From assembly GCA_900316955.1 (NCBI GenBank), contig ONEX01000005.1, positions 124,001 to 188,000 on the forward strand: a stretch of 64,000 bases of DNA, in the 5' to 3' direction. This document shows, piece after piece, positions 1 to 64,000 of this stretch (the stretch's first letter is position 1; each line of letters opens with the position of its first letter). The position numbers and the translations under genes were made by a program. The DNA is from an uncultured Bacteroidales bacterium (GTDB lineage Bacteria > Bacteroidota > Bacteroidia > Bacteroidales > UBA932). Below the pieces are notes generated by a model, which did not search any database, was not told the origin of the DNA, and worked only from the letters and a program-made list of their open reading frames with translations.

Positions 1-938
1 CTTTCCTGACGCTCCAGCGCAACTTCACCCGGCCCGTCACGCAGATCTCCAACGAAATCAATTCCATCGTGATGGCTTCCGCCGGTACGGACCGCCTGTA
101 TGCGCTCCTGGACGAGACCCCGGAAGTGGACGAAGGCTCCGTCACCCTGGAGAAGGAGGGCGAAGGCCGATGGTCCTGGAAGGAGGCGGACGGAAAGCTC
201 CGGAAGCTGGAAGGCCTGGTGTCCCTGACCGATGTGGACTTCAGCTATGTGCCTGAAAAACAGGTGCTCTACGACATCACCCTGACGGCCTATCCCGGCC
301 AGAAGATCGCCTTCGTCGGCGGAACCGGCGCGGGCAAGACCACGATCACGAACCTGATCAACCGGTTCTACGAGATCCAGGACGGGACGATCACCTACGA
401 CGGATTCAGCGTCGCGGGAATCCGGAAGGCCGACCTCAGGCGCTCCCTCGGCATCGTGCTGCAGGAAACGAAACTCTTCAGCGGCTCGGTGCTGGACAAC
501 ATCCGTTACGGCCGCCTGGACGCCACGGACGAGGAATGCCGCGCCGCCGCGCGCCTGGTGCACGCTGATGCGTTCATCCGCCGCCTGCCGAACGGGTACG
601 ACACGGTCCTGGACGCCGACGGAGGCAACCTGTCGCAGGGCGAGCGCCAGCTCCTCGCGATCGCCCGCGCCGCCGTGGCGGACCCGCCCGTGCTCATCCT
701 GGACGAGGCGACCTCCTCCATCGACACGCGCACGGAAAGACTCATCCAGCAGGGGATGGATTCCCTGATGAAGGGGCGCACGACCTTCGTGATCGCCCAC
801 CGTCTGTCCACGGTCCAGAATGCCGACTACATCGCCGTGATGGACCACGGCCGCATCATCGAACGCGGCAAGCACTTCGAGCTCCTGGAGCAGAAGGGCA
901 AGTACTATGAACTGTTTACTGGAAACCAAATCACATAA
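1..938 (+). CDS. ABC transporter, C-terminal part (5' truncated by window)
   Basis: The frame is open from base 3, so this is the carboxy-terminal portion of a longer protein, most likely a fused membrane/ATPase exporter of the MsbA or multidrug type. The first visible residues resemble the end of the transmembrane domain. The nucleotide-binding domain is complete: Walker A GGTGAGKTT near bases 318-345, a Q-loop VLQET, signature LSQGE near 629-643, Walker B VLILDE near 690-707 and the H-loop VIAHRLS. The substrate cannot be told from what is visible. The stop lies 1 base before the next start, suggesting cotranscription with the DUF4954 gene. Confidence 0.93.
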   Translation, partial: FLTLQRNFTRPVTQISNEINSIVMASAGTDRLYALLDETPEVDEGSVTLEKEGEGRWSWKEADGKLRKLEGLVSLTDVDFSYVPEKQVLYDITLTAYPGQKIAFVGGTGAGKTTITNLINRFYEIQDGTITYDGFSVAGIRKADLRRSLGIVLQETKLFSGSVLDNIRYGRLDATDEECRAAARLVHADAFIRRLPNGYDTVLDADGGNLSQGERQLLAIARAAVADPPVLILDEATSSIDTRTERLIQQGMDSLMKGRTTFVIAHRLSTVQNADYIAVMDHGRIIERGKHFELLEQKGKYYELFTGNQIT

Positions 939-939
939 C

Positions 940-2919
940 ATGGATTACAGGAATCTTACTCAGAAGGAAATCGATCAGTTGCAGGCCGCCGGCTGCGAAG
1001 CGGAGGACTGGGGGACCGTGCTGACGTCCGCCCGGTCGGTGGACCATATCAAGCGGGTGCGCTTTTCCGGCACCGTGCGTTTCGGCCGCTTCGAGCGGGA
1101 GTTCGAGCTCCCCGGCGGGTTGAAGAAGCACGCCGGCCTCTCCGACGCGACGCTCCACAACGTGACGGTCGGGGACGACTGCCTCATCGAGAATATCTCC
1201 AACTACATCGCCAACTACGAGATCGGCCACGACTCCATCCTGGAGAACGTGGACCTGGTCCTGACGGAAGGCCCCTGCCGGTTCGGAAACGGCGTCTCGG
1301 TCTCCGTCCTCAACGAGACCGGCGGCCGCGAGGTGCTCATCTATGACCGGCTCACCGCGCAGATCGCCTATGTGATGGCGATGTACCGCCACCGTCCGGA
1401 ACTGGTGAAGATATTGGACGACATGGTCCTCGCCTATGCGAAATCGCAGGAATCGACCGTCGGGCGCATCGGAAATCATGTCATCATCCGCAACACCCGG
1501 TACCTGAACGGAGTGAAGGTGGGCGACTACGCCGTCCTCAGCGGCGTGAACCGGCTCCGCAACGGCAGCGTGAACAGCAACGAGGCCGCTCCGGTGCGGA
1601 TCAGCCACGGGGTCATCGCCGACGACTTCATCATCGAAAGCGGCTCCCACCTGACGGACAACACCACGTTCACGCGCTGTTTCATCGGCCAGGCCTGCCA
1701 TTTCGGCCACAGCTACAGCGCGTCCGACTCCCTGTTCTTCTCCAACTGCCAGGGCGAGAACGGCGAGGCCTGCGCGATCTTCGCGGGGCCCTTCACGGTG
1801 ACGCACCACAAGTCCACCCTGCTCATCGCGGGCCATTTCTCCTTCATGAACGCCGGCAGCGGTTCCAACCAGTCCAACCACATGTACAAGCTGGGACCGA
1901 TCCACCAGGGCATCCTGGAGCGTGGCGCGAAGACCTCCTCGGACTCCTACATCCTCTGGCCTTCCCGGGTGGGCGCGTTCTCCCTGGTGATGGGCCGGCA
2001 CGTGAACCATTCCGACACCACCTGGCTGCCGTTCTCCTATCTGATCGAACAGCAGAACACGACCTACCTCGTCCCCGGGGTGAATCTCCGGAGCGTGGGC
2101 ACCATCCGTGACGCCCAGAAGTGGCCCAAGCGCGACGGCCGCACGGATCCCGACCGCCTGGACTGCATCAACTACAACCTGCTGAGCCCCTACACCATCC
2201 AGAAGATGTTCAAGGGCATCCAGCTGCTGCGGAACCTGCAGTATTCCTCCGGCGAACTCTCCGACGTCTATTCCTACCACAGCGCGAAGATCCGCAACAG
2301 TTCGCTCAAGCGGGGCATCGAGCTGTACCGGACCGCCATCACCAAGTTCCTCGGAAACTCCATCATCAAGAAGCTGGAGAACCTGCCCGCCAACGCCTCC
2401 GACGAGGTGATCCGCGAAGCCTTGAAACCGGAGCTTCCCGGCGGGAAGGGCAAATGGACGGACCTCAGCGGTCTCATCGCTCCGAAAGAGCTGGTGGAAG
2501 CGCTGCTGGACCGGATCGAGCGGGGAGCGGTGAAGGACCTCGCGGACGTGGACCGCGAATTCCGCCAGATGCATGCCGACTATTACCGGCTGGAATGGAC
2601 CTGGGCCTATGACAAGTATGCCGATTTCTTCGGTTTCCCGCTGGAGACGATTACGGCGGAGCAGGTGCGCGAGATCGTCGTGAAGTGGAAGGAAGCGGTG
2701 ATCGGCCTGGACGAGATGCTGTACGAGGACGCCCGGAAGGAGTTCAGCCTGGCCTCGATGACCGGCTTCGGCGCTGACGGCTCCCGCGAGGAGAAAGAGC
2801 TTGATTTCGAGCAGGTCCGGGGCGATTTCGAGTCCAATTCCTTCGTCAAGGCCGTGCTGGAGCATATCCGCGTGAAGCGGGCGCTCGGCGATGAGCTGCT
2901 CGGCCGCCTTCGGGGTTGA
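940..2919 (+). CDS. DUF4954 family protein
   Basis: A 659-residue protein that I recognise as the Bacteroidota DUF4954 family, whose function is unknown. The first 400 residues contain many short repeats of the left-handed beta-helix type (for example VTVGDDCLIEN, GNHVIIRNTRYLNG, HGVIADDFIIESGSHL), as in hexapeptide acyltransferases and nucleotidyltransferases. The last third is predicted helical. An in-frame ATG at 907 would overlap the ABC gene by 32 bases; I chose 940 because it follows the ABC stop directly. There is no signal peptide, so it is probably cytoplasmic. A sugar or acyl transfer role is only a guess from the fold. Confidence 0.85.
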   Translation: MDYRNLTQKEIDQLQAAGCEAEDWGTVLTSARSVDHIKRVRFSGTVRFGRFEREFELPGGLKKHAGLSDATLHNVTVGDDCLIENISNYIANYEIGHDSILENVDLVLTEGPCRFGNGVSVSVLNETGGREVLIYDRLTAQIAYVMAMYRHRPELVKILDDMVLAYAKSQESTVGRIGNHVIIRNTRYLNGVKVGDYAVLSGVNRLRNGSVNSNEAAPVRISHGVIADDFIIESGSHLTDNTTFTRCFIGQACHFGHSYSASDSLFFSNCQGENGEACAIFAGPFTVTHHKSTLLIAGHFSFMNAGSGSNQSNHMYKLGPIHQGILERGAKTSSDSYILWPSRVGAFSLVMGRHVNHSDTTWLPFSYLIEQQNTTYLVPGVNLRSVGTIRDAQKWPKRDGRTDPDRLDCINYNLLSPYTIQKMFKGIQLLRNLQYSSGELSDVYSYHSAKIRNSSLKRGIELYRTAITKFLGNSIIKKLENLPANASDEVIREALKPELPGGKGKWTDLSGLIAPKELVEALLDRIERGAVKDLADVDREFRQMHADYYRLEWTWAYDKYADFFGFPLETITAEQVREIVVKWKEAVIGLDEMLYEDARKEFSLASMTGFGADGSREEKELDFEQVRGDFESNSFVKAVLEHIRVKRALGDELLGRLRG

Positions 2920-2922
2920 TTA

Positions 2923-2955
2923 TTTGGCAATGTGGAAAAAAGGTCGTACCTTTAC
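2923..2955 (+). promoter_or_regulatory. Bacteroidota-type promoter for the nucleotide-sugar dehydratase
   Basis: TTTG at 2923-2926, a 20-base spacer, then TACCTTTAC at 2947-2955, close to the TAnnTTTG -7 consensus. It begins 4 bases after the DUF4954 stop and sits 21 bases before the ATG at 2976. This supports the downstream start and an independent transcript. Confidence 0.65.
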
Positions 2956-2975
2956 AAAGTACCAAAACTGAAACC

Positions 2976-4868
2976 ATGCCTTTTTTCCGACGGATTTTCT
3001 CGTCCAAGATCCTGCCTTCCTGGACGATTTTCCTGCTTGACGCCATCATTGTGGCGGTGTCGGTGATATTCGCCTATTTCGTCCGTTTCCCGATATCCGA
3101 GGTGGTCAAGATGGGGAGTACCCCCTGGCTGGCCGTCCTCCTGGTCACTGGGGTCAATCTCCTTTTCTTCCGGCTTTTCCGGACCTATTCGAACATCCTC
3201 CGGCTGTCGTCCTTCGTGGACGTGATGCATATCTTCGTGGCCACTACGCTGGCTTTCCTCTGCTGTGTTATCCTGACGGCGCTGTGGAAGCCCGTCTTCG
3301 GGACCCGGCTCACCTATATCGCGGTCCTGATCATCGCTTATGTCGTTGCGTTCATGGTCCTGGCCACCTCGCGGATGGTCATCAAGATGCTGTACGACTA
3401 TTTCAAGCAGAACAAGCAGTCCATGCAGAACACCTACATCTACGGGACGGATACCGGCATCGACATCGCGAAATCGCTCCGGTCGGAAGCGGACAGCCGC
3501 TTCCGCATCGTGGGCTTCATCAGCGACAACCCGGACGTGATCGGGAAGGTGATGATGGGCGTGAACGTCTATGCCAACGACGGCGAAATCCCGGAGCGGA
3601 TCCAGCGCGACCACGTCACCGCGCTGATCGTCTCCCCGGCCAAGGCCAAGACCCTGAAGAACTCCGACCTCGCGGATCGGATGCTGCGGGAAGGCGTCAA
3701 GATCTTCCTCGCCCCGGAGGTTTCAGACGACTGGGATCCCACCACGCAGAAACAGGTGGTGAAGGAGGTCCAGATCGAGGACCTGCTCGGCCGCGACCCC
3801 ATCAAGATCAACATGCAGGAGATCGCCCCGCATCTGGAAGGGAAGCGGGTGCTCATCACCGGCGCCGCGGGTTCCATCGGCAGCGAGATCATGCGCCAGG
3901 TGGCGATGTTCAATCCCTACCAGCTCATCTTGATCGATTCGGCCGAGACGCCGCTCCACGACCTCCGGCTCGAGATCAAGAACCGCTGGTCCGAGCTCGA
4001 GGCGAAGACTCTCGTGGCGAACGTGACCAACAAGCCCCGGATGGAATCCATTTTCGCCGAATTCCGTCCGGAGTATGTCTTCCATGCGGCGGCCTACAAG
4101 CACGTGCCGATGATGGAGGACAACGTGTCCGAGGCCATCCAGAACAATGTCCTTGGAACGCGCGTGCTGGCGGATCTGGCCGTGAAATACAAGGTGGCCC
4201 GCTTCGTGATGGTGTCCACGGACAAGGCCGTGAATCCTTCCAACGTGATGGGCTGCTCCAAGCGGATCTGTGAAATCTATGTGCAGGCCCTGGCCCGCAA
4301 GATCGAGAAGGACGGTTCCGCCCCGACCCAGTTCATCACGACGCGTTTCGGGAATGTGCTGGGTTCCAACGGCTCCGTGATTCCGCTGTTCCGCAAGCAG
4401 ATCGCGGCGGGCGGTCCGGTCACGGTCACGCATCCGGAGATCATCCGCTATTTCATGACCATCCCGGAGGCCTGCCAGTTGGTGCTGGAGGCGGGCAGCA
4501 TGGGCAAGAGCGGCGAGGTCTACATCTTCGACATGGGTCAGCCCGTGAAGATCGCCGACCTGGCGAAGCGGATGATCCAGCTCTCCGGACGCACCGACGT
4601 GAAGATCGAGTACACCGGCCTCCGCCACGGCGAGAAACTGTACGAGGAACTGCTCGCCACCCGCGAGAACACGAAGCCTACCTCCCATGACAAGATCATG
4701 ATCGCTTCCGTCCGCGAATACGATTACGAGGACGTGGCCGACGACATCGATGCCCTCATCCAGCGCAGCTATCAGTTCGACACGATGGCCACGGTGGCAA
4801 AGATGAAGGACCTCGTACCGGAATTCAAGAGCCTGAATTCCCGATACTCGGTCCTGGACAATCAATAA
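2976..4868 (+). CDS. Membrane-bound nucleoside-diphosphate-sugar 4,6-dehydratase/epimerase (CapD/WbpM type)
   Basis: A 630-residue protein of the long polysaccharide-biosynthesis SDR family (PglF, WbpM, CapD). About four hydrophobic segments occupy the first 140 residues, followed by a CoA-binding-like Rossmann region and the catalytic SDR domain. The NAD motif GAAGSIGSE is near residue 295 and the family's MGCSK catalytic lysine motif near 425, in place of the usual YxxxK. Relatives convert UDP-GlcNAc to 4-keto-6-deoxy sugars for surface glycans. The start at 2976 is preceded by a promoter; an upstream TTG frame would run through that promoter. No other glycan genes lie beside it, so the product sugar is unknown. 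Confidence 0.9.
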   Translation: MPFFRRIFSSKILPSWTIFLLDAIIVAVSVIFAYFVRFPISEVVKMGSTPWLAVLLVTGVNLLFFRLFRTYSNILRLSSFVDVMHIFVATTLAFLCCVILTALWKPVFGTRLTYIAVLIIAYVVAFMVLATSRMVIKMLYDYFKQNKQSMQNTYIYGTDTGIDIAKSLRSEADSRFRIVGFISDNPDVIGKVMMGVNVYANDGEIPERIQRDHVTALIVSPAKAKTLKNSDLADRMLREGVKIFLAPEVSDDWDPTTQKQVVKEVQIEDLLGRDPIKINMQEIAPHLEGKRVLITGAAGSIGSEIMRQVAMFNPYQLILIDSAETPLHDLRLEIKNRWSELEAKTLVANVTNKPRMESIFAEFRPEYVFHAAAYKHVPMMEDNVSEAIQNNVLGTRVLADLAVKYKVARFVMVSTDKAVNPSNVMGCSKRICEIYVQALARKIEKDGSAPTQFITTRFGNVLGSNGSVIPLFRKQIAAGGPVTVTHPEIIRYFMTIPEACQLVLEAGSMGKSGEVYIFDMGQPVKIADLAKRMIQLSGRTDVKIEYTGLRHGEKLYEELLATRENTKPTSHDKIMIASVREYDYEDVADDIDALIQRSYQFDTMATVAKMKDLVPEFKSLNSRYSVLDNQ

Positions 4869-4880
4869 ATCTCAGATTTC

Positions 4881-6083
4881 TCAGAGGATGCCGAGGAGGT
4901 GGCTGCGTGAGAGCATGCAGTCGCCGATCGGCGCCGCCTGGTTCCTCAGCTTGGAGAACTTGATGGCCGTGTCCTGGTTGGCGATGGTCTGGGCGTGGCG
5001 TTTCACCGCGCTGCGGACGGCTAGCAGGAGGTAGTCTCCCGCCATGGCCACCTTGCCGCCGAGGACGACCAGCTGCGGGTTGAAGACATTGATCAGGCCC
5101 GCCAGGCCGCGGCCGAGGTTCGCGCCGATCTTCTCGATCGTTTCGATGGTGAGGATGTCCTCTTCCTGGACGGCCTTGAAGATGTCGTTCAGGTTCACCT
5201 TGCCCTGGTCCTTGAAGATGCGGGAGAGGGAGGAGGCGCGGCCCGACTGGAGCTGTTCGCTGATCATCCGCACGAGGGCCGAGCCGGAGGCGCCGGTCTC
5301 CAGGCAGCCGACCTTGCCGCAGCGGCAGATCTGGTCGTTGTCCAGGAGCGGGAAATGGCCGAACTCGCCCGAGTATCCGGAAGTCCCGTAATACAGGCGG
5401 CCGTCCAGGATCATGCCCATGCCCAGGCCCCAGCTCACGTTGACGAAGAGGACGTTCTTCTCCTTCTTGACCACGCCGGACAGGTACTCGCCGTACGTCA
5501 TCGCGCGGGAGTCGTTCTCGATGACCACGGGGATGTCCAGGTCCTCGGAGAGGATCTTGTTGATGGGGCGGTCCGGGTCGAAGGAGTAGAGGTTGCTGTA
5601 GCCCGTCTTCGGATTCACGCGGCCGGCCACGCTGATGCCCATTCCCAGGACGCGGTTCCAGTCCAGCTCGTGCTCCAGGAAGAAGTCGCGGATGCTCTTG
5701 GAGATGGTGTGGAGGCAGGCTTCGTCGATCTCCAGGATGAAGGGGATGTTGTCCTCGAAGCAGACCAGGCCTCCCTTGAAGTCGGTGACGGCGATGCTGG
5801 CGTGCGTATGCCGGATGTCCAGGCCGATGAAATAGCCGGCCTCGGGGTTCAGCCCGTAGATGCTGGGCCGGCGGCCGCCGGACGTGCCGGACTTCCCGAG
5901 CTCGATCATGAAGCCTTCGTCCATGAGTTCGCCGATGAGCTTCGTGACGGTCGGGACACTGGTATTGATCTGTTCGCTGAGGGCGGCGATGCTATATTCT
6001 CCACTCTGTATGCAGAGACGCAAGATGGTCTTTTTCAGGATGGAATTCTTGTTGTCTTTTTTGTCTAGGAAAGTAGTTCTCAT
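4881..6083 (-). CDS. ROK family transcriptional regulator
   Basis: A 400-residue NagC/XylR-like protein. Residues 12-70 form a winged helix (SIAALSEQINTSVPTVTKL), followed by a ROK sugar-kinase-like domain. The zinc motif CRCGKVGCLE is near residue 250, and a phosphate-binding-type segment GLDIRHTHASIAVTD is also present. The family represses sugar-catabolic genes and responds to sugars or their phosphates. The ATG at 6083 was preferred over an upstream frame start because a -7-like box lies between. It is divergent from the membrane gene at 6237; no sugar operon is adjacent, so its targets are probably elsewhere. Confidence 0.9.
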   Translation of the reverse strand: MRTTFLDKKDNKNSILKKTILRLCIQSGEYSIAALSEQINTSVPTVTKLIGELMDEGFMIELGKSGTSGGRRPSIYGLNPEAGYFIGLDIRHTHASIAVTDFKGGLVCFEDNIPFILEIDEACLHTISKSIRDFFLEHELDWNRVLGMGISVAGRVNPKTGYSNLYSFDPDRPINKILSEDLDIPVVIENDSRAMTYGEYLSGVVKKEKNVLFVNVSWGLGMGMILDGRLYYGTSGYSGEFGHFPLLDNDQICRCGKVGCLETGASGSALVRMISEQLQSGRASSLSRIFKDQGKVNLNDIFKAVQEEDILTIETIEKIGANLGRGLAGLINVFNPQLVVLGGKVAMAGDYLLLAVRSAVKRHAQTIANQDTAIKFSKLRNQAAPIGDCMLSRSHLLGIL

Positions 6084-6103
6084 CGCATTTCGTTTTATGA
6101 CCG

Positions 6104-6111
6104 CAAAAATA
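6104..6111 (-). promoter_or_regulatory. -7 promoter element for the ROK gene
   Basis: On the minus strand this reads TATTTTTG, an exact TAnnTTTG match, 20 bases upstream of the start codon. No convincing -33 TTTG is seen at the right distance. Confidence 0.5.
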
Positions 6112-6181
6112 ACATAAATCTTTAGAAATAAAAATACCATTTTGAAAAATCCTTAAATTATTTTTCAGAAAATTAACGCCC

Positions 6182-6212
6182 TTGCTGGGTAAGCGAAAAA
6201 ACGTTATCTTTG
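6182..6212 (+). promoter_or_regulatory. Promoter for the membrane sensor/trkH operon
   Basis: TTG at 6182-6184, a 20-base spacer and TATCTTTG at 6205-6212, an exact Bacteroidota -7 element. It lies 24 bases before the ATG at 6237 and probably drives the run 6237-11985. Confidence 0.75.
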
Positions 6213-6236
6213 TCAGTTGAGAAACTTGTACGCGCT

Positions 6237-7082
6237 ATGTTCGGAAGGCTCAAAAAATGGAGGAATTCGTTCCGGATCTCGCTGAAGCAGAAGATGGTAC
6301 TGGCCCTGAGCGCCATCGCTGTCGTCCTCATTGTATCCGGCGTCATCTGCTACGTGGAATACAAGCGCATGTCCACCTACGTGTCCGACATGATCGCGGA
6401 GGATATCTACAGCATCAACGTGGCGCAGAAGCTCGCAGCGGTCACTGACAACTACAACCTGCAGATCCTCACCGTCATCGGCGACGACTCCCTGAACTCG
6501 CTGCCCGACTTCGACCAGCAGGGCTTCGTCTCCCGGTGCGATTCCCTGCGCTCTTCCTTCTCCGGCGAGAACGTCCTTCCGCTCACGGACTCCGTCCTGT
6601 ATTCCTACTCGGCGTACATGCTCACTTCCCTGGAACTGGAGCAGGTCCTCAAGTCCGACTTCATCGACTCCCGGACCTGGTACTTCGAGCGGCTGCAGCC
6701 TTCCTTCAATCGGCTCAACGGCGACATCGACCGCCTCAGCCAGGCCATGTACGACGACCTGCAGGCGAACTCCGAGGATTTTGACCAGGGCTTTTCCCGC
6801 AGCATGATGCCGGTCGTGGCCGCGGTCACCGTGGGCGTCATCCTCGTGCTCCTCCTGATGTTCTTCATCATCAGCTACTACGTGAATCCGCTGAACCGGA
6901 TGCTCGCGGGCCTGGACGATTACCGGTCCATGGGCCGTCGCTACGGCTATGCCTTCGAAGGGGATGACCAGCTCGCCGAGCTCAACGAAGGCATCACCGA
7001 ACTCACCGAGGAGAACCGGCAGTACCGCCGCCGGATCAAGCTCCTGAAGGAAACCCAGTCCCGGTCGGAGGAAGCCGAATGA
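6237..7082 (+). CDS. Two-helix membrane protein with four-helix-bundle sensor-like domain
   Basis: A 281-residue protein. A hydrophobic segment at about residues 20-42 and another near 190-215 bracket an extracytoplasmic helical domain like the 4HB_MCP sensor domain. After the second segment comes a short HAMP-like stretch and a charged coiled-coil tail. There is no methyl-accepting, kinase or cyclase output domain. The stop overlaps the trkH start by 4 bases (ATGA), so the two are translationally coupled, which suggests a role in sensing or gating linked to potassium uptake. That link is inferred from context only. The ATG at 6237 follows a clear promoter; an earlier TTG would sit inside it. 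Confidence 0.8.
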   Translation: MFGRLKKWRNSFRISLKQKMVLALSAIAVVLIVSGVICYVEYKRMSTYVSDMIAEDIYSINVAQKLAAVTDNYNLQILTVIGDDSLNSLPDFDQQGFVSRCDSLRSSFSGENVLPLTDSVLYSYSAYMLTSLELEQVLKSDFIDSRTWYFERLQPSFNRLNGDIDRLSQAMYDDLQANSEDFDQGFSRSMMPVVAAVTVGVILVLLLMFFIISYYVNPLNRMLAGLDDYRSMGRRYGYAFEGDDQLAELNEGITELTEENRQYRRRIKLLKETQSRSEEAE

Positions 7083-8527
7083 ACCTGAAAGTCATATCCA
7101 GAAACACGGGAATGGCGCTCCTGGTGAGCTCGCTGTTCATGCTGCTCGCTGCGGGCATTTCCCTGCTCGACGGCGGGGACAAGGCCCTGGCGCCGCTCCT
7201 GATCAGTTTCGCATTGACTTTCACCGTAGGTATTTTCCCCTTCATCTTCGTGCGCCGGACGGAAGGCATCACGCTTCGGGACGGGTACATGATCATCTTC
7301 CTGTCCTGGATCCTGTCCTTCCTGTTCGGCATGCTGCCCTATGTGCTGTATGGCGGCCCGTTCACCCTGGCCAACGCCTGGTTCGAGAGCGTATCCGGCT
7401 TCACCACCACCGGCGCCACCATCCTCGAGGATGTGGAGGCGCTGCCCCGGAGCCTGCTGTTCTGGCGGTCTTCCACGCATTTCATCGGCGGTCTCGGGGT
7501 CGTGGTGTTCCTGCTCCTGATCATCCCGAACTCGTCCCCGGTGCGCCTGCGGCTCACCAACATGGAGCTCTCCTCGCTGTCCCGGGAGGATTATCAGTCC
7601 CGGGCCAACAAGTCCGTGTCCATTTTCGCGCGGGTCTATCTCGCCATCTTCGCCCTGTCTTTCCTCAGCTTCTGGGCGGCCGGCATGTCCGCTTTCGACG
7701 CCGTCAACCATGCGTTCAGCGTGAGCGCGACGGGCGGGTTCTCCACCCATAACCTGTCCATCGGCTACTTCCATTCCCCGCTCATCTCCATCCTCACGAT
7801 CGTCTTCATGGTCCTGGCGTCGCTGCATTTCGGCCTGCTGTACGTCTCGTTCGTGAGCCGTTCGCTCCGTCCGCTCAACAATCCTGTCCTGAAGTTCTTC
7901 CTCTTTAGCCTCCTGGGCGGTTCCGTCCTGGCGGCCGTTTCGCTGAAACTACAGGGTGTGGATGCCACATGGGGGCAGGCCTTCCTGGACGCGACATTCC
8001 ACGTAGTCAGTTATACCTCCACTTCGGGCCTGGCCATCAGCGACAATGCGAACTGGCCCATGCTGCCGTGTTTCATCCTGATCCTGGGCGGTCTCGTGTG
8101 CGGCTGCGCCGGTTCCACCACGTGCGGCCTCAAGTCCGACCGGGTGCTGGTCCTGTTCAAGGCCATCCGGATGCAGATCGTCAAGACCCTGTATCCTTCC
8201 TCCATCTTCGAGGTCCGTTTCGGCAATCGGTCGATCCGGGACGAGGATGTGTACCAGCAGATTCTCTACATCGCCCTGTTCCTCCTCCTGATCGCCCTGT
8301 CTTCCGTCCTGTGCGTGGTCATCGGCGACCCGAACCAGCACGCCCTCCTGGGGTCCATCGCTTCGCTCACGAACGTGGGCCCGTCCCTGGGCACCATCGG
8401 CTCGTTCGGCAATTACAATGCGGAACCGGACGCCCTCAAGTTCATCTTCTCGTTCGACATGTTCCTCGGGCGCGTGGAAATCTATCCCGTGCTCGCCGTC
8501 TTTGCGAGCATCTTCCACAAGGGCTAG
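7079..8527 (+). CDS. trkH: Trk-type potassium uptake membrane protein TrkH
   Basis: A 482-residue integral membrane protein of the TrkH/KtrB family, which forms the K+ channel-like pore of Trk uptake systems. The four P-loop filter segments are visible: SGFTTTGAT, SATGGFSTH, YTSTSGLA and TNVGPSLG. The length is normal for TrkH. The usual cytoplasmic NAD-binding partner TrkA is not next to it; instead a sensor-like membrane protein precedes it with a 4-base overlap. The RecD-like helicase gene follows after 3 bases. Confidence 0.93.
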   Translation: MNLKVISRNTGMALLVSSLFMLLAAGISLLDGGDKALAPLLISFALTFTVGIFPFIFVRRTEGITLRDGYMIIFLSWILSFLFGMLPYVLYGGPFTLANAWFESVSGFTTTGATILEDVEALPRSLLFWRSSTHFIGGLGVVVFLLLIIPNSSPVRLRLTNMELSSLSREDYQSRANKSVSIFARVYLAIFALSFLSFWAAGMSAFDAVNHAFSVSATGGFSTHNLSIGYFHSPLISILTIVFMVLASLHFGLLYVSFVSRSLRPLNNPVLKFFLFSLLGGSVLAAVSLKLQGVDATWGQAFLDATFHVVSYTSTSGLAISDNANWPMLPCFILILGGLVCGCAGSTTCGLKSDRVLVLFKAIRMQIVKTLYPSSIFEVRFGNRSIRDEDVYQQILYIALFLLLIALSSVLCVVIGDPNQHALLGSIASLTNVGPSLGTIGSFGNYNAEPDALKFIFSFDMFLGRVEIYPVLAVFASIFHKG

Positions 8528-8530
8528 CCT

Positions 8531-9961
8531 ATGGACCGGGCAGGTTTTCTGTACCATGAATTCCTGCGTCGGCTCCCGTACGAGCCGACTTCCTGCCAGG
8601 ATGCTCTGATGCGGGACATCGGGGAGTTCCTGACCTCGGACGAGGGCGACATCCTGGTGGTGAACGGCTATGCCGGCACCGGCAAGACGACGGTCCTGGC
8701 GGCGGTGGTGTCGACTTTCACGGACCTCAAGACGCCCGTCATTTTGATGGCGCCGACGGGCCGGTCGGCCAAGGTGCTGTCCGGCTACACCGGGCGGCCG
8801 GCCTCGACGGTCCACAAGCAGATCTATCGGCAGAAATCCCACGGGGACGACGGTTTCGGCCAGTTTTCCCTGGCGCCGAACAAGGCGAAGAACACGCTCT
8901 TCATCGTGGACGAGGTGTCGCTCATCGGCATCGAGGCGGGGGAGCGGCAGAGTACCGCGGCCTTCGGGTCGGGCAACCTCCTGGAGGACCTGATCCTGTA
9001 CATGCGCAGCGGGGTCGATTGCCGGATGATCCTGGTCGGGGATTCGGCGCAGCTGCCGCCTGTGGGCCTGGACCGGTCTCCGGCGCTGTCGGAGGAGTAC
9101 ATGTCCGGCGTCGGCGGCGTCCGTTTCTCGGAGCTCCGGACGGTGGTCCGCCAGCAGGCGGATTCGGGCATCCTCGTGAATGCGACGCATCTGCGGGAGC
9201 TGCTGGAAGAGGACTGCGAGATTCCGCTGGACGAACTGGGGTTGACGGTCGCCGGTTTTGACGACGTGCAGCGTATTTCCGGCGGCGAACTCATCGAGAC
9301 CTTGACCGACGCCTATGCGAAGTACGGCGAGGACGAGACCGTCGTCCTGTGCCGGTCCAACAAGCGGGCGAACCGCTATAACGCCGGCATCCGCGCGCAG
9401 GTCCAGTTCCGCGAGGAGCGCCTCGTGCGGGATGACAAGCTGATGATCGTCCGCAACTGCTACCATTTCGCCGAGGAGCTGGAAGGGACGGACTACATCG
9501 CCAACGGCGACATCTGCAAGCTGGTCCGCATCGGCCATTACGAGGACCGGTACGGCCTGCATTTCGCCGATGCGCGGCTCTCATTCCCGGATTACCAGGA
9601 CCAGGAGATCGTCGCCAAGGTCATCCTGGATACGCTGGAGGCGGAATCCGCGGGCCTGACTTACGAGCAGGCGAACGCCCTGTACCAGGGGGTCAGCGAG
9701 GACTATGCGCATCTGCCCACGAAGAAGAAGCGGTACGACGCCGTCCGGGAGGACCCTTTCTTCAACGCCCTGCAGCTCAAATACGCCAATGCCATCACCG
9801 GCCACAAGTCGCAGGGCGGCCAGTGGCGCTGCGTCTTCATCGACAATCCCTTCTGGCAGGATTTCCTCACCCCGGACGACCTCAAGTGGCTGTACACGGC
9901 GCTTACCCGCGCCGTCGAAAAAGTATATCTCGTGAATTTCAAAAACGAACTGTTTGTATGA
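8531..9961 (+). CDS. RecD/PIF1-like ATP-dependent DNA helicase
   Basis: A 476-residue superfamily 1 helicase. Walker A GYAGTGKTT is near residue 50, the Walker B-type motif LFIVDEVSLIG near 125, QLPPVG follows, and the C-terminal UvrD_C_2 block includes ITGHKSQGGQW and YTALTRAVEKVYLVN. It lacks the long N-terminal region of full RecD, so it resembles the stand-alone AAA_30 helicases common in Bacteroidota rather than a RecBCD subunit. The stop overlaps the peptidase start by 4 bases. A role in DNA repair or processing is assumed from family. Confidence 0.9.
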   Translation: MDRAGFLYHEFLRRLPYEPTSCQDALMRDIGEFLTSDEGDILVVNGYAGTGKTTVLAAVVSTFTDLKTPVILMAPTGRSAKVLSGYTGRPASTVHKQIYRQKSHGDDGFGQFSLAPNKAKNTLFIVDEVSLIGIEAGERQSTAAFGSGNLLEDLILYMRSGVDCRMILVGDSAQLPPVGLDRSPALSEEYMSGVGGVRFSELRTVVRQQADSGILVNATHLRELLEEDCEIPLDELGLTVAGFDDVQRISGGELIETLTDAYAKYGEDETVVLCRSNKRANRYNAGIRAQVQFREERLVRDDKLMIVRNCYHFAEELEGTDYIANGDICKLVRIGHYEDRYGLHFADARLSFPDYQDQEIVAKVILDTLEAESAGLTYEQANALYQGVSEDYAHLPTKKKRYDAVREDPFFNALQLKYANAITGHKSQGGQWRCVFIDNPFWQDFLTPDDLKWLYTALTRAVEKVYLVNFKNELFV

Positions 9962-11985
9962 AAAGACTGATCCTTTCCCTGGCGCTCGCGGCGCTGGCCT
10001 GTGGCGTATTCGCGCAGGAGTTCAACCGGATGCCCTATTCTTATAAGTGGCTGGGCGACAAGGAGGTGGCGTTCACGTACAACGGAATGTACACCGACGA
10101 CACCTGCTTCAAGTTGGTGATGCCCAAGGGAACGAAGGTGACGGGCGTGAAGGCGCCGGAGAAGTTCTCCGATTTCCCGCTGCGGCCGGAAGGAGCGGTG
10201 AACCTCACGTATTCGCCGGATTCCACGATGCTGGCTTTCACGCGCGCCAATGACCTGTATGTGGTCACGATCGCCGACGGGAAGGAATGCCGCCTGACCT
10301 TCGACGGAACGGAGACGGTGATGAACGGATACGCCTCCTGGGTGTACTACGAGGAAATCCTCGGCCGTCCGTCCCGCTACCGCGCGTTCTGGTGGTCGCC
10401 GGACAGCAAGAAGCTCGCCTTCTATCATTTCGATGACACGGAGGTGCCGATGTTCCCGATCTATTCGCCCTTCGGCCAGGACGGGAAGATCCGCGAGACG
10501 CATTACCCGAAGGTGGGGGAGAAGAACCCGGACGTGAAGATCGGCTTTGTCGATGTGCCCGCGGCGTTCGCCGGCCGGGTGTCGACGGTCTGGGCCGATT
10601 TCGACGAGAAGGAGGACCAGTACTTCGGCATCCCTTTCTGGTCGGACGACTCCCGGACCTTCTATGTGGCCCGCGAACCGCGCATCCAGAACACCCTGGA
10701 CCTGTACGCCGTCTCTCCGGTCGATGGATCCAAGAACGTCCTCTACCACGAGTATTATCCCACCTGGCTGGACTGGATCGAGGGCATGCTGTTCACGGAG
10801 AAGGGTCTGTATATGGTCCGCGCCTTCGAGACGGGCTGGCAGCAGGTCTATTTCCTGGGCTATGACGGCACGGTCCGCCGCCTGACCGACGGCCCTAACT
10901 GGCGCGTCGCCCTCGTCCGCGCGGAAAAGGACGGCACCGTCTATTTCACCGCCCAGCGGGACGAACTCCACATCCGCCAGGCCCTGTACAAGGTCTCCCC
11001 GAAGGGCGTCATCACACCCCTGACGGACGAATCTCTGAATGTGACCGGTGTGCAGTTCTCCCCGGACGGCAAGTATTTCGTCGCGCAGACTTCTTCGCTG
11101 GCTGTTCCGCCGCAACTGCGTGTGTATCAGACGTCCAAGCCTTCCAAGAACTGGCTGGTCGCGGACCAGAAGGGTCCGGACTATGATGCATCCAAGTACT
11201 CCCTGGGCAAGGTGATCACCATCGAGAACGAGGGCTTTGTCCTCCCGGGCATCCTGGTGCTCCCGAAGGATTTCGATCCGGCCAAGCAGTATCCCGTCCA
11301 TGTGGACATCTACGGTGGTCCGGACACGCCGCAGGTGACCGACCGCTGGGCCGCGCCCACCCGCTACGCCTGGTACCAGCAGAACGGCATCATCGAACTG
11401 ATTGCCGACTGCCGCGCCTCGGGCCACAACGGTCGCGCCGGCCTGGACTGCATCTACAAGCAGCTCTCCACGGTGGAGGTCGACGACTTCGTCGCCTGGG
11501 CGGAATACCTCCAGAGCCTGCCGTATGTGAAGGGGGACAAGATCGGGGTCGAGGGCTTCTCCTTCGGCGGCACGATGACGGCCGTCCTCGTCGCCACGGC
11601 TCCGCAGGCTTTCCATTACGGCATCGCCGGCGGCGGCGTCTATGACTGGAAACTCTACGACACGCACTACACGGAGCGCTTCATGTCCACGCCCGAGGAC
11701 AACCCGGACGGCTACGCCCGCACCCGCGCCGTGGACCGCATCACCTCCTACCCGGCCCGCCCGGGCGATGACGGCTCCGTGATGCTCAAGCTCACCCACG
11801 GCACCGGCGACGACAACGTCCACTACCAGAACACCCTCCAGCTCATCGACGCCCTCCACAAGATCGGCGCCTCCTTCGACTTCATGGTCTACCCCGACGG
11901 CATGCACGGCTACCGCGGCTACCAGGGCGCCCACTTCCAGGCCGAAAACAACGCCTTCTGGCTCAAGTACCTAAAAGGGGAGTAA
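9958..11985 (+). CDS. S9 family peptidase, dipeptidyl-peptidase IV type
   Basis: A 675-residue secreted or periplasmic serine peptidase. The signal peptide MKRLILSLALAALACGVFAQ sets the start at 9958, overlapping the helicase stop by 4 bases; an in-frame start at 9823 would add a non-signal extension. The N-terminal part is the DPP4 beta-propeller and keeps the YEEILGR double-glutamate motif that binds the substrate amino terminus. The catalytic hydrolase domain has Ser in GFSFGG (about residue 535), Asp in TGDDNVH (about 618) and His in GMHGY (about 650). The family removes Xaa-Pro or Xaa-Ala dipeptides. The nucleophile elbow differs from the usual GWSYGG. Confidence 0.93.
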   Translation: MKRLILSLALAALACGVFAQEFNRMPYSYKWLGDKEVAFTYNGMYTDDTCFKLVMPKGTKVTGVKAPEKFSDFPLRPEGAVNLTYSPDSTMLAFTRANDLYVVTIADGKECRLTFDGTETVMNGYASWVYYEEILGRPSRYRAFWWSPDSKKLAFYHFDDTEVPMFPIYSPFGQDGKIRETHYPKVGEKNPDVKIGFVDVPAAFAGRVSTVWADFDEKEDQYFGIPFWSDDSRTFYVAREPRIQNTLDLYAVSPVDGSKNVLYHEYYPTWLDWIEGMLFTEKGLYMVRAFETGWQQVYFLGYDGTVRRLTDGPNWRVALVRAEKDGTVYFTAQRDELHIRQALYKVSPKGVITPLTDESLNVTGVQFSPDGKYFVAQTSSLAVPPQLRVYQTSKPSKNWLVADQKGPDYDASKYSLGKVITIENEGFVLPGILVLPKDFDPAKQYPVHVDIYGGPDTPQVTDRWAAPTRYAWYQQNGIIELIADCRASGHNGRAGLDCIYKQLSTVEVDDFVAWAEYLQSLPYVKGDKIGVEGFSFGGTMTAVLVATAPQAFHYGIAGGGVYDWKLYDTHYTERFMSTPEDNPDGYARTRAVDRITSYPARPGDDGSVMLKLTHGTGDDNVHYQNTLQLIDALHKIGASFDFMVYPDGMHGYRGYQGAHFQAENNAFWLKYLKGE

Positions 11986-12008
11986 TCGGTCACGTTCCAT
12001 TCGCTTAG

Positions 12009-12096
12009 TGCGGGTGACGTCCCATTTTTGAGGACGTTACCTGCATTCTGAGCCCTTATTGCGGGTAGCGTCCCTGTTTTCGGGACGTTACCCGCA
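12009..12096. repeat. Two tandem 37-base palindromic repeats
   Basis: Two copies, 12009-12045 and 12060-12096, each begin TGCGGGT, contain CGTCCC, a T-rich loop and GGACGTTACC, and end GCA. They agree at about 30 of 37 positions, and each folds into a hairpin of roughly 15 base pairs. The changes in the stems are partly compensating, as expected for a REP-like element conserved as structure. They lie just after the peptidase stop and could end transcription or stabilise the mRNA 3' end. Confidence 0.75.
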
Positions 12097-12127
12097 CTCG
12101 GTGATATGACTTAACTGACAAATGGCT

Positions 12128-12352
12128 GGGAGGTCTGGCGGGCGGCGGGGGCTCCGGCGTCATGCGTCTTTCATCGTGCTCGCACGGTGTCGGGAAGGCG
12201 CTTGACGGCGAACTCGCTCAGTTAGTCCCGCAGGCGGGCCTAACTAGCGCTCAACGCCGTCATCCCTGCGGGACCGCGCCTTCCCTCTCGGCTCGCGGTC
12301 GATGAAAGCCGAAATCCGCCGGAGCCTCCCGCCGCCCGCATAAGGCCTCCCC
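12128..12352. repeat. Long fold-back (imperfect inverted repeat, MITE-like)
   Basis: The outer arms 12128-12159 and 12317-12352 are reverse complements with few differences (GCGGGCGGCGGG pairs with CCCGCCGCCCGC). Inside, CTTTCATCG pairs with CGATGAAAG and GGGAAGGCGC with GCGCCTTCCC. The centre is a hairpin built on AGTTAGTCCCGC and GGGCCTAACT. The whole 225 bases can fold into one long stem. No transposase frame is inside. It could be a miniature transposable element or a large structured RNA. Confidence 0.7.
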
Positions 12353-12365
12353 AAACTGATTGCCA

Positions 12366-12451
12366 AAACGGTCGGCTACGAAATAGCCGTCCTATGCAAT
12401 GAAATGTGGCCGACCCTGGGTTCCGGATTGGGGGTCGGCTACGTTTAGGGT
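12366..12451. repeat. Further REP-like hairpins sharing GTCGGCTACG
   Basis: GTCGGCTACG occurs near 12371 and again near 12434. The first copy forms a small hairpin (CGGCTA, loop, TAGCCG). The second pairs with GGCCGACCC near 12409-12417. These are different from the two upstream hairpin families. Confidence 0.6.
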
Positions 12452-12503
12452 TGTGAAAGGGCATTTTCGTGTCCGATGCTTCTTGGTGTTGAGTGCTCCT
12501 TTT

Positions 12504-12531
12504 TGTCATTTCGAGCGCAGTCGAGAAATCT
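12504..12531. repeat. Dispersed repeat GTCATTTCGAGCGCAGTCGA...
   Basis: The stretch runs from GTCATTTCGAG to CGAGAAATC. From memory, near-identical sequences are scattered through many Bacteroidota genomes as intergenic REP-like repeats. It is imperfectly palindromic. Only one copy is visible in this window. Confidence 0.55.
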
Positions 12532-12622
12532 TTCTTCCGGCTACGTCTTTTCGTCCTACCCGAGCTTGCCCTTTCCATGATTCCTAGTTTGACCCGGAAT
12601 CTGAAAGAAGTTGTAAGTTTTA

Positions 12623-12654
12623 TTTGCAAATATGTAAACTATACTTTACTTTTG
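12623..12654 (+). promoter_or_regulatory. Promoter for the membrane protein/XRE pair
   Basis: TTTG at 12623-12626, a 20-base spacer and TACTTTTG at 12647-12654, both exact matches to the Bacteroidota pattern. The ATG follows 21 bases later. Confidence 0.8.
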
Positions 12655-12675
12655 TGGTGTTAAACTTTACACGAT

Positions 12676-13131
12676 ATGAACACGCAAAAGAAAGTATTCC
12701 TGTTGCCGTACAAGTGCCAGGTTGTCGGTTGGTTTATTGCGGGAGCCGCCTTGCTGGTAATGATCGGATCCTTCTTCTTCGGACTGGATGCTATGCTATT
12801 GGTCCGTTTTCAGATCTATGGCATGCTGTTTCTCTATGTGGGATGCTTCCTGGTAGGTTTTTCCCGTGAGAAGACGGAGGATGAGTTCACCCTGTATCTC
12901 CGCACCAGTTCTGCGCTGACCGCCTTGCTTGTGATTTGCGCGTTGCGCTTCCTGCTTCATACCGTTTTGGCGATACTCCAACTCTCCGGCCCCCTTGAGA
13001 AGGATTTTCATGATCTGCTCAAAGATGCGTTTGATGGCTTCGCAAGCTTCGGCTCCGTGTTTATCCTGTATCTGATCCTGTATAAGATCCGCCTCGGCCG
13101 GTATAACAAGGAGATGGCCGATGAAGAATAA
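12676..13131 (+). CDS. Small hydrophobic membrane protein of unknown function
   Basis: A 151-residue protein with about four hydrophobic segments (roughly residues 15-35, 40-62, 75-100 and 115-138) and a charged tail. I do not recognise the family. It overlaps the XRE regulator by 11 bases, a pairing often seen for small membrane proteins (DUF2178-like) with a short Cro/C1-type regulator. Its codon use and lower GC look different from the neighbouring GC-rich genes, and it sits right after a repeat cluster. A recent arrival is therefore possible but unproven. Confidence 0.75.
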   Translation: MNTQKKVFLLPYKCQVVGWFIAGAALLVMIGSFFFGLDAMLLVRFQIYGMLFLYVGCFLVGFSREKTEDEFTLYLRTSSALTALLVICALRFLLHTVLAILQLSGPLEKDFHDLLKDAFDGFASFGSVFILYLILYKIRLGRYNKEMADEE

Positions 13132-13312
13132 CATCCGAGTTGAGAGAGCCGTGCTGCGCATCTCGCAGCAGGAACTCGCCGACGCTGTCGGGGTGTCCCG
13201 ACAAACCATATACGCCATTGAGAACGGGAAATTCATCCCGTCCACGGAGCTGGCCCTCAAACTGTCGGCCTATTTCGGGAAGACGGTCAATGACATCTTC
13301 TCGCTGGATTAA
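13121..13312 (+). CDS. Small XRE/Cro family transcriptional regulator
   Basis: A 63-residue protein that is almost entirely one helix-turn-helix. The recognition region SQQELADAVGVSRQTIYAIE and the following KFIPSTELALKLS are classic for the YgzD-like minimal XRE regulators. It overlaps the membrane gene by 11 bases, so the two are co-translated. It probably regulates its own operon, perhaps with the membrane protein influencing it. It ends only 3 bases from the convergent glpC stop, with no room for a separate terminator. Confidence 0.9.
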   Translation: MKNNIRVERAVLRISQQELADAVGVSRQTIYAIENGKFIPSTELALKLSAYFGKTVNDIFSLD

Positions 13313-13315
13313 TCT

Positions 13316-14530
13316 CTATTCCAGCGCTTCGGCGAGGATGGAGATGGGGTGCTTGACCTGGTAGGGGGTGGACATCTCGAGCTGCCATTTGCAGGTTTCG
13401 CAGTCACAGGCGACGAAGTCGGGGTTCACGGACTTGATCTGGTCGAAGAGGGGCTTGCCGATGGCCTGGGAGGCCTCGTAGTTCTCTTTCTTGAAGCCGT
13501 AGGTGCCCGAGATGCCGCAGCAGTTGGAGTCGAGGAGGGTGAACTCCACGCCGGGGATCATCTTCAGCAGTTCGGTGGAGAAGATGCCCCAGCCCAGTTT
13601 CTCCAGGTGGCAGGGGATGTGGTAGGCGATGCGGGCGCGGTAGTTCTCCTTGAACTTGAGCTGCGCCTGGCCGGATTCGATGAGCTGGTAGATGTACCGC
13701 GTGGCAAGGAGGACGGAGTCCTTGATGCCGCTGTTGTCGACCTGCAGGAGGCCCGGGTACTCTTCGCGGATCGTCATCGTGCAGGTGGAGGAGGTGGTGA
13801 GGACCTTGAGTCCGGCGTCCACGGCCTTCTGCAGGACATTCACGTTGTGTTTCGCGTTCTTCGCGGCCTTCTTGGACATGCCGTTCGCGATGAGGGCGAC
13901 GCCGCAGCACTTTTCCTTGTCCAGCAGCTGCACGCCGATACCGAGGGCGTTCATCACCTTCACGAAGTCCTTGCCTAGCTGGGGGTAGTTGTAGTTCACG
14001 TAACAGCCGTGGTAGTAGGCGACTTGCTTCTCGAACTTCGCCTGCTCCTTGGCGCGGCGCTTGAGCCAGCGCTCGAAGCTGCGGCCGCTGTACTTCGGGA
14101 AGGTGCGGTGCTTGTCGATGGCAAAGGTCGCGTCCAGGACGGTCTTGGTGACGCCGAGGGCGGTGGCTCCGTTCACGATGGGCGCGAACGGGCGGGCGAG
14201 CTTGCCCATGAAGTCCGTGTTCGCGAGCACGACGTCGCGGAGCTTGGGCTGCGCGTGGTCATACTTGATGCGGGCGGACTGGATGATGTCCGCCACCTTC
14301 ACGCCGGACGGGCACACGACCTCGCACCTCTTGCAGTTCAGGCAGTACTTGAGCGCCTGGTTGAAGAAGTACGGATCCTTGAGGCGGAGCCGCTCTCCGT
14401 CGGGACCGGCCTGCTTGGGGCCGGGGTAGCGCGGGTTCACCGGCACGACCGGACAGTAGGCCGTGCAGATGGTGCATTTCATGCATTCCTCGAAATTATG
14501 CGCACTGGCGGTGTATTCCTGCAGTTTCAT
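13316..14530 (-). CDS. glpC: Anaerobic glycerol-3-phosphate dehydrogenase subunit C
   Basis: A 404-residue iron-sulfur membrane-anchor subunit. Two ferredoxin-type clusters are seen near the N-terminus (CMKCTICTAYCPVV and CLNCKRCEVVCPSG). Later come two CCG-domain motifs (CCGVALIANG and CCGISGTYGF) that bind a further cluster or heme in this family. GlpC passes electrons from GlpAB to the quinone pool. The ATG at 14530 overlaps the glpB stop by 4 bases; an open frame further upstream is antisense to nothing useful and was ignored. Confidence 0.93.
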   Translation of the reverse strand: MKLQEYTASAHNFEECMKCTICTAYCPVVPVNPRYPGPKQAGPDGERLRLKDPYFFNQALKYCLNCKRCEVVCPSGVKVADIIQSARIKYDHAQPKLRDVVLANTDFMGKLARPFAPIVNGATALGVTKTVLDATFAIDKHRTFPKYSGRSFERWLKRRAKEQAKFEKQVAYYHGCYVNYNYPQLGKDFVKVMNALGIGVQLLDKEKCCGVALIANGMSKKAAKNAKHNVNVLQKAVDAGLKVLTTSSTCTMTIREEYPGLLQVDNSGIKDSVLLATRYIYQLIESGQAQLKFKENYRARIAYHIPCHLEKLGWGIFSTELLKMIPGVEFTLLDSNCCGISGTYGFKKENYEASQAIGKPLFDQIKSVNPDFVACDCETCKWQLEMSTPYQVKHPISILAEALE

Positions 14531-15660
14531 ACGTTCCCTCCTTTGATGGTGTCCACGACCGCAAAGGCCGTCCGGATGGCGAGCCCGGCCGCCGTTCCGT
14601 AATCCTCTTTTCGGGTCCCGCCGAGCACGGAGCCGATGCAGAACAAGTTCTTCATCGGTTCGCCGTCCTTGACGGCATGCAGTGACGGGTCCGTCTTGAC
14701 GCCGAAGTCCATGAACGGCTGCTGGGCGAAGAAGTCCGCGTCGTACCAGTCCTTCCGCTCTCCGGGATAGTCGATGTCCAGGCCGAACAGGGGCTCGTAC
14801 ACCTGCGTGGGCGTGGCGACGAGGCCTTTGGAGAAGTAGCCGCCGGAAGCGAGGATGAAGTGGTCGGCGAAGAGCCGGGCCGTGTCCAGGTTCCGGGTGG
14901 TGATGCTGGAGACGACGCCCTCGTGCAGGGCGGCGGAGGTGACTTCGTCCCCCATCAGGAAGGTGCCGCCCAGCACCTCGAAACGGCGTTTCAGCAGCAT
15001 CTGGGTGCGGATGCCCGGCACGGACGGGGGCATCGTTCCGACGAAGGCGACCCGGGCGGGAAGGGCGGTGCGGATCTTGTCCAGCACCGAAGCGTCCTTG
15101 AGCCCGAATACCTGTGGCAGGATGATGAGATCTTCGTCCCCGAGCAGGATGCGGATGTCGGAAACGGCCTTTTCCCAGTATTCGTCCATCACGCGCGCGA
15201 TGTTCACCGAGCGCATTTCGCTGGGACTCGTCCGGAGGTGCTCCATTTCCGGCAGGCGCACGAAACGGATCCGACAGGCGGTGCCGGCCTTTTCCAGCGT
15301 CTCCGCCAGGAAGGTGCAATAGAAGTCATGGAAGCCGGTGAAATTGACGATGAGCGCCTTTTCGGCGATATGTTCCTCCGGGAAGACGGTCACGTCCTCC
15401 AGGGTCAGGGAAACGGGCTGGAACTTGCCCATGGGCATGAGCTGCAGTCCGTCGATGGCGTTGGTGCGCACGCCGGCGGCCGCGAACAGGGCCGAAACCC
15501 GTTCCCGGACCGGTCCGGCCTCCTCGAAACTGCCGGAGAAGAAATGCATCGCATTCTGCCCGGCACTCACGATGGCGACTTTCTGGCCCGCCTCCTGGAG
15601 GCTGATGCCCGCGGTGAGGCCCGCCAGGCCTCCGCCGATGATCACAGTATCGAATTTCAT
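14527..15660 (-). CDS. glpB: Anaerobic glycerol-3-phosphate dehydrogenase subunit B
   Basis: A 377-residue flavoprotein subunit with the dinucleotide-binding motif VIIGGGLAGLTAG at residues 6-18. GlpB contributes FMN to the GlpABC complex, which oxidises glycerol 3-phosphate to dihydroxyacetone phosphate under anaerobic conditions. It is linked to glpA and glpC by 4-base overlaps on both sides. The C-terminal segment GTAAGLAIRTAFAVVDTI is the usual flavin-contact end of such oxidoreductases. Confidence 0.92.
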   Translation of the reverse strand: MKFDTVIIGGGLAGLTAGISLQEAGQKVAIVSAGQNAMHFFSGSFEEAGPVRERVSALFAAAGVRTNAIDGLQLMPMGKFQPVSLTLEDVTVFPEEHIAEKALIVNFTGFHDFYCTFLAETLEKAGTACRIRFVRLPEMEHLRTSPSEMRSVNIARVMDEYWEKAVSDIRILLGDEDLIILPQVFGLKDASVLDKIRTALPARVAFVGTMPPSVPGIRTQMLLKRRFEVLGGTFLMGDEVTSAALHEGVVSSITTRNLDTARLFADHFILASGGYFSKGLVATPTQVYEPLFGLDIDYPGERKDWYDADFFAQQPFMDFGVKTDPSLHAVKDGEPMKNLFCIGSVLGGTRKEDYGTAAGLAIRTAFAVVDTIKGGNV

Positions 15661-17252
15661 ACGCCCAACACGTGTTTATAGACCCACTGCGTATATTCCG
15701 CTTCGCGGAGGGCGTCGCCCCAGCCGATGGGGTACATGCCCTTCCAGCGCTCGGTCATGAAGTCCTGGAGGTCGGCGCGGGCGCGGTCGGCGCAGCCGTG
15801 CGCCTTGGCGAGCAGACCGGCTGCCCGGCAGCCGCAGAGCTCGCCCTGGCACGTGCCCATGCCGACGCGCGTTCTCCGGCGCAGGTCCGTCAACCCGTTC
15901 ACGTCCAGCCGCTCGATGGCGGAATTGATCTCGCCCACGGACACTTCCTCGCATTCGCAGATCAGGGACTGGTCCAGCGAGTCGGCCGCCTGGATGCGGG
16001 CGGCGCCGGTGCCTAAACGGCCCACGGCCGCCTTCTGCACGGTCGTCGGATTCTCCCAGATCTTCTCCGCCACTTCGCGGAAGCTCTTGCCGCCGGAGCC
16101 CGGCAGGGGAGTCGTGGCCGTCTCGCAGGCCTTGTCCACGGAGAGTTTCTTGCACACCAGGTCGGTGGCCATCTCGGCCATCAGCCGGTAGGTCATCAGC
16201 TTGCCGCCGGTGATGGAGATGAAGCCCTTCACGCCGTCGCGCGTTTCGTGGTCCAGGCAGACGATACCGCGGCTGATGTTGCGGCCGGAGGGATCGTTGT
16301 CCGCGCTCACGAGCGGGCGGACGCCGGCGTAAGCCCTTAAGATACGGGTACTTGCGAGGGCCGGCGCGAGCTTGGCGCCTTCTTCGATGAGAAGGTTCAC
16401 CTCCTCGGGCGTGACGCGCACGCCGTCGCATTCCTCGAACGGAATCTTGGTGGAGGTGGTGCCGATGATGCACACGGTGTCGCCGGGAACGAGGATATCG
16501 GCATTGGAGGGCTTGCGGCAGCGGTTGATGACGATACCATTCACGCGGTGCGCGAAGATCAGCAGGGCGCCCTTCGCCGGGAACATGCCGATCTTGACGC
16601 CGGCGAGGTCCGCGATGCGCTGGCCCCAGATGCCGGCGGCATTGACGGTGATGGTCGCGTAGTACTGGCCGGACTTGTGCGTCTGATGATTGTACGTCTT
16701 CACGCCCACCACGCGGTCGCCGTCCTTGATGAAGCCGGTGACTTCGGTATAGAGCAGGACCTGGGCGCCGTGGAGCTTGGCGTCCACCATGTTGGCGGCG
16801 CACAGGCGGAACGGGTCCACGCTGCCGTCCGGCACCTTGACGGCGCCGATGATGTCGGGGTTCATGGCCGGTTCCATCCGGAGGGCCTCCTTCGGGTCCA
16901 CGATCTCCGCGTTGATGCCCGCGGCGAGGCAGGATTCGACAAACTTGGCCTGGTAGTTCAGGTCGTCCTCCGGCAGGGTGATGAAGAAGCCGTCGGTCTC
17001 GTCCACGCAGTGGGACGCGATCCGGCGGAGGATCATGTTCTCGCGGATGCACTCGTTCGCGGACTCCTGGTCGGTGACGGCATAGCGGGCGCCGGAGTGC
17101 AGCAGGCCGTGGTTCCGGCCCGTCGCTCCGGTGGCGATGTCATGCCGCTCGATGAGGAGGACCTTCAGTCCGCGCATCGCGCAGTCCCTCGCCGTGCCGG
17201 CACCGGTGATGCCGCCGCCGACGATGATGACGTCGTACTCGTTCCTTTTCAT
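15657..17252 (-). CDS. glpA: Anaerobic glycerol-3-phosphate dehydrogenase subunit A
   Basis: A 531-residue catalytic subunit. The FAD-binding motif VGGGITGAG lies at residues 10-19, followed by ATGATGRNHGLLHSGARYA, typical of the GlpA/GlpD family. A BFD-like [2Fe-2S] domain covers about residues 430-490 (CECEEVS and GTCQGELCGCR), which GlpD lacks and GlpA has. Together with GlpB and GlpC it oxidises glycerol 3-phosphate. Its start overlaps the queE stop by 4 bases, so it appears translationally coupled to the queuosine genes. No glycerol transporter or kinase is nearby. Confidence 0.94.
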   Translation of the reverse strand: MKRNEYDVIIVGGGITGAGTARDCAMRGLKVLLIERHDIATGATGRNHGLLHSGARYAVTDQESANECIRENMILRRIASHCVDETDGFFITLPEDDLNYQAKFVESCLAAGINAEIVDPKEALRMEPAMNPDIIGAVKVPDGSVDPFRLCAANMVDAKLHGAQVLLYTEVTGFIKDGDRVVGVKTYNHQTHKSGQYYATITVNAAGIWGQRIADLAGVKIGMFPAKGALLIFAHRVNGIVINRCRKPSNADILVPGDTVCIIGTTSTKIPFEECDGVRVTPEEVNLLIEEGAKLAPALASTRILRAYAGVRPLVSADNDPSGRNISRGIVCLDHETRDGVKGFISITGGKLMTYRLMAEMATDLVCKKLSVDKACETATTPLPGSGGKSFREVAEKIWENPTTVQKAAVGRLGTGAARIQAADSLDQSLICECEEVSVGEINSAIERLDVNGLTDLRRRTRVGMGTCQGELCGCRAAGLLAKAHGCADRARADLQDFMTERWKGMYPIGWGDALREAEYTQWVYKHVLGV

Positions 17253-17842
17253 CTGATGTTCAATAGTTTATGTGTCTGCAGCGACAGCCGCCACAGGGGA
17301 TGCCGCTGTATGTGGTCAATGGTTTCGGCCAACACGGCCTTGTTCTTCGTTTCGTCGCCAGTGTCGCAGGGCTGCAGGAAATGCCAGTCTGCAGGGAACG
17401 CCGCCCACTTGTCGACAGGGAAGCCCTCATAGACGACTTTCACCTCGTCAGCCCTTTCCAGCACGACAGTTCCGTCGCCCTTCAGGCCCTTTACGTCGGC
17501 CTTCGGGCTCAGGGTCACCCAGTCTACGCCTGCCGGCAGGACCCGGGTTCCGTTGGTCTCGACGTGGATCCGGAATCCGGCCTCGTGCAGGGCCTCGACA
17601 AGCGCCTCGTCCAGCTGCAGCGAAGGCTCGCCGCCGGTGACGCAGGCTCGCCGGCACTCGCCGCCGGCCTGGAGCATCTCCGCGACGATTTCCCCGGCGC
17701 CCATCTCCCGGTAGCCGCCGTGGTCCGTATCGCAGAACGGGCACTTCAGGTTGCAGCCGGAGAAGCGCAGGAACACCATCGGCGTCCCGGTCCAGAACCC
17801 TTCTCCCTGCAGGGAGTAGAATATTTCGTTGATCCGGTACAC
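17249..17842 (-). CDS. queE: 7-carboxy-7-deazaguanine synthase
   Basis: A 197-residue radical SAM enzyme. The N-terminal FYSLQGEGFWTGTP is diagnostic, and the cluster motif is CNLKCPFCDTDH. QueE converts 6-carboxytetrahydropterin to 7-carboxy-7-deazaguanine on the way to preQ0 and queuosine. The start codon appears to be GTG at 17842, sharing one base with the queD stop. It lies downstream of queC and queD in the same transcript and upstream of glpA. Confidence 0.93.
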   Translation of the reverse strand: MYRINEIFYSLQGEGFWTGTPMVFLRFSGCNLKCPFCDTDHGGYREMGAGEIVAEMLQAGGECRRACVTGGEPSLQLDEALVEALHEAGFRIHVETNGTRVLPAGVDWVTLSPKADVKGLKGDGTVVLERADEVKVVYEGFPVDKWAAFPADWHFLQPCDTGDETKNKAVLAETIDHIQRHPLWRLSLQTHKLLNIR

Positions 17843-18174
17843 TAGTCCCTTTCGTACGCGGCCATGTTCATCTCGGACTCCCAGACCTCGACCTTGTAGG
17901 CGTTGGGGGTGCGGTCGCAGATCCAGCGGGCGATGTTCTCAGCCGTGGGGTTCATCGGGAGGACGTCGTTCAGGTTCTTGTGGTCCAGGGCTTTCTCGAT
18001 GTCCCGCTTGATGAGGGTGAAGTCCGTGACCATGCCGTCCTGGTTGAGGGTTTCGGACTTGCAGTAGATCTTGACGATCCAGTTGTGGCCGTGCAGGTCC
18101 TCGCACTTGCTCTCATAGGAGAGCATCAGGCTGTGCGCAGCCGAGATTTCGAGTCTTTTACAGACGTAGTACAT
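17842..18174 (-). CDS. queD: 6-carboxy-5,6,7,8-tetrahydropterin synthase
   Basis: A 110-residue QueD/PTPS family enzyme. Zinc ligands are seen in SAAHSL and LHGHNW, and the ending WESEMNMAAY is typical. It makes 6-carboxytetrahydropterin from dihydroneopterin triphosphate. It sits 6 bases after queC and shares one base with queE. Confidence 0.92.
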   Translation of the reverse strand: MYYVCKRLEISAAHSLMLSYESKCEDLHGHNWIVKIYCKSETLNQDGMVTDFTLIKRDIEKALDHKNLNDVLPMNPTAENIARWICDRTPNAYKVEVWESEMNMAAYERD

Positions 18175-18180
18175 AGGCGT

Positions 18181-18822
18181 TTATGCTTCGTATTCGGTGG
18201 GGTCGAAGCCTTCGAGGGCTTCTTTCCGTTCGGTGCAGGTCCCGCAGCGGCCGCAGTGCTTCTCGCCGCCTTTGTAGCAGGAATAGGTGAGGGAATAGTC
18301 GATGCCAAGCGCCTTGCCGCGGAGGGCGATGTCGCGCTTGGTGATGTTACAGTAGGGGGAGACGATGCGGACGCCGTTGTAGGTGCCCGCTTCGGCCGCC
18401 CGGTCGAAGGCGTCCACGAATTCCGGACGGCAGTCCGGATAGATGGCGTGGTCGCCGCTGTGGTTCGCCAGGAGGACGGTATCGAGGTCGTTGCTTTCCG
18501 CCAGGCCCACGGCCACGGCGAGCATGATGCCGTTCCGGAAGGGAACGACGGTCGATTTCATGTTGTCGTCGGCGTAGCTGCCTTCCGGGATGTCCCCGCC
18601 GGACAGGAGGAGGTCGCTGCGGAAGTACTTGCCGATGAACTCCAGCGGAATCACCTGGTGCGGGATGCCGAGACGGCGGCAGTTTTCCACCGCGCAGGCG
18701 ATCTCCCTGGCGTTGTGCTTGGAGCCGTAGTCGAAAGTGACGGCCAGCGCGATGCTGTCCTTGTACTCGTACAGGAGCGTCGTGCTGTCCAGTCCGCCGG
18801 AATAGATGAGGATTGCTTTCAT
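18181..18822 (-). CDS. queC: 7-cyano-7-deazaguanine (preQ0) synthase
   Basis: A 213-residue ATP-dependent ligase. The PP-loop SGGLDSTT is near residue 8, and the zinc-binding cysteines are in CYKGGEKHCGRCGTC. QueC turns 7-carboxy-7-deazaguanine into preQ0. It is the first gene of the minus-strand run queC-queD-queE-glpA-glpB-glpC. QueF is not in the window, so the final reduction step must be encoded elsewhere or preQ1 is salvaged. Confidence 0.94.
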   Translation of the reverse strand: MKAILIYSGGLDSTTLLYEYKDSIALAVTFDYGSKHNAREIACAVENCRRLGIPHQVIPLEFIGKYFRSDLLLSGGDIPEGSYADDNMKSTVVPFRNGIMLAVAVGLAESNDLDTVLLANHSGDHAIYPDCRPEFVDAFDRAAEAGTYNGVRIVSPYCNITKRDIALRGKALGIDYSLTYSCYKGGEKHCGRCGTCTERKEALEGFDPTEYEA

Positions 18823-18839
18823 TCGTCAGTTATATTTTT

Positions 18840-18847
18840 CAAATATA
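18840..18847 (-). promoter_or_regulatory. -7 promoter element for queCDE-glpABC
   Basis: Read on the minus strand this is TATATTTG, an exact TAnnTTTG match 17 bases before the queC start. The -33 element is not obvious. No room for a preQ1 riboswitch remains in the 76-base gap. Confidence 0.55.
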
Positions 18848-18860
18848 AGAATATTTTTCC

Positions 18861-18868
18861 TAACTTTG
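18861..18868 (+). promoter_or_regulatory. -7 promoter element for the NfnA-like gene
   Basis: TAACTTTG, an exact TAnnTTTG match, 30 bases before the ATG at 18899. It is back to back with the queC promoter. The -33 region is weak. Confidence 0.5.
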
Positions 18869-18898
18869 ACCCAATTTAAACCGACTGCAGTAAAACGT

Positions 18899-19759
18899 AT
18901 GTACAAGATTATCCAGAAGGAAATGCTGACCCCGAACATCTGCCGGATGGTCGTGGAAGCACCGAGGCTGGCGGCGGCCGCCAAGCCCGGCCAGTTCCTG
19001 ATTGTCAGGGCTGACGAGAAAGGAGAGCGCATTCCGCTGACCATCAGTGATTTCGATGTCGAGAAAGGCACCGTCACCATCGTCACCCAGCCCATCGGCG
19101 CCTCGACGCAGGACATCGTGGCCTTCGAGGCAGGGGAGTCCTTCGCCGACGTGGTCGGCCCTCTTGGGAATCCGTCCGAGTTCATCGAGATGAGCCCCGA
19201 GCAGCTTGCGGCGAGCCATTTCATCTTCATCGCCGGCGGTGTCGGTACCGCTCCGGTCTATCCGCAGGCCAAGTGGCTGCACGCGCACGGCGCCAAGGTC
19301 GATGTCATCATCGGCGCCAAGACCGCCTCGCTCCTTATCTACAAGGAAGAAATGGCCGCCGTCTGCGACCATCTCCACCTCTGCACCGATGACGGCTCCG
19401 AGGGCTTCCACGGCATGGTCACCGCCCTCCTGGAGAAGCTTGTGAACGACGGCAACCAGTACACCCAGGCCGTCGCCATCGGCCCCATGATCATGATGAA
19501 GTTCACCACGCTGACCGCGAAGAAGCTCGGCCTGCCCATCGTCGTGAGCCTGAACACCCTGATGGTGGACGGCACCGGCATGTGCGGCGCCTGCCGCGTC
19601 ACCGTGGCCGGCAAGACCCGTTTCGCCTGTGTGGAAGGCCCCGAATTCAACGGCTACGACGTCGATTTCGACGAGGCGATGCGCCGGCAGGGCCAGTACC
19701 GGACGGAAGAGACCGAGGCCCGGGAGAATCATGTATGTAGAATCGGAAGAGGAAAATAG
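18899..19759 (+). CDS. Sulfide dehydrogenase/NfnA-like FAD/NAD-binding subunit
   Basis: A 286-residue ferredoxin-reductase-like protein of the DHOD electron-transfer family. It has an FAD-binding barrel (GQFLIVRADEKGERIPLTI), an NAD-binding part (AGGVGTAPVYPQ) and C-terminal [2Fe-2S] cysteines in GTGMCGACRV and the later FACVEGPEF. Paired with the next gene it matches NfnAB (electron-bifurcating NADH-dependent ferredoxin:NADP+ oxidoreductase) or the SudAB sulfide dehydrogenase. The choice cannot be made from sequence by eye. The start at 18899 was chosen because upstream codons run through the promoter. Confidence 0.88.
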   Translation: MYKIIQKEMLTPNICRMVVEAPRLAAAAKPGQFLIVRADEKGERIPLTISDFDVEKGTVTIVTQPIGASTQDIVAFEAGESFADVVGPLGNPSEFIEMSPEQLAASHFIFIAGGVGTAPVYPQAKWLHAHGAKVDVIIGAKTASLLIYKEEMAAVCDHLHLCTDDGSEGFHGMVTALLEKLVNDGNQYTQAVAIGPMIMMKFTTLTAKKLGLPIVVSLNTLMVDGTGMCGACRVTVAGKTRFACVEGPEFNGYDVDFDEAMRRQGQYRTEETEARENHVCRIGRGK

Positions 19760-19762
19760 GCT

Positions 19763-21151
19763 ATGGCGAACAAGATTGGAAGAGTTCCCGTGCGGGAACA
19801 GGACCCGAAAGTGAGGGCGACCAATTTCGAAGAGGTCTGCTACGGATACAATGTCGATGAGGCGATGCTCGAGGCCACCCGCTGCCTGCATTGCAAGAAT
19901 CCCCGCTGCGTGGGCGCCTGCCCCGTGGGCATCAAGATTCCCGAATTCATCGAGAAAGTCAAGGACGGCGATTTCGCGGCCGCCGCGGCGGTCATCGCCG
20001 AGGACAGCTCGCTGCCGGCCATCTGCGGCCGCGTGTGTCCGCAGGAAACCCAGTGCGAAGGCAGCTGCATCCTGGGCATCAAGGGCGAGAGCGTCGCGAT
20101 CGGCAAGCTCGAGCGCTTCGTGGCCGACTGGACGCGCGAGCAGGGCAAGGCTCCTGCCGCCGCCATCGCGCCCGCCAACGGCAAGAAAGTCGCGATCATC
20201 GGCTCCGGCCCTTCCGGCCTGGCCTGCGCCGCGGACCTCGCGAAGCTCGGCTATGACGTGACCATCTTCGAGGCCCTGCACCGTCCGGGCGGCGTGCTCG
20301 AGTACGGCATCCCCGAGTTCCGTCTTCCGAAGGACAAGGTCGTGGCCGCCGAGATCGAGGCCGTCAAGGCCCTCGGTGTCAAGATCGAACTGGACGTGAT
20401 CATCGGCCGGACCGTCACCATCGACTCCCTGATGGACAAGGAAGGCTACGAGGCCGTGTTCGTGGGCTCCGGCGCCGGTCTGCCGCGCTTCATGGGCATC
20501 CCGGGCGAGAACGCCAACGGCGTCTTCTCCGCCAACGAGTTCCTCACCCGCAACAACCTGATGAAGGCTTTCCGTCCCGACTATCTCACCCCGATCCACG
20601 CCGGCAAGCAGTGCGTCGTGGTCGGCGGCGGCAACGTCGCCATGGATGCCGCGCGTACCGCGCTGCGTCTCGGCGCCGAGACCACCATCGTCTACCGCCG
20701 TACCGAGGTGGAGCTTCCCGCCCGTAAGGAGGAAGTCCATCACGCGCACGAGGAAGGCGTCGAATTCAAGATGCTTACGAACCCTGTCGAGGTCCTCGCG
20801 GACGAGAAAGGCTGGGTCCGGGCCATCAAGTGCATCAAGATGGAGCTCGGCGAGCCCGACGCCAGCGGCCGCCGTTCCCCGATTCCGATCGAGGGCTCCG
20901 AGTTCGAGATCCCCTGCGACACCGTCATCATGGCCCTCGGCACGTCCCCGAACCCGCTGATCGCCCAGACGACCGGCGGCCTGGAGACGAACCGCCGCGG
21001 CTGCCTCGTCGCCGACGAGCACGGCGCGACGACCCGTCCCGGCATCTTCGCCGGCGGCGACGCCGTCACCGGCGCCGCGACCGTGATCCTCGCGATGGGC
21101 GCCGGCCGCAAGGCCGCCGCCGCCATCCACGAGTACCTCTCCGCGAAATAG
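19763..21151 (+). CDS. NfnB/GltA-like NADPH-dependent flavoprotein subunit
   Basis: A 462-residue protein related to the small subunit of glutamate synthase. An N-terminal double [4Fe-4S] region (CLHCKNPRCVGACPVG and CGRVCPQETQCEGSCILG) is followed by an FAD motif (IIGSGPSGLACA) and an NADPH motif (VVGGGNVAMDAARTALRLG). It is often annotated gltA, but with no large glutamate synthase subunit beside it and an NfnA-like partner 3 bases upstream, an NfnB or SudA role is more likely. It would move electrons between ferredoxin, NADH and NADPH in anaerobic metabolism. Confidence 0.9.
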   Translation: MANKIGRVPVREQDPKVRATNFEEVCYGYNVDEAMLEATRCLHCKNPRCVGACPVGIKIPEFIEKVKDGDFAAAAAVIAEDSSLPAICGRVCPQETQCEGSCILGIKGESVAIGKLERFVADWTREQGKAPAAAIAPANGKKVAIIGSGPSGLACAADLAKLGYDVTIFEALHRPGGVLEYGIPEFRLPKDKVVAAEIEAVKALGVKIELDVIIGRTVTIDSLMDKEGYEAVFVGSGAGLPRFMGIPGENANGVFSANEFLTRNNLMKAFRPDYLTPIHAGKQCVVVGGGNVAMDAARTALRLGAETTIVYRRTEVELPARKEEVHHAHEEGVEFKMLTNPVEVLADEKGWVRAIKCIKMELGEPDASGRRSPIPIEGSEFEIPCDTVIMALGTSPNPLIAQTTGGLETNRRGCLVADEHGATTRPGIFAGGDAVTGAATVILAMGAGRKAAAAIHEYLSAK

Positions 21152-21178
21152 CGGGCTCAGGCTTCGATTATTAGGATT

Positions 21179-21216
21179 ACACCCACGCGCTACAGCGACA
21201 GCGCGTGGGTGTTCTT
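21179..21216 (+). terminator. Rho-independent terminator overlapping the end of the lrp-like gene
   Basis: A perfect 13-base-pair stem: ACACCCACGCGCT at 21179-21191 and AGCGCGTGGGTGT at 21200-21212, with an 8-base loop, then TTCTTG. It lies after nfnB, and its downstream arm encodes the last residues of the convergent Lrp-family protein. Confidence 0.7.
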
Positions 21217-21657
21217 GATTTCCTTCATGACGAAGGAGGAGAGGATGGAGCCGATGGAGTCGATGGTGCCCAGGACGTTGATGATGAATTCGTTGTAGTA
21301 TTTCATGTCGGGGGCGTGGATCTTCAGGAGGTAGTCGTACTCGCCGGAGATGTTGTAGCATTCGGCCACCTGGGGGATGTCACGGATGATGGAGACGAAG
21401 GTGCGGGCGACTTCGCGGCTCATCTGCTTCAGCTTGACGGAACAGAAGACGACGAAGCCCAGGTTCAGTTTCTCCGCGTCCAGGACGGCGACGTACTTCT
21501 TGATGAAGCCGCTGCGTTCCAGGCGCTTGAGGCGTTCGAAGACGGGGGTGGTGGAGAGGTTCACGCGGGCGGCCAGTTCCTTGGTCGTGAGGCGGGCGTT
21601 CTCCTGCAGGCAGCGCAGGATGTCCAGGTCGGTGGAGTCAAGGACGAATTCGTTCAT
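21190..21657 (-). CDS. Lrp/AsnC family transcriptional regulator
   Basis: A 155-residue feast/famine regulator. The N-terminal helix-turn-helix covers residues 5-50 (DILRCLQENARLTTKELAAR, then NLSTTPVFERLKRLE), followed by a RAM ligand-binding domain. The family binds amino acids and controls their metabolism. It is divergent from metY-metX-thrA, so regulation of that set is a reasonable guess. The ATG at 21657 gives the standard Lrp length. An open frame further upstream reads through A/T-rich promoter DNA. Confidence 0.93.
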   Translation of the reverse strand: MNEFVLDSTDLDILRCLQENARLTTKELAARVNLSTTPVFERLKRLERSGFIKKYVAVLDAEKLNLGFVVFCSVKLKQMSREVARTFVSIIRDIPQVAECYNISGEYDYLLKIHAPDMKYYNEFIINVLGTIDSIGSILSSFVMKEIKNTHALSL

Positions 21658-21762
21658 ATCGCAGAATATTATTCTATACAAAGTGGGATGAAATGGGTAC
21701 TTTTTCTTTATTGCGCCCATTTTTCTGCAAAAATAGAAATATTTTCCAAATTATTTAAGAAC

Positions 21763-21794
21763 TTTGGAAGAAAACGCCAAAGACCTTATCTTTG
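21763..21794 (+). promoter_or_regulatory. Promoter of the metY-metX-thrA operon
   Basis: TTTG at 21763-21766, a 20-base spacer and TATCTTTG at 21787-21794, exact on both elements. The start codon at 21816 follows 21 bases later. Confidence 0.85.
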
Positions 21795-21815
21795 TAAGGT
21801 AACATTGGATTGAAC

Positions 21816-23096
21816 ATGAGCAAGATCGACACCCTTTGCGTCCATGCGGGCTACGAGCCCGGACGCGGCGAACCCCGGCAGATGCCCATCGTGCAGAGCA
21901 CGACGTTCAAATATGAAACCTCCGACCAGATGGGCCGGCTCTTCGACCTGGAAGATGCGGGCTATTTCTATACGCGGCTGGCGAACCCGACCTGCGACAT
22001 GGTCGCGGCCCGTATCAACGCCCTGGAAGGCGGCGTGGGCGCCATCCTGACCTCCTCCGGCCAGGCGGCGAACCTCTTCGCCTGCCTGAACATCTGCAAG
22101 GCGGGGGACCACATCGTGAGCCTGAACAACATCTACGGTGGCACCTTCAACCTCCTGGGCGTCTCCCTGAAGCAGATGGGAATCGACGTCACCTTCGTGG
22201 ACCACAAGGCCTCGGATGAGGAAGTGAACGCCTGCTTCCGTCCGGAGACCAAGCTCCTCTTCGGCGAAACGCTTTCCAACCCGGGCGTGGAAGTGCTGGA
22301 TATCGAGCGCTTCGCGAAGATCGCCCATGCGCACGGCGTGCCGCTGGTGATCGACAACACCTTTGCGACGCCTGTCCATTGCCGTCCCTTCGAGTGGGGC
22401 GCGGACATCGTCACCCATTCCACGACCAAGTACATCGACGGCCACGGCGCCACCGTCGGCGGCTGCGTGGTGGACAGCGGCAACTTCGACTGGGAGGCCC
22501 ATGCGGACAAGTTCCCGGGCCTGACCACGCCGGACGCGTCCTACCACGGACTCACCTATACGAAGAAGTTCGGCCGTGCGGCCTATATCACCAAGGCCAC
22601 GACGCACCTGATGCGGGACCTCGGCTCCATGCAGAGCCCGCAGAACGCCTTCTACCTGAACCTGGGCCTGCAGACGCTGCACCTCAGGATCCGCCGCGTG
22701 TCCGAGAGCGCGCTGAAGGTGGCCACCTTCCTGAAGAACCACCCGGCCGTCGCCTGGGTACGCTATCCGGACCTGCCGGACGATCCCGAGCACGAGAAGC
22801 AGCTGAAATACCTGCCGGAAGGCTCCTGCGGCGTGATGTGCATCGGCCTCAAGGGTGGCCGCGCCTTCGACAACCGCTTCATGGACGCCCTGAAGCTCAT
22901 CACCATCGAGACGCACGTGGCGGACTGCTATTCCTGCATCCTGCACCCGGCCTCGCATACGCACCGGCAGCTCTCGGACGAGCAGCTCCGCGCCGCCGGC
23001 ATCGACCCGGGCCTGATGCGCGTGTCCGTCGGCCTGGAAGATCCGGACGACATCATCGCCGACCTCGCCCAAGCCCTTGACGCCGCCGCGAAATGA
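21816..23096 (+). CDS. metY: O-acetylhomoserine sulfhydrylase (aminocarboxypropyltransferase)
   Basis: A 426-residue PLP enzyme of the Cys/Met metabolism family. It has the N-terminal DTLCVHAGYEP, the phosphate-binding LTSSGQAANL and the PLP lysine in HSTTKYIDGHG (about residue 210). MetY makes homocysteine directly from O-acetylhomoserine and sulfide. Its length and the adjoining metX (4-base overlap) favour MetY over cystathionine synthase. The ATG at 21816 follows a strong promoter. Confidence 0.93.
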   Translation: MSKIDTLCVHAGYEPGRGEPRQMPIVQSTTFKYETSDQMGRLFDLEDAGYFYTRLANPTCDMVAARINALEGGVGAILTSSGQAANLFACLNICKAGDHIVSLNNIYGGTFNLLGVSLKQMGIDVTFVDHKASDEEVNACFRPETKLLFGETLSNPGVEVLDIERFAKIAHAHGVPLVIDNTFATPVHCRPFEWGADIVTHSTTKYIDGHGATVGGCVVDSGNFDWEAHADKFPGLTTPDASYHGLTYTKKFGRAAYITKATTHLMRDLGSMQSPQNAFYLNLGLQTLHLRIRRVSESALKVATFLKNHPAVAWVRYPDLPDDPEHEKQLKYLPEGSCGVMCIGLKGGRAFDNRFMDALKLITIETHVADCYSCILHPASHTHRQLSDEQLRAAGIDPGLMRVSVGLEDPDDIIADLAQALDAAAK

Positions 23097-24097
23097 TCCG
23101 CAAAGAACTCATAACGGACTTGACCTTGGAAGCCGGGGGAGCGCTCCCCGGCGCCCATGTCGTGTACCATGTCTCCCAGGAGGCCTGGGACGGCCGCAAG
23201 CCCGTCATCTGGATCTGCCACGCCCTCACGGCGAACAGCGATCCCGAGGACTGGTGGCCGGAGATGGTGGGCCCGGGCAAGGCCATCGACACGGAGAAGA
23301 GCTTCGTGGCCTGCGTGAACATGCTGGGCTCCGCCTACGGTTCCGAAGGGCCGGCCCGCGAGAACCCGGCGACGGGGAAGCCCTGGCTCCTGGATTTCCC
23401 GAAGGTGACAGTCCGGGACATGGTGGCGGCTTCCATCGTCGTTCGTAAGACGCTGGGTGTCAGCACGGTGGACCTCCTTATCGGCAGTTCCATCGGCGGT
23501 TTCCAGGCCATCGAATGGGCGGTGACCGAGCCGGAAGTGTTCAAGCGCTGCATGTTCATCGCGACGGCGCCGCGCGTGTCGCCGTACCTGTCAGCGACGG
23601 TGGAGGCGCAGCGGATGGCGCTGGAGGCGGACCCGACATTCCGGGAGGCCCGGAACCTCCAGGGCGGCGCCGCCGGCCTCAAGTGCGCCCGCGCGCAGGC
23701 GCTCATCTCCTACCGCTGCTTCGAAGGCTACGGCCTCACGCAGCTCGAGGCCGACCCCGACACCCTCTTCGCCGGCCGGGCCGCTTCCTATGAGCGGTAC
23801 CAGGGCGAGAAGCTGGTCCGCCGCGGGTTCGACGCCTATTCCTACTACACCCTGTGCGACGCCCTGGACAGCCACAACGTGGGCCGGGGCCGGGGCGGGG
23901 TCGACAACGCCCTCGCGCGGATCAAGGCGCGCACGACGGTCGTCTCCATCGACACGGACGCCCTTTTCCCGCCGCAGGAATCGTCCGTCTGGGCCCGCTG
24001 GATCCCCGGGGCCGACTATATCGAAATTTCCTCCCGTTTCGGCCACGACGGCTTCCTGCTGGAAACCGCGCGCCTGACGGCTATATTAATGAAATAA
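23093..24097 (+). CDS. metX: Homoserine O-acetyltransferase
   Basis: A 334-residue alpha/beta-hydrolase-fold acyltransferase. The nucleophile serine is in LLIGSSIGGFQAIEW (about residue 128), Asp in DTDALFPP and His in FGHDGFLLE. It activates homoserine by acetylation (or succinylation in some members), giving the substrate for MetY. The elbow reads GSSIGG rather than the commoner GGSMGG. The ATG overlaps the metY stop, and thrA follows after 6 bases. Confidence 0.92.
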   Translation: MIRKELITDLTLEAGGALPGAHVVYHVSQEAWDGRKPVIWICHALTANSDPEDWWPEMVGPGKAIDTEKSFVACVNMLGSAYGSEGPARENPATGKPWLLDFPKVTVRDMVAASIVVRKTLGVSTVDLLIGSSIGGFQAIEWAVTEPEVFKRCMFIATAPRVSPYLSATVEAQRMALEADPTFREARNLQGGAAGLKCARAQALISYRCFEGYGLTQLEADPDTLFAGRAASYERYQGEKLVRRGFDAYSYYTLCDALDSHNVGRGRGGVDNALARIKARTTVVSIDTDALFPPQESSVWARWIPGADYIEISSRFGHDGFLLETARLTAILMK

Positions 24098-24103
24098 ACG
24101 AAC

Positions 24104-26467
24104 ATGCAAGTATTGAAGTTTGGAGGCACCTCCGTGGCCTCTTCCGAAGCGATGCTTCAGGTAGTCGATATCGTCCGCAAGGCCCTCGAGGAAGACCGCA
24201 CCATCGTAGTCTCCTCGGCCGTGAGCGGCTGTACGGACGCGCTGATCGAGACCGGCCGGAAGGCGGCCGCCCGCGACGAGTCCTACAAGACGCTCATCGA
24301 CGACCTCCGGAAGCGCCATTACACGATCATCGGCGAACTGCTGCCGGAAGGATACCGGGAGCGGACGGCCGCTTCCGTGGACAAACTGTTCGAATCACTG
24401 GAGGGCATCACCTACGGCGTGTATCTCCTGGGCGAACTGAGCCAGGCGAGCCTGGAAGCCATCGAGAGCTTCGGCGAGCTGTTCTCCACGACCATCCTGA
24501 CGGACAAGTTCCTGTCGCTGGGCATCACTTGCCAGTGGCTCGACGCCCGGACCTTCGTCCAGGTGCGCGACGGGGAGGTGGACGAGCCGGAAACCTACGC
24601 CCGCGTGGCCAAGACCGTGAATTCGAACCCGCACGTGGAACTGTTCGTCGTCCCGGGCTTCATCGCCACGGACGGGAACGGCCGCGTGACGACACTCGGC
24701 CGCGGCGGCTCCGACTTCACGGCCTCGCTCGTGGCCGTGGGCATCCACGCCCGCCGCGTGGAGATCTGGACCGACGTCCCGGGCATCATGACCGCCAATC
24801 CGAAGATCGTCCCGACCGCCCGCCCGATTCCGAACATCTCCTACCGGGCGGCGCAGGAACTGTCCCATTTCGGAGCCAAGGTCATCTATCCGCCGACCAT
24901 CCAACCCGTTGTGGACGAGGGAATTCCGATCATCGTCAAGGATACCTTCCACCCGGAAGAGCCGGGTACGCTCGTGGAGCGGAACCCGCCGCGCGTGCGG
25001 GACGGCATGATCGGCATCGCCCATTCCGACCACATAGCCCTCATCTCCCTGGAGGGCAGCGGCATGGTGGGCGTTCCCGGCTTCTCGTCGCGCCTGTTCG
25101 ACGCGCTGAGCCGGAAGGAGATCAACATCATCCTCATCACCCAGGCCTCTTCGGTCCATTCGATGTGCATCGCCATCGCCGAGCAGGACGCCGAGGCGGC
25201 CCGGGAGGCGGCCGATGCGTGCTTCGCCTATGAAATCTCGCTGGGCCGGCTGAATCCGCTCAAGGTGGAGACGGGCTTCTCGCTCGTGTGCCTGATCGGG
25301 GACGACATCCTCGGTCACAGCGGCGCCACGGGCCGGATGCTGGCCGCCCTGGGGGCGCACAGCGTCCCGGTCCGCGCCACGGCGCAGGGCTCGTCCGAGC
25401 GGAACATTTCCGTCATCGTCCCTTCCGTCCGGGCCGAGGTGGCCATCCGGGCCATCCACCGGGAGTTCTTCGACAAGTGGAGCAACAAGGTCATCCACCT
25501 GTTCATCGCCGGTTACGGACGCGTGGGCAAGGCGCTGGTCGAGATGCTTTCCGAGAATGCGGCCTCCATCGCGAAGCGCTCCGGCAAGGAGCTGCGCGTG
25601 TGCGGTCTGGCGAACAGCCGGAAGTATGTGATCGACACCGAAGGCATCGACCTCACGAAGGCGCAGGAGCGCCTGGACGCCGGCAAGCCGGGCGCCGGCT
25701 ACATCGACGCCGTAGCGGAACTGACGCTGGAGAATTCCATCTTCGTGGACTGCACCGCCAGCGGGGAGATCGGCTTCCGCTATCCCGCCCTGTTCCGCAG
25801 CGGCTACAGTGTGGTGGCCTGCAACAAGATTCCGTTCTCGGGTACGTATGCGCAATTCAAGGCGCTGCAGGAGCAGGCCCATAAGGCCGGCGTTTCCCTG
25901 CGGTACGAGACCACGGCCGGCGCCGCCCTGCCGGTGCTCGTCACGCTGGACCGCGTGGTCCAGTCCGGCGACACCCTGGTCCGCATGGACGCGGTCCTTT
26001 CCGGAACGCTCAACTACCTGATGGACAATTACAAAGGAACGGGATTCGACGAGCTGGTGGAAGACGCCCGCATCAAGGGCTACACCGAGCCGGACCCGAA
26101 CATCGACCTCAGCGGCAAGGACGTCCTCCGCAAGATCCTGATCCTGAGCCGCCAGACGGGCATTCCGCTGGAGGAGTCCCAGGTGACCCTCGAGCCCATC
26201 CCGGCCGACATCGCCGACCGCTATGCCGCGGCCAGCGCCAAGGGCCTGAAGCTGCGCTATGTCGCCTCCGTCGATGCCGAAGGCCACGCGACCGTGGGCC
26301 TGCAGGAAGTCGGCCCGGACAGCCCGCTCTATGCCCTGAAGGGCACGGACAACGCCATCATGATCACGACCGGCGACTATCCTTCGCCGATGCTCATCCA
26401 GGGCGCCGGCGCCGGCACGCGCCAGACGGCCGGCGGTCTGCTGAACGACATCATGCTGACGCTGTAG
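24104..26467 (+). CDS. thrA: Bifunctional aspartate kinase / homoserine dehydrogenase
   Basis: A 787-residue fusion. The aspartokinase domain begins with the KFGGTS motif at residues 5-10 and includes the regulatory ACT region. The homoserine dehydrogenase domain starts with the NAD(P) motif IAGYGRVGKAL near residue 468 and includes GTLNYLMDNY and the family block GYTEPDPNIDLSGKDVLRK. It supplies homoserine to MetX directly upstream, so the operon runs aspartate to homocysteine minus the semialdehyde step. Threonine may feed back on the ACT part. Confidence 0.95.
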   Translation: MQVLKFGGTSVASSEAMLQVVDIVRKALEEDRTIVVSSAVSGCTDALIETGRKAAARDESYKTLIDDLRKRHYTIIGELLPEGYRERTAASVDKLFESLEGITYGVYLLGELSQASLEAIESFGELFSTTILTDKFLSLGITCQWLDARTFVQVRDGEVDEPETYARVAKTVNSNPHVELFVVPGFIATDGNGRVTTLGRGGSDFTASLVAVGIHARRVEIWTDVPGIMTANPKIVPTARPIPNISYRAAQELSHFGAKVIYPPTIQPVVDEGIPIIVKDTFHPEEPGTLVERNPPRVRDGMIGIAHSDHIALISLEGSGMVGVPGFSSRLFDALSRKEINIILITQASSVHSMCIAIAEQDAEAAREAADACFAYEISLGRLNPLKVETGFSLVCLIGDDILGHSGATGRMLAALGAHSVPVRATAQGSSERNISVIVPSVRAEVAIRAIHREFFDKWSNKVIHLFIAGYGRVGKALVEMLSENAASIAKRSGKELRVCGLANSRKYVIDTEGIDLTKAQERLDAGKPGAGYIDAVAELTLENSIFVDCTASGEIGFRYPALFRSGYSVVACNKIPFSGTYAQFKALQEQAHKAGVSLRYETTAGAALPVLVTLDRVVQSGDTLVRMDAVLSGTLNYLMDNYKGTGFDELVEDARIKGYTEPDPNIDLSGKDVLRKILILSRQTGIPLEESQVTLEPIPADIADRYAAASAKGLKLRYVASVDAEGHATVGLQEVGPDSPLYALKGTDNAIMITTGDYPSPMLIQGAGAGTRQTAGGLLNDIMLTL

Positions 26468-26471
26468 CCGT

Positions 26472-26891
26472 ATGGACGAGAAGCACTTGCTGGAACTGAT
26501 GGAACACCACGGCGTCAAGCCGACGGCGAACCGCATCGTCATCGCCCGCGCCCTCGCGGCGGCGGGCCGTCCGATGTCCATGACCGAGCTCGAAACGGTG
26601 GTGGAAACCATCGACAAGTCCAACATTTTCAGGACTTTGCAAGCGTTCCGCGAGGCGCATCTGGTGCACGTCCTGGATGACTCCGGCGACGGTGTGCGCT
26701 ACGAACTCTGCCACAGCCATCACGATGACGAGGACGACGATGTCCACGTCCATTTCTACTGCGAAAAGTGCCACCGCACCTTCTGCCTGGAAGACACCCC
26801 CGTCCCGCCGGTCTCCATTCCGGAAGGCTTCGAGCCCCGGACTGTCAATTATCTCTTAAAGGGAATCTGCCCGGACTGCACAGATCGCTGA
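26472..26891 (+). CDS. Fur family metal-dependent regulator
   Basis: A 139-residue Fur/Zur/PerR-type repressor with an N-terminal winged helix (GVKPTANRIVIARAL, SNIFRTLQAF). The metal region is rich in His and Asp (SHHDDEDDDVHVHFYC), followed by CEKCHRTFC and a C-terminal CPDC, the usual structural zinc site. The metal specificity cannot be read off. It follows thrA by 4 bases and its last 47 bases overlap the convergent tcdA gene. Why it belongs to a methionine/threonine operon is unclear. Confidence 0.9.
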   Translation: MDEKHLLELMEHHGVKPTANRIVIARALAAAGRPMSMTELETVVETIDKSNIFRTLQAFREAHLVHVLDDSGDGVRYELCHSHHDDEDDDVHVHFYCEKCHRTFCLEDTPVPPVSIPEGFEPRTVNYLLKGICPDCTDR

Positions 26892-27669
26892 TCACCAGTC
26901 CGGAGAGCGTGAAACCGAACAGGGCGGTGATGTGGGCGAGGGTGCCGTTGATCTGGGCCTTGGCGGAGCACCATTCGTGACCAGCGAGGGAAGGGTCGCC
27001 TTCCGTTTTCTTGGGACAGATGCAGTGTTCGGTGCCGCAGGCATTCTTTTTTCCTCGGTTCGGGAGGACTTCCTCGTCGTAGACACACAGGAATTTTTTT
27101 GCCGGAAGGGTGCCTGCCTTTCGGAGTTTCTTGCGGAGCGCTGCCCCGAGTGGACAGCCGCGGACATCCCAGAATTCAGCGACGCGGACGCCTGTCGGGT
27201 CGATCTTGCAGGCTGCGCCCATCGACGAGAAGAAAGTGGCGCGGGTGGCCGTCGCCCGGAGGATGAGGGAGGCCTTGTCCTTCAAGGAGTCGATGGCGTC
27301 GATGATGTAGTCATAGCTGTCCAGGTGGAAACGTTCGCTGTCTGCATCGGTGTAGATGGCCTGGATGGCTTCGATTTCGGCCTTGGGATTGATTTCCAGC
27401 AGCTGCTCCCGGAGCACGTCCACCTTGACCTTCCCGACCGTACGCGTGGTGGCCATCCGCTGCCGGTTGACGTTCGTGATGCAGACACAGTCTGAATCGA
27501 CGAGGGTCAGATGGCGGATGCCGCTGCGCACGAGTCCTTCCGCGCACCAGCTGCCGACGCCGCCTACCCCGAAAATGATGACGCGCGCTTCTGCAAACCG
27601 CTCCATGGCTTCTGGTCCAAGGAGCAGTTCCGTCCGGTTGAAAACCGCTTTTTCCAGGGTGCTTCTCAT
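26845..27669 (-). CDS. tcdA: ThiF/TcdA family tRNA A37 cyclic-t6A dehydratase
   Basis: A 274-residue E1-like adenylating protein. The nucleotide motif FGVGGVGSWCAEGL is near residues 33-46, followed by the usual DSDCVCITNVNRQ. Family members cyclise N6-threonylcarbamoyladenosine in tRNA. The length and motif set fit TcdA better than ThiF or MoeB. It overlaps the upstream hydrolase by 4 bases and the convergent Fur-like gene by 47 bases. Confidence 0.88.
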   Translation of the reverse strand: MRSTLEKAVFNRTELLLGPEAMERFAEARVIIFGVGGVGSWCAEGLVRSGIRHLTLVDSDCVCITNVNRQRMATTRTVGKVKVDVLREQLLEINPKAEIEAIQAIYTDADSERFHLDSYDYIIDAIDSLKDKASLILRATATRATFFSSMGAACKIDPTGVRVAEFWDVRGCPLGAALRKKLRKAGTLPAKKFLCVYDEEVLPNRGKKNACGTEHCICPKKTEGDPSLAGHEWCSAKAQINGTLAHITALFGFTLSGLVISDLCSPGRFPLRDN

Positions 27670-28586
27670 CGGGCCAGCCAGCTGTCCAGGCGCTCCCGGA
27701 CGTCGCGCCAGACGTCCTCCCGGCCGATTTCATTCAGGATCTCGTGGCGCATCCCGGGATAGATCTGGCTCGTGACATCCCTATAACCGCGGGCGCGGAG
27801 GAAACTCACCGCCTGCGAGAACTTCTTCAGGTTGACGATGCAGGGATCGTCGGCGCCCGCGATGAAATGGATGGGCAGGTCCGGTTTCGTCACGTTCCAG
27901 CCCTCGGGGGAGTAGATGTCCTTCATCAGGCGGAAGAGACCGTTCCGGTAGCCGTTCACCGTGAAGACGAAACCGCACAGGGGGTCGTTGTTGTAGGCCT
28001 GGACATTGGCCTTGTTCGTGGAGAGCCAGGCGTTCTTGATGCCGTCGGCCTTGAATCTCTTGTCGTTGTTCCCGGTGCACAGGTTCGCGAGGAACTCGGA
28101 CCGGTAGCGCGGGCCCCGGAATACGGAGATGCAGCCGGCGAGGAAGTCGCCCAGGCCGGCGGCCGGGTTCTTGCTCGGGCTGCCGCAGACGAGCCCGTCG
28201 ATGTCCCGGTCATACCGCTTGAGGTAGCTGCGGACGATCATCGACCCCATGCTGTGCCCGAACAGGAAGAAGGGTAAACCGGGGTATTGCGCCTTGGCCC
28301 AGTCGGTTACGCAGTGGACGTCGTCCACCAGGGCCTGCATGCCGCCCTTGCCCATCCAGCCGAGGTCCTTCGGATCCGTGACCGTCTCGCCGTGACCGCG
28401 GAGGTCGCAGATGACGCAGGCGTAGCCCATCTCGGACAGGTAGTTCATGAAGGGGATGTAGCGCTCCTTGTGCTCCGCCATGCCGTGCACCAGCTGGAGG
28501 ACGGCCTTGGGAGATTCGGGGGCGATGACGAGAGTACTGAGCTGGACGCCGTCGGCGGCGCCGGGGACGGTGAACGTTTCCATCAT
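27666..28586 (-). CDS. Alpha/beta hydrolase, monoacylglycerol lipase/lysophospholipase type
   Basis: A 306-residue serine hydrolase. LVHGMAEHKERY marks the oxyanion region, the nucleophile serine is in FGHSMGSM, Asp in AGADDPCI and His in PGMRHEIL. These match the PldB/MGLL-like hydrolases. There is no signal peptide, so it is probably cytoplasmic. It is joined by 4-base overlaps to tcdA and to the pseudouridine synthase gene. The substrate is unknown. Confidence 0.9.
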   Translation of the reverse strand: MMETFTVPGAADGVQLSTLVIAPESPKAVLQLVHGMAEHKERYIPFMNYLSEMGYACVICDLRGHGETVTDPKDLGWMGKGGMQALVDDVHCVTDWAKAQYPGLPFFLFGHSMGSMIVRSYLKRYDRDIDGLVCGSPSKNPAAGLGDFLAGCISVFRGPRYRSEFLANLCTGNNDKRFKADGIKNAWLSTNKANVQAYNNDPLCGFVFTVNGYRNGLFRLMKDIYSPEGWNVTKPDLPIHFIAGADDPCIVNLKKFSQAVSFLRARGYRDVTSQIYPGMRHEILNEIGREDVWRDVRERLDSWLAR

Positions 28587-29593
28587 TTCTCGGTTTTGTC
28601 GATTCTCTCGAACTTGTCGAAGGCGGCGGGCAGCGGGGACTTGAGGCGCACGATCTCGCCGGACATCGGATTGCGGAACACGAGGGTGGCCGCGTGGAGG
28701 GCGAGCCGGCGGATCGGGTCCGTCTCGGCGCCGTATTTCTCGTCGCCGGCGACGGGATGGCCCAGGTCGGCGGCATGGACACGGATCTGGTTCTTGCGGC
28801 CGCTCTCCAGGGAGAATTCGGCCTTGGTGTACACGCCCTTGCCCCGGCGGACGTACTCCAGCACCTTGTAGTGGGTGATGGCGAGCTGGCCGCCGCGGAC
28901 TTCCTCGGGATAGGAATAGACGATCAGGGACTTGGGATTCTCCACGAGCCAGCTCTGGACGGCGCCGGACTCCTTCTCGAGTTTCTTCTCGAGGACGGCG
29001 ATGTAGCGGCGCTCGATGACGAGTTCCTTCCAGCGGCTCTGGAGGATGTCCTTCGCGTGCTCGTTCTTGGCGAAGACCACGAGGCCGGAAGTGCCCTTGT
29101 CCAGGCGGTGGACGATCCAGATCTTGGCGGTGGACCGGTCGGGCGTGCGCCCGCTGGCGATATCCTCCTTCCGGCGGGAACGGGCGTTCGTTTTCACGTA
29201 TGCGTTAAGGATGGCGTACAGGGTGGCCTCCTTCTTGCCGTTCTTGCTCTGGGAGCCTTTGGCGGTGGAGACCGTCAGAAGGCCGGCAGGTTTGTCCACG
29301 ACGATGTAGTTGTCGTCCTCGAAGACAATCTTGACGCCCGTCTTCTCCACCTCCTCGCGGGCGTTCTCGCTGCTCTCGCGGGCCATGGAAACGACCTTGG
29401 CGAGCACCAGGAGGGCGTCGCCGGCGCGGAGCGGATGGTCGAAGGCGGTGCGCCGCTCCCCGTTCACCAGGATCTGGCCCTTGGAAAGCATGTTCTTGAC
29501 CCCGGTCTTGGACTGGGTCGGGAAGATTTCGTACAGATATTTCAGGAGGGGACTGTCGTGGGAGACGGTAAACTTTTGTCCGGCGGTGTTCAT
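28583..29593 (-). CDS. RluA family pseudouridine synthase
   Basis: A 336-residue protein. An S4-like N-terminal RNA-binding part (KNMLSKGQILVNGERRT) is followed by the catalytic domain with the aspartate in VHRLDKGTSGL. RluA-family enzymes isomerise uridines in rRNA or tRNA; which site is unclear. The ATG at 29593 fits a standard N-terminus and overlaps the LRR gene stop by 4 bases, whereas the open frame upstream is a shadow of that gene. Confidence 0.9.
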   Translation of the reverse strand: MNTAGQKFTVSHDSPLLKYLYEIFPTQSKTGVKNMLSKGQILVNGERRTAFDHPLRAGDALLVLAKVVSMARESSENAREEVEKTGVKIVFEDDNYIVVDKPAGLLTVSTAKGSQSKNGKKEATLYAILNAYVKTNARSRRKEDIASGRTPDRSTAKIWIVHRLDKGTSGLVVFAKNEHAKDILQSRWKELVIERRYIAVLEKKLEKESGAVQSWLVENPKSLIVYSYPEEVRGGQLAITHYKVLEYVRRGKGVYTKAEFSLESGRKNQIRVHAADLGHPVAGDEKYGAETDPIRRLALHAATLVFRNPMSGEIVRLKSPLPAAFDKFERIDKTEK

Positions 29594-30213
29594 AGTTCTT
29601 CGATGAATTCGTGGAGGGATTTGGGGAGGAGGGTGAGGAACCGGTTCAGGGTTCCGGCGGGGACGAGGATGGTCTCGAGGGATTCGCAGTCGTCGAAGGC
29701 GTCTTCGCCGATGGCCTCGAGCCCCTTGTTCAGGCGGATCTGGTACAGGTTGATGCAGCCCTGGAAGGCCCGGGGGCCGATGACCCGCAGCGAGGCGGGG
29801 CAGGTGATCTTTTCCAGGTTCCAGCAGTCGCAGAAGGCTTCTTCGCCGATGGACAGGAGCCCCTTCGGGAGGCGGATGCTCTCCAGGAACCCGCATTCGT
29901 TGAAAGCGGCGTTGCCGATGTGCGTGAGGGAGGCGGGCAGGTGGATCTTCTCCAGGAAGGAGTCGCGCTCGTCCAGGGGAATCTCCTCGCCGATCTTCCG
30001 GTCTTCGGCCATGTAGTCCTGGAAGGCGAACACGCCGTCGCAGAGGATGCGGCAGCCTTCGCGGACGGTCACTTCGGAGGGAAAGTTCTCCGCGTCGAGG
30101 AGCTTCTCCCCGTCGGCCGAGTAACAGCAACGGTTCTCGTCGTCCCAGACGTCATCGGCCCGCTCTTCGGGGCTGGCGGCCGTAGGGACGCGGAAGATTT
30201 CTTCAAGGGTCAT
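29590..30213 (-). CDS. Leucine-rich repeat (BspA-type) protein
   Basis: A 207-residue protein with several BspA/LRR_5 repeats in its second half: LPASLTHIGNAAFNECG, LPKGLLSIGEEAFCDC, CPASLRVIGPRAFQGC and LNKGLEAIGEDAFDDC. There is no signal peptide, so unlike surface BspA proteins this one appears cytoplasmic. The first 100 residues match nothing I know. It is within a five-gene minus-strand run. Its role is unknown. Confidence 0.85.
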   Translation of the reverse strand: MTLEEIFRVPTAASPEERADDVWDDENRCCYSADGEKLLDAENFPSEVTVREGCRILCDGVFAFQDYMAEDRKIGEEIPLDERDSFLEKIHLPASLTHIGNAAFNECGFLESIRLPKGLLSIGEEAFCDCWNLEKITCPASLRVIGPRAFQGCINLYQIRLNKGLEAIGEDAFDDCESLETILVPAGTLNRFLTLLPKSLHEFIEEL

Positions 30214-30215
30214 TG

Positions 30216-30677
30216 TCAGAAGTTCTTGACGAATTCGATGTCTTTCTTGAGCATCACCTTCGGCTCCATCACGGAGACTTTCTGGAACAGCTTGAACTGG
30301 TAGGCGGGGGAGAGGTACACCACGTGCTCGTGCTTGCCCTTGCGCCACCACTTGTAGAAGGCGATGGGGTCCGTGTCGTAGGGGATCTTGGCCTCGATCT
30401 CGGAGGTGTATCCGGGAAAGTCGATGAGCATCTTGAGGCCGGTGATGCGCTTGTAATACTCGTAATCCGCCCGGCGGAGCTTGGAGACCAGCGGGGCGAA
30501 CACTTCCATCGGATCCACTTTCAGGACCTTTTCGCGCACGACCATCCGGTGAATGCGGACAGGGTCCACATTCAGCCATTCACCAATTTTCCGGGTTTCG
30601 GGCCCGCCCTCACACGCAAGTGTCAGCAGGTCAGTGGAATTGTACGTTTTTTCTTGGTCAAGCGGATAGGTTTCCAT
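30216..30677 (-). CDS. Conserved-looking protein of unknown function
   Basis: A 153-residue protein I do not recognise. It is soluble, charged and without signal peptide or obvious motif. A region near residues 35-55 (KIGEWLNVDPVRIHRMVVRE) looks like a helix-turn-helix, while the rest contains aromatic stretches such as AFYKWWRKGKHEHVVYLSP. The ATG at 30677 sits 21 bases downstream of a -7 element. It is the first gene of the run ending with tcdA, 2 bases before the LRR gene. It might be a DNA-binding protein. Confidence 0.75.
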   Translation of the reverse strand: METYPLDQEKTYNSTDLLTLACEGGPETRKIGEWLNVDPVRIHRMVVREKVLKVDPMEVFAPLVSKLRRADYEYYKRITGLKMLIDFPGYTSEIEAKIPYDTDPIAFYKWWRKGKHEHVVYLSPAYQFKLFQKVSVMEPKVMLKKDIEFVKNF

Positions 30678-30698
30678 CAATTTTTTTCCTACTCCTTG

Positions 30699-30706
30699 CA
30701 AATATA
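30699..30706 (-). promoter_or_regulatory. -7 promoter element for the 30677-26845 operon
   Basis: Minus-strand TATATTTG, an exact TAnnTTTG match, 21 bases before the start codon. The -33 element is unclear. Confidence 0.55.
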
Positions 30707-30714
30707 AGAAAAAT

Positions 30715-30746
30715 TTTGTCTTTTTCCACGAAAAAATGTATATTTG
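30715..30746 (+). promoter_or_regulatory. Promoter for the DUF4332 gene
   Basis: TTTG at 30715-30718, a 20-base spacer and TATATTTG at 30739-30746, both exact. A 5' leader of about 40 A/T-rich bases follows before the ATG at 30794, a common sign of highly translated genes in this phylum. Confidence 0.85.
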
Positions 30747-30793
30747 AACGATTAATTAACACAGACAGCAACCTTTTAAACACAAATTTTGAT

Positions 30794-31201
30794 ATGACTT
30801 ACAAGATTATCGACATTCAGGGCATCGGCCCTGTGTACGCCGAGAAGCTCATCGGCATCGGCATCGAGACCGTGGACCAGCTCCTTGAGAAGGGCGCCGA
30901 CGCCAAGGGCCGCCAGGGCATCGAAGACGCCACCGGCATCCGTCACGACCTCGTCCTCACGTGGGTGAACCATGCGGACCTGTTCCGCGTCAAGGGCGTC
31001 GGCCCGCAGTTCGCCGAACTGCTCGAGGCCGCCGGCGTGGATACCGTCAAGGAACTCCGCAACCGCAACGCCGCGAACCTCGCCGCCAAGATGCTGGAGG
31101 TCAATGAGGAGAAGCACCTCTGCCGCCGCACCCCGGTCGAGAAGGAAGTCGCGAAGTTCATCGAACTCGCCAAGGAGCTCGAGCCCAAGGTGACTCACTA
31201 G
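30794..31201 (+). CDS. DUF4332 domain protein (helix-hairpin-helix type)
   Basis: A 135-residue protein made of two helix-hairpin-helix-like units: IQGIGPVYAEKLIGIGI near the N-terminus and VKGVGPQFAELLEAAGV in the middle. DUF4332 proteins resemble the DNA-binding HhH repeats of polymerases and ligases, so nucleic-acid binding is likely but unproven. The strong promoter, A/T-rich leader and following terminator mark it as a single-gene, probably well-expressed unit. Confidence 0.88.
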   Translation: MTYKIIDIQGIGPVYAEKLIGIGIETVDQLLEKGADAKGRQGIEDATGIRHDLVLTWVNHADLFRVKGVGPQFAELLEAAGVDTVKELRNRNAANLAAKMLEVNEEKHLCRRTPVEKEVAKFIELAKELEPKVTH

Positions 31202-31220
31202 TCTTCCGGCACAAATGTCG

Positions 31221-31247
31221 AACGGCGTCCCTCGGGGCGCCGTTTTT
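31221..31247 (+). terminator. Terminator after the DUF4332 gene
   Basis: AACGGCG-T-CCC pairs with GGGCGCCGTT around a short loop, then TTTTTC. It sits between the convergent DUF4332 and nitroreductase genes. Confidence 0.85.
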
Positions 31248-31248
31248 C

Positions 31249-31878
31249 TTACAGGATCAGATCCTCCGCTTTCCGCTTGGGGACGAAGTGGACGCCGTCC
31301 TTCCGGTAATAGGTAAGGGATTCGCCGGCGTCGACAGGCTTCAGGTAGATGTTTTCAGCGCCCTTGCCGATGGCGATTACCAGGAGGGGAGTCAGTTCCA
31401 GACCGAGCGCTGCCTGCAGTTTTCCGGGGTCGAAGGCGCGGATGATCAGGCCGTTCAGGCCCATTTCGACGGCCTTCAGCAGCAGGCTCTGCGCGGCGAT
31501 GCCGAGGTCGATGTCCAGGACCGGGTTCTCCGGAACCGTGCTGCAGACGACCAGGAAGGCGCGGGGCTCCGTGCCCGGGAAGGGAAGATGCAGTTCCGGG
31601 AGCGCGGCGCCCATCCGGATCAGGGGCAGGACCTTGTCGCTTTCCTCTTCCGTGACGAGCCGGTAGCGGAGCGCCTGCAGGTTCTTCCCGGAAGGGACCA
31701 GCGTGGTCACTTCCACCATTTTCATCAGTTCTTCGCGCGTGACCGTGCGGGACGGGTCGTAGCCGCGGTAGCTCCGGTTGCGGTGGAGGAGGGTGTCCAG
31801 CGACAGGTGGTTCCGTCTGATCACCGGCCGTTTTTCCCGGAGTTCCTCGAATTTCTTTTCCAAATAGTTGTCTGCCAT
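31249..31878 (-). CDS. Nitroreductase family protein
   Basis: A 209-residue FMN-dependent oxidoreductase. The N-terminal LLHRNRSYRGYDPSRTV matches the arginine-serine-x-arginine FMN phosphate contact of nitroreductases, followed by TTLVPSGKNLQALRYRL. The C-terminal half keeps LGIAAQSLLLKAVEMGLNG. It reduces nitro compounds, quinones or similar with NAD(P)H; the true substrate is unknown. The -7 element lies only 4 bases ahead of the start codon, suggesting a nearly leaderless transcript. Confidence 0.88.
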   Translation of the reverse strand: MADNYLEKKFEELREKRPVIRRNHLSLDTLLHRNRSYRGYDPSRTVTREELMKMVEVTTLVPSGKNLQALRYRLVTEEESDKVLPLIRMGAALPELHLPFPGTEPRAFLVVCSTVPENPVLDIDLGIAAQSLLLKAVEMGLNGLIIRAFDPGKLQAALGLELTPLLVIAIGKGAENIYLKPVDAGESLTYYRKDGVHFVPKRKAEDLIL

Positions 31879-31882
31879 ATGG

Positions 31883-31890
31883 CAAAGATA
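31883..31890 (-). promoter_or_regulatory. -7 element very close to the nitroreductase start
   Basis: Minus-strand TATCTTTG, an exact match, 4 bases from the ATG. Transcription would begin at or within the first codons. Confidence 0.5.
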
Positions 31891-31901
31891 CGGATTTTTC
31901 T

Positions 31902-31909
31902 TATCTTCG
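31902..31909 (+). promoter_or_regulatory. -7-like element very close to the nitrilase start
   Basis: TATCTTCG, one base from TAnnTTTG, 4 bases before the ATG at 31914. It mirrors the arrangement of the divergent nitroreductase gene. Confidence 0.4.
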
Positions 31910-31913
31910 CATT

Positions 31914-32678
31914 ATGAGAATCACCTTGCTGCAGACGGCTCCGGAGTGGGGGAATCCCGCCCGAAGCCGCGAGGATGCCCGCCGGATGCTGATGGGCACC
32001 CTGAAGACGGACCTCGTCGTCCTTCCCGAAATGTTTTCCACCGGATTCGTCACGGACCCTGTCGGGGTGGCCGAGGACGGAGAAGGGGACAGCCTCCGCT
32101 GGATGCAGGACTATGCCCGCAGCAAGGGCTGCGCCGTGGCGGGCAGCGTGTCCACGCAGGTGGACGGCACGTACCGCAACCGTTTCTATTTCGTGTTCCC
32201 GGACGGCCATTACCAGTATTATGACAAGCATCACCTCTTCACTTATGCGGGCGAGCATCACCGGTACACCGCCGGCGAGGAGCGGGTGGTGGTGGAGCAC
32301 GCCGGGTTCCGGATCCTCCTCCAGGTGTGCTACGACCTCCGGTTCCCCGTCTTCGCCCGGAACCGCCTGGTGGACGGCAAGCCGGACTACGACCTGATCC
32401 TGTATGTCGCCAGCTGGCCGCAGCAGCGGATCGACGCCTGGGATTCCCTCCTGAAGGCCCGCGCCATCGAGAATGTGTGCTATGTGGCGGGTGTGAACCG
32501 GGTGGGGAAGGACCCCGGAAACCTGTATTCCGGACATACCAGTTTGTACGGCCCGCGCGGAGAATTGCTTTCAATTTGTAAGGAAGGACGCATCGACATT
32601 ATCGAATCTGAATTGAAACGCCCTGTCCTGGACCAATTCCGTCAGTCGTTCCCGGCCCTGTTGGATGCTGATTATTAA
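31914..32678 (+). CDS. Nitrilase superfamily amidohydrolase (omega-amidase/YafV-like)
   Basis: A 254-residue carbon-nitrogen hydrolase with the full Glu-Lys-Cys triad: Glu in VLPEMFSTGF (about residue 42), Lys in YYDKHHLFTY (about 105) and Cys in LQVCYDLRFP (about 140). The close match to YafV/omega-amidase suggests hydrolysis of alpha-ketoglutaramate or alpha-ketosuccinamate in methionine or glutamine transaminase salvage. It ends about 20 bases before the ilv promoter. Confidence 0.9.
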   Translation: MRITLLQTAPEWGNPARSREDARRMLMGTLKTDLVVLPEMFSTGFVTDPVGVAEDGEGDSLRWMQDYARSKGCAVAGSVSTQVDGTYRNRFYFVFPDGHYQYYDKHHLFTYAGEHHRYTAGEERVVVEHAGFRILLQVCYDLRFPVFARNRLVDGKPDYDLILYVASWPQQRIDAWDSLLKARAIENVCYVAGVNRVGKDPGNLYSGHTSLYGPRGELLSICKEGRIDIIESELKRPVLDQFRQSFPALLDADY

Positions 32679-32697
32679 GATTTTTTACGAGTTTTTC

Positions 32698-32728
32698 TTG
32701 TTTTTTAAAAACTAATTACCCATCTTTG
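32698..32728 (+). promoter_or_regulatory. Promoter of the ilv-leu operon
   Basis: TTG at 32698-32700, a 20-base spacer and CATCTTTG at 32721-32728, one base from the TAnnTTTG consensus. Transcription would start near 32735, about 20 bases before the leader-peptide ATG. Confidence 0.7.
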
Positions 32729-32753
32729 CTCTCGGTAACGATTTGAAACTCCT

Positions 32754-32804
32754 ATGAACAGCGTACTCGTCATTGCCCTTGTCCTCATTCTCCTTGTCAA
32801 ATAG
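32754..32804 (+). CDS. ilv-leu operon leader peptide (16 codons)
   Basis: The ATG at 32754 opens MNSVLVIALVLILLVK and ends with TAG at 32802-32804. Eleven of 16 codons are Val (4), Leu (5) or Ile (2), the three end products of the operon behind it. It lies after a promoter and directly before mutually exclusive hairpins, so it very likely serves as the sensing peptide of a transcription attenuator. Low charged branched-chain tRNA would stall the ribosome in the run of codons 4-15. The frame is too short for automatic gene calling. Confidence 0.85.
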   Translation: MNSVLVIALVLILLVK

Positions 32805-32806
32805 AC

Positions 32807-32879
32807 GCGGACTGGAAAGGCATGACGGTATAAAGATAACATCAACCCCTTCCAGTCCGCACTGGAAGGGGTGTTTTTT
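32807..32879 (+). promoter_or_regulatory. Attenuator: alternative antiterminator and terminator of the ilv-leu operon
   Basis: Segment A at 32807-32820 (GCGGACTGGAAAGG) can pair with segment B at 32846-32860 (CCCCTTCCAGTCCGC). Segment B instead pairs with C at 32861-32871 (ACTGGAAGGGG) in a perfect 11-base-pair stem with a CCGC loop, followed by TTTTTT at 32874-32879. Segment A starts 2 bases after the leader stop, so a ribosome that finishes the leader covers A and lets the B:C terminator form. A ribosome stalled in the Val/Leu/Ile codons leaves A free to block it. The structure is seen in the sequence; the mechanism is inferred from trp/ilv attenuators. Confidence 0.88.
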
Positions 32880-32889
32880 ATAGTAGTGT

Positions 32890-34722
32890 ATGAAACATCC
32901 TTTCAGAAGCAGCGTCACCTTCGAGGGACGTAGGATGGCAGGCGCCCGGGCTCTCTGGGCGGCGGCGGGTATGAAACCGGAACAGGTGGGCAAGCCTGTG
33001 ATTGCGGTCGTGAATTCCTTCACGCAGTTCGTACCCGGACACACGCACCTGCACGAGGCCGGCCAGCTGGTCAAGGCCGAGATCGAGCGCCTCGGCTGCT
33101 ACGCGGCCGAATTCGACACCATCGCCGTGGACGACGGCATCGCCATGGGCCACGACGGCATGCTGTATTCCCTTCCTTCCCGCGAAGTCATCGCAGACAG
33201 CGTCGAGTACATGGTCAACGCCCACAAGGCCGATGCGATGGTCTGCATCAGCAACTGCGACAAGATCACGCCCGGCATGCTCATGGCCGCCATGCGGCTG
33301 AACATCCCGGCGGTCTTCGTCTCCGGCGGCCCGATGGAGGCCGGCGTGCTCGGCGACCGGAAACTGGACCTGATCGACGCGATGGTCCAGTCGGCGGACA
33401 CCTCCCTGTCCGACGCCGAGGTCGCGAAGATCGAGGCGGCCTCCTGCCCGGGCTGCGGCTGCTGCTCCGGCATGTTCACGGCCAATTCGATGAACTGCCT
33501 GACCGAGGCCATCGGCCTCGCCCTTCCAGGCAACGGGTCGGTGCTCGCCACCCACAAGAACCGGAAGGAACTCTTCCGCAAGGCGGCCGCCCTCGTCGTG
33601 GAGAATGCCTGGAAGTACTATCGGGACGGTGACGAACGCGTCCTGCCCCGCAGCATCGCGACCCGCGCGGCGTTCCTGAACGCCATGGCGCTGGACATCG
33701 CGATGGGCGGATCCACGAACACGGTCCTGCATCTGCTCGCCGTGGCCCAGGAGGCCGGCGTGGACTTCACGATGGCCGACATCGACGCACTCTCCCGGAA
33801 GGTCCCCTGCATCTGCAAGGTGGCCCCCAATACCGCGAAATACCATGTCCAGGATGTGAACCGCGCCGGCGGCGTCATCTCCATCCTCCGCGAACTGGCC
33901 GTGGCCGGTCTCATCGACACCACCCTTTACCGGGTGGATGGATCCTCCCTGTCGGAGACGATGGACCGCTATGCCATCCTGTCGGAGCAGGTGACGGACG
34001 AGGCCCTTCAGCTGTACCGCAGCGCCCCTGCCGGACGGTTCTCGACCCAGCTTGGCTCCCAAGAGACCTATTACAAGGAACTGGACACCGACCGGGAGAA
34101 CGGTTGCATCCGGTCCGTCGCCCACGCCTACACGAAGGACGGCGGACTGGCGGTGCTCCGGGGGAACATCGCGGCCGACGGCTGCGTCGTGAAGACGGCC
34201 GGCGTGGACGCTTCCATCTGGAAGTTCACCGGCCCGGCGAAGGTCTTCGACTCCCAGGAAGCGGCCTGTGACGGCATCCTGAGCGGGAAAGTGAAGAGCG
34301 GCGACGTCGTCGTGATCACCTACGAAGGCCCCCGCGGCGGTCCCGGCATGCAGGAGATGCTGTACCCGACCTCCTACCTGAAGTCGGTCCATCTGGGCAA
34401 GGAATGCGCCCTGCTGACCGACGGCCGTTTCAGCGGCGGCACCTCCGGCCTGTCCATCGGCCACATCTCGCCCGAGGCGGCGGCCGGCGGCGCCATCGGC
34501 CTGGTCCGGGACGGCGACCTCATCGAAATCGACATCCCCGCCCGTTCCATCCGCGTCCTTCTCCCCGAGGACGAGCTCGAGCGCCGGCGGCAGGAGGAAC
34601 TCGCCCGCGGCGACAAGGCTTTCACGCCGCCGTTCCGCGTGCGCGAGGTCTCCAAGAGTCTGAAAGTGTACGCCCGGATGGTCAGCTCCGCCGACAAGGG
34701 CGCCGTGCGGGTCATTGATTGA
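32890..34722 (+). CDS. ilvD: Dihydroxy-acid dehydratase
   Basis: A 610-residue iron-sulfur dehydratase of the normal IlvD length. The cluster cysteines are in [10 protein letters not shown] and [17 protein letters not shown], and the active-site serine region is [10 protein letters not shown] near the C-terminus. It dehydrates dihydroxy-isovalerate and dihydroxy-methylvalerate to the 2-keto acids for Val, Leu and Ile. It is the first structural gene of the operon, 10 bases after the attenuator U-run. Confidence 0.95.
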
Positions 34723-34742
34723 ACGAACGATAACATTAGACT

Positions 34743-36446
34743 ATGATTACAGGTTCGGATGCATTGTGGCAGTCCCTCATCGAAGAGGGCGTGGATACCG
34801 TCTTCGGGTATCCCGGCGGGCAGATTATGCCCGTGTACGACAGCCTGTGCGCTTATAAGGACCGTGTCCGCCATATCCTGGTGCGTCACGAGCAGGGAGC
34901 CATCCACGCGGCGCAGGGATTTGCCCGCGTGAAGGGCGATCCCGGCGTGGTGATCGTCACCTCCGGTCCCGGCGCGACCAACGTCATTACCGGCGTCCAT
35001 GACGCGATGACGGACTCCACCCCCGTGGTGGTCATCACCGGGCAGGTTTCCTCCGCCGCCCTGGGCACGGACGCCTTCCAGGAGGCCGATGTCATCGGCC
35101 TGACCGGCCCTATCAGCAAGTGGAACTACCAGATCCGCTCGGCGGACGAGGTGGCGTGGGCCGTGGCCCGGGCTTTCTACATCGCCCGGAGCGGCCGTCC
35201 CGGCCCTGTGGTCCTGGATTTCACCAAGGACGCGCAGGTGGGCCTGACGGACTTCAAATACGAGAAATGCAATTTCATCCGGAGCTACGTTCCCGACCCG
35301 AAGATCTCGGAAGTGGCCCTGAACAAGGCGGTCGCCCTCCTGAACGAGGCGGAGCGCCCCTTCGTCGTGTACGGCCAGGGCGTGGTCCTGGGCCATGCGG
35401 AGGAGGAGCTGAAGGCCTTCCTCGAGAAGGGGGACATCCCGGCGGGATCCACCCTCCTGGGCCTCAGCGCCTTGCCTTCGGATTTCCCGCTCTACCGCGG
35501 CATGATCGGCATGCACGGCAACGTGGCTCCGAATATCCTGACGAACACCTGTGACGTGCTGGTGGCCGTCGGCATGCGGTTCGACGACCGCGTGACCGGC
35601 ACGGTCTCCACCTACGCGCGTCAGGCGAAGGTCATCCACATCGACATCGACACCTCCGAGATCGGGAAGATCATTCCCGTCGAGGTGGGTCTCCGCGGCG
35701 ATGCCAAGAAGGTCCTCAAGGTCCTGACGGAGCGGATGAAAGCGCGGAAGCACCCCGCTTGGAACGCGAGTGTCGAGCGTTGCGATGCCGTGGAGAAGGA
35801 AAAGGTCATCGACCCGGAAGTGCACCCCGGCTCCGGCATGCTCCGGATGGGCGAGGTGGTGGACCGCGTGGTCCGCGCTTCCGACGAGAAGGCCGTCGTC
35901 GTGACGGACGTGGGCCAGAACCAGATGATGGGCGCCCGCTATTCCCGCTTCAAGCGCTCCCGGAGCTTCATTTCCTCCGGCGGCCTCGGCACGATGGGCT
36001 TCGGCCTGCCCGCCGCCATCGGCGCCAAGGTGGCCGAGCCGGGACGCCCCGTGTGCTGCTTCGTCGGCGACGGCGGCATCCAGATGACGATGCAGGAGTT
36101 CGGGACCATCATGCAGGAGCAGGTGGGCGTGAAGATCGTCCTGCTGAACAACAACTGGCTGGGCAACGTCCGCCAGTGGCAGGAGCTCTTCTTCGGCTGC
36201 CGCTACTCGGAGACCCGGATGCTGAACCCGGACTACGCGATGATCGCCCGCGCCTACGGCATCCCCTGCGTCACCGTGGAGAAGCGGGAGGAGCTGGATG
36301 CGGCCCTCGAGGCGATGTTCGCCGACGACAAGCCCTTCCTCCTGGACGTCCACGTCCTGGAAGAGGGGATGGTAATGCCCATGGTGCCGCCCGGAAAGGG
36401 CATCCACCAGATCATGATTACGGAAAACGAATGGTACAATGGATAG
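34743..36446 (+). CDS. ilvB: Acetolactate synthase, large (catalytic) subunit
   Basis: A 567-residue ThDP enzyme with the glutamate in VRHEQGAIHAAQGFAR (about residue 48), the central FAD/ThDP block and the ThDP-Mg motif VGDGGIQMTMQEFGT ending in NNNWLGNVRQWQ. It makes acetolactate and acetohydroxybutyrate, the first committed step of the branched-chain pathway. It overlaps the small-subunit gene by 8 bases, which should help fix the subunit ratio. Confidence 0.95.
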   Translation: MITGSDALWQSLIEEGVDTVFGYPGGQIMPVYDSLCAYKDRVRHILVRHEQGAIHAAQGFARVKGDPGVVIVTSGPGATNVITGVHDAMTDSTPVVVITGQVSSAALGTDAFQEADVIGLTGPISKWNYQIRSADEVAWAVARAFYIARSGRPGPVVLDFTKDAQVGLTDFKYEKCNFIRSYVPDPKISEVALNKAVALLNEAERPFVVYGQGVVLGHAEEELKAFLEKGDIPAGSTLLGLSALPSDFPLYRGMIGMHGNVAPNILTNTCDVLVAVGMRFDDRVTGTVSTYARQAKVIHIDIDTSEIGKIIPVEVGLRGDAKKVLKVLTERMKARKHPAWNASVERCDAVEKEKVIDPEVHPGSGMLRMGEVVDRVVRASDEKAVVVTDVGQNQMMGARYSRFKRSRSFISSGGLGTMGFGLPAAIGAKVAEPGRPVCCFVGDGGIQMTMQEFGTIMQEQVGVKIVLLNNNWLGNVRQWQELFFGCRYSETRMLNPDYAMIARAYGIPCVTVEKREELDAALEAMFADDKPFLLDVHVLEEGMVMPMVPPGKGIHQIMITENEWYNG

Positions 36447-36999
36447 CGAAGTGAGAGAATACACGGTGACCATCTACACCGAGAACCAGATCGGCCTCCT
36501 GGCGCAGATCACGAACGTGTTCACGCGCCACGGCCTGAGCATCTGGAGCCTGTCCGCGGGCGCCACCTCCATGGAGGGCGTCCACAACATCACCATCGTG
36601 ACCTCCGGCCTGGAGAAGAAGGTCCGCGAGAGCGTCCAGCAGATCGAGAAGCGCGTGGACGTGATCAAGGTCTTCTTCTACACGTCTGACAAGATCGTGT
36701 ACCGCGAGCTGTGCCTGTACAAGGTGCCCACCCCGGCCCTCCTCGAGTACGGCGACATCGAAACCCTGCTGAACCGCTATCACGCGCGCATCGTGGAGAT
36801 GAACAAGGTGTTCACGGTCATCCAGAAAACCGGCCTGTCCGACGAGACGGCCGCCCTGCATGACGACCTCAAGCCCATCGGCGTGCTGCAGTTCGTGCGT
36901 TCGGGCCGCATCGCGGTCTCCCGCGCCGAGCAAGAGCCCGTCTTCAAGTTCCTGAAGAAACGGGAAAGGGAAAGAAATCAACAATTAAACAACAAATAG
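36439..36999 (+). CDS. ilvN: Acetolactate synthase, small (regulatory) subunit
   Basis: A 186-residue regulatory subunit. The N-terminal ACT domain (YTVTIYTENQIGLLAQITNV) is typical of IlvN/IlvH and binds valine for feedback inhibition. The C-terminal domain activates the large subunit. The start overlaps the ilvB stop region by 8 bases and ilvC begins 2 bases after its stop. Confidence 0.92.
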   Translation: MDSEVREYTVTIYTENQIGLLAQITNVFTRHGLSIWSLSAGATSMEGVHNITIVTSGLEKKVRESVQQIEKRVDVIKVFFYTSDKIVYRELCLYKVPTPALLEYGDIETLLNRYHARIVEMNKVFTVIQKTGLSDETAALHDDLKPIGVLQFVRSGRIAVSRAEQEPVFKFLKKRERERNQQLNNK

Positions 37000-37001
37000 A
37001 C

Positions 37002-38051
37002 ATGGCAAAGATCAATTTTGGCGGTGTCGACGAGAACGTCGTGACCCGCGAGGAATTCACCCTGGAACATGCGCGCGAAGTCCTGAAGGACGAAACCATC
37101 GCCGTCATCGGCTACGGCGTGCAGGGCCCCGGACAGTCCCTGAACCTGAAAGACAACGGTTTCAAGGTCATCGTCGGCCAGCGCAAGGGCAAGACCTATG
37201 ACAAGGCCGTCGCCGACGGCTGGGTCCCGGGCGTAGACCTCTTCGAGATCGAGGAGGCTTGCGAGAAGGGCACCATCATCCAGTTCCTGGTTTCCGACGC
37301 GGCCCAGATCGCGATCTGGCCCACGGTGAAGAAGCATCTCACCCCGGGGAAGGCCCTCTATTTCTCCCACGGCTTCGGCATCACCTACAAGGAGCGCACG
37401 GGCATCGTCCCGCCCGCGGACGTGGACGTGATCATGGTCGCCCCGAAGGGCTCCGGCACCTCCCTGCGCCGGCTCTTCCTGCAGGGCCGCGGCGTGAACT
37501 CCTCCTACGCCGTGTATCAGGACGCCACCGGCCGCGCCCTCGAGCGCACGCTCGCGCTGGGTATCGGCGTGGGTTCCGGCTACCTGTTCGAGACCGACTT
37601 CAAGCGTGAGGTCTATTCCGACCTCACCGGTGAGCGCGGCACCCTGATGGGCGCGATCCAGGGCATCCTGTCCGCCCAGTACGAGGTGCTCCGCGAGCAC
37701 GGCCACAGCCCGTCCGAGGCCTTCAACGAGACCGTCGAGGAGCTCACCCAGTCCCTGATGCCGCTCTTCGCCGAGAAGGGCATGGACTGGATGTACGCGA
37801 ACTGCTCCACCACCGCCCAGCGCGGCGCGCTGGACTGGATGGGCCCGTTCCACGACGCCACCAAGCCCGTGTTCGAGAAGCTGTACCAGCGGGTGGCCAG
37901 CGGCGAGGAGGCCCAGGTCTCCATCGACGCGAACTCCAAGCCGGACTATCGCGAGGGCCTGGAGAAGGAACTGAAGGCGCTCCGCGAGAGCGAACTCTGG
38001 CGCACCGGCGCCGCCGTCCGTAAACTGCGTCCCGAGGAGATCGACCGATGA
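37002..38051 (+). CDS. ilvC: Ketol-acid reductoisomerase
   Basis: A 349-residue class I enzyme. The Rossmann motif [18 protein letters not shown] lies near residue 34 and the cofactor loop GQRKGKTYD near 55, where Arg and Lys favour NADPH. The C-terminal knotted helical domain carries the magnesium glutamates ([14 protein letters not shown] and the later [12 protein letters not shown]). It isomerises and reduces acetolactate. Its stop overlaps leuA by 4 bases. Confidence 0.95.
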
Positions 38052-39541
38052 GCGACCGGGTGTACATATTCGACACCACGCTCCGCGACGGGGAACAGGT
38101 CCCGGGATGCCAGTTGAACACTGTGGAGAAGATCCAGGTCGCCAAGGCCCTGGAGCTCCTCGGCGTGGACGTCATCGAGGCCGGTTTCCCGATCTCCAGC
38201 CCGGGTGATTTCAACTCGGTGGTGGAGATCTCCAAGGCGGTGACCTGGCCCACGGTCTGCGCGCTGTCGCGGGCCGTGGAGAAGGACATCGACATGGCCG
38301 CGGAGGCGCTCAAGTACGCCAAGCGGGGCCGGATCCACACCGGAATCGGCACGTCCGACTCGCACATCCGGTACAAGTTCAACTCCACCCGGGAGGAAGT
38401 GCTGGAGCGGGCCGTCCGCGCCGTCAAATACGCGAAGAAGTACGTCGAGGACGTGGAGTTCTACGCGGAGGACGCCGGCCGCACCGACAACGAGTTCCTC
38501 GCCCGCGTAGTGGAGGCCGTGATCAAGGCGGGCGCGACCGTCGTGAACATCCCCGACACGACGGGCTACTGCCTGCCGGAAGAGTTCGGCGCCAAGATCA
38601 AGTACCTGATGGAACACGTGGACGGGGTCCATAAGGCCATCATCTCCACGCACTGCCACAACGACCTGGGCATGGCGACGGCCAACACGATGGCCGGCCT
38701 GCTGAACGGCGCCCGCCAGTGCGAGGTCACGATCAACGGCATCGGCGAAAGGGCGGGGAACACCGCCCTGGAGGAGATCGCGATGATCCTGAAGGCCCAT
38801 CACGGGATTCCGCTGGAGACGAACATCAACACCAAGCGCATCTATCCCACGAGCCGGCTCGTGTCGTCCCTGATGAACATGCCGGTGCAGCCGAACAAGG
38901 CCATCGTGGGCAAGAACGCCTTCGCCCATTCGTCCGGCATCCACCAGGACGGCGTCTTGAAGAACGCCGAGACCTACGAGATCATCGACCCGAAGGACGT
39001 GGGCATCGACACGAATTCCATCGTCCTGACGGCCCGCAGCGGCCGGGCGGCGCTCAAGTACCGCCTGGAAGTGAACGGCGTGAAATTGGACGAGAACAAG
39101 CTGGACGAGGTGTACGAGCAGTTCCTCCGCCTTGCCGACAGCAAGAAGGAGATCCACGACGATGACATCCTGATGCTCGCCGGGGCCGACCGGGCCTCCG
39201 CGCGCCGCATCAAGGTGGACTGGCTCCAGGCGACGAGCGGCATCGGCGTGAAGCCGGTGGCCTCCGTGGGACTGGACATCGCCGGGGAGAAGTTCGAGGC
39301 GGCCGCGACCGGCAACGGCCCGGTGGACGCCGCCATCAACGCGCTGCGGCAGATCGTGAAGCGTCATCTCACCATCAACGAATACACCATCCAGGGCGTC
39401 TCCAAGGGGTCCGACGACTGCTGCAAGGTCCATATGCAGGTGGAGAACGAGGGACGGGTGTACTACGGCTTCGGCGCTTCGACCGACATTGTGACGGCCT
39501 CCATCGAGGCTTATGTGGATTGTATCAACAAGATTGTATGA
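38048..39541 (+). CDS. leuA: 2-isopropylmalate synthase
   Basis: A 497-residue TIM-barrel enzyme. [16 protein letters not shown] at residues 9-24 and [16 protein letters not shown] carry the metal and substrate ligands; an allosteric C-terminal domain ([20 protein letters not shown]) is present, so leucine feedback is likely. It condenses acetyl-CoA with 2-ketoisovalerate. This is the first of two homologous synthases in the operon. The stop overlaps leuC by 4 bases. Confidence 0.93.
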
Positions 39542-40932
39542 ACACCCTCTTTGACAAGATCTGGGACGCGCATGTCGTCCAGCACGTGGAAGGCGGGCCC
39601 GACCAGCTGTACATCGACCGGCTCTACTGCCATGAGGTGACGAGCCCGCAGGCTTTCGACGGTCTGCGCGAGCGGGGCATCCGCTGCCTGCGTCCGGAAA
39701 AGATTATCTGCATGCCGGACCACAACACCCCGACCGAGGGCCAGGAGCGGCCCATCGAGGATCCGGTATCCAAGAAACAGGTGGATGCCCTCGCGGCCAA
39801 CGCCGCCGAGTTCGGGCTCACGCACTACGGGATGATGGACCCGAACAACGGCATCATCCACGTCGTGGGGCCGGAGAAGGGCCTTTCCCTGCCCGGCATG
39901 ACCATCGTCTGCGGTGACTCGCACACGTCCACGCATGGCGCCGTCGGTGCCGTGGCGTTCGGCATCGGCACCTCCGAGGTGGAGATGGTCCTGGCGTCGC
40001 AGTGCATCCTCCAGCAGAAGCCCAAGTCGATGCGCATCCGCATCGAGGGCGAACTCGGGAAGGGCGTGACCGCCAAGGACATGGCGCTTTTCCTGATGAG
40101 CAAGCTCACCACCAGCGGCGCGACGGGCTACTTCGTGGAGTACGCCGGTTCCGCGGTCCGGGCCCTGTCCATGGAAGGCCGCCTCACCCTCTGCAACCTG
40201 TCCATCGAGATGGGCGCCCGCGGCGGTTTCATCGCTCCGGACGAGACCACCTTCGCCTACCTCAAAGGCCGCGACTATGCGCCGAAGGGGGAGGACTGGG
40301 ACAAGGCCGTCGCTGTCTGGAAGGAGCTCCGCAGTGACGCGGACGCCGTCTTCGACCGGGAAGTCCTCTTCGACGCGGCCGAGATCACCCCGATGGTCAC
40401 CTACGGCACCAACCCCGGCATGGGCATCGCCATCACGGGCTACTTGCCCACGCTGGACGATATCCCTGTCGAGGCCCATGCCTCCTTCTGCAAATCCCTG
40501 AAATACATGGGCTTCCGTCCGGGTGACATGCTCCTCGGCAAGCCCGTGGACTACGTCTTCCTGGGCGCCTGCACGAACGGACGCATCGAGGATTTCCGGG
40601 CGTTCGCGTCCATCGCCGCCGGCCGCAAGAAGGCGCCGGGCGTCGTGGCGTGGCTCGTCCCCGGCTCCTGGAAGGTCCGCCGCCAGATCGAGGAAGAAGG
40701 CCTGGACAAGATCCTGGAAGCCGCCGGCTTCGAGATCCGCCAGCCCGGCTGTTCCGCCTGCCTGGCGATGAACCCGGACAAGGTTCCCGCCGGCAAGTAC
40801 TGTGTCTCCACGAGCAACCGGAATTTCGAGGGTCGCCAGGGCCCCGGTTCCCGGACGCTCCTCGCCAGCCCGCTCACGGCGGCCGCCGCGGCCGTCACCG
40901 GCTACATCACCGACCCCCGCGTACTGCTATGA
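39538..40932 (+). CDS. leuC: 3-isopropylmalate dehydratase, large subunit
   Basis: A 464-residue aconitase-family subunit. [4Fe-4S] ligands are visible in GACTNGR and CSACLAMN, and the substrate segment [14 protein letters not shown] is present. It isomerises 2- to 3-isopropylmalate together with LeuD. The ATG at 39538 overlaps the leuA stop; an upstream in-frame start would extend it into leuA without adding conserved sequence. It may also act on citramalate made by the second synthase. Confidence 0.95.
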
Positions 40933-41519
40933 AACAGAAATTCGACATCATAGAAAGCACCTGCGTCCCGCTCCCGCTCGAGAACGTGGACACGGACCAG
41001 ATCATTCCCGCCCGCTTCCTGAAGGCCACCACGCGGGACGAACGCTTCTTCGGCGACAACCTGTTCCGCGACTGGCGTTACCAGCCGGACGGCACGCCGG
41101 ATCCGGACTTCGTCCTGAACGATCCGAAGTACGGCGGCGAGATCCTCGTCGCGGGCCGGAACTTCGGCTCCGGCTCCAGCCGCGAGCACGCGGCCTGGGC
41201 CATCGCCGGCTATGGGTTCAAAGTGGTGATTTCCAGTTTCTTCGCGGATATCCACAAGAACAACGAGCTGAACAATTTTGTCCTGCCGGTGGTCGTGACC
41301 CCGGATTTCCTGGAGGAACTCTTCGCCTCCATCGAGGCGGATCCTGCGACGAAGGTCCGGGTGGACGTCCCGAACCAGACCGTGACGAACCTCGCCACGG
41401 GCCGGAGCCAGTCCTTCGAACTGAACGCGTACAAGAAGTACTGCCTGATGAACGCGCTGGACGACATCGACTACCTGCTCCTGCAGAAGGACAAGATCGA
41501 AGCCTACGAGAACCGATGA
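40929..41519 (+). CDS. leuD: 3-isopropylmalate dehydratase, small subunit
   Basis: A 196-residue swivelling-domain subunit. It has [14 protein letters not shown] near the N-terminus and the substrate-binding loop [17 protein letters not shown]. It pairs with LeuC. Its start overlaps the leuC stop by 4 bases and its stop overlaps the next synthase by 4 bases. Confidence 0.95.
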
Positions 41520-43042
41520 TCGAAATCCTGGACACAACCCTCCGTGACGGCGAGCAGACGGCCGGCGTCTCGTTCAACCCGGACGAGAAACTGGCCATCG
41601 CGCGCCTGCTCCTGGAGGAAATGAAGGTCAACCGGATCGAGGTGGCCTCGGCGCGGGTGTCCCGCGGCGAGCAGGAGGCTTTCGCCAAGATCTGCGCGTG
41701 GGCTTCCACCTGCGGCAAGCTCGGCGCCGTCGAGGCGCTCGGCTTCGTGGACGGCGGCCTGTCCGTGGACTGGATCCGTTCGGCCGGGGGACAGGTGATG
41801 AACCTCCTCACGAAGGGCTCCCTCCGCCATGTGACCGGCCAGCTCCGGAAAACGCCGGAGGAGCACCTGGACGACATCCTCCGGGACATCCGCATCGCCG
41901 TCTCCAAGGGCCTGGAGGTCAACGTGTACCTCGAGGACTGGTCCAACGGGATGACGGACTCGCCGGAGTATGTGTTCTTCCTGGTGGACGCCCTGAAGGA
42001 CGCCCCCGTGAAGCGGATCATGCTGCCGGACACCCTGGGCATCCTGGATCCGAAGCGCACGTGGGAGTACTGCCGGACGATGGTGGAACGCTATCCTTCC
42101 CTCCATTTCGATTTCCACCCCCACAACGACTACGACCTCGCCGCGGCGAACGCCTTCGAGGCGGTCCTCGCCGGCGTGAAGGGCCTGCACACCACCGTGA
42201 ACGGGCTGGGGGAGCGGACCGGCAACCTGCCCGTGTCCAGCGCCATCGGCATCCTCAATGACCACCTCAAGGTGGAGAACACCCTGGACGAGAGCCGTCT
42301 GATGCATGTGTGCCGCTATGTGGAGACGATTTCCGGCGTCCGGATCCCTTCGAACAAGCCCCTCGTGGGCGAGTTCGTCTTCACGCAGACGAGCGGGGTC
42401 CATGCCGATGGCGACCGCAAGGGCGGGCTGTACCAGAACGCCCTCCTGCCGGAGCGCTTCGGCCGCCACCGCCACTACGCCCTCGGGAAGACCAGCGGCA
42501 AGGCGAACATCGTCAAGAACCTGGAATCCCTGGGCATCAACCTCACGCCCGAGCAGATGAAGCAGGTCACGGCCCGCGTCGTCGAGCTCGGCGACAAGAA
42601 GGAAAGCCTGACCCCGGAGGACCTTCCGTTCATCGTGGCGGATGTCCTGAAAGGGGATGTCTCCACGACGGCCCCGGACCGGATCCACATCATCAATTAC
42701 AGCCTGCAGCTCGCCCGCGGCATGCGCCCCATCGCGAACATCAGGATCGACATCGACGGAACCGAGTACGAGGAGGCGGCTGCCGGCGACGGCCAGTACG
42801 ACGCCTTCATGAAGGCGCTCTGGATCATCTACGACCGGCTGGGCCGGCGGCATCCCCGCCTGACGGACTACGTCGTGAAGATCCCGCCCGGGGGCAAGAC
42901 CGACGCCCTCGTGGAGACGACCATCTCCTGGGACTGGCAGGGCAAGGGCTTCAAGACCCGGGGCGTGGACTCCGACCAGGCCGAAGCGGCCATCAAGGCC
43001 ACGGTCAAGATGTTGAACTTAATCGAAAACAACCTGATATGA
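41516..43042 (+). CDS. Second isopropylmalate/citramalate synthase family protein
   Basis: A 508-residue paralogue of leuA. The metal motif [16 protein letters not shown] lies at residues 4-19, and [16 protein letters not shown] carries the histidines. A C-terminal regulatory domain is present. The N-terminal region diverges strongly from the first LeuA, with [14 protein letters not shown] where LeuA has the substrate-pocket segment. A role as (R)-citramalate synthase, making 2-ketobutyrate for isoleucine from pyruvate and acetyl-CoA, is plausible. Its position between leuD and leuB, whose enzymes could process both acids, fits this. The exact substrate is not provable by eye. Confidence 0.85.
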
Positions 43043-44088
43043 GACTCAAGATTGCAAAACTCCCCGGCGACGGCATCGGCCCGGAAGTCGTGGACCAGGC
43101 CGTCAAGGTCGTGGATGCCGTGTGCGCCCGTTTCGGGCATGAGGTTTCTTACACCTACGGGTATGTAGGCGCCTGCGCCATCGACCGTTTCGGTGACGCC
43201 TATCCGGCCGAGACCCATGCCTTGTGCATGGAAAGCGACGCCGTCCTCTTCGGCGCGGTGGGCGACCCCAAGTACGACAACGACCCCACGGCGAAAGTGC
43301 GTCCGGAGCAGGGCCTGCTGGCCATCCGGAAGCAGCTGGGCCTGTATGCGAACCTCCGTCCGGTGGAGACCTTCAAGTCCCTCGTGGACAAGTCCCCGCT
43401 GAAGACCGAGCTCGTGGACGGGGCCGATTTCCTGTGCATCCGGGAACTCACCGGCGGCATGTACTTCGGCGAGAAGGGCCGGAAGGACAATGGAAACACG
43501 GCCTATGACACCAACATCTACAGCCGCGCCGAGGTGGAGCGCATCCTGAAGCTCGCCTTCGAGTACGCCGGACGCCGCCGCAAGCACCTCACCGTGGTGG
43601 ACAAGGCCAACGTGCTGGAATCCTCCCGCCTGTGGCGCCAGATCGCGCAGGAGATGGAGCCGGCCTATCCGGACATCCAGGTGGACTACATGTTCGTGGA
43701 CAACGCCGCCATGCAGCTCATCCGCTGGCCGAAGTTCTTCGACGTCCTGGTGACCGAGAACACCTTCGGCGACATCCTCACGGACGAAGCCAGCTGCATC
43801 AGCGGGTCGATGGGCCTGCTGGCGTCGGCCTCGGTAGGGGAGCACACCTCCCTGTTCGAGCCCATCCACGGCTCCTACCCGCAGGCGGCCGGCAAGAACA
43901 TCGCGAACCCCGTCGCGGCCATCCTGTCGGCGGCGATGATGTTCGAGTACGCCTTCGGCCTGATGGACGAGGGCAAGGCCATCCGCGAGGCCGTCGCCGC
44001 TTCCCTGGAGGCCGGCGTGACGACCGAGGACCTCGGCGGCAGCTATTCCACCTCCGCGGTGGGCGATTGGATCGCATCGAAAATATAG
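43039..44088 (+). CDS. leuB: 3-isopropylmalate dehydrogenase
   Basis: A 349-residue beta-decarboxylating dehydrogenase. It starts with [15 protein letters not shown] and has [10 protein letters not shown], the substrate loop [13 protein letters not shown] and the NAD-binding [18 protein letters not shown]. It converts 3-isopropylmalate to 2-ketoisocaproate and may also process the citramalate-derived acid. It overlaps the second synthase by 4 bases; ilvE follows after 6 bases. Confidence 0.95.
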
Positions 44089-44094
44089 AACGAT

Positions 44095-45135
44095 ATGGAA
44101 CAGATAGACTGGAAAACCTTAGGCTTTGACGCCTACCGGACCCGCACTGTCGTCGTCTCCCACTTCAAGGACGGCAAGTGGTCCACTCCCGAATCGACGG
44201 AGACCTTCTACTTCACGTTCGACCCCTTCGCGCAAGTCTTCCACTACGCGATTTCCTGCTTCGAGGGCCTGAAGGCCTTCCGGCAGAAGGACGGACGCGT
44301 CGCGATGTTCCGTCCCGACCAGAACGCCGCCCGCCTCCAGCGGACCGCGGACTACCTGGGCATGCCCTGCCCGTCCCCGGAAATGTTCTTCCAGATGTGC
44401 GAAGCCTGCATCCGCGGCAACATGGAGTTCCTGGCGCCGTATGGCCTGGGGGCGTCCATGTACCTGCGCCCGCTGCTGGTGGGCATGCATCCCCAGATGC
44501 AGCTCGTGCCGTATCCGGAGGCCGTTTTCGCCGTGATGTGCGCCCCCGTGGGCTCCTACTACGGCGCACACCTGAAGTCCTGCGCGGCCGTCATCCCGGG
44601 CAACTATGACCGGGCGGCGCCGAAGGGCTCCGGCAGCTACAAGATCGGCGCGAACTACGCGAACACCTTCAAGCCCTACAAGTTCGCCCACGAACAGGGC
44701 TATGCGGAGCTCCTGTACCTGAATTCCTCCACCCGCGAGTTCGTCGACGAGTTCGGCTCGTCCAACTTCTTCGGCATCAAGGGGAACAAGTACATCACCC
44801 CGCTCTCCGACAGCGTCCTTCCGTCCATCACGAACAAGACCCTGCAGCAGGTGGCCATCGACCTGGGCATGGAAGTGGAGAAGCGGCCGGTCCCGCTCGA
44901 GGAGCTGGCTACGTTCGAGGAAGTGGGCGGCTGCGGCACCGCCGTGGTCATCACCCCGCTCTCGCACATCGACATGAAGCCGGTGCTCGAGGAGCCGGAA
45001 GTCTCCCGCGAATTCCGCTACTGCCCCGACGGCGAGGTGGGCCCGAAGTCCACGGCCCTGTACAAGCGCATCCGCGCCATCCAGGACGGCGAATATCCCG
45101 ACGAGCACGGCTGGTGCCGGTTCGTGGAGGTGTAG
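44095..45135 (+). CDS. ilvE: Branched-chain amino-acid aminotransferase
   Basis: A 346-residue fold-type IV PLP enzyme. The start of the conserved region is FHYAISCFEGLKAFR, the PLP lysine is in KIGANYANTFKPY and STREFVDEFGSSNFFG follows. It transaminates the three branched-chain 2-keto acids in the final step and ends the operon just before a strong terminator. Confidence 0.95.
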   Translation: MEQIDWKTLGFDAYRTRTVVVSHFKDGKWSTPESTETFYFTFDPFAQVFHYAISCFEGLKAFRQKDGRVAMFRPDQNAARLQRTADYLGMPCPSPEMFFQMCEACIRGNMEFLAPYGLGASMYLRPLLVGMHPQMQLVPYPEAVFAVMCAPVGSYYGAHLKSCAAVIPGNYDRAAPKGSGSYKIGANYANTFKPYKFAHEQGYAELLYLNSSTREFVDEFGSSNFFGIKGNKYITPLSDSVLPSITNKTLQQVAIDLGMEVEKRPVPLEELATFEEVGGCGTAVVITPLSHIDMKPVLEEPEVSREFRYCPDGEVGPKSTALYKRIRAIQDGEYPDEHGWCRFVEV

Positions 45136-45212
45136 CCTGCGCAGATGCGTGGATGGACCTGGCACTGACTGGTTTACAACTAATTGAAAATTAGACAGTT
45201 ACAATTTATGTG

Positions 45213-45256
45213 GTTCCGGGTCTCCATATTAGGGGAGACCTGGAACTCTCTTTTTA
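45213..45256 (+). terminator. Terminator of the ilv-leu operon
   Basis: GTTCCGGGTCTCC at 45213-45225 pairs with GGAGACCTGGAAC at 45234-45246 (13 pairs, one G-T), with an 8-base loop, followed by TCTCTTTTTA. It lies about 78 bases after the ilvE stop. Confidence 0.85.
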
Positions 45257-45311
45257 GGGAACGTTTGACAATCAATCGGTTATGAATGACTTGGTGCCAG
45301 GTGGGAATAGA

Positions 45312-45342
45312 TTGAAATTCTGGACGGAAAGTGTTATTTTTG
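45312..45342 (+). promoter_or_regulatory. Promoter for the DUF3857 pair
   Basis: TTG at 45312-45314, a 20-base spacer and TATTTTTG at 45335-45342, an exact -7 element, 22 bases before the ATG at 45365. Confidence 0.75.
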
Positions 45343-45364
45343 TCTCGAATAAAGAATTGAATCC

Positions 45365-47338
45365 ATGAGTCCTATGAACCGGTTTGTTTCAGTTTTATTC
45401 CTTCTCTTCGTGTGTCTTGCCGCCGGCGCCCAGCGGATTGCTGTCAATCCCAAGTTCGGGGCCGTATCTGACGCAGAGGTTGATATGACTGTGTATGAGC
45501 CTGATACATCGGCGGTTGCGCTGATGCTGTATCGCTCGTACAACCTTGATCTCGTCTTTGACAACAATATCGCCATCGTCCAGGAGATTACGGTCCATGA
45601 ACGGATCAAGGTGCTCAAGGAGGAAGGAAAGAAATATGCTGATTTCAGTTTTCTGTACCTCAACACGACGGACATCAAGGAGAAGTATTCCGGGGTGAAG
45701 GTGGAGACCTACAACCGGGAGAATGGGAAGGTGGTCAAGACCAAGATGTCCAAGAAATATGAGTTCGACGAGAAGTACTCCGACGACGCCCGCCGGCTCT
45801 CCTTCACCGCGGAGAACGTCCGGGTGGGTTCTGTCATCGAGGTCACCTACCAATTCGTGACGCCCCGGTTTTATGACATCGACAACATCTACCTGCAACT
45901 GTCCATCCCGGTGAACGAGACGGACGTCACCGTGGGCCATTGCGAATACTTCCGGATCAACAAGTCCCAGCGGGGCTACATCCTTCCGGCCTACCGGTCC
46001 GACAACCGCATCAAGCAGACATCCGTCGACGGTGGCCGGCTTTCGTACCAGGTGGAGATGGACTGCTACCACGCGGTGGACCTTCCTGCCATGCAGTCCG
46101 AATCTTTCAGCTACTGCCCGACGCAGTACAGGACGCAGCTCCTGTACGACCTTTCCGGCGTGAGTATCCCCGGCTCGGTGTACAAGGACTATAGCGCGAC
46201 TTGGAACGATGTGGACAAGGCCATTGCGGAATCGAGCATCTTTGACGAGGTCAAGGCGAAGTTCCGCGACGCCAAGGAACTGGAAGCTGCCCTGCAGGGC
46301 GTCGAAGGGGACGAAGCCCGGATCGTCGCCGTGAGAAAATACGTTACGGACAAGGTCAAGTGGAATGAAAAGAGCCGCCTGGTCCCGAAGGGGGCGCGGG
46401 AAGTCCTCAAGCAGGGCTCCGGCTCGGACGCTGACATCAACGCGCTCACGGCCAGCGCCTTGAACGCCGTGGGCTACCTCGCCGAGCCTGTCATGATCCG
46501 CCGTCGCTCCGAGGGTGTGCTGGTGGATTTCCACGCTTCCATCAACGCCTTCGATACATTTATCATCAAGGTCACGACGCCGGACGCCAGCAAGAACTGG
46601 TACTTGGACGCCGCCCGCGAGTTCGGGTATCTGAACGTGCTCAATACCGATTTCCTGATTCCGCAGGCGCGGCTCATGCATCTGGACGGTCATGGCGAAT
46701 GGGTGGACCTGACCGCCCTGACCAAGAGCCGGGTGACCGAGATGGTCAAGGCCTCCGTCACTCCGGACGGAACCTTGACGGGCAACGCCACCATCCAGGC
46801 GAATAACGAAGACTCTTACGGGATCAAGGCCCAATACGACGATTTCGATTCGGAAGAGGAGTATATCGAGGACATCGAATCCGACGAGCGCATCGACATC
46901 ACCAGTTTCGAAATCCAGAAGGAGTACGGTCCGACGACCATGATCGCCTATGATTTCGAGCGGGACCTGGATACGGGGGACCGCCTCTACATCCAGCCTT
47001 TCCTGTCCAACTATCACTCCGACACCTCATTCCGGAAAGAGAAGCGGGACATCCCTGTGGACTTCCCTTATCCCACCGCGATCATTTACAGTTTCGTCCT
47101 GGACATCCCGGAGGGGTATGATGTGGAGGAACTGCCGGAGAGCGTGACCATGACCTGTCCGCCCGTCAAAGGACGGATCTTGTTCCAGTGCAAGCAGATA
47201 GGCAACCAGATTTCCGTCTCCTACCGCTTCACGATGGATGAGACCACCGTACTGCCGGAGTATTACGCCGATCTCCGCGCCTTCTGGGAGAAGGTGGTCG
47301 GGGTCGAGAAGAGCACCATCGTCCTGAAGAAACAATGA
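45365..47338 (+). CDS. DUF3857 protein with degenerate transglutaminase-like domain
   Basis: A 657-residue secreted protein with a signal peptide ending near CLAAGAQ (residues 1-23). An N-terminal DUF3857 beta domain, a central transglutaminase-like region (about residues 290-420) and a C-terminal DUF3858-like part match a family common in Bacteroidota. Where active relatives have GDCK, this protein reads SGSDADINAL, and the histidine position is INAFDTF, so the catalytic Cys and His are missing. It is probably a structural or binding paralogue. It overlaps its neighbour by 4 bases. Alternative start: Met at 45377. Confidence 0.87.
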   Translation: MSPMNRFVSVLFLLFVCLAAGAQRIAVNPKFGAVSDAEVDMTVYEPDTSAVALMLYRSYNLDLVFDNNIAIVQEITVHERIKVLKEEGKKYADFSFLYLNTTDIKEKYSGVKVETYNRENGKVVKTKMSKKYEFDEKYSDDARRLSFTAENVRVGSVIEVTYQFVTPRFYDIDNIYLQLSIPVNETDVTVGHCEYFRINKSQRGYILPAYRSDNRIKQTSVDGGRLSYQVEMDCYHAVDLPAMQSESFSYCPTQYRTQLLYDLSGVSIPGSVYKDYSATWNDVDKAIAESSIFDEVKAKFRDAKELEAALQGVEGDEARIVAVRKYVTDKVKWNEKSRLVPKGAREVLKQGSGSDADINALTASALNAVGYLAEPVMIRRRSEGVLVDFHASINAFDTFIIKVTTPDASKNWYLDAAREFGYLNVLNTDFLIPQARLMHLDGHGEWVDLTALTKSRVTEMVKASVTPDGTLTGNATIQANNEDSYGIKAQYDDFDSEEEYIEDIESDERIDITSFEIQKEYGPTTMIAYDFERDLDTGDRLYIQPFLSNYHSDTSFRKEKRDIPVDFPYPTAIIYSFVLDIPEGYDVEELPESVTMTCPPVKGRILFQCKQIGNQISVSYRFTMDETTVLPEYYADLRAFWEKVVGVEKSTIVLKKQ

Positions 47339-49191
47339 AACGCCTGATCTTCCTCCCCATGCTCTGCTGGGCGGCCTTGCTCGTCGCTCAGGAGAAGTAT
47401 AACGCCATCATCCTGGAGGATGAGGAATCCTTCGTGATGTCCGCGCCCACGTCCGGTACCTACAACGTCCGGAGAACGGTCCGCGTGTTCAACGACGCGG
47501 GCTTGGACGAGGCCGTGTTCCAGGAGTATACGGACCAGTTCCGCAGCCTTTCATCCTTCAAGGGAACGCTGGAACGTGAGAACGGCAAGCCCCTGAAGCT
47601 CAAGAAGGACGACCTGGTCATGGTTTCCGTCGCTTCCGGCCTCGCCGAGGACGGCTTTGTCCATGGCTACCAACCTTCATCGACATATCCTTTCACCGTT
47701 ACCTACGAATACACGATCACCTACCGGAAAGGCGTCGCTTCCTTCCCGACCTTCTTTCCGGTATCCAGCGAGAAAGTCAAGGTGGAGAAGGCCTCCTACA
47801 CCTTCCAGGTTCCTTCCGGCACGAAAATCAATTGCGTCACGTCCAAGGTGGGCGATGTGCGGAAAGAAACCGGCAAGGCCGATACCTACCGCTGGGAAGT
47901 TCCTGTCTTCGAGGGCTATACCGCCGAGATGCTCATGCCCTCCTGGCGGGAGATCGTGCCCTATGTCTTCGCCTGCCCGGCGGATTTCACCTATGCCGGC
48001 ATGAACGGCAGCCAGGCCACCTGGGAACATGTGGGCGCCTGGGTCCATGGACTCCGCGAAGGGACGGACGACCTCCCGGAATCCTTCCGGGCCGAACTGA
48101 AGGAGATGACAGCCAAGGCCGGTTCCGATTTGGAGAAGATCCGGATTCTGTATGACTACCTCCGCGAGCATACGCGCTACGTGAGCATCCAGCTGGGCAT
48201 CGGCGGTTACAAGCCTTTCCCGGCCAGTCAGGTCCATAAGACCGGTTTCGGCGACTGCAAGGGCCTGTCCAACTACATGCAATCCATGCTGGACGCCGTT
48301 GGCATCCCGTCCTACTACACGCTCGTGAACACGAACCGGGCCGATTTCCTGCCCGGCTATTCCGGCGTCGGCCAGATGAACCACGTAATGCTGTGCGTCC
48401 CGCTTCCCGAGAAGAAAGACACCCTCTGGCTGGAATGCACGAACCCGGCCGTGCCGCTGGGCTACCGGCATGAGGACGTGGCCGGCCACGAAGTGGTCGT
48501 CACGCAGGCCGGCGGCGGAATCCCGGTCCGGGTACCCGCCTATGCCGACACCCTGAGCCGGGACGTCTGCGAACTGGATCTGGAACTCGCTCCTGACGGG
48601 GCCGCGAAGGCGACCGTGAAGCGGAGCCTCTACCTGGACGAGACGGAAAGCTGGCTCTCCATCCGTGACTGGAAGCCCGACACTCGGCGGAGCCGCCTTA
48701 CGTCCGGGCTCACCGTCCAGCCGCAGGAAGTGACGCTCACGGGCGTGCAGGACAACTTCCGGGACTATGACGGTCCGGATTTCTGCCCATGGATGGAAGT
48801 GGATTACACCTTCGACACCCGCCAATACGCGACCACCGGGAAGGACCGCCTGTTCGTGCCGGTCAATCCCCATCCCAAGGGCGCCTCGCTCCAGCGGGGA
48901 AAGCGGCAGAACGACCTTGTATGCAAGCAGGGCGGCATCGAACGCGACCGTATCTGGATCCACCTGCCCGCCGGCTACAAGCCGGAAAGCCTTCCCAATC
49001 CGGTCTCATTGGATACGGAATGGGGTACCTTCACCTCATCCTGTGAACTGAAGGACGGTACCGTCGTGGTTTTCCAGGAATTCATTACCAAGCGCTTCCG
49101 GGAGCCGGCGGAACGCTTTGACGACTTCCGCACTTTCGTGCGGGCCGTCAACAAAGCGTATCAGGCGAATCTGGTGCTGGTCAAAGAATAA
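47335..49191 (+). CDS. DUF3857/transglutaminase-like protein, catalytically complete
   Basis: A 618-residue secreted protein (signal peptide about residues 1-18, ending LLVAQE). It has the DUF3857 domain followed by a transglutaminase-like core: the cysteine in TGFGDCKGLSNYM near residue 306, His in GQMNHVMLCV and an acidic position in WLECTNPAV, where relatives usually have Asp. Family members are thought to be periplasmic proteases or amidases, but the substrate is unknown. It is translationally coupled to its inactive-looking paralogue and its stop abuts the rnpB terminator from the other strand. Confidence 0.88.
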   Translation: MKRLIFLPMLCWAALLVAQEKYNAIILEDEESFVMSAPTSGTYNVRRTVRVFNDAGLDEAVFQEYTDQFRSLSSFKGTLERENGKPLKLKKDDLVMVSVASGLAEDGFVHGYQPSSTYPFTVTYEYTITYRKGVASFPTFFPVSSEKVKVEKASYTFQVPSGTKINCVTSKVGDVRKETGKADTYRWEVPVFEGYTAEMLMPSWREIVPYVFACPADFTYAGMNGSQATWEHVGAWVHGLREGTDDLPESFRAELKEMTAKAGSDLEKIRILYDYLREHTRYVSIQLGIGGYKPFPASQVHKTGFGDCKGLSNYMQSMLDAVGIPSYYTLVNTNRADFLPGYSGVGQMNHVMLCVPLPEKKDTLWLECTNPAVPLGYRHEDVAGHEVVVTQAGGGIPVRVPAYADTLSRDVCELDLELAPDGAAKATVKRSLYLDETESWLSIRDWKPDTRRSRLTSGLTVQPQEVTLTGVQDNFRDYDGPDFCPWMEVDYTFDTRQYATTGKDRLFVPVNPHPKGASLQRGKRQNDLVCKQGGIERDRIWIHLPAGYKPESLPNPVSLDTEWGTFTSSCELKDGTVVVFQEFITKRFREPAERFDDFRTFVRAVNKAYQANLVLVKE

Positions 49192-49196
49192 AAAAA

Positions 49197-49507
49197 GGCG
49201 GGGCCGTAAGCCGCTTTCTGTTTTTGAATCTGCCATTTATCTTCGCAACCTACCCCCCGGCATCGGACGGGCCGCCCTCATCTGCCGGTATATTTGGTCT
49301 TGCAGGCCTGCCGCCGTACCCGCCGTACGTCGCCGCACGGCGTCGTGGGCTCTTACCCCGCGTTTTCACCCTTACCCTTGCGGGCGGTTTTTTTCTGTTA
49401 CGGACGGAAAAGATTACTCCCTTCTGTGCTTTCCACAGCCAGGCGCCCTGCCCTGTGCGGACTTTCCTCACCGGTTTCCCGGCGCGGCAGATCGTCCCGC
49501 CTTTTTC
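49197..49507 (-). ncRNA. rnpB: RNase P RNA
   Basis: On the minus strand the conserved RNase P blocks appear in order: GAGGAAAGTCCGCACAG (49453-49469), ACAGAA (near 49422), GGTAAGGGTGAAAACG then GGTAAGAGCCCACG, AGACCAAATA, GGGTAGGTTGC and finally CGGCTTACGGCCCC. The ends GGCGGG and CCCCGCC can pair as helix P1, followed by a run of T. It forms the catalytic RNA that trims tRNA 5' ends. The length of about 310 bases is on the short side. It fills the gap between the DUF3857 gene and the cyclase gene. Boundaries are approximate. Confidence 0.93.
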
Positions 49508-49509
49508 GG

Positions 49510-49540
49510 TTGCAAAGGTACGAAAAAAGTTGTACTTTTG
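49510..49540 (+). promoter_or_regulatory. Promoter of the glutaminyl cyclase gene
   Basis: TTG at 49510-49512, a 20-base spacer and TACTTTTG at 49533-49540, exact. The ATG at 49556 follows 15 bases later. Confidence 0.8.
49513..49520 (-). promoter_or_regulatory. -7 promoter element of rnpB
   Basis: Minus-strand TACCTTTG, an exact match, about 6 bases before the predicted RNA 5' end. It lies inside the spacer of the opposing promoter for the cyclase gene. Confidence 0.7.
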
Positions 49541-49555
49541 TCCGATTAAAGTGAG

Positions 49556-50308
49556 ATGAGAAAGTTTTTGCTCATAGCAGGCCTCGTGATCGCCGCGGTT
49601 TCCTGCGGGACGACGAAGGTGCAGGAGTACAAGGTGAAGGTCGTGCGGGAATACCCGCATGACGTGACTTCGTATACGCAGGGGCTGTTTTTCTACCGCG
49701 ATTCGCTGTACGAGTCCACGGGCCAGTGGGGAGAGAGCACCTTCCGCACGGTGGACCTGGAGACGGGGAAGGCCCTGTCCCGGATGGACTTCTCACGGAA
49801 GTATTTCATCGAGGGATCCATCTTCTTCGAGGGCACCCTGTATCTCCTCACCTGGACGAACAACCTCGTCTTCCTGTACGATGCCGATACGCGTAAATAC
49901 CGGGAGACGGTCGCGTATCCCCGCGAAGGCTGGGGCCTGACCACGGACGGGAAGCAGCTCATCGCCAGCGACGGCAGCTCCTTCCTGTATTTCATGGACA
50001 AGGACCTGAACGTGGAGCGGCGCCTGCGGGTGACCATGGACGGGAAGTCGGTGCGCTACCTGAACGAACTCGAATACATCGACGGGAAGGTATGGGCCAA
50101 TGTCTATACCACCGACACGATCGTCATCATCGACCCGGCCGACGGGAAGGTGGAGGCGACCGTGGACTGCCGGGGCCTGCTCCCGTACCGGGAACGGACC
50201 GCCGAGACGGATGTCCTGAACGGCATCGCCGTGGACAGGAAGGGCCGGATCTTCCTGACCGGGAAGTATTGGCCCAAGATGTTTGAAATAGAACTGGTTA
50301 AGAAATAA
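49556..50308 (+). CDS. Glutaminyl-peptide cyclotransferase, lipoprotein
   Basis: A 250-residue protein with a lipoprotein signal (lipobox VIAAVSC, Cys17), so it should be anchored in the envelope. The mature part is the plant/bacterial-type glutamine cyclotransferase beta-propeller, shown by YPHDVTSYTQGLFFYRDSLYEST at its start (residues 30 on). It converts N-terminal Gln of peptides or proteins to pyroglutamate, which fits this phylum's frequent N-terminal Gln after signal-peptide cleavage. It is followed directly by the TPP riboswitch. Confidence 0.9.
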   Translation: MRKFLLIAGLVIAAVSCGTTKVQEYKVKVVREYPHDVTSYTQGLFFYRDSLYESTGQWGESTFRTVDLETGKALSRMDFSRKYFIEGSIFFEGTLYLLTWTNNLVFLYDADTRKYRETVAYPREGWGLTTDGKQLIASDGSSFLYFMDKDLNVERRLRVTMDGKSVRYLNELEYIDGKVWANVYTTDTIVIIDPADGKVEATVDCRGLLPYRERTAETDVLNGIAVDRKGRIFLTGKYWPKMFEIELVKK

Positions 50309-50310
50309 AA

Positions 50311-50387
50311 ACTCGGGGTATCGGGCCAGGTGGCCCGGTTGAGAGCATACCCGTGAACCTGATGCGGTTCATACCGCCGGAGGAAAG
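50311..50387 (+). promoter_or_regulatory. TPP (thiamine pyrophosphate) riboswitch
   Basis: All THI-element blocks are present: ACTCGGGGTAT, a variable GC-rich hairpin GGGCC...GGCCC, GTTGAGAG, ATACCCGTGAACCTGATG, GGTTCATACC and CCGGAGGAAAG. GGGTAT pairs with ATACCC, the expected covariation. It ends 3 bases before the receptor ATG, so ligand binding would directly occlude the start region; no terminator hairpin follows, suggesting translational control. Confidence 0.93.
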
Positions 50388-50390
50388 TAT

Positions 50391-52592
50391 ATGAAAAAAA
50401 CCGTATTGTCGGCGGCCTTCGCCGCCTTGTGCCTCTGCGCAGGTGCGCAGGAGGTCGAAAAGCAGGAAAGACTGGACTCTGTCGTCGTTTCCGCTTCCCG
50501 TGCCGGGACACACACGCCTGTAACACACACCGATGTGGGCAAGGACGCCCTTCGCGCCGCCAGCCCCATGCAATCCCTGCCGATGGCGCTGAACCTGCTG
50601 CCGTCCGTGGTCACCTACAATGAAGGCGGCACCGGACTGGGCAACTCGGCGATGACCATCCGCGGCTCCAAGGGGTCACAGATCAACGTGACCCTGAACG
50701 GCATCACCCTGAACGACGCGGAGTCCCAGGAAGTGTTCTGGGTCAACATCCCCGCCCTGACGTCCCTGCTGTCCAGCGTCCAGGTCCAGCGCGGCCTGGG
50801 TACGTCGGCCAACGGCGCGGGCGCCTTCGGGGCCAGCGTCAATATGAACACGGCCTTCGTCACGCCGGATCCGGCCTTCCGCTGGGAGGTGTCCGCCGGC
50901 TCGTACGGGACGTACCTGACCACGGTGTCGGCGATGTCCGGCCTGCTGCCCTCCGGCCTGTATTTCAGCCTGGCGTATTCGGCCGGGAAGACGGACGGCT
51001 ACATCCGGAACGCCGGGGTGGGCTCCGCCTCGCTCTTCGGCGTGGTCGGCTGGCTCAAGGGACGCAACTCGCTGCGGTTCACCTATCTGATGGGCGACCA
51101 GCGGAGCGGCATCACCTGGGACGGCATCTCCCCGGAGATGTATGCCATCGACCGCACTTACAACGGCGCCGGCGAGTATGTCGATGACAGCGGGAAAACC
51201 TGCTACTACCCGAACCAGACCGACAACTACGCCCAGCACCATCTCCAGCTCAATTACACCCGCCGCCTGACGGACCGCCTGACCTGGGCCAATACGGCCG
51301 ATTACACGCGGGGCGACGGCTACGACGAGTACTACAAGACGGGCCGGAAGTTCGCCGAGTTCGGCTATCCTTTCTCCGCGTGGCAGGGCCAGAAGAAGAG
51401 CGACATGATCTACCGGAAGCGGATGGACAACGACCTGTACGTGCTGCAGTCGGAGCTTCGGTATGTGGGGGAGAGCCTGCGCGTGAACGGGGGAGTGAAC
51501 CTCTCGCGGTATATCGGCGGGCATTGGGGCGAGATGCTTTGGGCGCGCCTCCTGGGCCCGAATTACGATTACGCGTTGATGAACCGGGACGAGACCTGGT
51601 ACCGGAACACAGGTACCAAGCAGGAAGTCAGTGCGTTCCTCCGCTCTGAATATCAGCCGCTTCCGTGGCTGACGGCCTATGCGGACCTCCAGTACCGGCA
51701 CATCGGCTATTCGCTCGTGGGCCGGGACGACAAGGCGAGTTCCGTTCCGCTCGACTATCACGAGAAATGGGATTTCTTCAATCCCCGGGCGGGCGTGACG
51801 GCCCTGTTCGGCGCCCATAAGCTGTACGCTTCCGCCGCCATCGGCCACCGCGAGCCCGGCAAGAGCGACATCAAGGAAAACATCAAGGGGGAGATGATCC
51901 CCATCCGGCCCGAGTCCATGCTGGACATCGAGGCGGGCTACCAGTTCGCCGGGGAGCGTTTCACCGCATCGGCGAACGTCTATCTGATGGAATACAGGGA
52001 CATGCTCTTGGAGACGGGCAAGCTGAGCACGTCCGGCTATGCGATCAAGGAGAACGTGGGCCGGGGCTGGCGCCGGGGTGTCGAGCTCGCGGCCGCATGG
52101 GTCCCCGCCTCCTGGGTCCGGGCCGATGCGAACCTGACGCTCTCCACCAACAAGCTGCGCTCCTTCAGCGCCTATCTCGAGAACTGGGTGGACGGGGGAT
52201 ACAAGCAGGAGACCTATGAGAATACGACCATGCTCCTCTCTCCGTCCGTCGTCGGTATGGGCCGAATCGCCCTCACGCCTTTCAGCGGCTGGTGGAAACC
52301 GCTTTCATTGACCTTGAGCGGCAAGTACGTCGGGAAACAGTATTGGGACAATACGCAGAACGAGGGCCGCAGCATTCCGGCCTGGTTCGTCACCGATCTC
52401 TCCCTGACCCATTCCTTCCCGCTTCCGACGGGTTCCCTGGGCATTTCAGTGTTCGTCAACAACCTGTTGAACAAGGCCTATTATGCCAATGCATGGGTCT
52501 ACAGGGCTTGGGATGGCGGCGAGTATGTGGAGGCCGGTCTGTACCCACAGGCACTCCGGAATCTTATGGTAAAATTTACTTATAGTTTTTAA
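50391..52592 (+). CDS. TonB-dependent outer-membrane receptor, probably for thiamine
   Basis: A 733-residue outer-membrane beta-barrel. Signal peptide residues 1-20 (ending CAGAQ), a TonB-box-like RLDSVVVSASR, a plug domain with SAMTIRGSKGSQINVTLNG, and a long barrel ending in aromatic MVKFTYSF. The TPP riboswitch in front makes thiamine or a thiamine precursor the likely ligand. Comparative studies of THI elements describe such receptors in the Bacteroides group. The inner-membrane transporter (PnuT-type) and kinase usually found beside it are absent here. Confidence 0.92.
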   Translation: MKKTVLSAAFAALCLCAGAQEVEKQERLDSVVVSASRAGTHTPVTHTDVGKDALRAASPMQSLPMALNLLPSVVTYNEGGTGLGNSAMTIRGSKGSQINVTLNGITLNDAESQEVFWVNIPALTSLLSSVQVQRGLGTSANGAGAFGASVNMNTAFVTPDPAFRWEVSAGSYGTYLTTVSAMSGLLPSGLYFSLAYSAGKTDGYIRNAGVGSASLFGVVGWLKGRNSLRFTYLMGDQRSGITWDGISPEMYAIDRTYNGAGEYVDDSGKTCYYPNQTDNYAQHHLQLNYTRRLTDRLTWANTADYTRGDGYDEYYKTGRKFAEFGYPFSAWQGQKKSDMIYRKRMDNDLYVLQSELRYVGESLRVNGGVNLSRYIGGHWGEMLWARLLGPNYDYALMNRDETWYRNTGTKQEVSAFLRSEYQPLPWLTAYADLQYRHIGYSLVGRDDKASSVPLDYHEKWDFFNPRAGVTALFGAHKLYASAAIGHREPGKSDIKENIKGEMIPIRPESMLDIEAGYQFAGERFTASANVYLMEYRDMLLETGKLSTSGYAIKENVGRGWRRGVELAAAWVPASWVRADANLTLSTNKLRSFSAYLENWVDGGYKQETYENTTMLLSPSVVGMGRIALTPFSGWWKPLSLTLSGKYVGKQYWDNTQNEGRSIPAWFVTDLSLTHSFPLPTGSLGISVFVNNLLNKAYYANAWVYRAWDGGEYVEAGLYPQALRNLMVKFTYSF

Positions 52593-52627
52593 AGAAATTT
52601 ATTAATAAAATATTTATTCAAAAAAAT

Positions 52628-52657
52628 TTGCAGATAAAGAAACTTTGCGTATCTTTG
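52628..52657 (+). promoter_or_regulatory. Promoter of a probable small RNA
   Basis: TTG at 52628-52630, a 19-base spacer and TATCTTTG at 52650-52657, an exact -7. No ATG-started reading frame follows before the terminator. Confidence 0.75.
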
Positions 52658-52662
52658 TCCTT

Positions 52663-52809
52663 GAAAAAGGTAGGCCCGTGACGGGACGGCCCTTTTCAGA
52701 AGACAAAACGCTTCTTCTAACCAGTACAATTAACCTTCTTCTGAGTAAGAATACACTACTAACTAACCAAGAACAGGGCTCGCAGTGATTGCGAGCCCTG
52801 TCCTTTTCC
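52663..52809 (+). ncRNA. Probable orphan small RNA
   Basis: About 147 bases between a clear promoter and a clear terminator, with no ATG on this strand. The 5' part folds into a hairpin (TGAAAAAGG at 52662-52670 with CCTTTTCA at 52691-52698, containing CCCG TGA CGGG). The middle is an unstructured A/C/T-rich stretch with CTTCTTCT at 52711-52718 and again at 52735-52742. The 3' end is the terminator stem. This is typical architecture of a trans-acting small RNA; I match it to no known family. 6S, SRP RNA and tmRNA signatures are absent. Confidence 0.65.
52774..52809. terminator. Terminator between the small RNA and trmD
   Basis: CAGGGCTCGCA at 52774-52784 pairs perfectly with TGCGAGCCCTG at 52790-52800 around GTGAT, then TCCTTTTCC. 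It ends the forward transcript and may also act on the convergent trmD transcript. Confidence 0.85.
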
Positions 52810-52825
52810 ATTGTATTCCAACCGG

Positions 52826-53500
52826 TTAGTCGAGGAGTTTGGGACGGCGTTCCTTCGTCCGCTGGAGGGCCTGCTCGTCCTGCCAGGCCTGGATGAGCTT
52901 GGGATTGCCGGAGAGGAGGACGTCCGGAACCTTCCAGCCGTTGAATTCGGCCGGGCGGGTGTAGACGGGCGGGGAGACTAGACCGTCCTGGAAAGAGTCG
53001 GAGAGGGCGGAGGTTTCGTCGGTGAGGACGCCCGGGATCAGGCGGATGATGCTGTCCGCGAGGAGGGCGGCCGGGATTTCACCGCCGCTGACCACGAAGT
53101 CGCCCACGGAGATCTCCCGCGTCACGAGATGTTCGCGGATGCGCTCGTCGATGCCTTTGTAGTGGCCGCACAGGATGATGATGTTCTCCTTGAGGGACAG
53201 CTCGTTGGCAATGCCCTGGTCCAGGATCTCGCCGTCCGGGGCCATGTAGATGACCTCGTCGTACTCCCTTTCGGCCTTCAGCTCCTCGATCATCCGGAAC
53301 ACGGGCTCCACCATCATGACCATGCCGGCGTCGCCGCCGTAGCAGTAGTCGTCCACGGTCAGACGCGGCCCGAGGCCGTATTTGCGGAGATTGTGGACGT
53401 GGATTTCCACCAGGCCTTTCTTGACGGCGCGGCCGGGGATGGAATGGCTCAGCGGGCTCTCGAGGAGCTCCGGTACGACGGTGAGGATATCGATGCGCAT
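52826..53500 (-). CDS. trmD: tRNA (guanosine(37)-N1)-methyltransferase
   Basis: A 224-residue SPOUT methyltransferase with [12 protein letters not shown] at the start, [11 protein letters not shown] and the knot segment [16 protein letters not shown] with the SAM loop [12 protein letters not shown]. It methylates G37 of tRNAs to prevent frameshifting. The usual rimM/rplS neighbours are missing; it stands alone, convergent to the small RNA and divergent from the DUF349 gene. Confidence 0.95.
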
Positions 53501-53520
53501 GCTTTTTCGGTTAGGTCCTG

Positions 53521-53528
53521 CAAATGTA
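53521..53528 (-). promoter_or_regulatory. -7 promoter element of trmD
   Basis: Minus-strand TACATTTG, an exact TAnnTTTG match, 20 bases before the start codon. No clear -33. Confidence 0.5.
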
Positions 53529-53550
53529 ATATTTATTGTCGAAAAAATGT

Positions 53551-53558
53551 TATCTTTG
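53551..53558 (+). promoter_or_regulatory. -7 promoter element of the DUF349-yidC operon
   Basis: TATCTTTG, an exact match, 35 bases before the ATG at 53594. The -33 region is weak. Confidence 0.55.
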
Positions 53559-53593
53559 CAATTCGTATGTTAAACTTTTGAACACCATTTATC

Positions 53594-55549
53594 ATGAGTG
53601 AAGAATTGAAGCCTGAGGTCCTCGAAACCGTCAACGAGACCTTAGATGTAGCGCAGGAAGCGTCCCAGGAAACCGTGGAAGAGACTGTGGAAGAAGTTGT
53701 CGAAGAAGTGGCTGAAGAAGCGGCCGAGGAAGTGAAGGAAGAAGCGGAGGAGAAGCCCGTCGTGGAGGAAGTGAAGGAATCTGTGGAAGAGGCGAAGGAA
53801 GCGGTGGTCAATTTCGGTGAGAAGACCCTCGCCGAACTGTCCGGACTGTTCCAGGAATTGACGGAAAGTGTCGACCGGATGAAGCGTTCCAAGGAGGCTG
53901 AGGCCATCAAGTCCGCCTTCTACAAGCGTCTGTCTCGCGAAAAGGCGGAGGCCGGCGAGGATGCGACCGTCGATGAACCCGATGCCGATACCGTGGAGGA
54001 GATCGCCCCGACCGAACCGCTGGAGAGCGCGCCCGTGAGCCCGTTCGCCGCCATCGAGGCCGGATTCAAGTCCCTCTACAATAAGTATAAGAAGGAGCGT
54101 GCGGAATACAACCGCCAGCTCGACGCCGAGCGCGAGGCCAACCTCGTGAAGAAGCAGGCCATCATCGAGGACCTGAAGGCCCTCGTCGAGGAGCAGGGCG
54201 ACATGAAGGACGCCTTCCCGAAGTTCCGCGAGATCCAGAACCGCTGGCGCGAGACCGGTCCGGTCCCGCAGCAGAACTTCCGCGACGTGAACGACACCTA
54301 CCAGTTGTACGTGGAGAAGTTCTACGACCTCGTGCAGATCAACCGCGAGCTCCGCGACCTGGATTTCCGCAAGAACCTCGAGGCCAAGACCGAGTTCTGC
54401 GAGCAGGCCGAGGCCCTCGCCGAGAGCGAGGACGTCGTGGGCGCCTTCAAGGAGCTCCAGAAGCTGCATGAGCAGTGGAAGGAGTACGGCCCCGTGGCCA
54501 AGGAATTCCGCGATTCCATCTGGGACCGCTTCCGCGCCGCCACCGCCGTCATCAACAAGAAGTACCAGGCCCATTTCGAAGGTCTGAAGGAGCAGCACGC
54601 CGCGAACCTGGAGGCGAAGACCGCCCTCTGCGAGAAGGTCGAGGCCATCGCCGAACAGGAGATCGCCTCCTCCAACCAGTGGAACGCCCTCTCCAAGGAG
54701 ATCGAGGCCATCCAGGCCGAATGGCGCAAGATCGGCTTCGCCACCCGCAAGGACAACCAGAAGGTGTACGACCGTTTCCGCGCCGCCTGCGACAAGTTCT
54801 TCAGCCGCAAGCGCGAGTACTACAACGAGTTCAAGGACAGCATGAACGACAACATGGCGAAGAAACTCGCCATCATCGAGCAGGCCGAGGCCCTCAAGGG
54901 CAGCACTGACTGGAAGAAGACTTCCGACGCCCTGATCGAACTCCAGCGCCAGTGGAAGGAGATCGGCGCCGTGCCGCGCAAGAAGTCCGAGCAGCTCTGG
55001 AAGCGCTTCCGCGCCGCCTGCGACGCTTTCTTCAACGAGCGTGACAAGCAGGGCAAGCCGGAGAACGACTTCTACGGCAACCTCAAGGCGAAGCGGGCCC
55101 TCATCGAGGAGATCGAGGCCTATGTCCCCGCGGACGCCGAGGCCGATGCCGAGGCCGCGCGCGGCTTTGCCGAGCGCTGGAGCGCCATCGGTTTCGTGCC
55201 GTTCAAGGAGAAGGAGGCCGTGGGCGCCGCCTACAAGGCCGCCATGCAGGCCAAGTTCCCGGAATGGGGACGGGGCGGCCGCCGCGAAGGCGGTCGCGGA
55301 CCCGTCCGCGAGCCGCGCGGAAACCGGCCGCTCACCGAGAAGGACAAGCTCACCCTCAAGTACAACCAGCTCCAGCAGGACATCCAGACCTACGAGAACA
55401 ACATCGGCTTCTTCGGCCTGTCGAAGGGCGCCGAGCAGCTCAAGGCCCAGATGCAGCAGCGTATCGACGCCGCCAAGGAGGACCTCAAGAAGCTGGAGGC
55501 GGAAATCCGCGAACTCGTCGCCAAGGAGGCCGAGGAGAACAACGACTAA
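53594..55549 (+). CDS. DUF349 domain repeat protein
   Basis: A 651-residue highly charged, mostly helical protein. Residues 10-75 are extremely acidic with repeats of the form VEEVVEEVAEEAAEEV. From about residue 150 to 580 come several DUF349 units with the pattern W+E.GPVP..F.D..... (RWRETGPVPQ, QWKEYGPVAK, EWRKIGFATR, QWKEIGAVPR). A basic Gly/Arg-rich patch (GRGGRREGGRGPVREPRG) and a coiled-coil tail follow. The function of DUF349 is unknown; nucleic-acid contact through the basic patch is a guess. yidC follows after 9 bases. Confidence 0.88.
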   Translation: MSEELKPEVLETVNETLDVAQEASQETVEETVEEVVEEVAEEAAEEVKEEAEEKPVVEEVKESVEEAKEAVVNFGEKTLAELSGLFQELTESVDRMKRSKEAEAIKSAFYKRLSREKAEAGEDATVDEPDADTVEEIAPTEPLESAPVSPFAAIEAGFKSLYNKYKKERAEYNRQLDAEREANLVKKQAIIEDLKALVEEQGDMKDAFPKFREIQNRWRETGPVPQQNFRDVNDTYQLYVEKFYDLVQINRELRDLDFRKNLEAKTEFCEQAEALAESEDVVGAFKELQKLHEQWKEYGPVAKEFRDSIWDRFRAATAVINKKYQAHFEGLKEQHAANLEAKTALCEKVEAIAEQEIASSNQWNALSKEIEAIQAEWRKIGFATRKDNQKVYDRFRAACDKFFSRKREYYNEFKDSMNDNMAKKLAIIEQAEALKGSTDWKKTSDALIELQRQWKEIGAVPRKKSEQLWKRFRAACDAFFNERDKQGKPENDFYGNLKAKRALIEEIEAYVPADAEADAEAARGFAERWSAIGFVPFKEKEAVGAAYKAAMQAKFPEWGRGGRREGGRGPVREPRGNRPLTEKDKLTLKYNQLQQDIQTYENNIGFFGLSKGAEQLKAQMQQRIDAAKEDLKKLEAEIRELVAKEAEENND

Positions 55550-55558
55550 ACCCGGACT

Positions 55559-57430
55559 ATGGATAAAAACTCAATCATCGGCTGGGTCCTGATCGCCTTG
55601 CTCATGATCGGCTTCTTCGGCTACCAGAGCCGGCAGGTCCGCAAGCAGCAGGAGTGGCAGGCGCAGCTGGATTCTATTGCGCGCGTCGAGGCCTACAAGC
55701 AGGACAGCATCCGCGCCGCCTATCTCGCCGAGCACCCGGAGGATACGGTGGTCGCTGCCCTGCCTACGCCGGCGGCCGTGTACAGCGATTCCCTGCTGAA
55801 CGCCGCCGCCAACGACGAGGCTCAGACCGTCACCCTCGAGAACGAGAAGCTGGAGATCGTCTTCACCACGCTGGGCGCCCAGCCGCTCTCCGTGCGCGTG
55901 AAGGACTATCAGACGTACGACAAGTCTGACCTGTACATCCTTGCTGAAGGCAAGTCCCAGCTGGGCTTCGTCGTGTACGCCCCGACCGCCGTGGACACCC
56001 GGAAGTTCAACTTCCAGTATGTCCCGGAGGCCTCCACCGATTCCACCGTCGTGATGCGCCTCCCGTTCTCGGGCGGCGGTTACATCGAGGAAACCTACAC
56101 CCTGATGAAGGACTCCTACTCGGTGAACCAGGTGCTCTCCTTCGTGAACATGGAGAATCTGATCCCGCGCAACGTGGGCAGCATCGACGTGGATTTCGAG
56201 GCCGTCATCCCGCGGATGGAGAAGGGTTACAAGAACGAGAGCCAGTACTCCCGCCTGAACTACTACTTCCCGGACGACAAGAAGCCCGAGAACATCGGCA
56301 ACGGCCGCAAGGGCGCCAAGCGTTTCGACAACAAGATCGAGTGGTTCGCCTTCCAGCAGCAGTTCTTCTCCGCGATCATGCGGGCGCCGAAGGACTTCAC
56401 GTACGGCGAGTTCAGCATCGATTTCATGGGCAAGGACCACCCGAGCCAGGACCTGATGGCCTGCTCCGCGCAGATGCGGGCGGACATCCAGCCCGGCGCG
56501 CCGCGGATCGACATCCCCTTCGAGTTCTATTTCGGCCCCAACGACTACAAGGGCCTGAAGGCCTATGACCACGCCTACGAGAAGGTGATTCCGCTGGGCG
56601 GCAAATGGATCGGCTGGTTCACCAAGTGGGTGATCATCCCGCTGTTCGACTGGCTGAGCAAGTTCATCAAGAGCTTCGGCCTCATCATCCTCCTGATGAC
56701 GATCTTCATCAAGCTGGTCGTCCTCCCGTTCGCCTACAAGAGCCTCTCTTCCTCCGCGAAGATGCAGGTCCTCCGGCCCGAACTGGACAAGATCAACGCC
56801 AAGTATCCCAAGCAGGAAGACGCGATGAAGAAGCAGCAGGCGACGATGGACCTGTACAAGAAGGCGGGCGTCAACATGATGGGCGGCTGTCTCCCGATGC
56901 TCCTCCAGATGCCGATCCTGTGGGCGATGTTCCGGTTCTTCCCGGCCTCCATCCAGCTGCGCCAGCAGCCGTTCCTGTGGGCCGAGGACCTCTCCGCCTA
57001 TGATGACGTCATCCATTGGGGCACGAGCGTCTTCGGGATGGACCACATCTCCCTGTTCGCCCTCCTGATGGCCCTGTCCATGTTCTTCTACTCGCGCGTG
57101 ACGATGCAGAACCAGAGCACCGGCGACGATCCGAACGCGAAGATGATGCGCTTCATGAGCCTCTATATGATGCCGATCATGATGTTCCTCATCTGTAACA
57201 ACCTCTCCTCCGGCCTCAGCTACTACTACCTCCTCTCCAACCTCATCACGATGCTGGAGACCTGGATCATCAAGAAGTGGTTCGTCCATCCGGAAGAGAT
57301 CCTCGCGAAGCTCAAGGCGGCCGAAGGCAAGCCGGCGCCCAAGTCCAAGTGGCAGCAGCGCCTGGAAGAGGCCCAGAAGATGCAGCGTGAAATGCAGAAA
57401 CAGCAGGCCAAGAAAAATGGTAAGCGATAA
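55559..57430 (+). CDS. yidC: Membrane protein insertase YidC
   Basis: A 623-residue insertase. An N-terminal anchor (IIGWVLIALLMIGFFGY), a large periplasmic domain (about residues 60-345) and the conserved insertase core (SFGLIILLMTIFIKLVVLP onward, with QMPILWAMFRFFP and LSSGLSYYYLLSN) are seen; the tail is basic. It inserts and folds inner-membrane proteins. The gene overlaps the YggS-like gene by 14 bases. Confidence 0.95.
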   Translation: MDKNSIIGWVLIALLMIGFFGYQSRQVRKQQEWQAQLDSIARVEAYKQDSIRAAYLAEHPEDTVVAALPTPAAVYSDSLLNAAANDEAQTVTLENEKLEIVFTTLGAQPLSVRVKDYQTYDKSDLYILAEGKSQLGFVVYAPTAVDTRKFNFQYVPEASTDSTVVMRLPFSGGGYIEETYTLMKDSYSVNQVLSFVNMENLIPRNVGSIDVDFEAVIPRMEKGYKNESQYSRLNYYFPDDKKPENIGNGRKGAKRFDNKIEWFAFQQQFFSAIMRAPKDFTYGEFSIDFMGKDHPSQDLMACSAQMRADIQPGAPRIDIPFEFYFGPNDYKGLKAYDHAYEKVIPLGGKWIGWFTKWVIIPLFDWLSKFIKSFGLIILLMTIFIKLVVLPFAYKSLSSSAKMQVLRPELDKINAKYPKQEDAMKKQQATMDLYKKAGVNMMGGCLPMLLQMPILWAMFRFFPASIQLRQQPFLWAEDLSAYDDVIHWGTSVFGMDHISLFALLMALSMFFYSRVTMQNQSTGDDPNAKMMRFMSLYMMPIMMFLICNNLSSGLSYYYLLSNLITMLETWIIKKWFVHPEEILAKLKAAEGKPAPKSKWQQRLEEAQKMQREMQKQQAKKNGKR

Positions 57431-58079
57431 TCTGAAAGCCCTTTACGAGAAACTGCCATCAGCCGTGAAACTGGTGGCAGTTTCCAAATTCCACCCGGTC
57501 TCCCGCCTGATGGAGGCCTACGAGGCCGGCCAGCGTGTCTTCGGGGAGAACCGGCCGCAGGAACTGGCGCAGAAAGTGCCCCAGATGCCTTCGGATGTCG
57601 AATGGCACTTCATCGGCCATCTCCAGACCAACAAGCTCAAGCTCGTGCTCCCGTACGTCTCCCTGGTCCAGTCGGTGGATTCTTTCCATCTGCTGGAAGC
57701 GATCGACAAATGGGGGAGCGACAACGGCAAAACCGTCGATGTCCTCCTGGAACTCCACCTTGGTGCCGAAGAAACCAAGCACGGATTCTCTGAAGAAGAG
57801 ATTGTTACGATACTCAATACCGCCGGGGAGGGTGGCTCTCATATCCGGATTCGGGGTCTCATGGGGATGGCAACGAATACGGAGGACAAGGGGGTGATCG
57901 AGGCGGATTTCGCCAGGATCGAGGCGCTGTTCCAGCGGATCCGGGCGGAGCATCCGGAGCTTCGGAATACCTTCACGGAACTATCCATCGGGATGTCCGG
58001 GGACTGGCCGATTGCCGTCCGGCACGGCGCCACGATGGTGCGTATCGGCACGGATATCTTCGGGGAACGGGAATACTAA
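57417..58079 (+). CDS. YggS family PLP-binding protein
   Basis: A 220-residue alanine-racemase-like barrel without a second domain. The PLP lysine is in KLVAVSKFHPVSRL (about residue 23), followed by GENRPQEL, WHFIGHLQTNK, GLMGMATN and the phosphate-binding LSIGMSGDWPIAVRHGATMVRIG. The family buffers PLP and amino-acid pools rather than catalysing a known reaction. The ATG at 57417 lies inside yidC's last codons. Confidence 0.93.
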   Translation: MVSDNLKALYEKLPSAVKLVAVSKFHPVSRLMEAYEAGQRVFGENRPQELAQKVPQMPSDVEWHFIGHLQTNKLKLVLPYVSLVQSVDSFHLLEAIDKWGSDNGKTVDVLLELHLGAEETKHGFSEEEIVTILNTAGEGGSHIRIRGLMGMATNTEDKGVIEADFARIEALFQRIRAEHPELRNTFTELSIGMSGDWPIAVRHGATMVRIGTDIFGEREY

Positions 58080-58115
58080 AAAAAGCGGCTCGCAAATGTG
58101 CGGGCCGCTTTTTTG
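58079..58115. terminator. Bidirectional terminator between the yggS-like and ompA-like genes
   Basis: AAAAGCGGC-T-CGCA pairs with TGCG-G-GCCGCTTTT around a short loop, with T runs on both strands. It separates two convergent genes. Confidence 0.85.
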
Positions 58116-58135
58116 GATGGTTCCGTGCCGATGCC

Positions 58136-59221
58136 TTACCGGATCCGGCAGGTGACGGCGCGGTTCTTCTCGCCGGAGAAGGGCTGGACCTTGTCGCCGT
58201 GGGCGGCGGTCGAGATGCGGGCCTGGTCGATGCCGCGGCTCACGAGGTACTGGCGGACGGCGATCACGCGCTGCTCGGACAGCTCCTGGTTGATCTCGGC
58301 GTTGCCGGTCTGCTTGTCGGCGTAGCCGTCCAGCTTGAGCTTGGCGTCCGGGGTGTTGCGCATGAAGCTGACGAGGCGATTCAGCGTGTTCACCTGGTCG
58401 TCGCGGATGACGGACTTGTTCAGGTCGAAGAAGATGTCCACGTCGGCGCCCTGGTAGATGGGCTGCTCGGCCGGTTCCTGCCTGGCGGGTTCCGGACGGT
58501 ATTCCTGCTTGGGCTCTTCCTTCTTGGGCGCGGGCTTATACTCCTGGGCCGGCGCGGCGACGACCGGCTTCGGCCTGCGGGGCTGGCCGCCGAGGTTGAT
58601 TTTCAGACCGCCGAGGACCGCCATATGCACGTCGAATCCGAGTTTGCTCTCGCAGATGCGGGAATTGAAGGTCTCCGGATAGAAGTGGGCGTCGCATTCC
58701 AGGTTGAGGGCGATCCGGTCCGTCAGACGGAGATCCAGGCCCAGGCCGGGACGGATGCTCCAGAAGGACTTGACGGGCTGCCAGAGGGCGCCGAAATACT
58801 CCGTGGCGGCCAGTTCGTTCGCCTTCTTGTTCTCCAGGCCCACGGCCAGGCCGGCGCCGACGAAGCTGTACACCGAGACGGGACGGTCCGGGCGCCAGCC
58901 GAAGATGGCGGAACTCCAGTCGAGGGTGAGGTCCAGGTTCGGCTGGACGAACTGGAATCCATAGATGGTCTTCGTGTCCAGGGAGGCGTGCTTCGCATTC
59001 CAGCCGTTCACCGCGAGCCGGGCGCCCCAGAATTCATCGAAGCGGTAGCCGATGGTGACCTGGGCGGCCGGGGAAAGCAGCTTGGCGAAGTCGCCCGCCT
59101 CGGAGAAGTCGTAGGAGGCGCCGCCTTGCAGCTGGATGTAAGGGTACGGAGTGAAATCCTGAGCCGCGGCGCCAAAAGTGATGGCGGCGAAAAGGGACAG
59201 GACAAGCGTTATTCTTTTCAT
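58136..59221 (-). CDS. OmpA family outer-membrane protein
   Basis: A 361-residue protein. The signal peptide MKRITLVLSLFAAITFGAAAQ fixes the start at 59221. A beta-barrel-like domain follows (about residues 22-220), then a Pro/Lys/Glu-rich linker (PAPKKEEPKQEYRPEPARQE) and a C-terminal OmpA peptidoglycan-binding domain (DIFFDLNKSVI, LDGYADKQTGNAEIN, LSEQRVIAVRQYL). It probably links outer membrane and cell wall. Confidence 0.92.
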   Translation of the reverse strand: MKRITLVLSLFAAITFGAAAQDFTPYPYIQLQGGASYDFSEAGDFAKLLSPAAQVTIGYRFDEFWGARLAVNGWNAKHASLDTKTIYGFQFVQPNLDLTLDWSSAIFGWRPDRPVSVYSFVGAGLAVGLENKKANELAATEYFGALWQPVKSFWSIRPGLGLDLRLTDRIALNLECDAHFYPETFNSRICESKLGFDVHMAVLGGLKINLGGQPRRPKPVVAAPAQEYKPAPKKEEPKQEYRPEPARQEPAEQPIYQGADVDIFFDLNKSVIRDDQVNTLNRLVSFMRNTPDAKLKLDGYADKQTGNAEINQELSEQRVIAVRQYLVSRGIDQARISTAAHGDKVQPFSGEKNRAVTCRIR

Positions 59222-59253
59222 AGGGATGTATTTAAGGATTTTCAAATGTGCGG

Positions 59254-59261
59254 CAAAGATA
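59254..59261 (-). promoter_or_regulatory. -7 promoter element of the ompA-like gene
   Basis: Minus-strand TATCTTTG, an exact match, 32 bases before the ATG. The -33 element is not obvious. Confidence 0.55.
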
Positions 59262-59269
59262 ATAAAAAA

Positions 59270-59309
59270 AGTACAAAAAAAGAAGCAGATTCCCGAAGGA
59301 ACCTGCTTC
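59270..59309 (-). terminator. Terminator of the GAPDH gene
   Basis: On the minus strand GAAGCAGGTTCC pairs with GGAATCTGCTTC around TTCG, followed by a run of seven T. Confidence 0.85.
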
Positions 59310-59354
59310 CATACAGACTCTTGAAAGAGTTTGCTTCTTCAGTGCCTGACGGAC

Positions 59355-60422
59355 TTACTTGAGTTCGGCGAGGTACTTGATGGTGCGGACCATCTGGGAA
59401 GTGTAGGAGTTCTCGTTGTCGTACCAGGAGACGACCTGGACCTGATAGAGGTCATCGTCAACCTTGGAGACCATGGTCTGGGTGGCGTCGAACAGGGAAC
59501 CGAACTTCATGCCGATGATGTCGGAGCTGACGATCTGGTCCTCGGTGTAGCCGAAGGACTCGTTGGAGGCGGCCTTCATCGCGGCGTTGATGCCCTCGAC
59601 GGTGACATCCTTACCCTTCACGACAGCGATCAGGATGGTGGTGGAACCGGTCGGGGTGGGAACGCGCTGGGCGCTGCCGATGAGCTTGCCGTTCAGTTCG
59701 GGGATCACGAGGCCGATCGCCTTGGCGGCGCCGGTGGAGTTCGGGACGATGTTGCAGGCACCCGCACGGCTGCGGCGGAGGTCACCCTTGCGCTGAGGGC
59801 CGTCGAGAATCATCTGGTCGCCGGTGTAGGCGTGGATGGTGCTCATGATACCGCTCTGGATGGGCGCGAACTTGTTGAGGGCGTCGGCCATCGGGGCGAG
59901 GCAGTTGGTGGTGCAGGAAGCGGCGCTGATCACGGTGTCGGCCGGGGTCAGGGTCTTGTGGTTGGTGTTGTAGACGATGGTCGGAAGGTCCTTGCCCGCA
60001 GGAGCGGAGATGACGACCTTCTTCGCGCCGGCCTGGATGTGCGCGGAGGCCTTCTCCTTGGAGGTGTAGAAACCGGTGCACTCGAGGACGACGTCCACGT
60101 TGAGTTCGCCCCAAGGGAGCTCGGCCGCATTGGGCTTCGCATAGATGGTGATTTCCTTGCCGTCCACGATGATGGAACCGGGGGTGACAACCGTCTTGCC
60201 GTCTTCAGCGAGGACGGCGTCCTTGTAATCCACCGTGTGCTTTCCTTCACCGAACTTGCCGGCGAAGCCACCCTGGGCGGTGTCGTACTTCAGGAGGTGA
60301 GCAAGCATTTTGGGGCTGGTGAGGTCATTGATGGCGACCACTTCGTAACCATCAGCCTCGAACATCTGACGGAACGCCAGACGACCGATACGGCCAAAAC
60401 CGTTGATAGCAATTCTATTCAT
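59355..60422 (-). CDS. gap: Glyceraldehyde-3-phosphate dehydrogenase, type I
   Basis: A 355-residue glycolytic enzyme. NAD motif [12 protein letters not shown] at residues 6-17, catalytic cysteine in [14 protein letters not shown] and the signature [15 protein letters not shown]. It is about 15-20 residues longer than usual, with an insertion around residues 65-100 ([13 protein letters not shown]). Stretches such as [15 protein letters not shown] and [14 protein letters not shown] resemble streptococcal/Firmicute GAPDH more than the Bacteroides type I remember. It stands alone between its own promoter and terminator, as expected for a highly expressed gene. Confidence 0.95.
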
Positions 60423-60489
60423 GTTGAACTTGGATAAAAGTTAAATGTTTTCCATTCAAGCGCTTCGGCTTATTTCTCCGAAGGCGATG

Positions 60490-60497
60490 CAAATTTA
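60490..60497 (-). promoter_or_regulatory. -7 promoter element of gap
   Basis: Minus-strand TAAATTTG, an exact TAnnTTTG match, 67 bases upstream of the gap start, leaving a long leader. Confidence 0.5.
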
Positions 60498-60519
60498 CGA
60501 AAAAAATGGGAGAATTCCG

Positions 60520-60527
60520 TATCTTTG
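60520..60527 (+). promoter_or_regulatory. -7 promoter element of surE
   Basis: TATCTTTG, an exact match, 36 bases before the ATG at 60564. The leader between is A/T-rich. The -33 is not clear. Confidence 0.55.
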
Positions 60528-60563
60528 CAGAGAGAAATTAATAAATTTTTTAAGAAAAGTTTT

Positions 60564-61403
60564 ATGCGGATCCTGATCAGCAACGACGACGGCTACAAGG
60601 CGGGTGGAATCCACGCCCTGGCCCGCATCATGGCGGCATTCGGCGAGGTGACCGTGGTCGCCCCGAAATACCACCAGAGCGCGATGTCGATGGCTGTCTC
60701 CCTGGGCATGAAGCGGCTGGCGCACAAGGCGTTACCCGAGGAAGGCCCCGGAAATTGGCACTATTTGGACGCGACGCCGGCTTCCTGCGTGAAGTTCGGC
60801 CTGGAATATTTCTACGAGCACCGGAACCCTGACCTCGTCATCTGCGGCATCAATCACGGCTCGAACGCATCGACGGCCGCGAACTATTCCGCGACCATCG
60901 GCGCGACCGAGGAAGGCGCCCTGAACGGGTGCAAGGCCATCGGCGTGTCCCTGTGCAATTTCCGGCCGGATGCGGACTTCACGCTCGTGGAGACGTATCT
61001 CCCGCGGATTCTCGATTTCCTGCTGGACAACTGGCCCGAAGGCAAGTACGGCCTCCTGTACAACATCAATTTCCCGGACGTCCCGGTGGACCGCGTCAAA
61101 GGCGTCTGCTTTGCCCGGCAGGGCAAGGGCCATTGGGTGCGCGAGTTCCAGGAATGGGACGTGGAACGTCTCCAGGCCTATGAAGCCACCGGCTTCCATC
61201 TGCAGGAAAACCTGCCGCCGCTGGAGGAAGGGGAGACGGCCTACATGATGATCGGCGACTTCGTCGACGACGAGGACGGCGCCATGGACGCGGACCACGT
61301 GCTCAACGAGTCCAACTGGATCACCATCGTCCCCAACACCATCGACCGGACCGATTTCGAGGAACTCAAACGCCTCCGGGATCTCCAGGGAACTGCACTT
61401 TGA
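60564..61403 (+). CDS. surE: 5'/3'-nucleotidase SurE
   Basis: A 279-residue metal-dependent phosphatase with the diagnostic LISNDDGYKAGGI at the start, VVAPKYHQSAMSMAVS and the metal-site CGINHGSNASTAANYSATIG. It dephosphorylates nucleoside monophosphates. The ATG at 60564 was chosen because the upstream extension is promoter and leader sequence. It precedes lpxB, an order often seen in Bacteroidota. Confidence 0.93.
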   Translation: MRILISNDDGYKAGGIHALARIMAAFGEVTVVAPKYHQSAMSMAVSLGMKRLAHKALPEEGPGNWHYLDATPASCVKFGLEYFYEHRNPDLVICGINHGSNASTAANYSATIGATEEGALNGCKAIGVSLCNFRPDADFTLVETYLPRILDFLLDNWPEGKYGLLYNINFPDVPVDRVKGVCFARQGKGHWVREFQEWDVERLQAYEATGFHLQENLPPLEEGETAYMMIGDFVDDEDGAMDADHVLNESNWITIVPNTIDRTDFEELKRLRDLQGTAL

Positions 61404-61422
61404 GTCGTTAGACGAGAGTAAG

Positions 61423-61456
61423 TCCCTTCCCCGAGGGAAGGGATTTAGGGAAGGGG
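61423..61456. repeat. Hairpin with two competing 3' arms before lpxB
   Basis: TCCCTTCCC at 61423-61431 pairs with GGGAAGGGA at 61435-61443. A further GGGAAGGGG at 61448-61456 could compete for the same 5' arm. No T run follows. It may be a REP-type repeat or mild attenuator in the surE-lpxB gap. Confidence 0.45.
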
Positions 61457-61477
61457 TAACGTGGATGAATATGTAAT

Positions 61478-62629
61478 ATGAAATATTACCTGATAGCCGG
61501 CGAGGCGTCCGGCGACCTGCACGGTTCCAACCTGATGCGCGGCCTGTACGCGCGCGACCCCGAGGCGGACATCCGCTTCTGGGGCGGCGGGCTCATGGAC
61601 GCGGTGTTCAAGGAGAACCAGCAGGGGAGCGGCCTCGTGCGTGACTATCGGGAAGGGGCCGTCATGGGCATCTGGGAGGTGTTCGTCCAGGCGCGAAAGC
61701 TGCTCCGGCGGGTCCGCTCCTGCGAGGAGGACATCCTGGCCTGGAAGCCGGACGTGGTGGTGCTCATCGACTATCCCGGATTCAACTTCCGGATCGCCGA
61801 GTTCGCCCACAAAGCCGGTTTCAAGGTGTTCTGGTACATCGCCCCGAAGGTCTGGGCCTCGCGCGAGAGCCGGATCAAGAAGTTGAAGGCCTATGTCGAC
61901 AGGCTCTTCATCGTCTTCCCCTTCGAAATCGACTATTTCCGCCGGAAAGGTGTCGATTTCATCTACAAGGGCAATCCGCTCATCGATGCGGTGGACCGTT
62001 CGCCGGCCCTGCAGGAGCCGCGGGAGGCGTTCCTGACCCGGCACGGGCTGCCGGACAAGCCGTTTGTAGCCCTCCTGGCCGGTTCCCGCAGCGGGGAGAT
62101 CAAGACGATGATGCCGGTGCTCTCGGACTTTGCCGCCCGGCTGCATCAAATGCCGCAGTACGAAGATTATCAATTCGTTATCGCTGCCGCTCCGGGACGG
62201 ACGCCGGCGGATTACGGCACGATTCCGGAGTATGTCCATCTGGTCTCCGGCGACACGTACGGCGTCCTCCGCCACGCGCGGGCGGCCGTCATCAATTCCG
62301 GCACGGCCTCGCTGGAGGCTGCCCTCATCGGCACGCCGCAGGTCGTGGGATACAAGATTGCCTGGCTTACCTACCTGGTCGGCCGGGTCATCCTCAAGAT
62401 CAAGTACATCAGCCTCGCGAACCTCGTCATCGACCGGCCCGCCTTCAAGGAACTGCTGCAGAATTACCTGACAGGAGAGAACCTCGTCGTGGAAGTGCAG
62501 CGCCTGCTGGAGGATGGGAACTACCGCGCCCGGATGACCGCCGATTATGCCGAAGTCCGGGAAAAACTGGGCGGAACCGGCGCTTCCGACGCCGTCGCCG
62601 AGGCGATGATCGCGGAATTGAAGAAATAA
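61478..62629 (+). CDS. lpxB: Lipid-A-disaccharide synthase
   Basis: A 383-residue family GT19 glycosyltransferase starting MKYYLIAGEASGDLHGSNL, with VLIDYPGFNFRIAEFAH, YIAPKVWASRESRIKK and the nucleotide-sugar region LLAGSRSGEIKTM. It joins UDP-2,3-diacylglucosamine to lipid X in lipid A synthesis. Normal length. It is followed by the small lipoprotein genes after 49 bases. Confidence 0.95.
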   Translation: MKYYLIAGEASGDLHGSNLMRGLYARDPEADIRFWGGGLMDAVFKENQQGSGLVRDYREGAVMGIWEVFVQARKLLRRVRSCEEDILAWKPDVVVLIDYPGFNFRIAEFAHKAGFKVFWYIAPKVWASRESRIKKLKAYVDRLFIVFPFEIDYFRRKGVDFIYKGNPLIDAVDRSPALQEPREAFLTRHGLPDKPFVALLAGSRSGEIKTMMPVLSDFAARLHQMPQYEDYQFVIAAAPGRTPADYGTIPEYVHLVSGDTYGVLRHARAAVINSGTASLEAALIGTPQVVGYKIAWLTYLVGRVILKIKYISLANLVIDRPAFKELLQNYLTGENLVVEVQRLLEDGNYRARMTADYAEVREKLGGTGASDAVAEAMIAELKK

Positions 62630-62678
62630 CGATCCTTTTGTGCAAGATTTTTGCATGTCAAGGATTTAAAGGGCAGTT

Positions 62679-62960
62679 ATGAAAAAGGACCGTATCAGAT
62701 GGCTGTTTGCGATCGGGCTTCTGGGCCTGCTGGGCTTCTCGTCCTGCAGCCCCCGGCTCCGGCCGCGCCGGACGGCGTCCCGGGACCTGGACAGTATCCG
62801 GGTGGTACCGCTTCCGGCCCCGGATACGGGGACGCGCCTCCGCCCGCTGCCCTTTCCCGGCGACATGCCGCCGGCCAAGCTGATGTACGGTGTCCCTCCG
62901 GGCCAGTTCAAGAAGATCGACCTGGAGAACAAGGAATCGACAAAAAAGGAATCGCGATGA
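62679..62960 (+). CDS. Small lipoprotein, unrecognised
   Basis: A 93-residue protein with a lipoprotein signal peptide; lipobox LLGFSSC, Cys23. The mature part is short, Pro/Arg-rich and without known domains (PLPAPDTGTRLRPLPFPG). Its stop overlaps the next lipoprotein's start by 4 bases, so it belongs to the rSAM/lipoprotein cluster. It could be a small partner of that system; I do not know the family. Its lipobox is strikingly like that of the next protein. Confidence 0.75.
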   Translation: MKKDRIRWLFAIGLLGLLGFSSCSPRLRPRRTASRDLDSIRVVPLPAPDTGTRLRPLPFPGDMPPAKLMYGVPPGQFKKIDLENKESTKKESR

Positions 62961-63433
62961 AAGCTGCGCTTGGAAAAGGATGGAAATGGCTGCTGGGCAG
63001 CCTATTGACCCTGCTGGGATTCAGTGGATGCGAGCGGATTGGAATCATCCGCTGTGAATATGGTGTGCCCAACGCCGACTTCAAACTGGTCGGCGACGTG
63101 AAAGATGCGAAGGGCAAGGGAATCGAAGGGATCCGCGTCGTATTCACGCCATACCCTGACGCTCCGGAAGAACAGCAGAAATGGGAGAGCGACACCCTCT
63201 ATTCGGATGCCCAAGGACATTTCGTGAAAGAACGGCTGAAGCACGACTGGCCGGACGGCGCGAAGAAAGCCGCCGTCAAGTTTGAAGATGTGGACGGCGC
63301 TGCCCATGGTTCGTTCCGGACGAAGGTTCTCACCGGCTCAGATTTTACTGTCGAGCAGACGAAAGAAGGGGGCAAGGGTTGGTACAATGGCGCTTACACC
63401 ATCAAGGCCGATGCCGTCCTGGAAGAAGAATAA
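62957..63433 (+). CDS. Radical-SAM-associated putative lipoprotein
   Basis: A 158-residue lipoprotein; lipobox LLGFSGC, Cys25. The mature protein begins with IRCEYGVPNADFKLVGDVKD and continues with a carboxypeptidase-regulatory-like beta domain (GIEGIRVVF). This CEYG-P-A-F start is, from memory, the hallmark of the TIGR04134 family found next to TIGR04133 radical SAM enzymes in Bacteroidales. The radical SAM enzyme follows 2 bases after its stop. The lipoprotein is probably its modification target. Confidence 0.85.
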   Translation: MKAALGKGWKWLLGSLLTLLGFSGCERIGIIRCEYGVPNADFKLVGDVKDAKGKGIEGIRVVFTPYPDAPEEQQKWESDTLYSDAQGHFVKERLKHDWPDGAKKAAVKFEDVDGAAHGSFRTKVLTGSDFTVEQTKEGGKGWYNGAYTIKADAVLEEE

Positions 63434-63435
63434 TA

Positions 63436-64000
63436 ATGGAAGAAAGACTTTCGCTCAGGCGCCGTATCGCGCTGGATATCACGAAGAAGCTGCAGGATGA
63501 TGTGATTGCGTCACATCCGCTCCGGCAGCTTTTTTGGGAGTGTACCCTCCGCTGCAACCACCAGTGCCGCCACTGCGGCAGCGACTGCAAGCAGACGGCC
63601 GCGGTCCAGGATATGCCGATGGAAGATTTCGCCAAGGTCCTGGACAGCGTGCGCGCCGCGACGGATCCGCACCAGGTGATGATCAACGTCACCGGCGGCG
63701 AGCCGCTGATGCGGCCCGACCTGGAAGCCTGCGGCCGGATGATGTACGAGAAGGAGTTCCCCTGGGGCATGGTCACGAACGGCTGGGGCTTGACGCCGGA
63801 GCGCTATCAGCGCCTCCTGCAGAGCGGCCTCCGCGCGATGACCATCAGCCTGGACGGCCTGGAGGCGGACCACGACTGGATGCGCGGCGTCCCCGGCTCC
63901 TTCAAGCGCGCCTCGGCCGCCATCAAGATGGTCATCGACTCCGGCGCCATCGCATTCGACGTCGTCACCTGCGTCAATCGGCGCAATTACCCGCATCTGA
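63436..64000 (+). CDS. Radical SAM enzyme, rSAM/lipoprotein system (3' truncated by window)
   Basis: 188 codons are visible and the frame is open at the window end. The cluster motif CTLRCNHQCRHCGSDC (near residues 36-51) contains CxxxCxxC, followed by the family features NVTGGEPLMRPDLE and MVTNGWGL, with SLDGLEADHDWMRG. It looks like a SPASM-type peptide-modifying radical SAM enzyme of the TIGR04133 group, but the C-terminal SPASM cysteines lie beyond the window. It is cotranscribed with the lipoprotein just upstream, which it may modify. Confidence 0.88.
   Translation, partial: MEERLSLRRRIALDITKKLQDDVIASHPLRQLFWECTLRCNHQCRHCGSDCKQTAAVQDMPMEDFAKVLDSVRAATDPHQVMINVTGGEPLMRPDLEACGRMMYEKEFPWGMVTNGWGLTPERYQRLLQSGLRAMTISLDGLEADHDWMRGVPGSFKRASAAIKMVIDSGAIAFDVVTCVNRRNYPHL

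Follow-up and report, generated by a model that had tools for sequence, protein, structure and literature searches.

A run of nine branched-chain amino-acid genes that begins with ilvD in the window, i.e., the whole stretch of 64,000 nucleotides of Bacteroidales DNA that was analysed, raises the question of how its transcription is controlled. The Bacteroidales are a major group of gut bacteria, and a search by title and start of abstract found no description of RNA-level control of their branched-chain amino-acid synthesis. The original prediction placed an attenuator responding to valine, leucine and isoleucine upstream of ilvD. This reading is supported: relatives share a leader rich in Val, Leu and Ile (V/L/I) codons and the alternative pairings, with covariation. 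We consider it very probable that the element is a ribosome-mediated transcription attenuator upstream of ilvD-ilvB-ilvN-ilvC-leuA-leuC-leuD-cimA-like-leuB. The reading frame, the alternative helices, the covariation and the codon content across species are read directly from the sequence, and we infer promoter activity, translation, stalling, termination and a response to starvation.

All features of the element and the operon lie on the forward (+) strand. The operon genes were named with NCBIfam models, with which ten proteins were scanned. The product of ilvD (dihydroxy-acid dehydratase, 32890-34722) reached 773.6 bits with TIGR00110, for which the cut-off is 618. The products of ilvB (acetolactate synthase large subunit, 34743-36446, TIGR00118), ilvN (acetolactate synthase small subunit, 36439-36999, TIGR00119), ilvC (ketol-acid reductoisomerase, 37002-38051, TIGR00465), leuA (2-isopropylmalate synthase, 38048-39541, TIGR00973), leuC (39538-40932, TIGR00170), leuD (40935-41519, TIGR00171) and leuB (3-isopropylmalate dehydrogenase, 43042-44088, TIGR00169) were likewise above the cut-offs. 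The cimA-like gene (41516-43042) encodes a relative of (R)-citramalate synthase; its best family, NF042433, gave 628 bits, which is below the cut-off of 950. The start codons of leuC, leuD, the cimA-like gene and leuB were chosen by us. The gene 5' of the element (31914-32678) encodes an amidohydrolase relative, slightly below the cut-off. The operon had been called a complete ilv-leu operon; all nine ilv/leu genes are present, but neither ilvE (aminotransferase) nor ilvA is among the ten proteins scanned.

The leader reading frame (32754-32804) starts with the ATG at 32754 and comprises 16 codons followed by the stop codon TAG at 32802-32804; the peptide predicted from it, MNSVLVIALVLILLVK, is very hydrophobic, and 11 of the 16 codons specify Val, Leu or Ile. 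Only two residue-dense short reading frames followed by a T run were found on both strands of the 64-kb window, and the ilvD leader is the sole V/L/I frame, the other being Ser-rich. Segment A (GCGGACTGGAAAGG, 32807-32820) starts 2 bases 3' of the leader stop and can pair with segment B (CCCCTTCCAGTCCGC, 32846-32860) to form the predicted antiterminator, in which 13 of the 14 bases of A are paired. The first 11 bases of B can pair instead with segment C (ACTGGAAGGGG, 32861-32871), the 3' arm of the terminator hairpin, in a stem of 11 pairs with a loop of 4 bases. This hairpin leads into six T residues (32874-32879), which complete a predicted intrinsic terminator with a U run (32846-32879) before the first gene, the ATG of ilvD being located at 32890. 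The antiterminator and the terminator are mutually exclusive, since both use B. A leader frame with codons for the regulated amino acids, exclusive helices and a terminator ahead of the first gene are thus all found, as in a leader-peptide attenuator. The fold of 32800-32885 containing A:B has a z-score of -2.83 (3 of 200 shuffles were equally good), and the pairing of A with B has a z-score of -5.0 (p = 0.005, the floor of 200 shuffles). A terminator scan of 32600-33000 found one site, compared to 0.6 in shuffles, so that the terminator alone is not significant there. The coordinates originally given for A, B, C, the T run, the leader and ilvD all agreed with a base-by-base reading, as did the distance of 2 bases between the leader stop and A and the alternative A:B and B:C pairings.

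The layout had been described with these three segments; they were borne out, but the description was incomplete, as a fourth, 5' segment within the leader had been overlooked. Segment 1 (32763-32777, leader codons 4-8) can pair with 32819-32831, so that segment 2 (32807-32831) comprises both A and the partner of segment 1, while B is segment 3 and C is segment 4. The fold with this helix has an energy of -24.2 kcal/mol and a z-score of -2.79 (2 of 200 shuffles were equally good). The predicted layout is therefore the classical four-segment one (1:2 / 2:3 / 3:4), and the 5' hairpin has the pairing of a pause or pre-emptor hairpin.

Two samples of relatives were used. The named sample consisted of the best 80 loci by ilvD similarity among the matches listed (58 assigned to Bacteroidota or a taxon below it, and 22 others). 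For the order sample, ilvD was sought in 157 genomes of the order to which the window belongs, with 63 matches at E<=1e-150, the window's own included; upstream DNA was obtained for 60 of the other 62 genomes. Two of these loci duplicated named ones, namely those of Heminiphilus faecis and of a "Bacteroidales bacterium" record, and on this basis we take the order to be Bacteroidales. Together with the window, the two samples gave 139 distinct upstream regions, 117 of them from Bacteroidota. The leader count was limited to regions of at least 300 bases (113 from Bacteroidota and 19 others; 4 and 3 regions, respectively, were too short). The finder for a leader plus terminator required a T run and yielded 74 rows. 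One locus with a spurious reading frame (L088) was taken out of the counts that followed the hairpin and A:B shuffle tests on these 74 rows, and one with a wrongly picked hairpin (L094) was also taken out; eight loci for which the leader score was 7 or more but the finder gave no terminator (L004, L008, L033, L038, L047, L077, L091 and L120) lie outside the 74 rows.

The codons proposed for control are conserved upstream of ilvD. A reading frame with at least 8 V/L/I per 10 residues, ending 55-240 bases before ilvD, was found in 65 of the 113 Bacteroidota regions (the sample of the best 80 loci among the matches listed included), compared to 0.85 in shuffles and 2 on the reverse strand. None of the 19 other regions had such a leader, one of them reaching 7 of 10. 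In the last 20 leader residues of the 74 rows, V, L and I account for 22%, 17.5% and 16% (together about 55%), and F, A, M and W for 1.6%, 3.0%, 3.3% and 0.3%; all three branched-chain residues are present in 69 of 74 leaders. This composition appears to be specific for V/L/I and not merely hydrophobic. With the finder, a leader plus terminator was detected in 43 of the 58 order genomes with ilvD (31 of 42 families) and missed in the other 15; among the best 80 of the matches listed, it was detected in 29 of 58 Bacteroidota loci, missed in 29, and present in 0 of the 22 others. Many of the 29 misses are labelled Prevotella or Prevotellaceae, and three are truncated at the end of a contig. A long reading frame on the same strand ends less than 100 bases from ilvD in some of the misses (e.g., L006, L044, L065 and L073), as if ilvD were inside an operon. 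It should be noted that a genome of the same genus (G008, L116) has a V/I-rich leader without an A:B signal (p = 0.9). The search outside the order was phylum-wide and class-wide, with 40 upstream regions scanned. In other orders of the class, 7 of 20 regions reach 7/10 V/L/I, four of which (L150, L151, L157 and L158) are convincing by eye; in other classes of the phylum (L168-L180), V/L/I leaders are followed by a hairpin that lacks a T run immediately 3' of it.

Covariation of both helices in relatives had been suggested as a check, and it was found: A:B and B:C covary, and the refuting case, relatives devoid of both the leader codons and the alternative pairing, did not arise. In 73 of 74 rows, the energy of the terminator hairpin is below -8 kcal/mol; the T run in these rows is not independent evidence, because the finder required one. 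On a 73-row alignment made with MAFFT, double changes are present at 10 of 10 B:C pairs, and 93% of the B:C cells are paired; the covariation is 0.363, compared to 0.186 in shuffled data, and slid registers are 43-61% paired. The alignment consensus of A, B and C is GTGAGAAAGGT, GCCTTTCTCA and TGAGAAAGGC, respectively. Column-by-column pair counts for A:B were rejected, since MAFFT had set GAAAGG in two registers one base apart; therefore, we compared pairing energies of own and permuted partners. In 72 loci (L094 was dropped from both tests), this comparison gave z-scores of -11.9 for A:B and -19.4 for B:C, each with 0 of 10000 permutations equally good. Own partners surpassed the median foreign partner in 56 of 72 loci for A:B and in 72 of 72 for B:C. 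These z-scores overstate independence, because the loci are related to one another. For the 34 loci with a divergent B, the A:B z-score was -8.7; by eye, the divergent B cores CCATTC, CCGATT, CCGTTC and CCCCTTCC (the last one in the window) face matching A cores, some via G-U pairs. Compared to 200 shuffles of the A region, A:B pairing is better (p<=0.05) in 53 of 74 rows, and in 21 it is not. The position of A is also recurrent: in 49 of 72 loci, its first base lies at -9 to +5 relative to the base that follows the leader stop, and in 43 of 72 rows the best A starts 1-9 bases 5' of the end of the stop. Several loci (e.g., L010, L019, L028 and L068) have a reading frame that continues past A, and covering of A by a ribosome at the stop therefore cannot apply unchanged there.

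The 1:2 helix was studied in the same way, for 56 loci in which the start of the best A precedes the end of the leader stop by less than 20 bases (the 16 others were left out). Own pairing, compared to permuted pairing, has a z-score of -9.4 (0 of 10000), and it is better than the median foreign pairing in 47 of 56 loci. A control with segment 2 reversed gave z = -1.8 (374 of 10000), in the same direction; therefore, a small part of the 1:2 effect is composition. The median z-score of the fold from leader to A is -1.4 in 72 loci, with 23 loci below -2 and none above +2. By eye, early leader codons pair in many folds with a TATGTA-like motif located after A, which would account for the recurrence at these positions of codons other than branched-chain ones, such as His.

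The promoter is the weakest part of the description of the element. A promoter before the leader had been proposed, and there is a promoter-like stretch at 32698-32728: TTG (32698-32700), 20 bases, and a -7-like box CATCTTTG (32721-32728). A TTG at -33 is a consensus promoter element. The box has one mismatch to TAnnTTTG, the -7 element described for the phylum in a passage of PMC9723704. Of 73 loci, 64 have an exact TAnnTTTG at a distance of 55-170 bases 5' of the leader stop, compared to 8.7 in shuffles, which favors the proposed promoter. A sigma-70 promoter scan gave no match.

The following sequence of events is envisaged. Transcription would start near 32735, and the leader would be translated while being made. 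When charged Val-, Leu- and Ile-tRNAs are available, the ribosome would reach the stop codon and cover most of A, B would pair with C, and transcription would end at approximately 32879. If one of the three amino acids is short, the ribosome would stall on V/L/I codons and break the 1:2 pairing; the freed A would then capture B before C is made, and the polymerase would read on into ilvD-leuB. Segment 1 probably pauses the polymerase or holds segment 2 when no ribosome is present, as in classical attenuators.

The modeled ribosome covers the codon in its A site plus the next 11 bases; in a passage of PMC4833913, the coverage past the stop is estimated at up to 12 bases. At equilibrium, with C included, the probability of the terminator in the window is 0.44-0.66 for a ribosome at codons 2-5 and 0.01-0.11 at codons 6-14, and 0.97 at codons 15 and 16, the stop and codon 1, and without a ribosome. 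This calculation was rejected as a general test: it fits the window, but only 18 of 72 loci show a difference of more than 0.3 between the stop and the V/L/I mean, and the switch elsewhere would therefore have to be kinetic. For this reason, pairing before C is made was also computed and checked against shuffled A regions. Before C is made, the median number of expected A:B pairs is 11.7 for stalls at V/L/I codons and 2.1 for a ribosome at the stop; with the ribosome at the stop, a loss of at least 2 A:B pairs is predicted for 71 of 72 loci and a gain for none, and at least 4 expected pairs are kept in 17 of 72 loci, the window among them (5.4). By this model, a ribosome at the stop would mask segment 2 and a stalled one would not. 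The modeled loss of pairs when A is covered is partly trivial; the observed A:B pairing is above the mean of the shuffled control in 63 of 72 loci. The two models disagree on the state without a ribosome: before C is made, A:B is predicted to form (13.9 pairs in the window; at least 4 pairs in 53 of 72 loci), whereas the equilibrium calculation predicts the terminator in the window.

A covariance model of the element was run on 294 order genomes and matched 84 of them at E<=0.01. The window's own genome was not matched at this threshold; therefore, the list of matches is no census. Forty matches, mostly outside the known ilvD places, were fetched, and tblastn searches with the nine genes of the window and one fragment of gltB were used to name the genes behind them: 21 are before leuA, 11 before ilvD (two of these are identical and from one genome), 6 before gltB, and 2 have no gene match. 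The name leuA was checked on one locus (L214, 2-isopropylmalate synthase), and gltB on L219 only, which matches the first 409 of the 1490 positions of the glutamate synthase large-subunit model, being cut by the fetched stretch. The leuA leaders are rich in Leu and Ile and nearly free of Val. In the densest 15 residues, Val makes up 1.6% in the 21 leuA leaders, compared to 28% in 73 ilvD leaders. Twenty of the leuA leaders contain at least 7 V/L/I; their mean count of V is 0.25, with no leader having two or more V, compared to a mean of 4.19 in ilvD leaders. Codon content therefore follows the operon product; this would not be expected from a structural role of the peptide. The pattern fits leu genes that would serve leucine and, together with the cimA-like gene (3' of leuD in the window), isoleucine, but not valine. 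The gltB leaders have no clear control amino acid. We lean slightly toward an order-wide family of Bacteroidales attenuators, located before at least ilvD, leuA and gltB, with leader codons that match the products of each operon. If so, control would be by Val, Leu and Ile for ilv and by Leu and Ile, but not Val, for leu, as would be expected of leu genes that also produced isoleucine via citramalate, and the gltB copies would respond to a different translational signal. The near absence of Val from the leuA leaders provides an in-built prediction of the amino acids served by the leu genes. The covarying segments would imply that tight transcription-translation coupling is in everyday use across Bacteroidales, and the spread of the element (over the order genomes and families counted above) allows a direct test of ribosome-polymerase coupling in this phylum.

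Other explanations have to account for the same observations. The short reading frame could encode a small hydrophobic membrane protein, with an ordinary terminator behind it and an incidental A:B pairing. The hydrophobicity of the predicted peptide is compatible with this, but other hydrophobic residues are rare in the leaders (for example, F and A at the frequencies given above), Val is gone from the leuA leaders while Leu and Ile are kept, and both A:B and 1:2 covary; we regard such a protein as very improbable. A comparably small probability is assigned to a leader that acts mainly on translation of ilvD or via Rho, rather than by intrinsic termination. The loci from other classes, where the hairpin has no T run directly behind it, would suit this mode of action; in the window, however, the B:C hairpin runs into T6, and the hairpin is below -8 kcal/mol in nearly all rows of relatives, the T run there being a search condition.

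Least probable of all is a riboswitch or T-box, i.e., a ligand- or tRNA-sensing RNA that would run the terminator and leave the leader frame unused, even though such RNAs also use a terminator/antiterminator pair. A scan of the window with Rfam 15 gave RNase P and TPP alone at gathering scores. There was no gathering-score match within 32600-32950, and the 11 weak matches there (up to E 5) include no T-box. The only match in 20 relative loci, up to E 0.5, is to a leader-peptide family, Phe_leader (31.8 bits, gathering score 55), and is located immediately 3' of the L158 leader on the coding strand. Furthermore, a riboswitch or T-box would leave the density of V/L/I codons and their match to the controlled gene unexplained.

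The attenuator is therefore filed as a case of a known principle, leader-peptide attenuation, in an RNA family not catalogued in the sources searched; the loci scanned have no match to it in Rfam release 15. No paper on leader attenuation of ilv or leu genes in Bacteroidales was found in a search by title and start of abstract, a scope that does not establish absence from print; Lopatovskaya et al. (2010) may list cases from Bacteroidetes. The Bacteroid-trp RNA (RF01692) is listed as a cis-regulatory candidate of Bacteroidetes in a table of PMC2864571; it belongs to a trp operon by its name, and its model has no match in the window or its own genome. The original prediction knew of no well-described multi-amino-acid ilv version in the phylum, a statement that has to be softened. 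In its passage on attenuation, PMC9723704 names no ilv case, but reports "strong clues" for leader-peptide attenuation at amino-acid operons of Flavobacterium psychrophilum, so that control of this type had already been reported for the phylum. The same passage describes 5' elements before pheA and hisG that are conserved in the family and lack Rfam hits. These candidates share with our element the phylum, the amino-acid operons, the leader peptide and the RNA structure, and differ in order. A map of B. thetaiotaomicron contains small reading frames in 5'UTRs that are reminiscent of leader peptides, with no ilv case in the part concerned (PMC7366714). Outside the phylum, part of the literature on Corynebacterium (PMC10272879, PMC11857589) describes attenuation of the ilvBNC operon by an upstream reading frame (the ilvB-II motif); this is also ilv attenuation based on a short frame, but the operon is headed by ilvB, and the likeness is one of description, not of sequence. 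A leucine-rich attenuator of branched-chain amino-acid synthesis in Staphylococcus aureus, described in PMC5794164, also has a peptide upstream of these genes, but belongs to a different phylum, is leucine-rich and is combined with CodY.

The branched-chain operon of S. aureus starts with ilvD, and classical ribosome-mediated attenuators are present at ilvGMEDA, ilvBN and leu in Enterobacteria. The enterobacterial attenuators resemble the window element in a leader rich in the regulated amino acids, four segments and an intrinsic terminator just before the first structural gene; they are from a different phylum, and the likeness is by layout, not by sequence comparison. Unlike them, the element has an A core (GAAAGG, and GAATGG, in the family) that usually overlaps or abuts the leader stop, and in the window genome one switch would serve ilvD-B-N-C together with leuA-C-D-cimA-B.

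Upstream of ilvD, leaders rich in valine, leucine and isoleucine codons and followed by terminators were also found outside the order of the window, in four loci from other orders of the same class (L150, L151, L157 and L158). Inspection of L157 by eye gave the segments GGCACT, AGTGCC and GTGCCTCA..TGAGGCAC before the gene, and the leader/terminator region of L158 carries a weak match, below the gathering score, to the Rfam leader-peptide family Phe_leader.

In other classes of the phylum (L168-L180), ilvD is likewise preceded by V/L/I-rich leaders, many of which contain the peptide motif ..LGII... In the 13 loci that were read, a GGTCAATCCC-like strand lies 6-9 bases 3' of the leader stop, and its complement begins 38-62 bases past the stop, with no T run directly 3' of the complement strand. 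A GGGATT stretch is present within the leader in many of these loci; it could compete for the AATCCC strand. An Rfam search of these upstream regions returned no matches. The reading of these 13 loci suggests that they represent a design unlike the element of the window.

V/I-rich leaders are also present in L116, which comes from a genome of the same genus as the window (G008), and in L051; in both loci, pairing of A with B at the usual position is unsupported. As judged by eye, GGGAATCC, located 3' of the stop, could pair there with GGATTC in the terminator loop, rather than with a stem arm.

The terminator/antiterminator design of the window's ilvD element also precedes gltB, encoding glutamate synthase, in six loci (L216, L219, L223, L230, L231 and L241), in each of which a short ORF ends near A; a clear control amino acid was not found in these ORFs.

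The window's own genome contains a candidate second leader-peptide attenuator, upstream of hisG (L183; G000:C17, match 56658-57203, minus strand). The candidate His leader, MNRNDISKLHHHPVSMD, is preceded by a TAACTTTG box, and a GC-rich hairpin followed by a T run was seen by eye between this leader and hisG. The window itself also harbors a TPP riboswitch (50304-50402, plus strand, 61.6 bits) and a bacterial RNase P class A RNA (49191-49503, minus strand, 167.7 bits).
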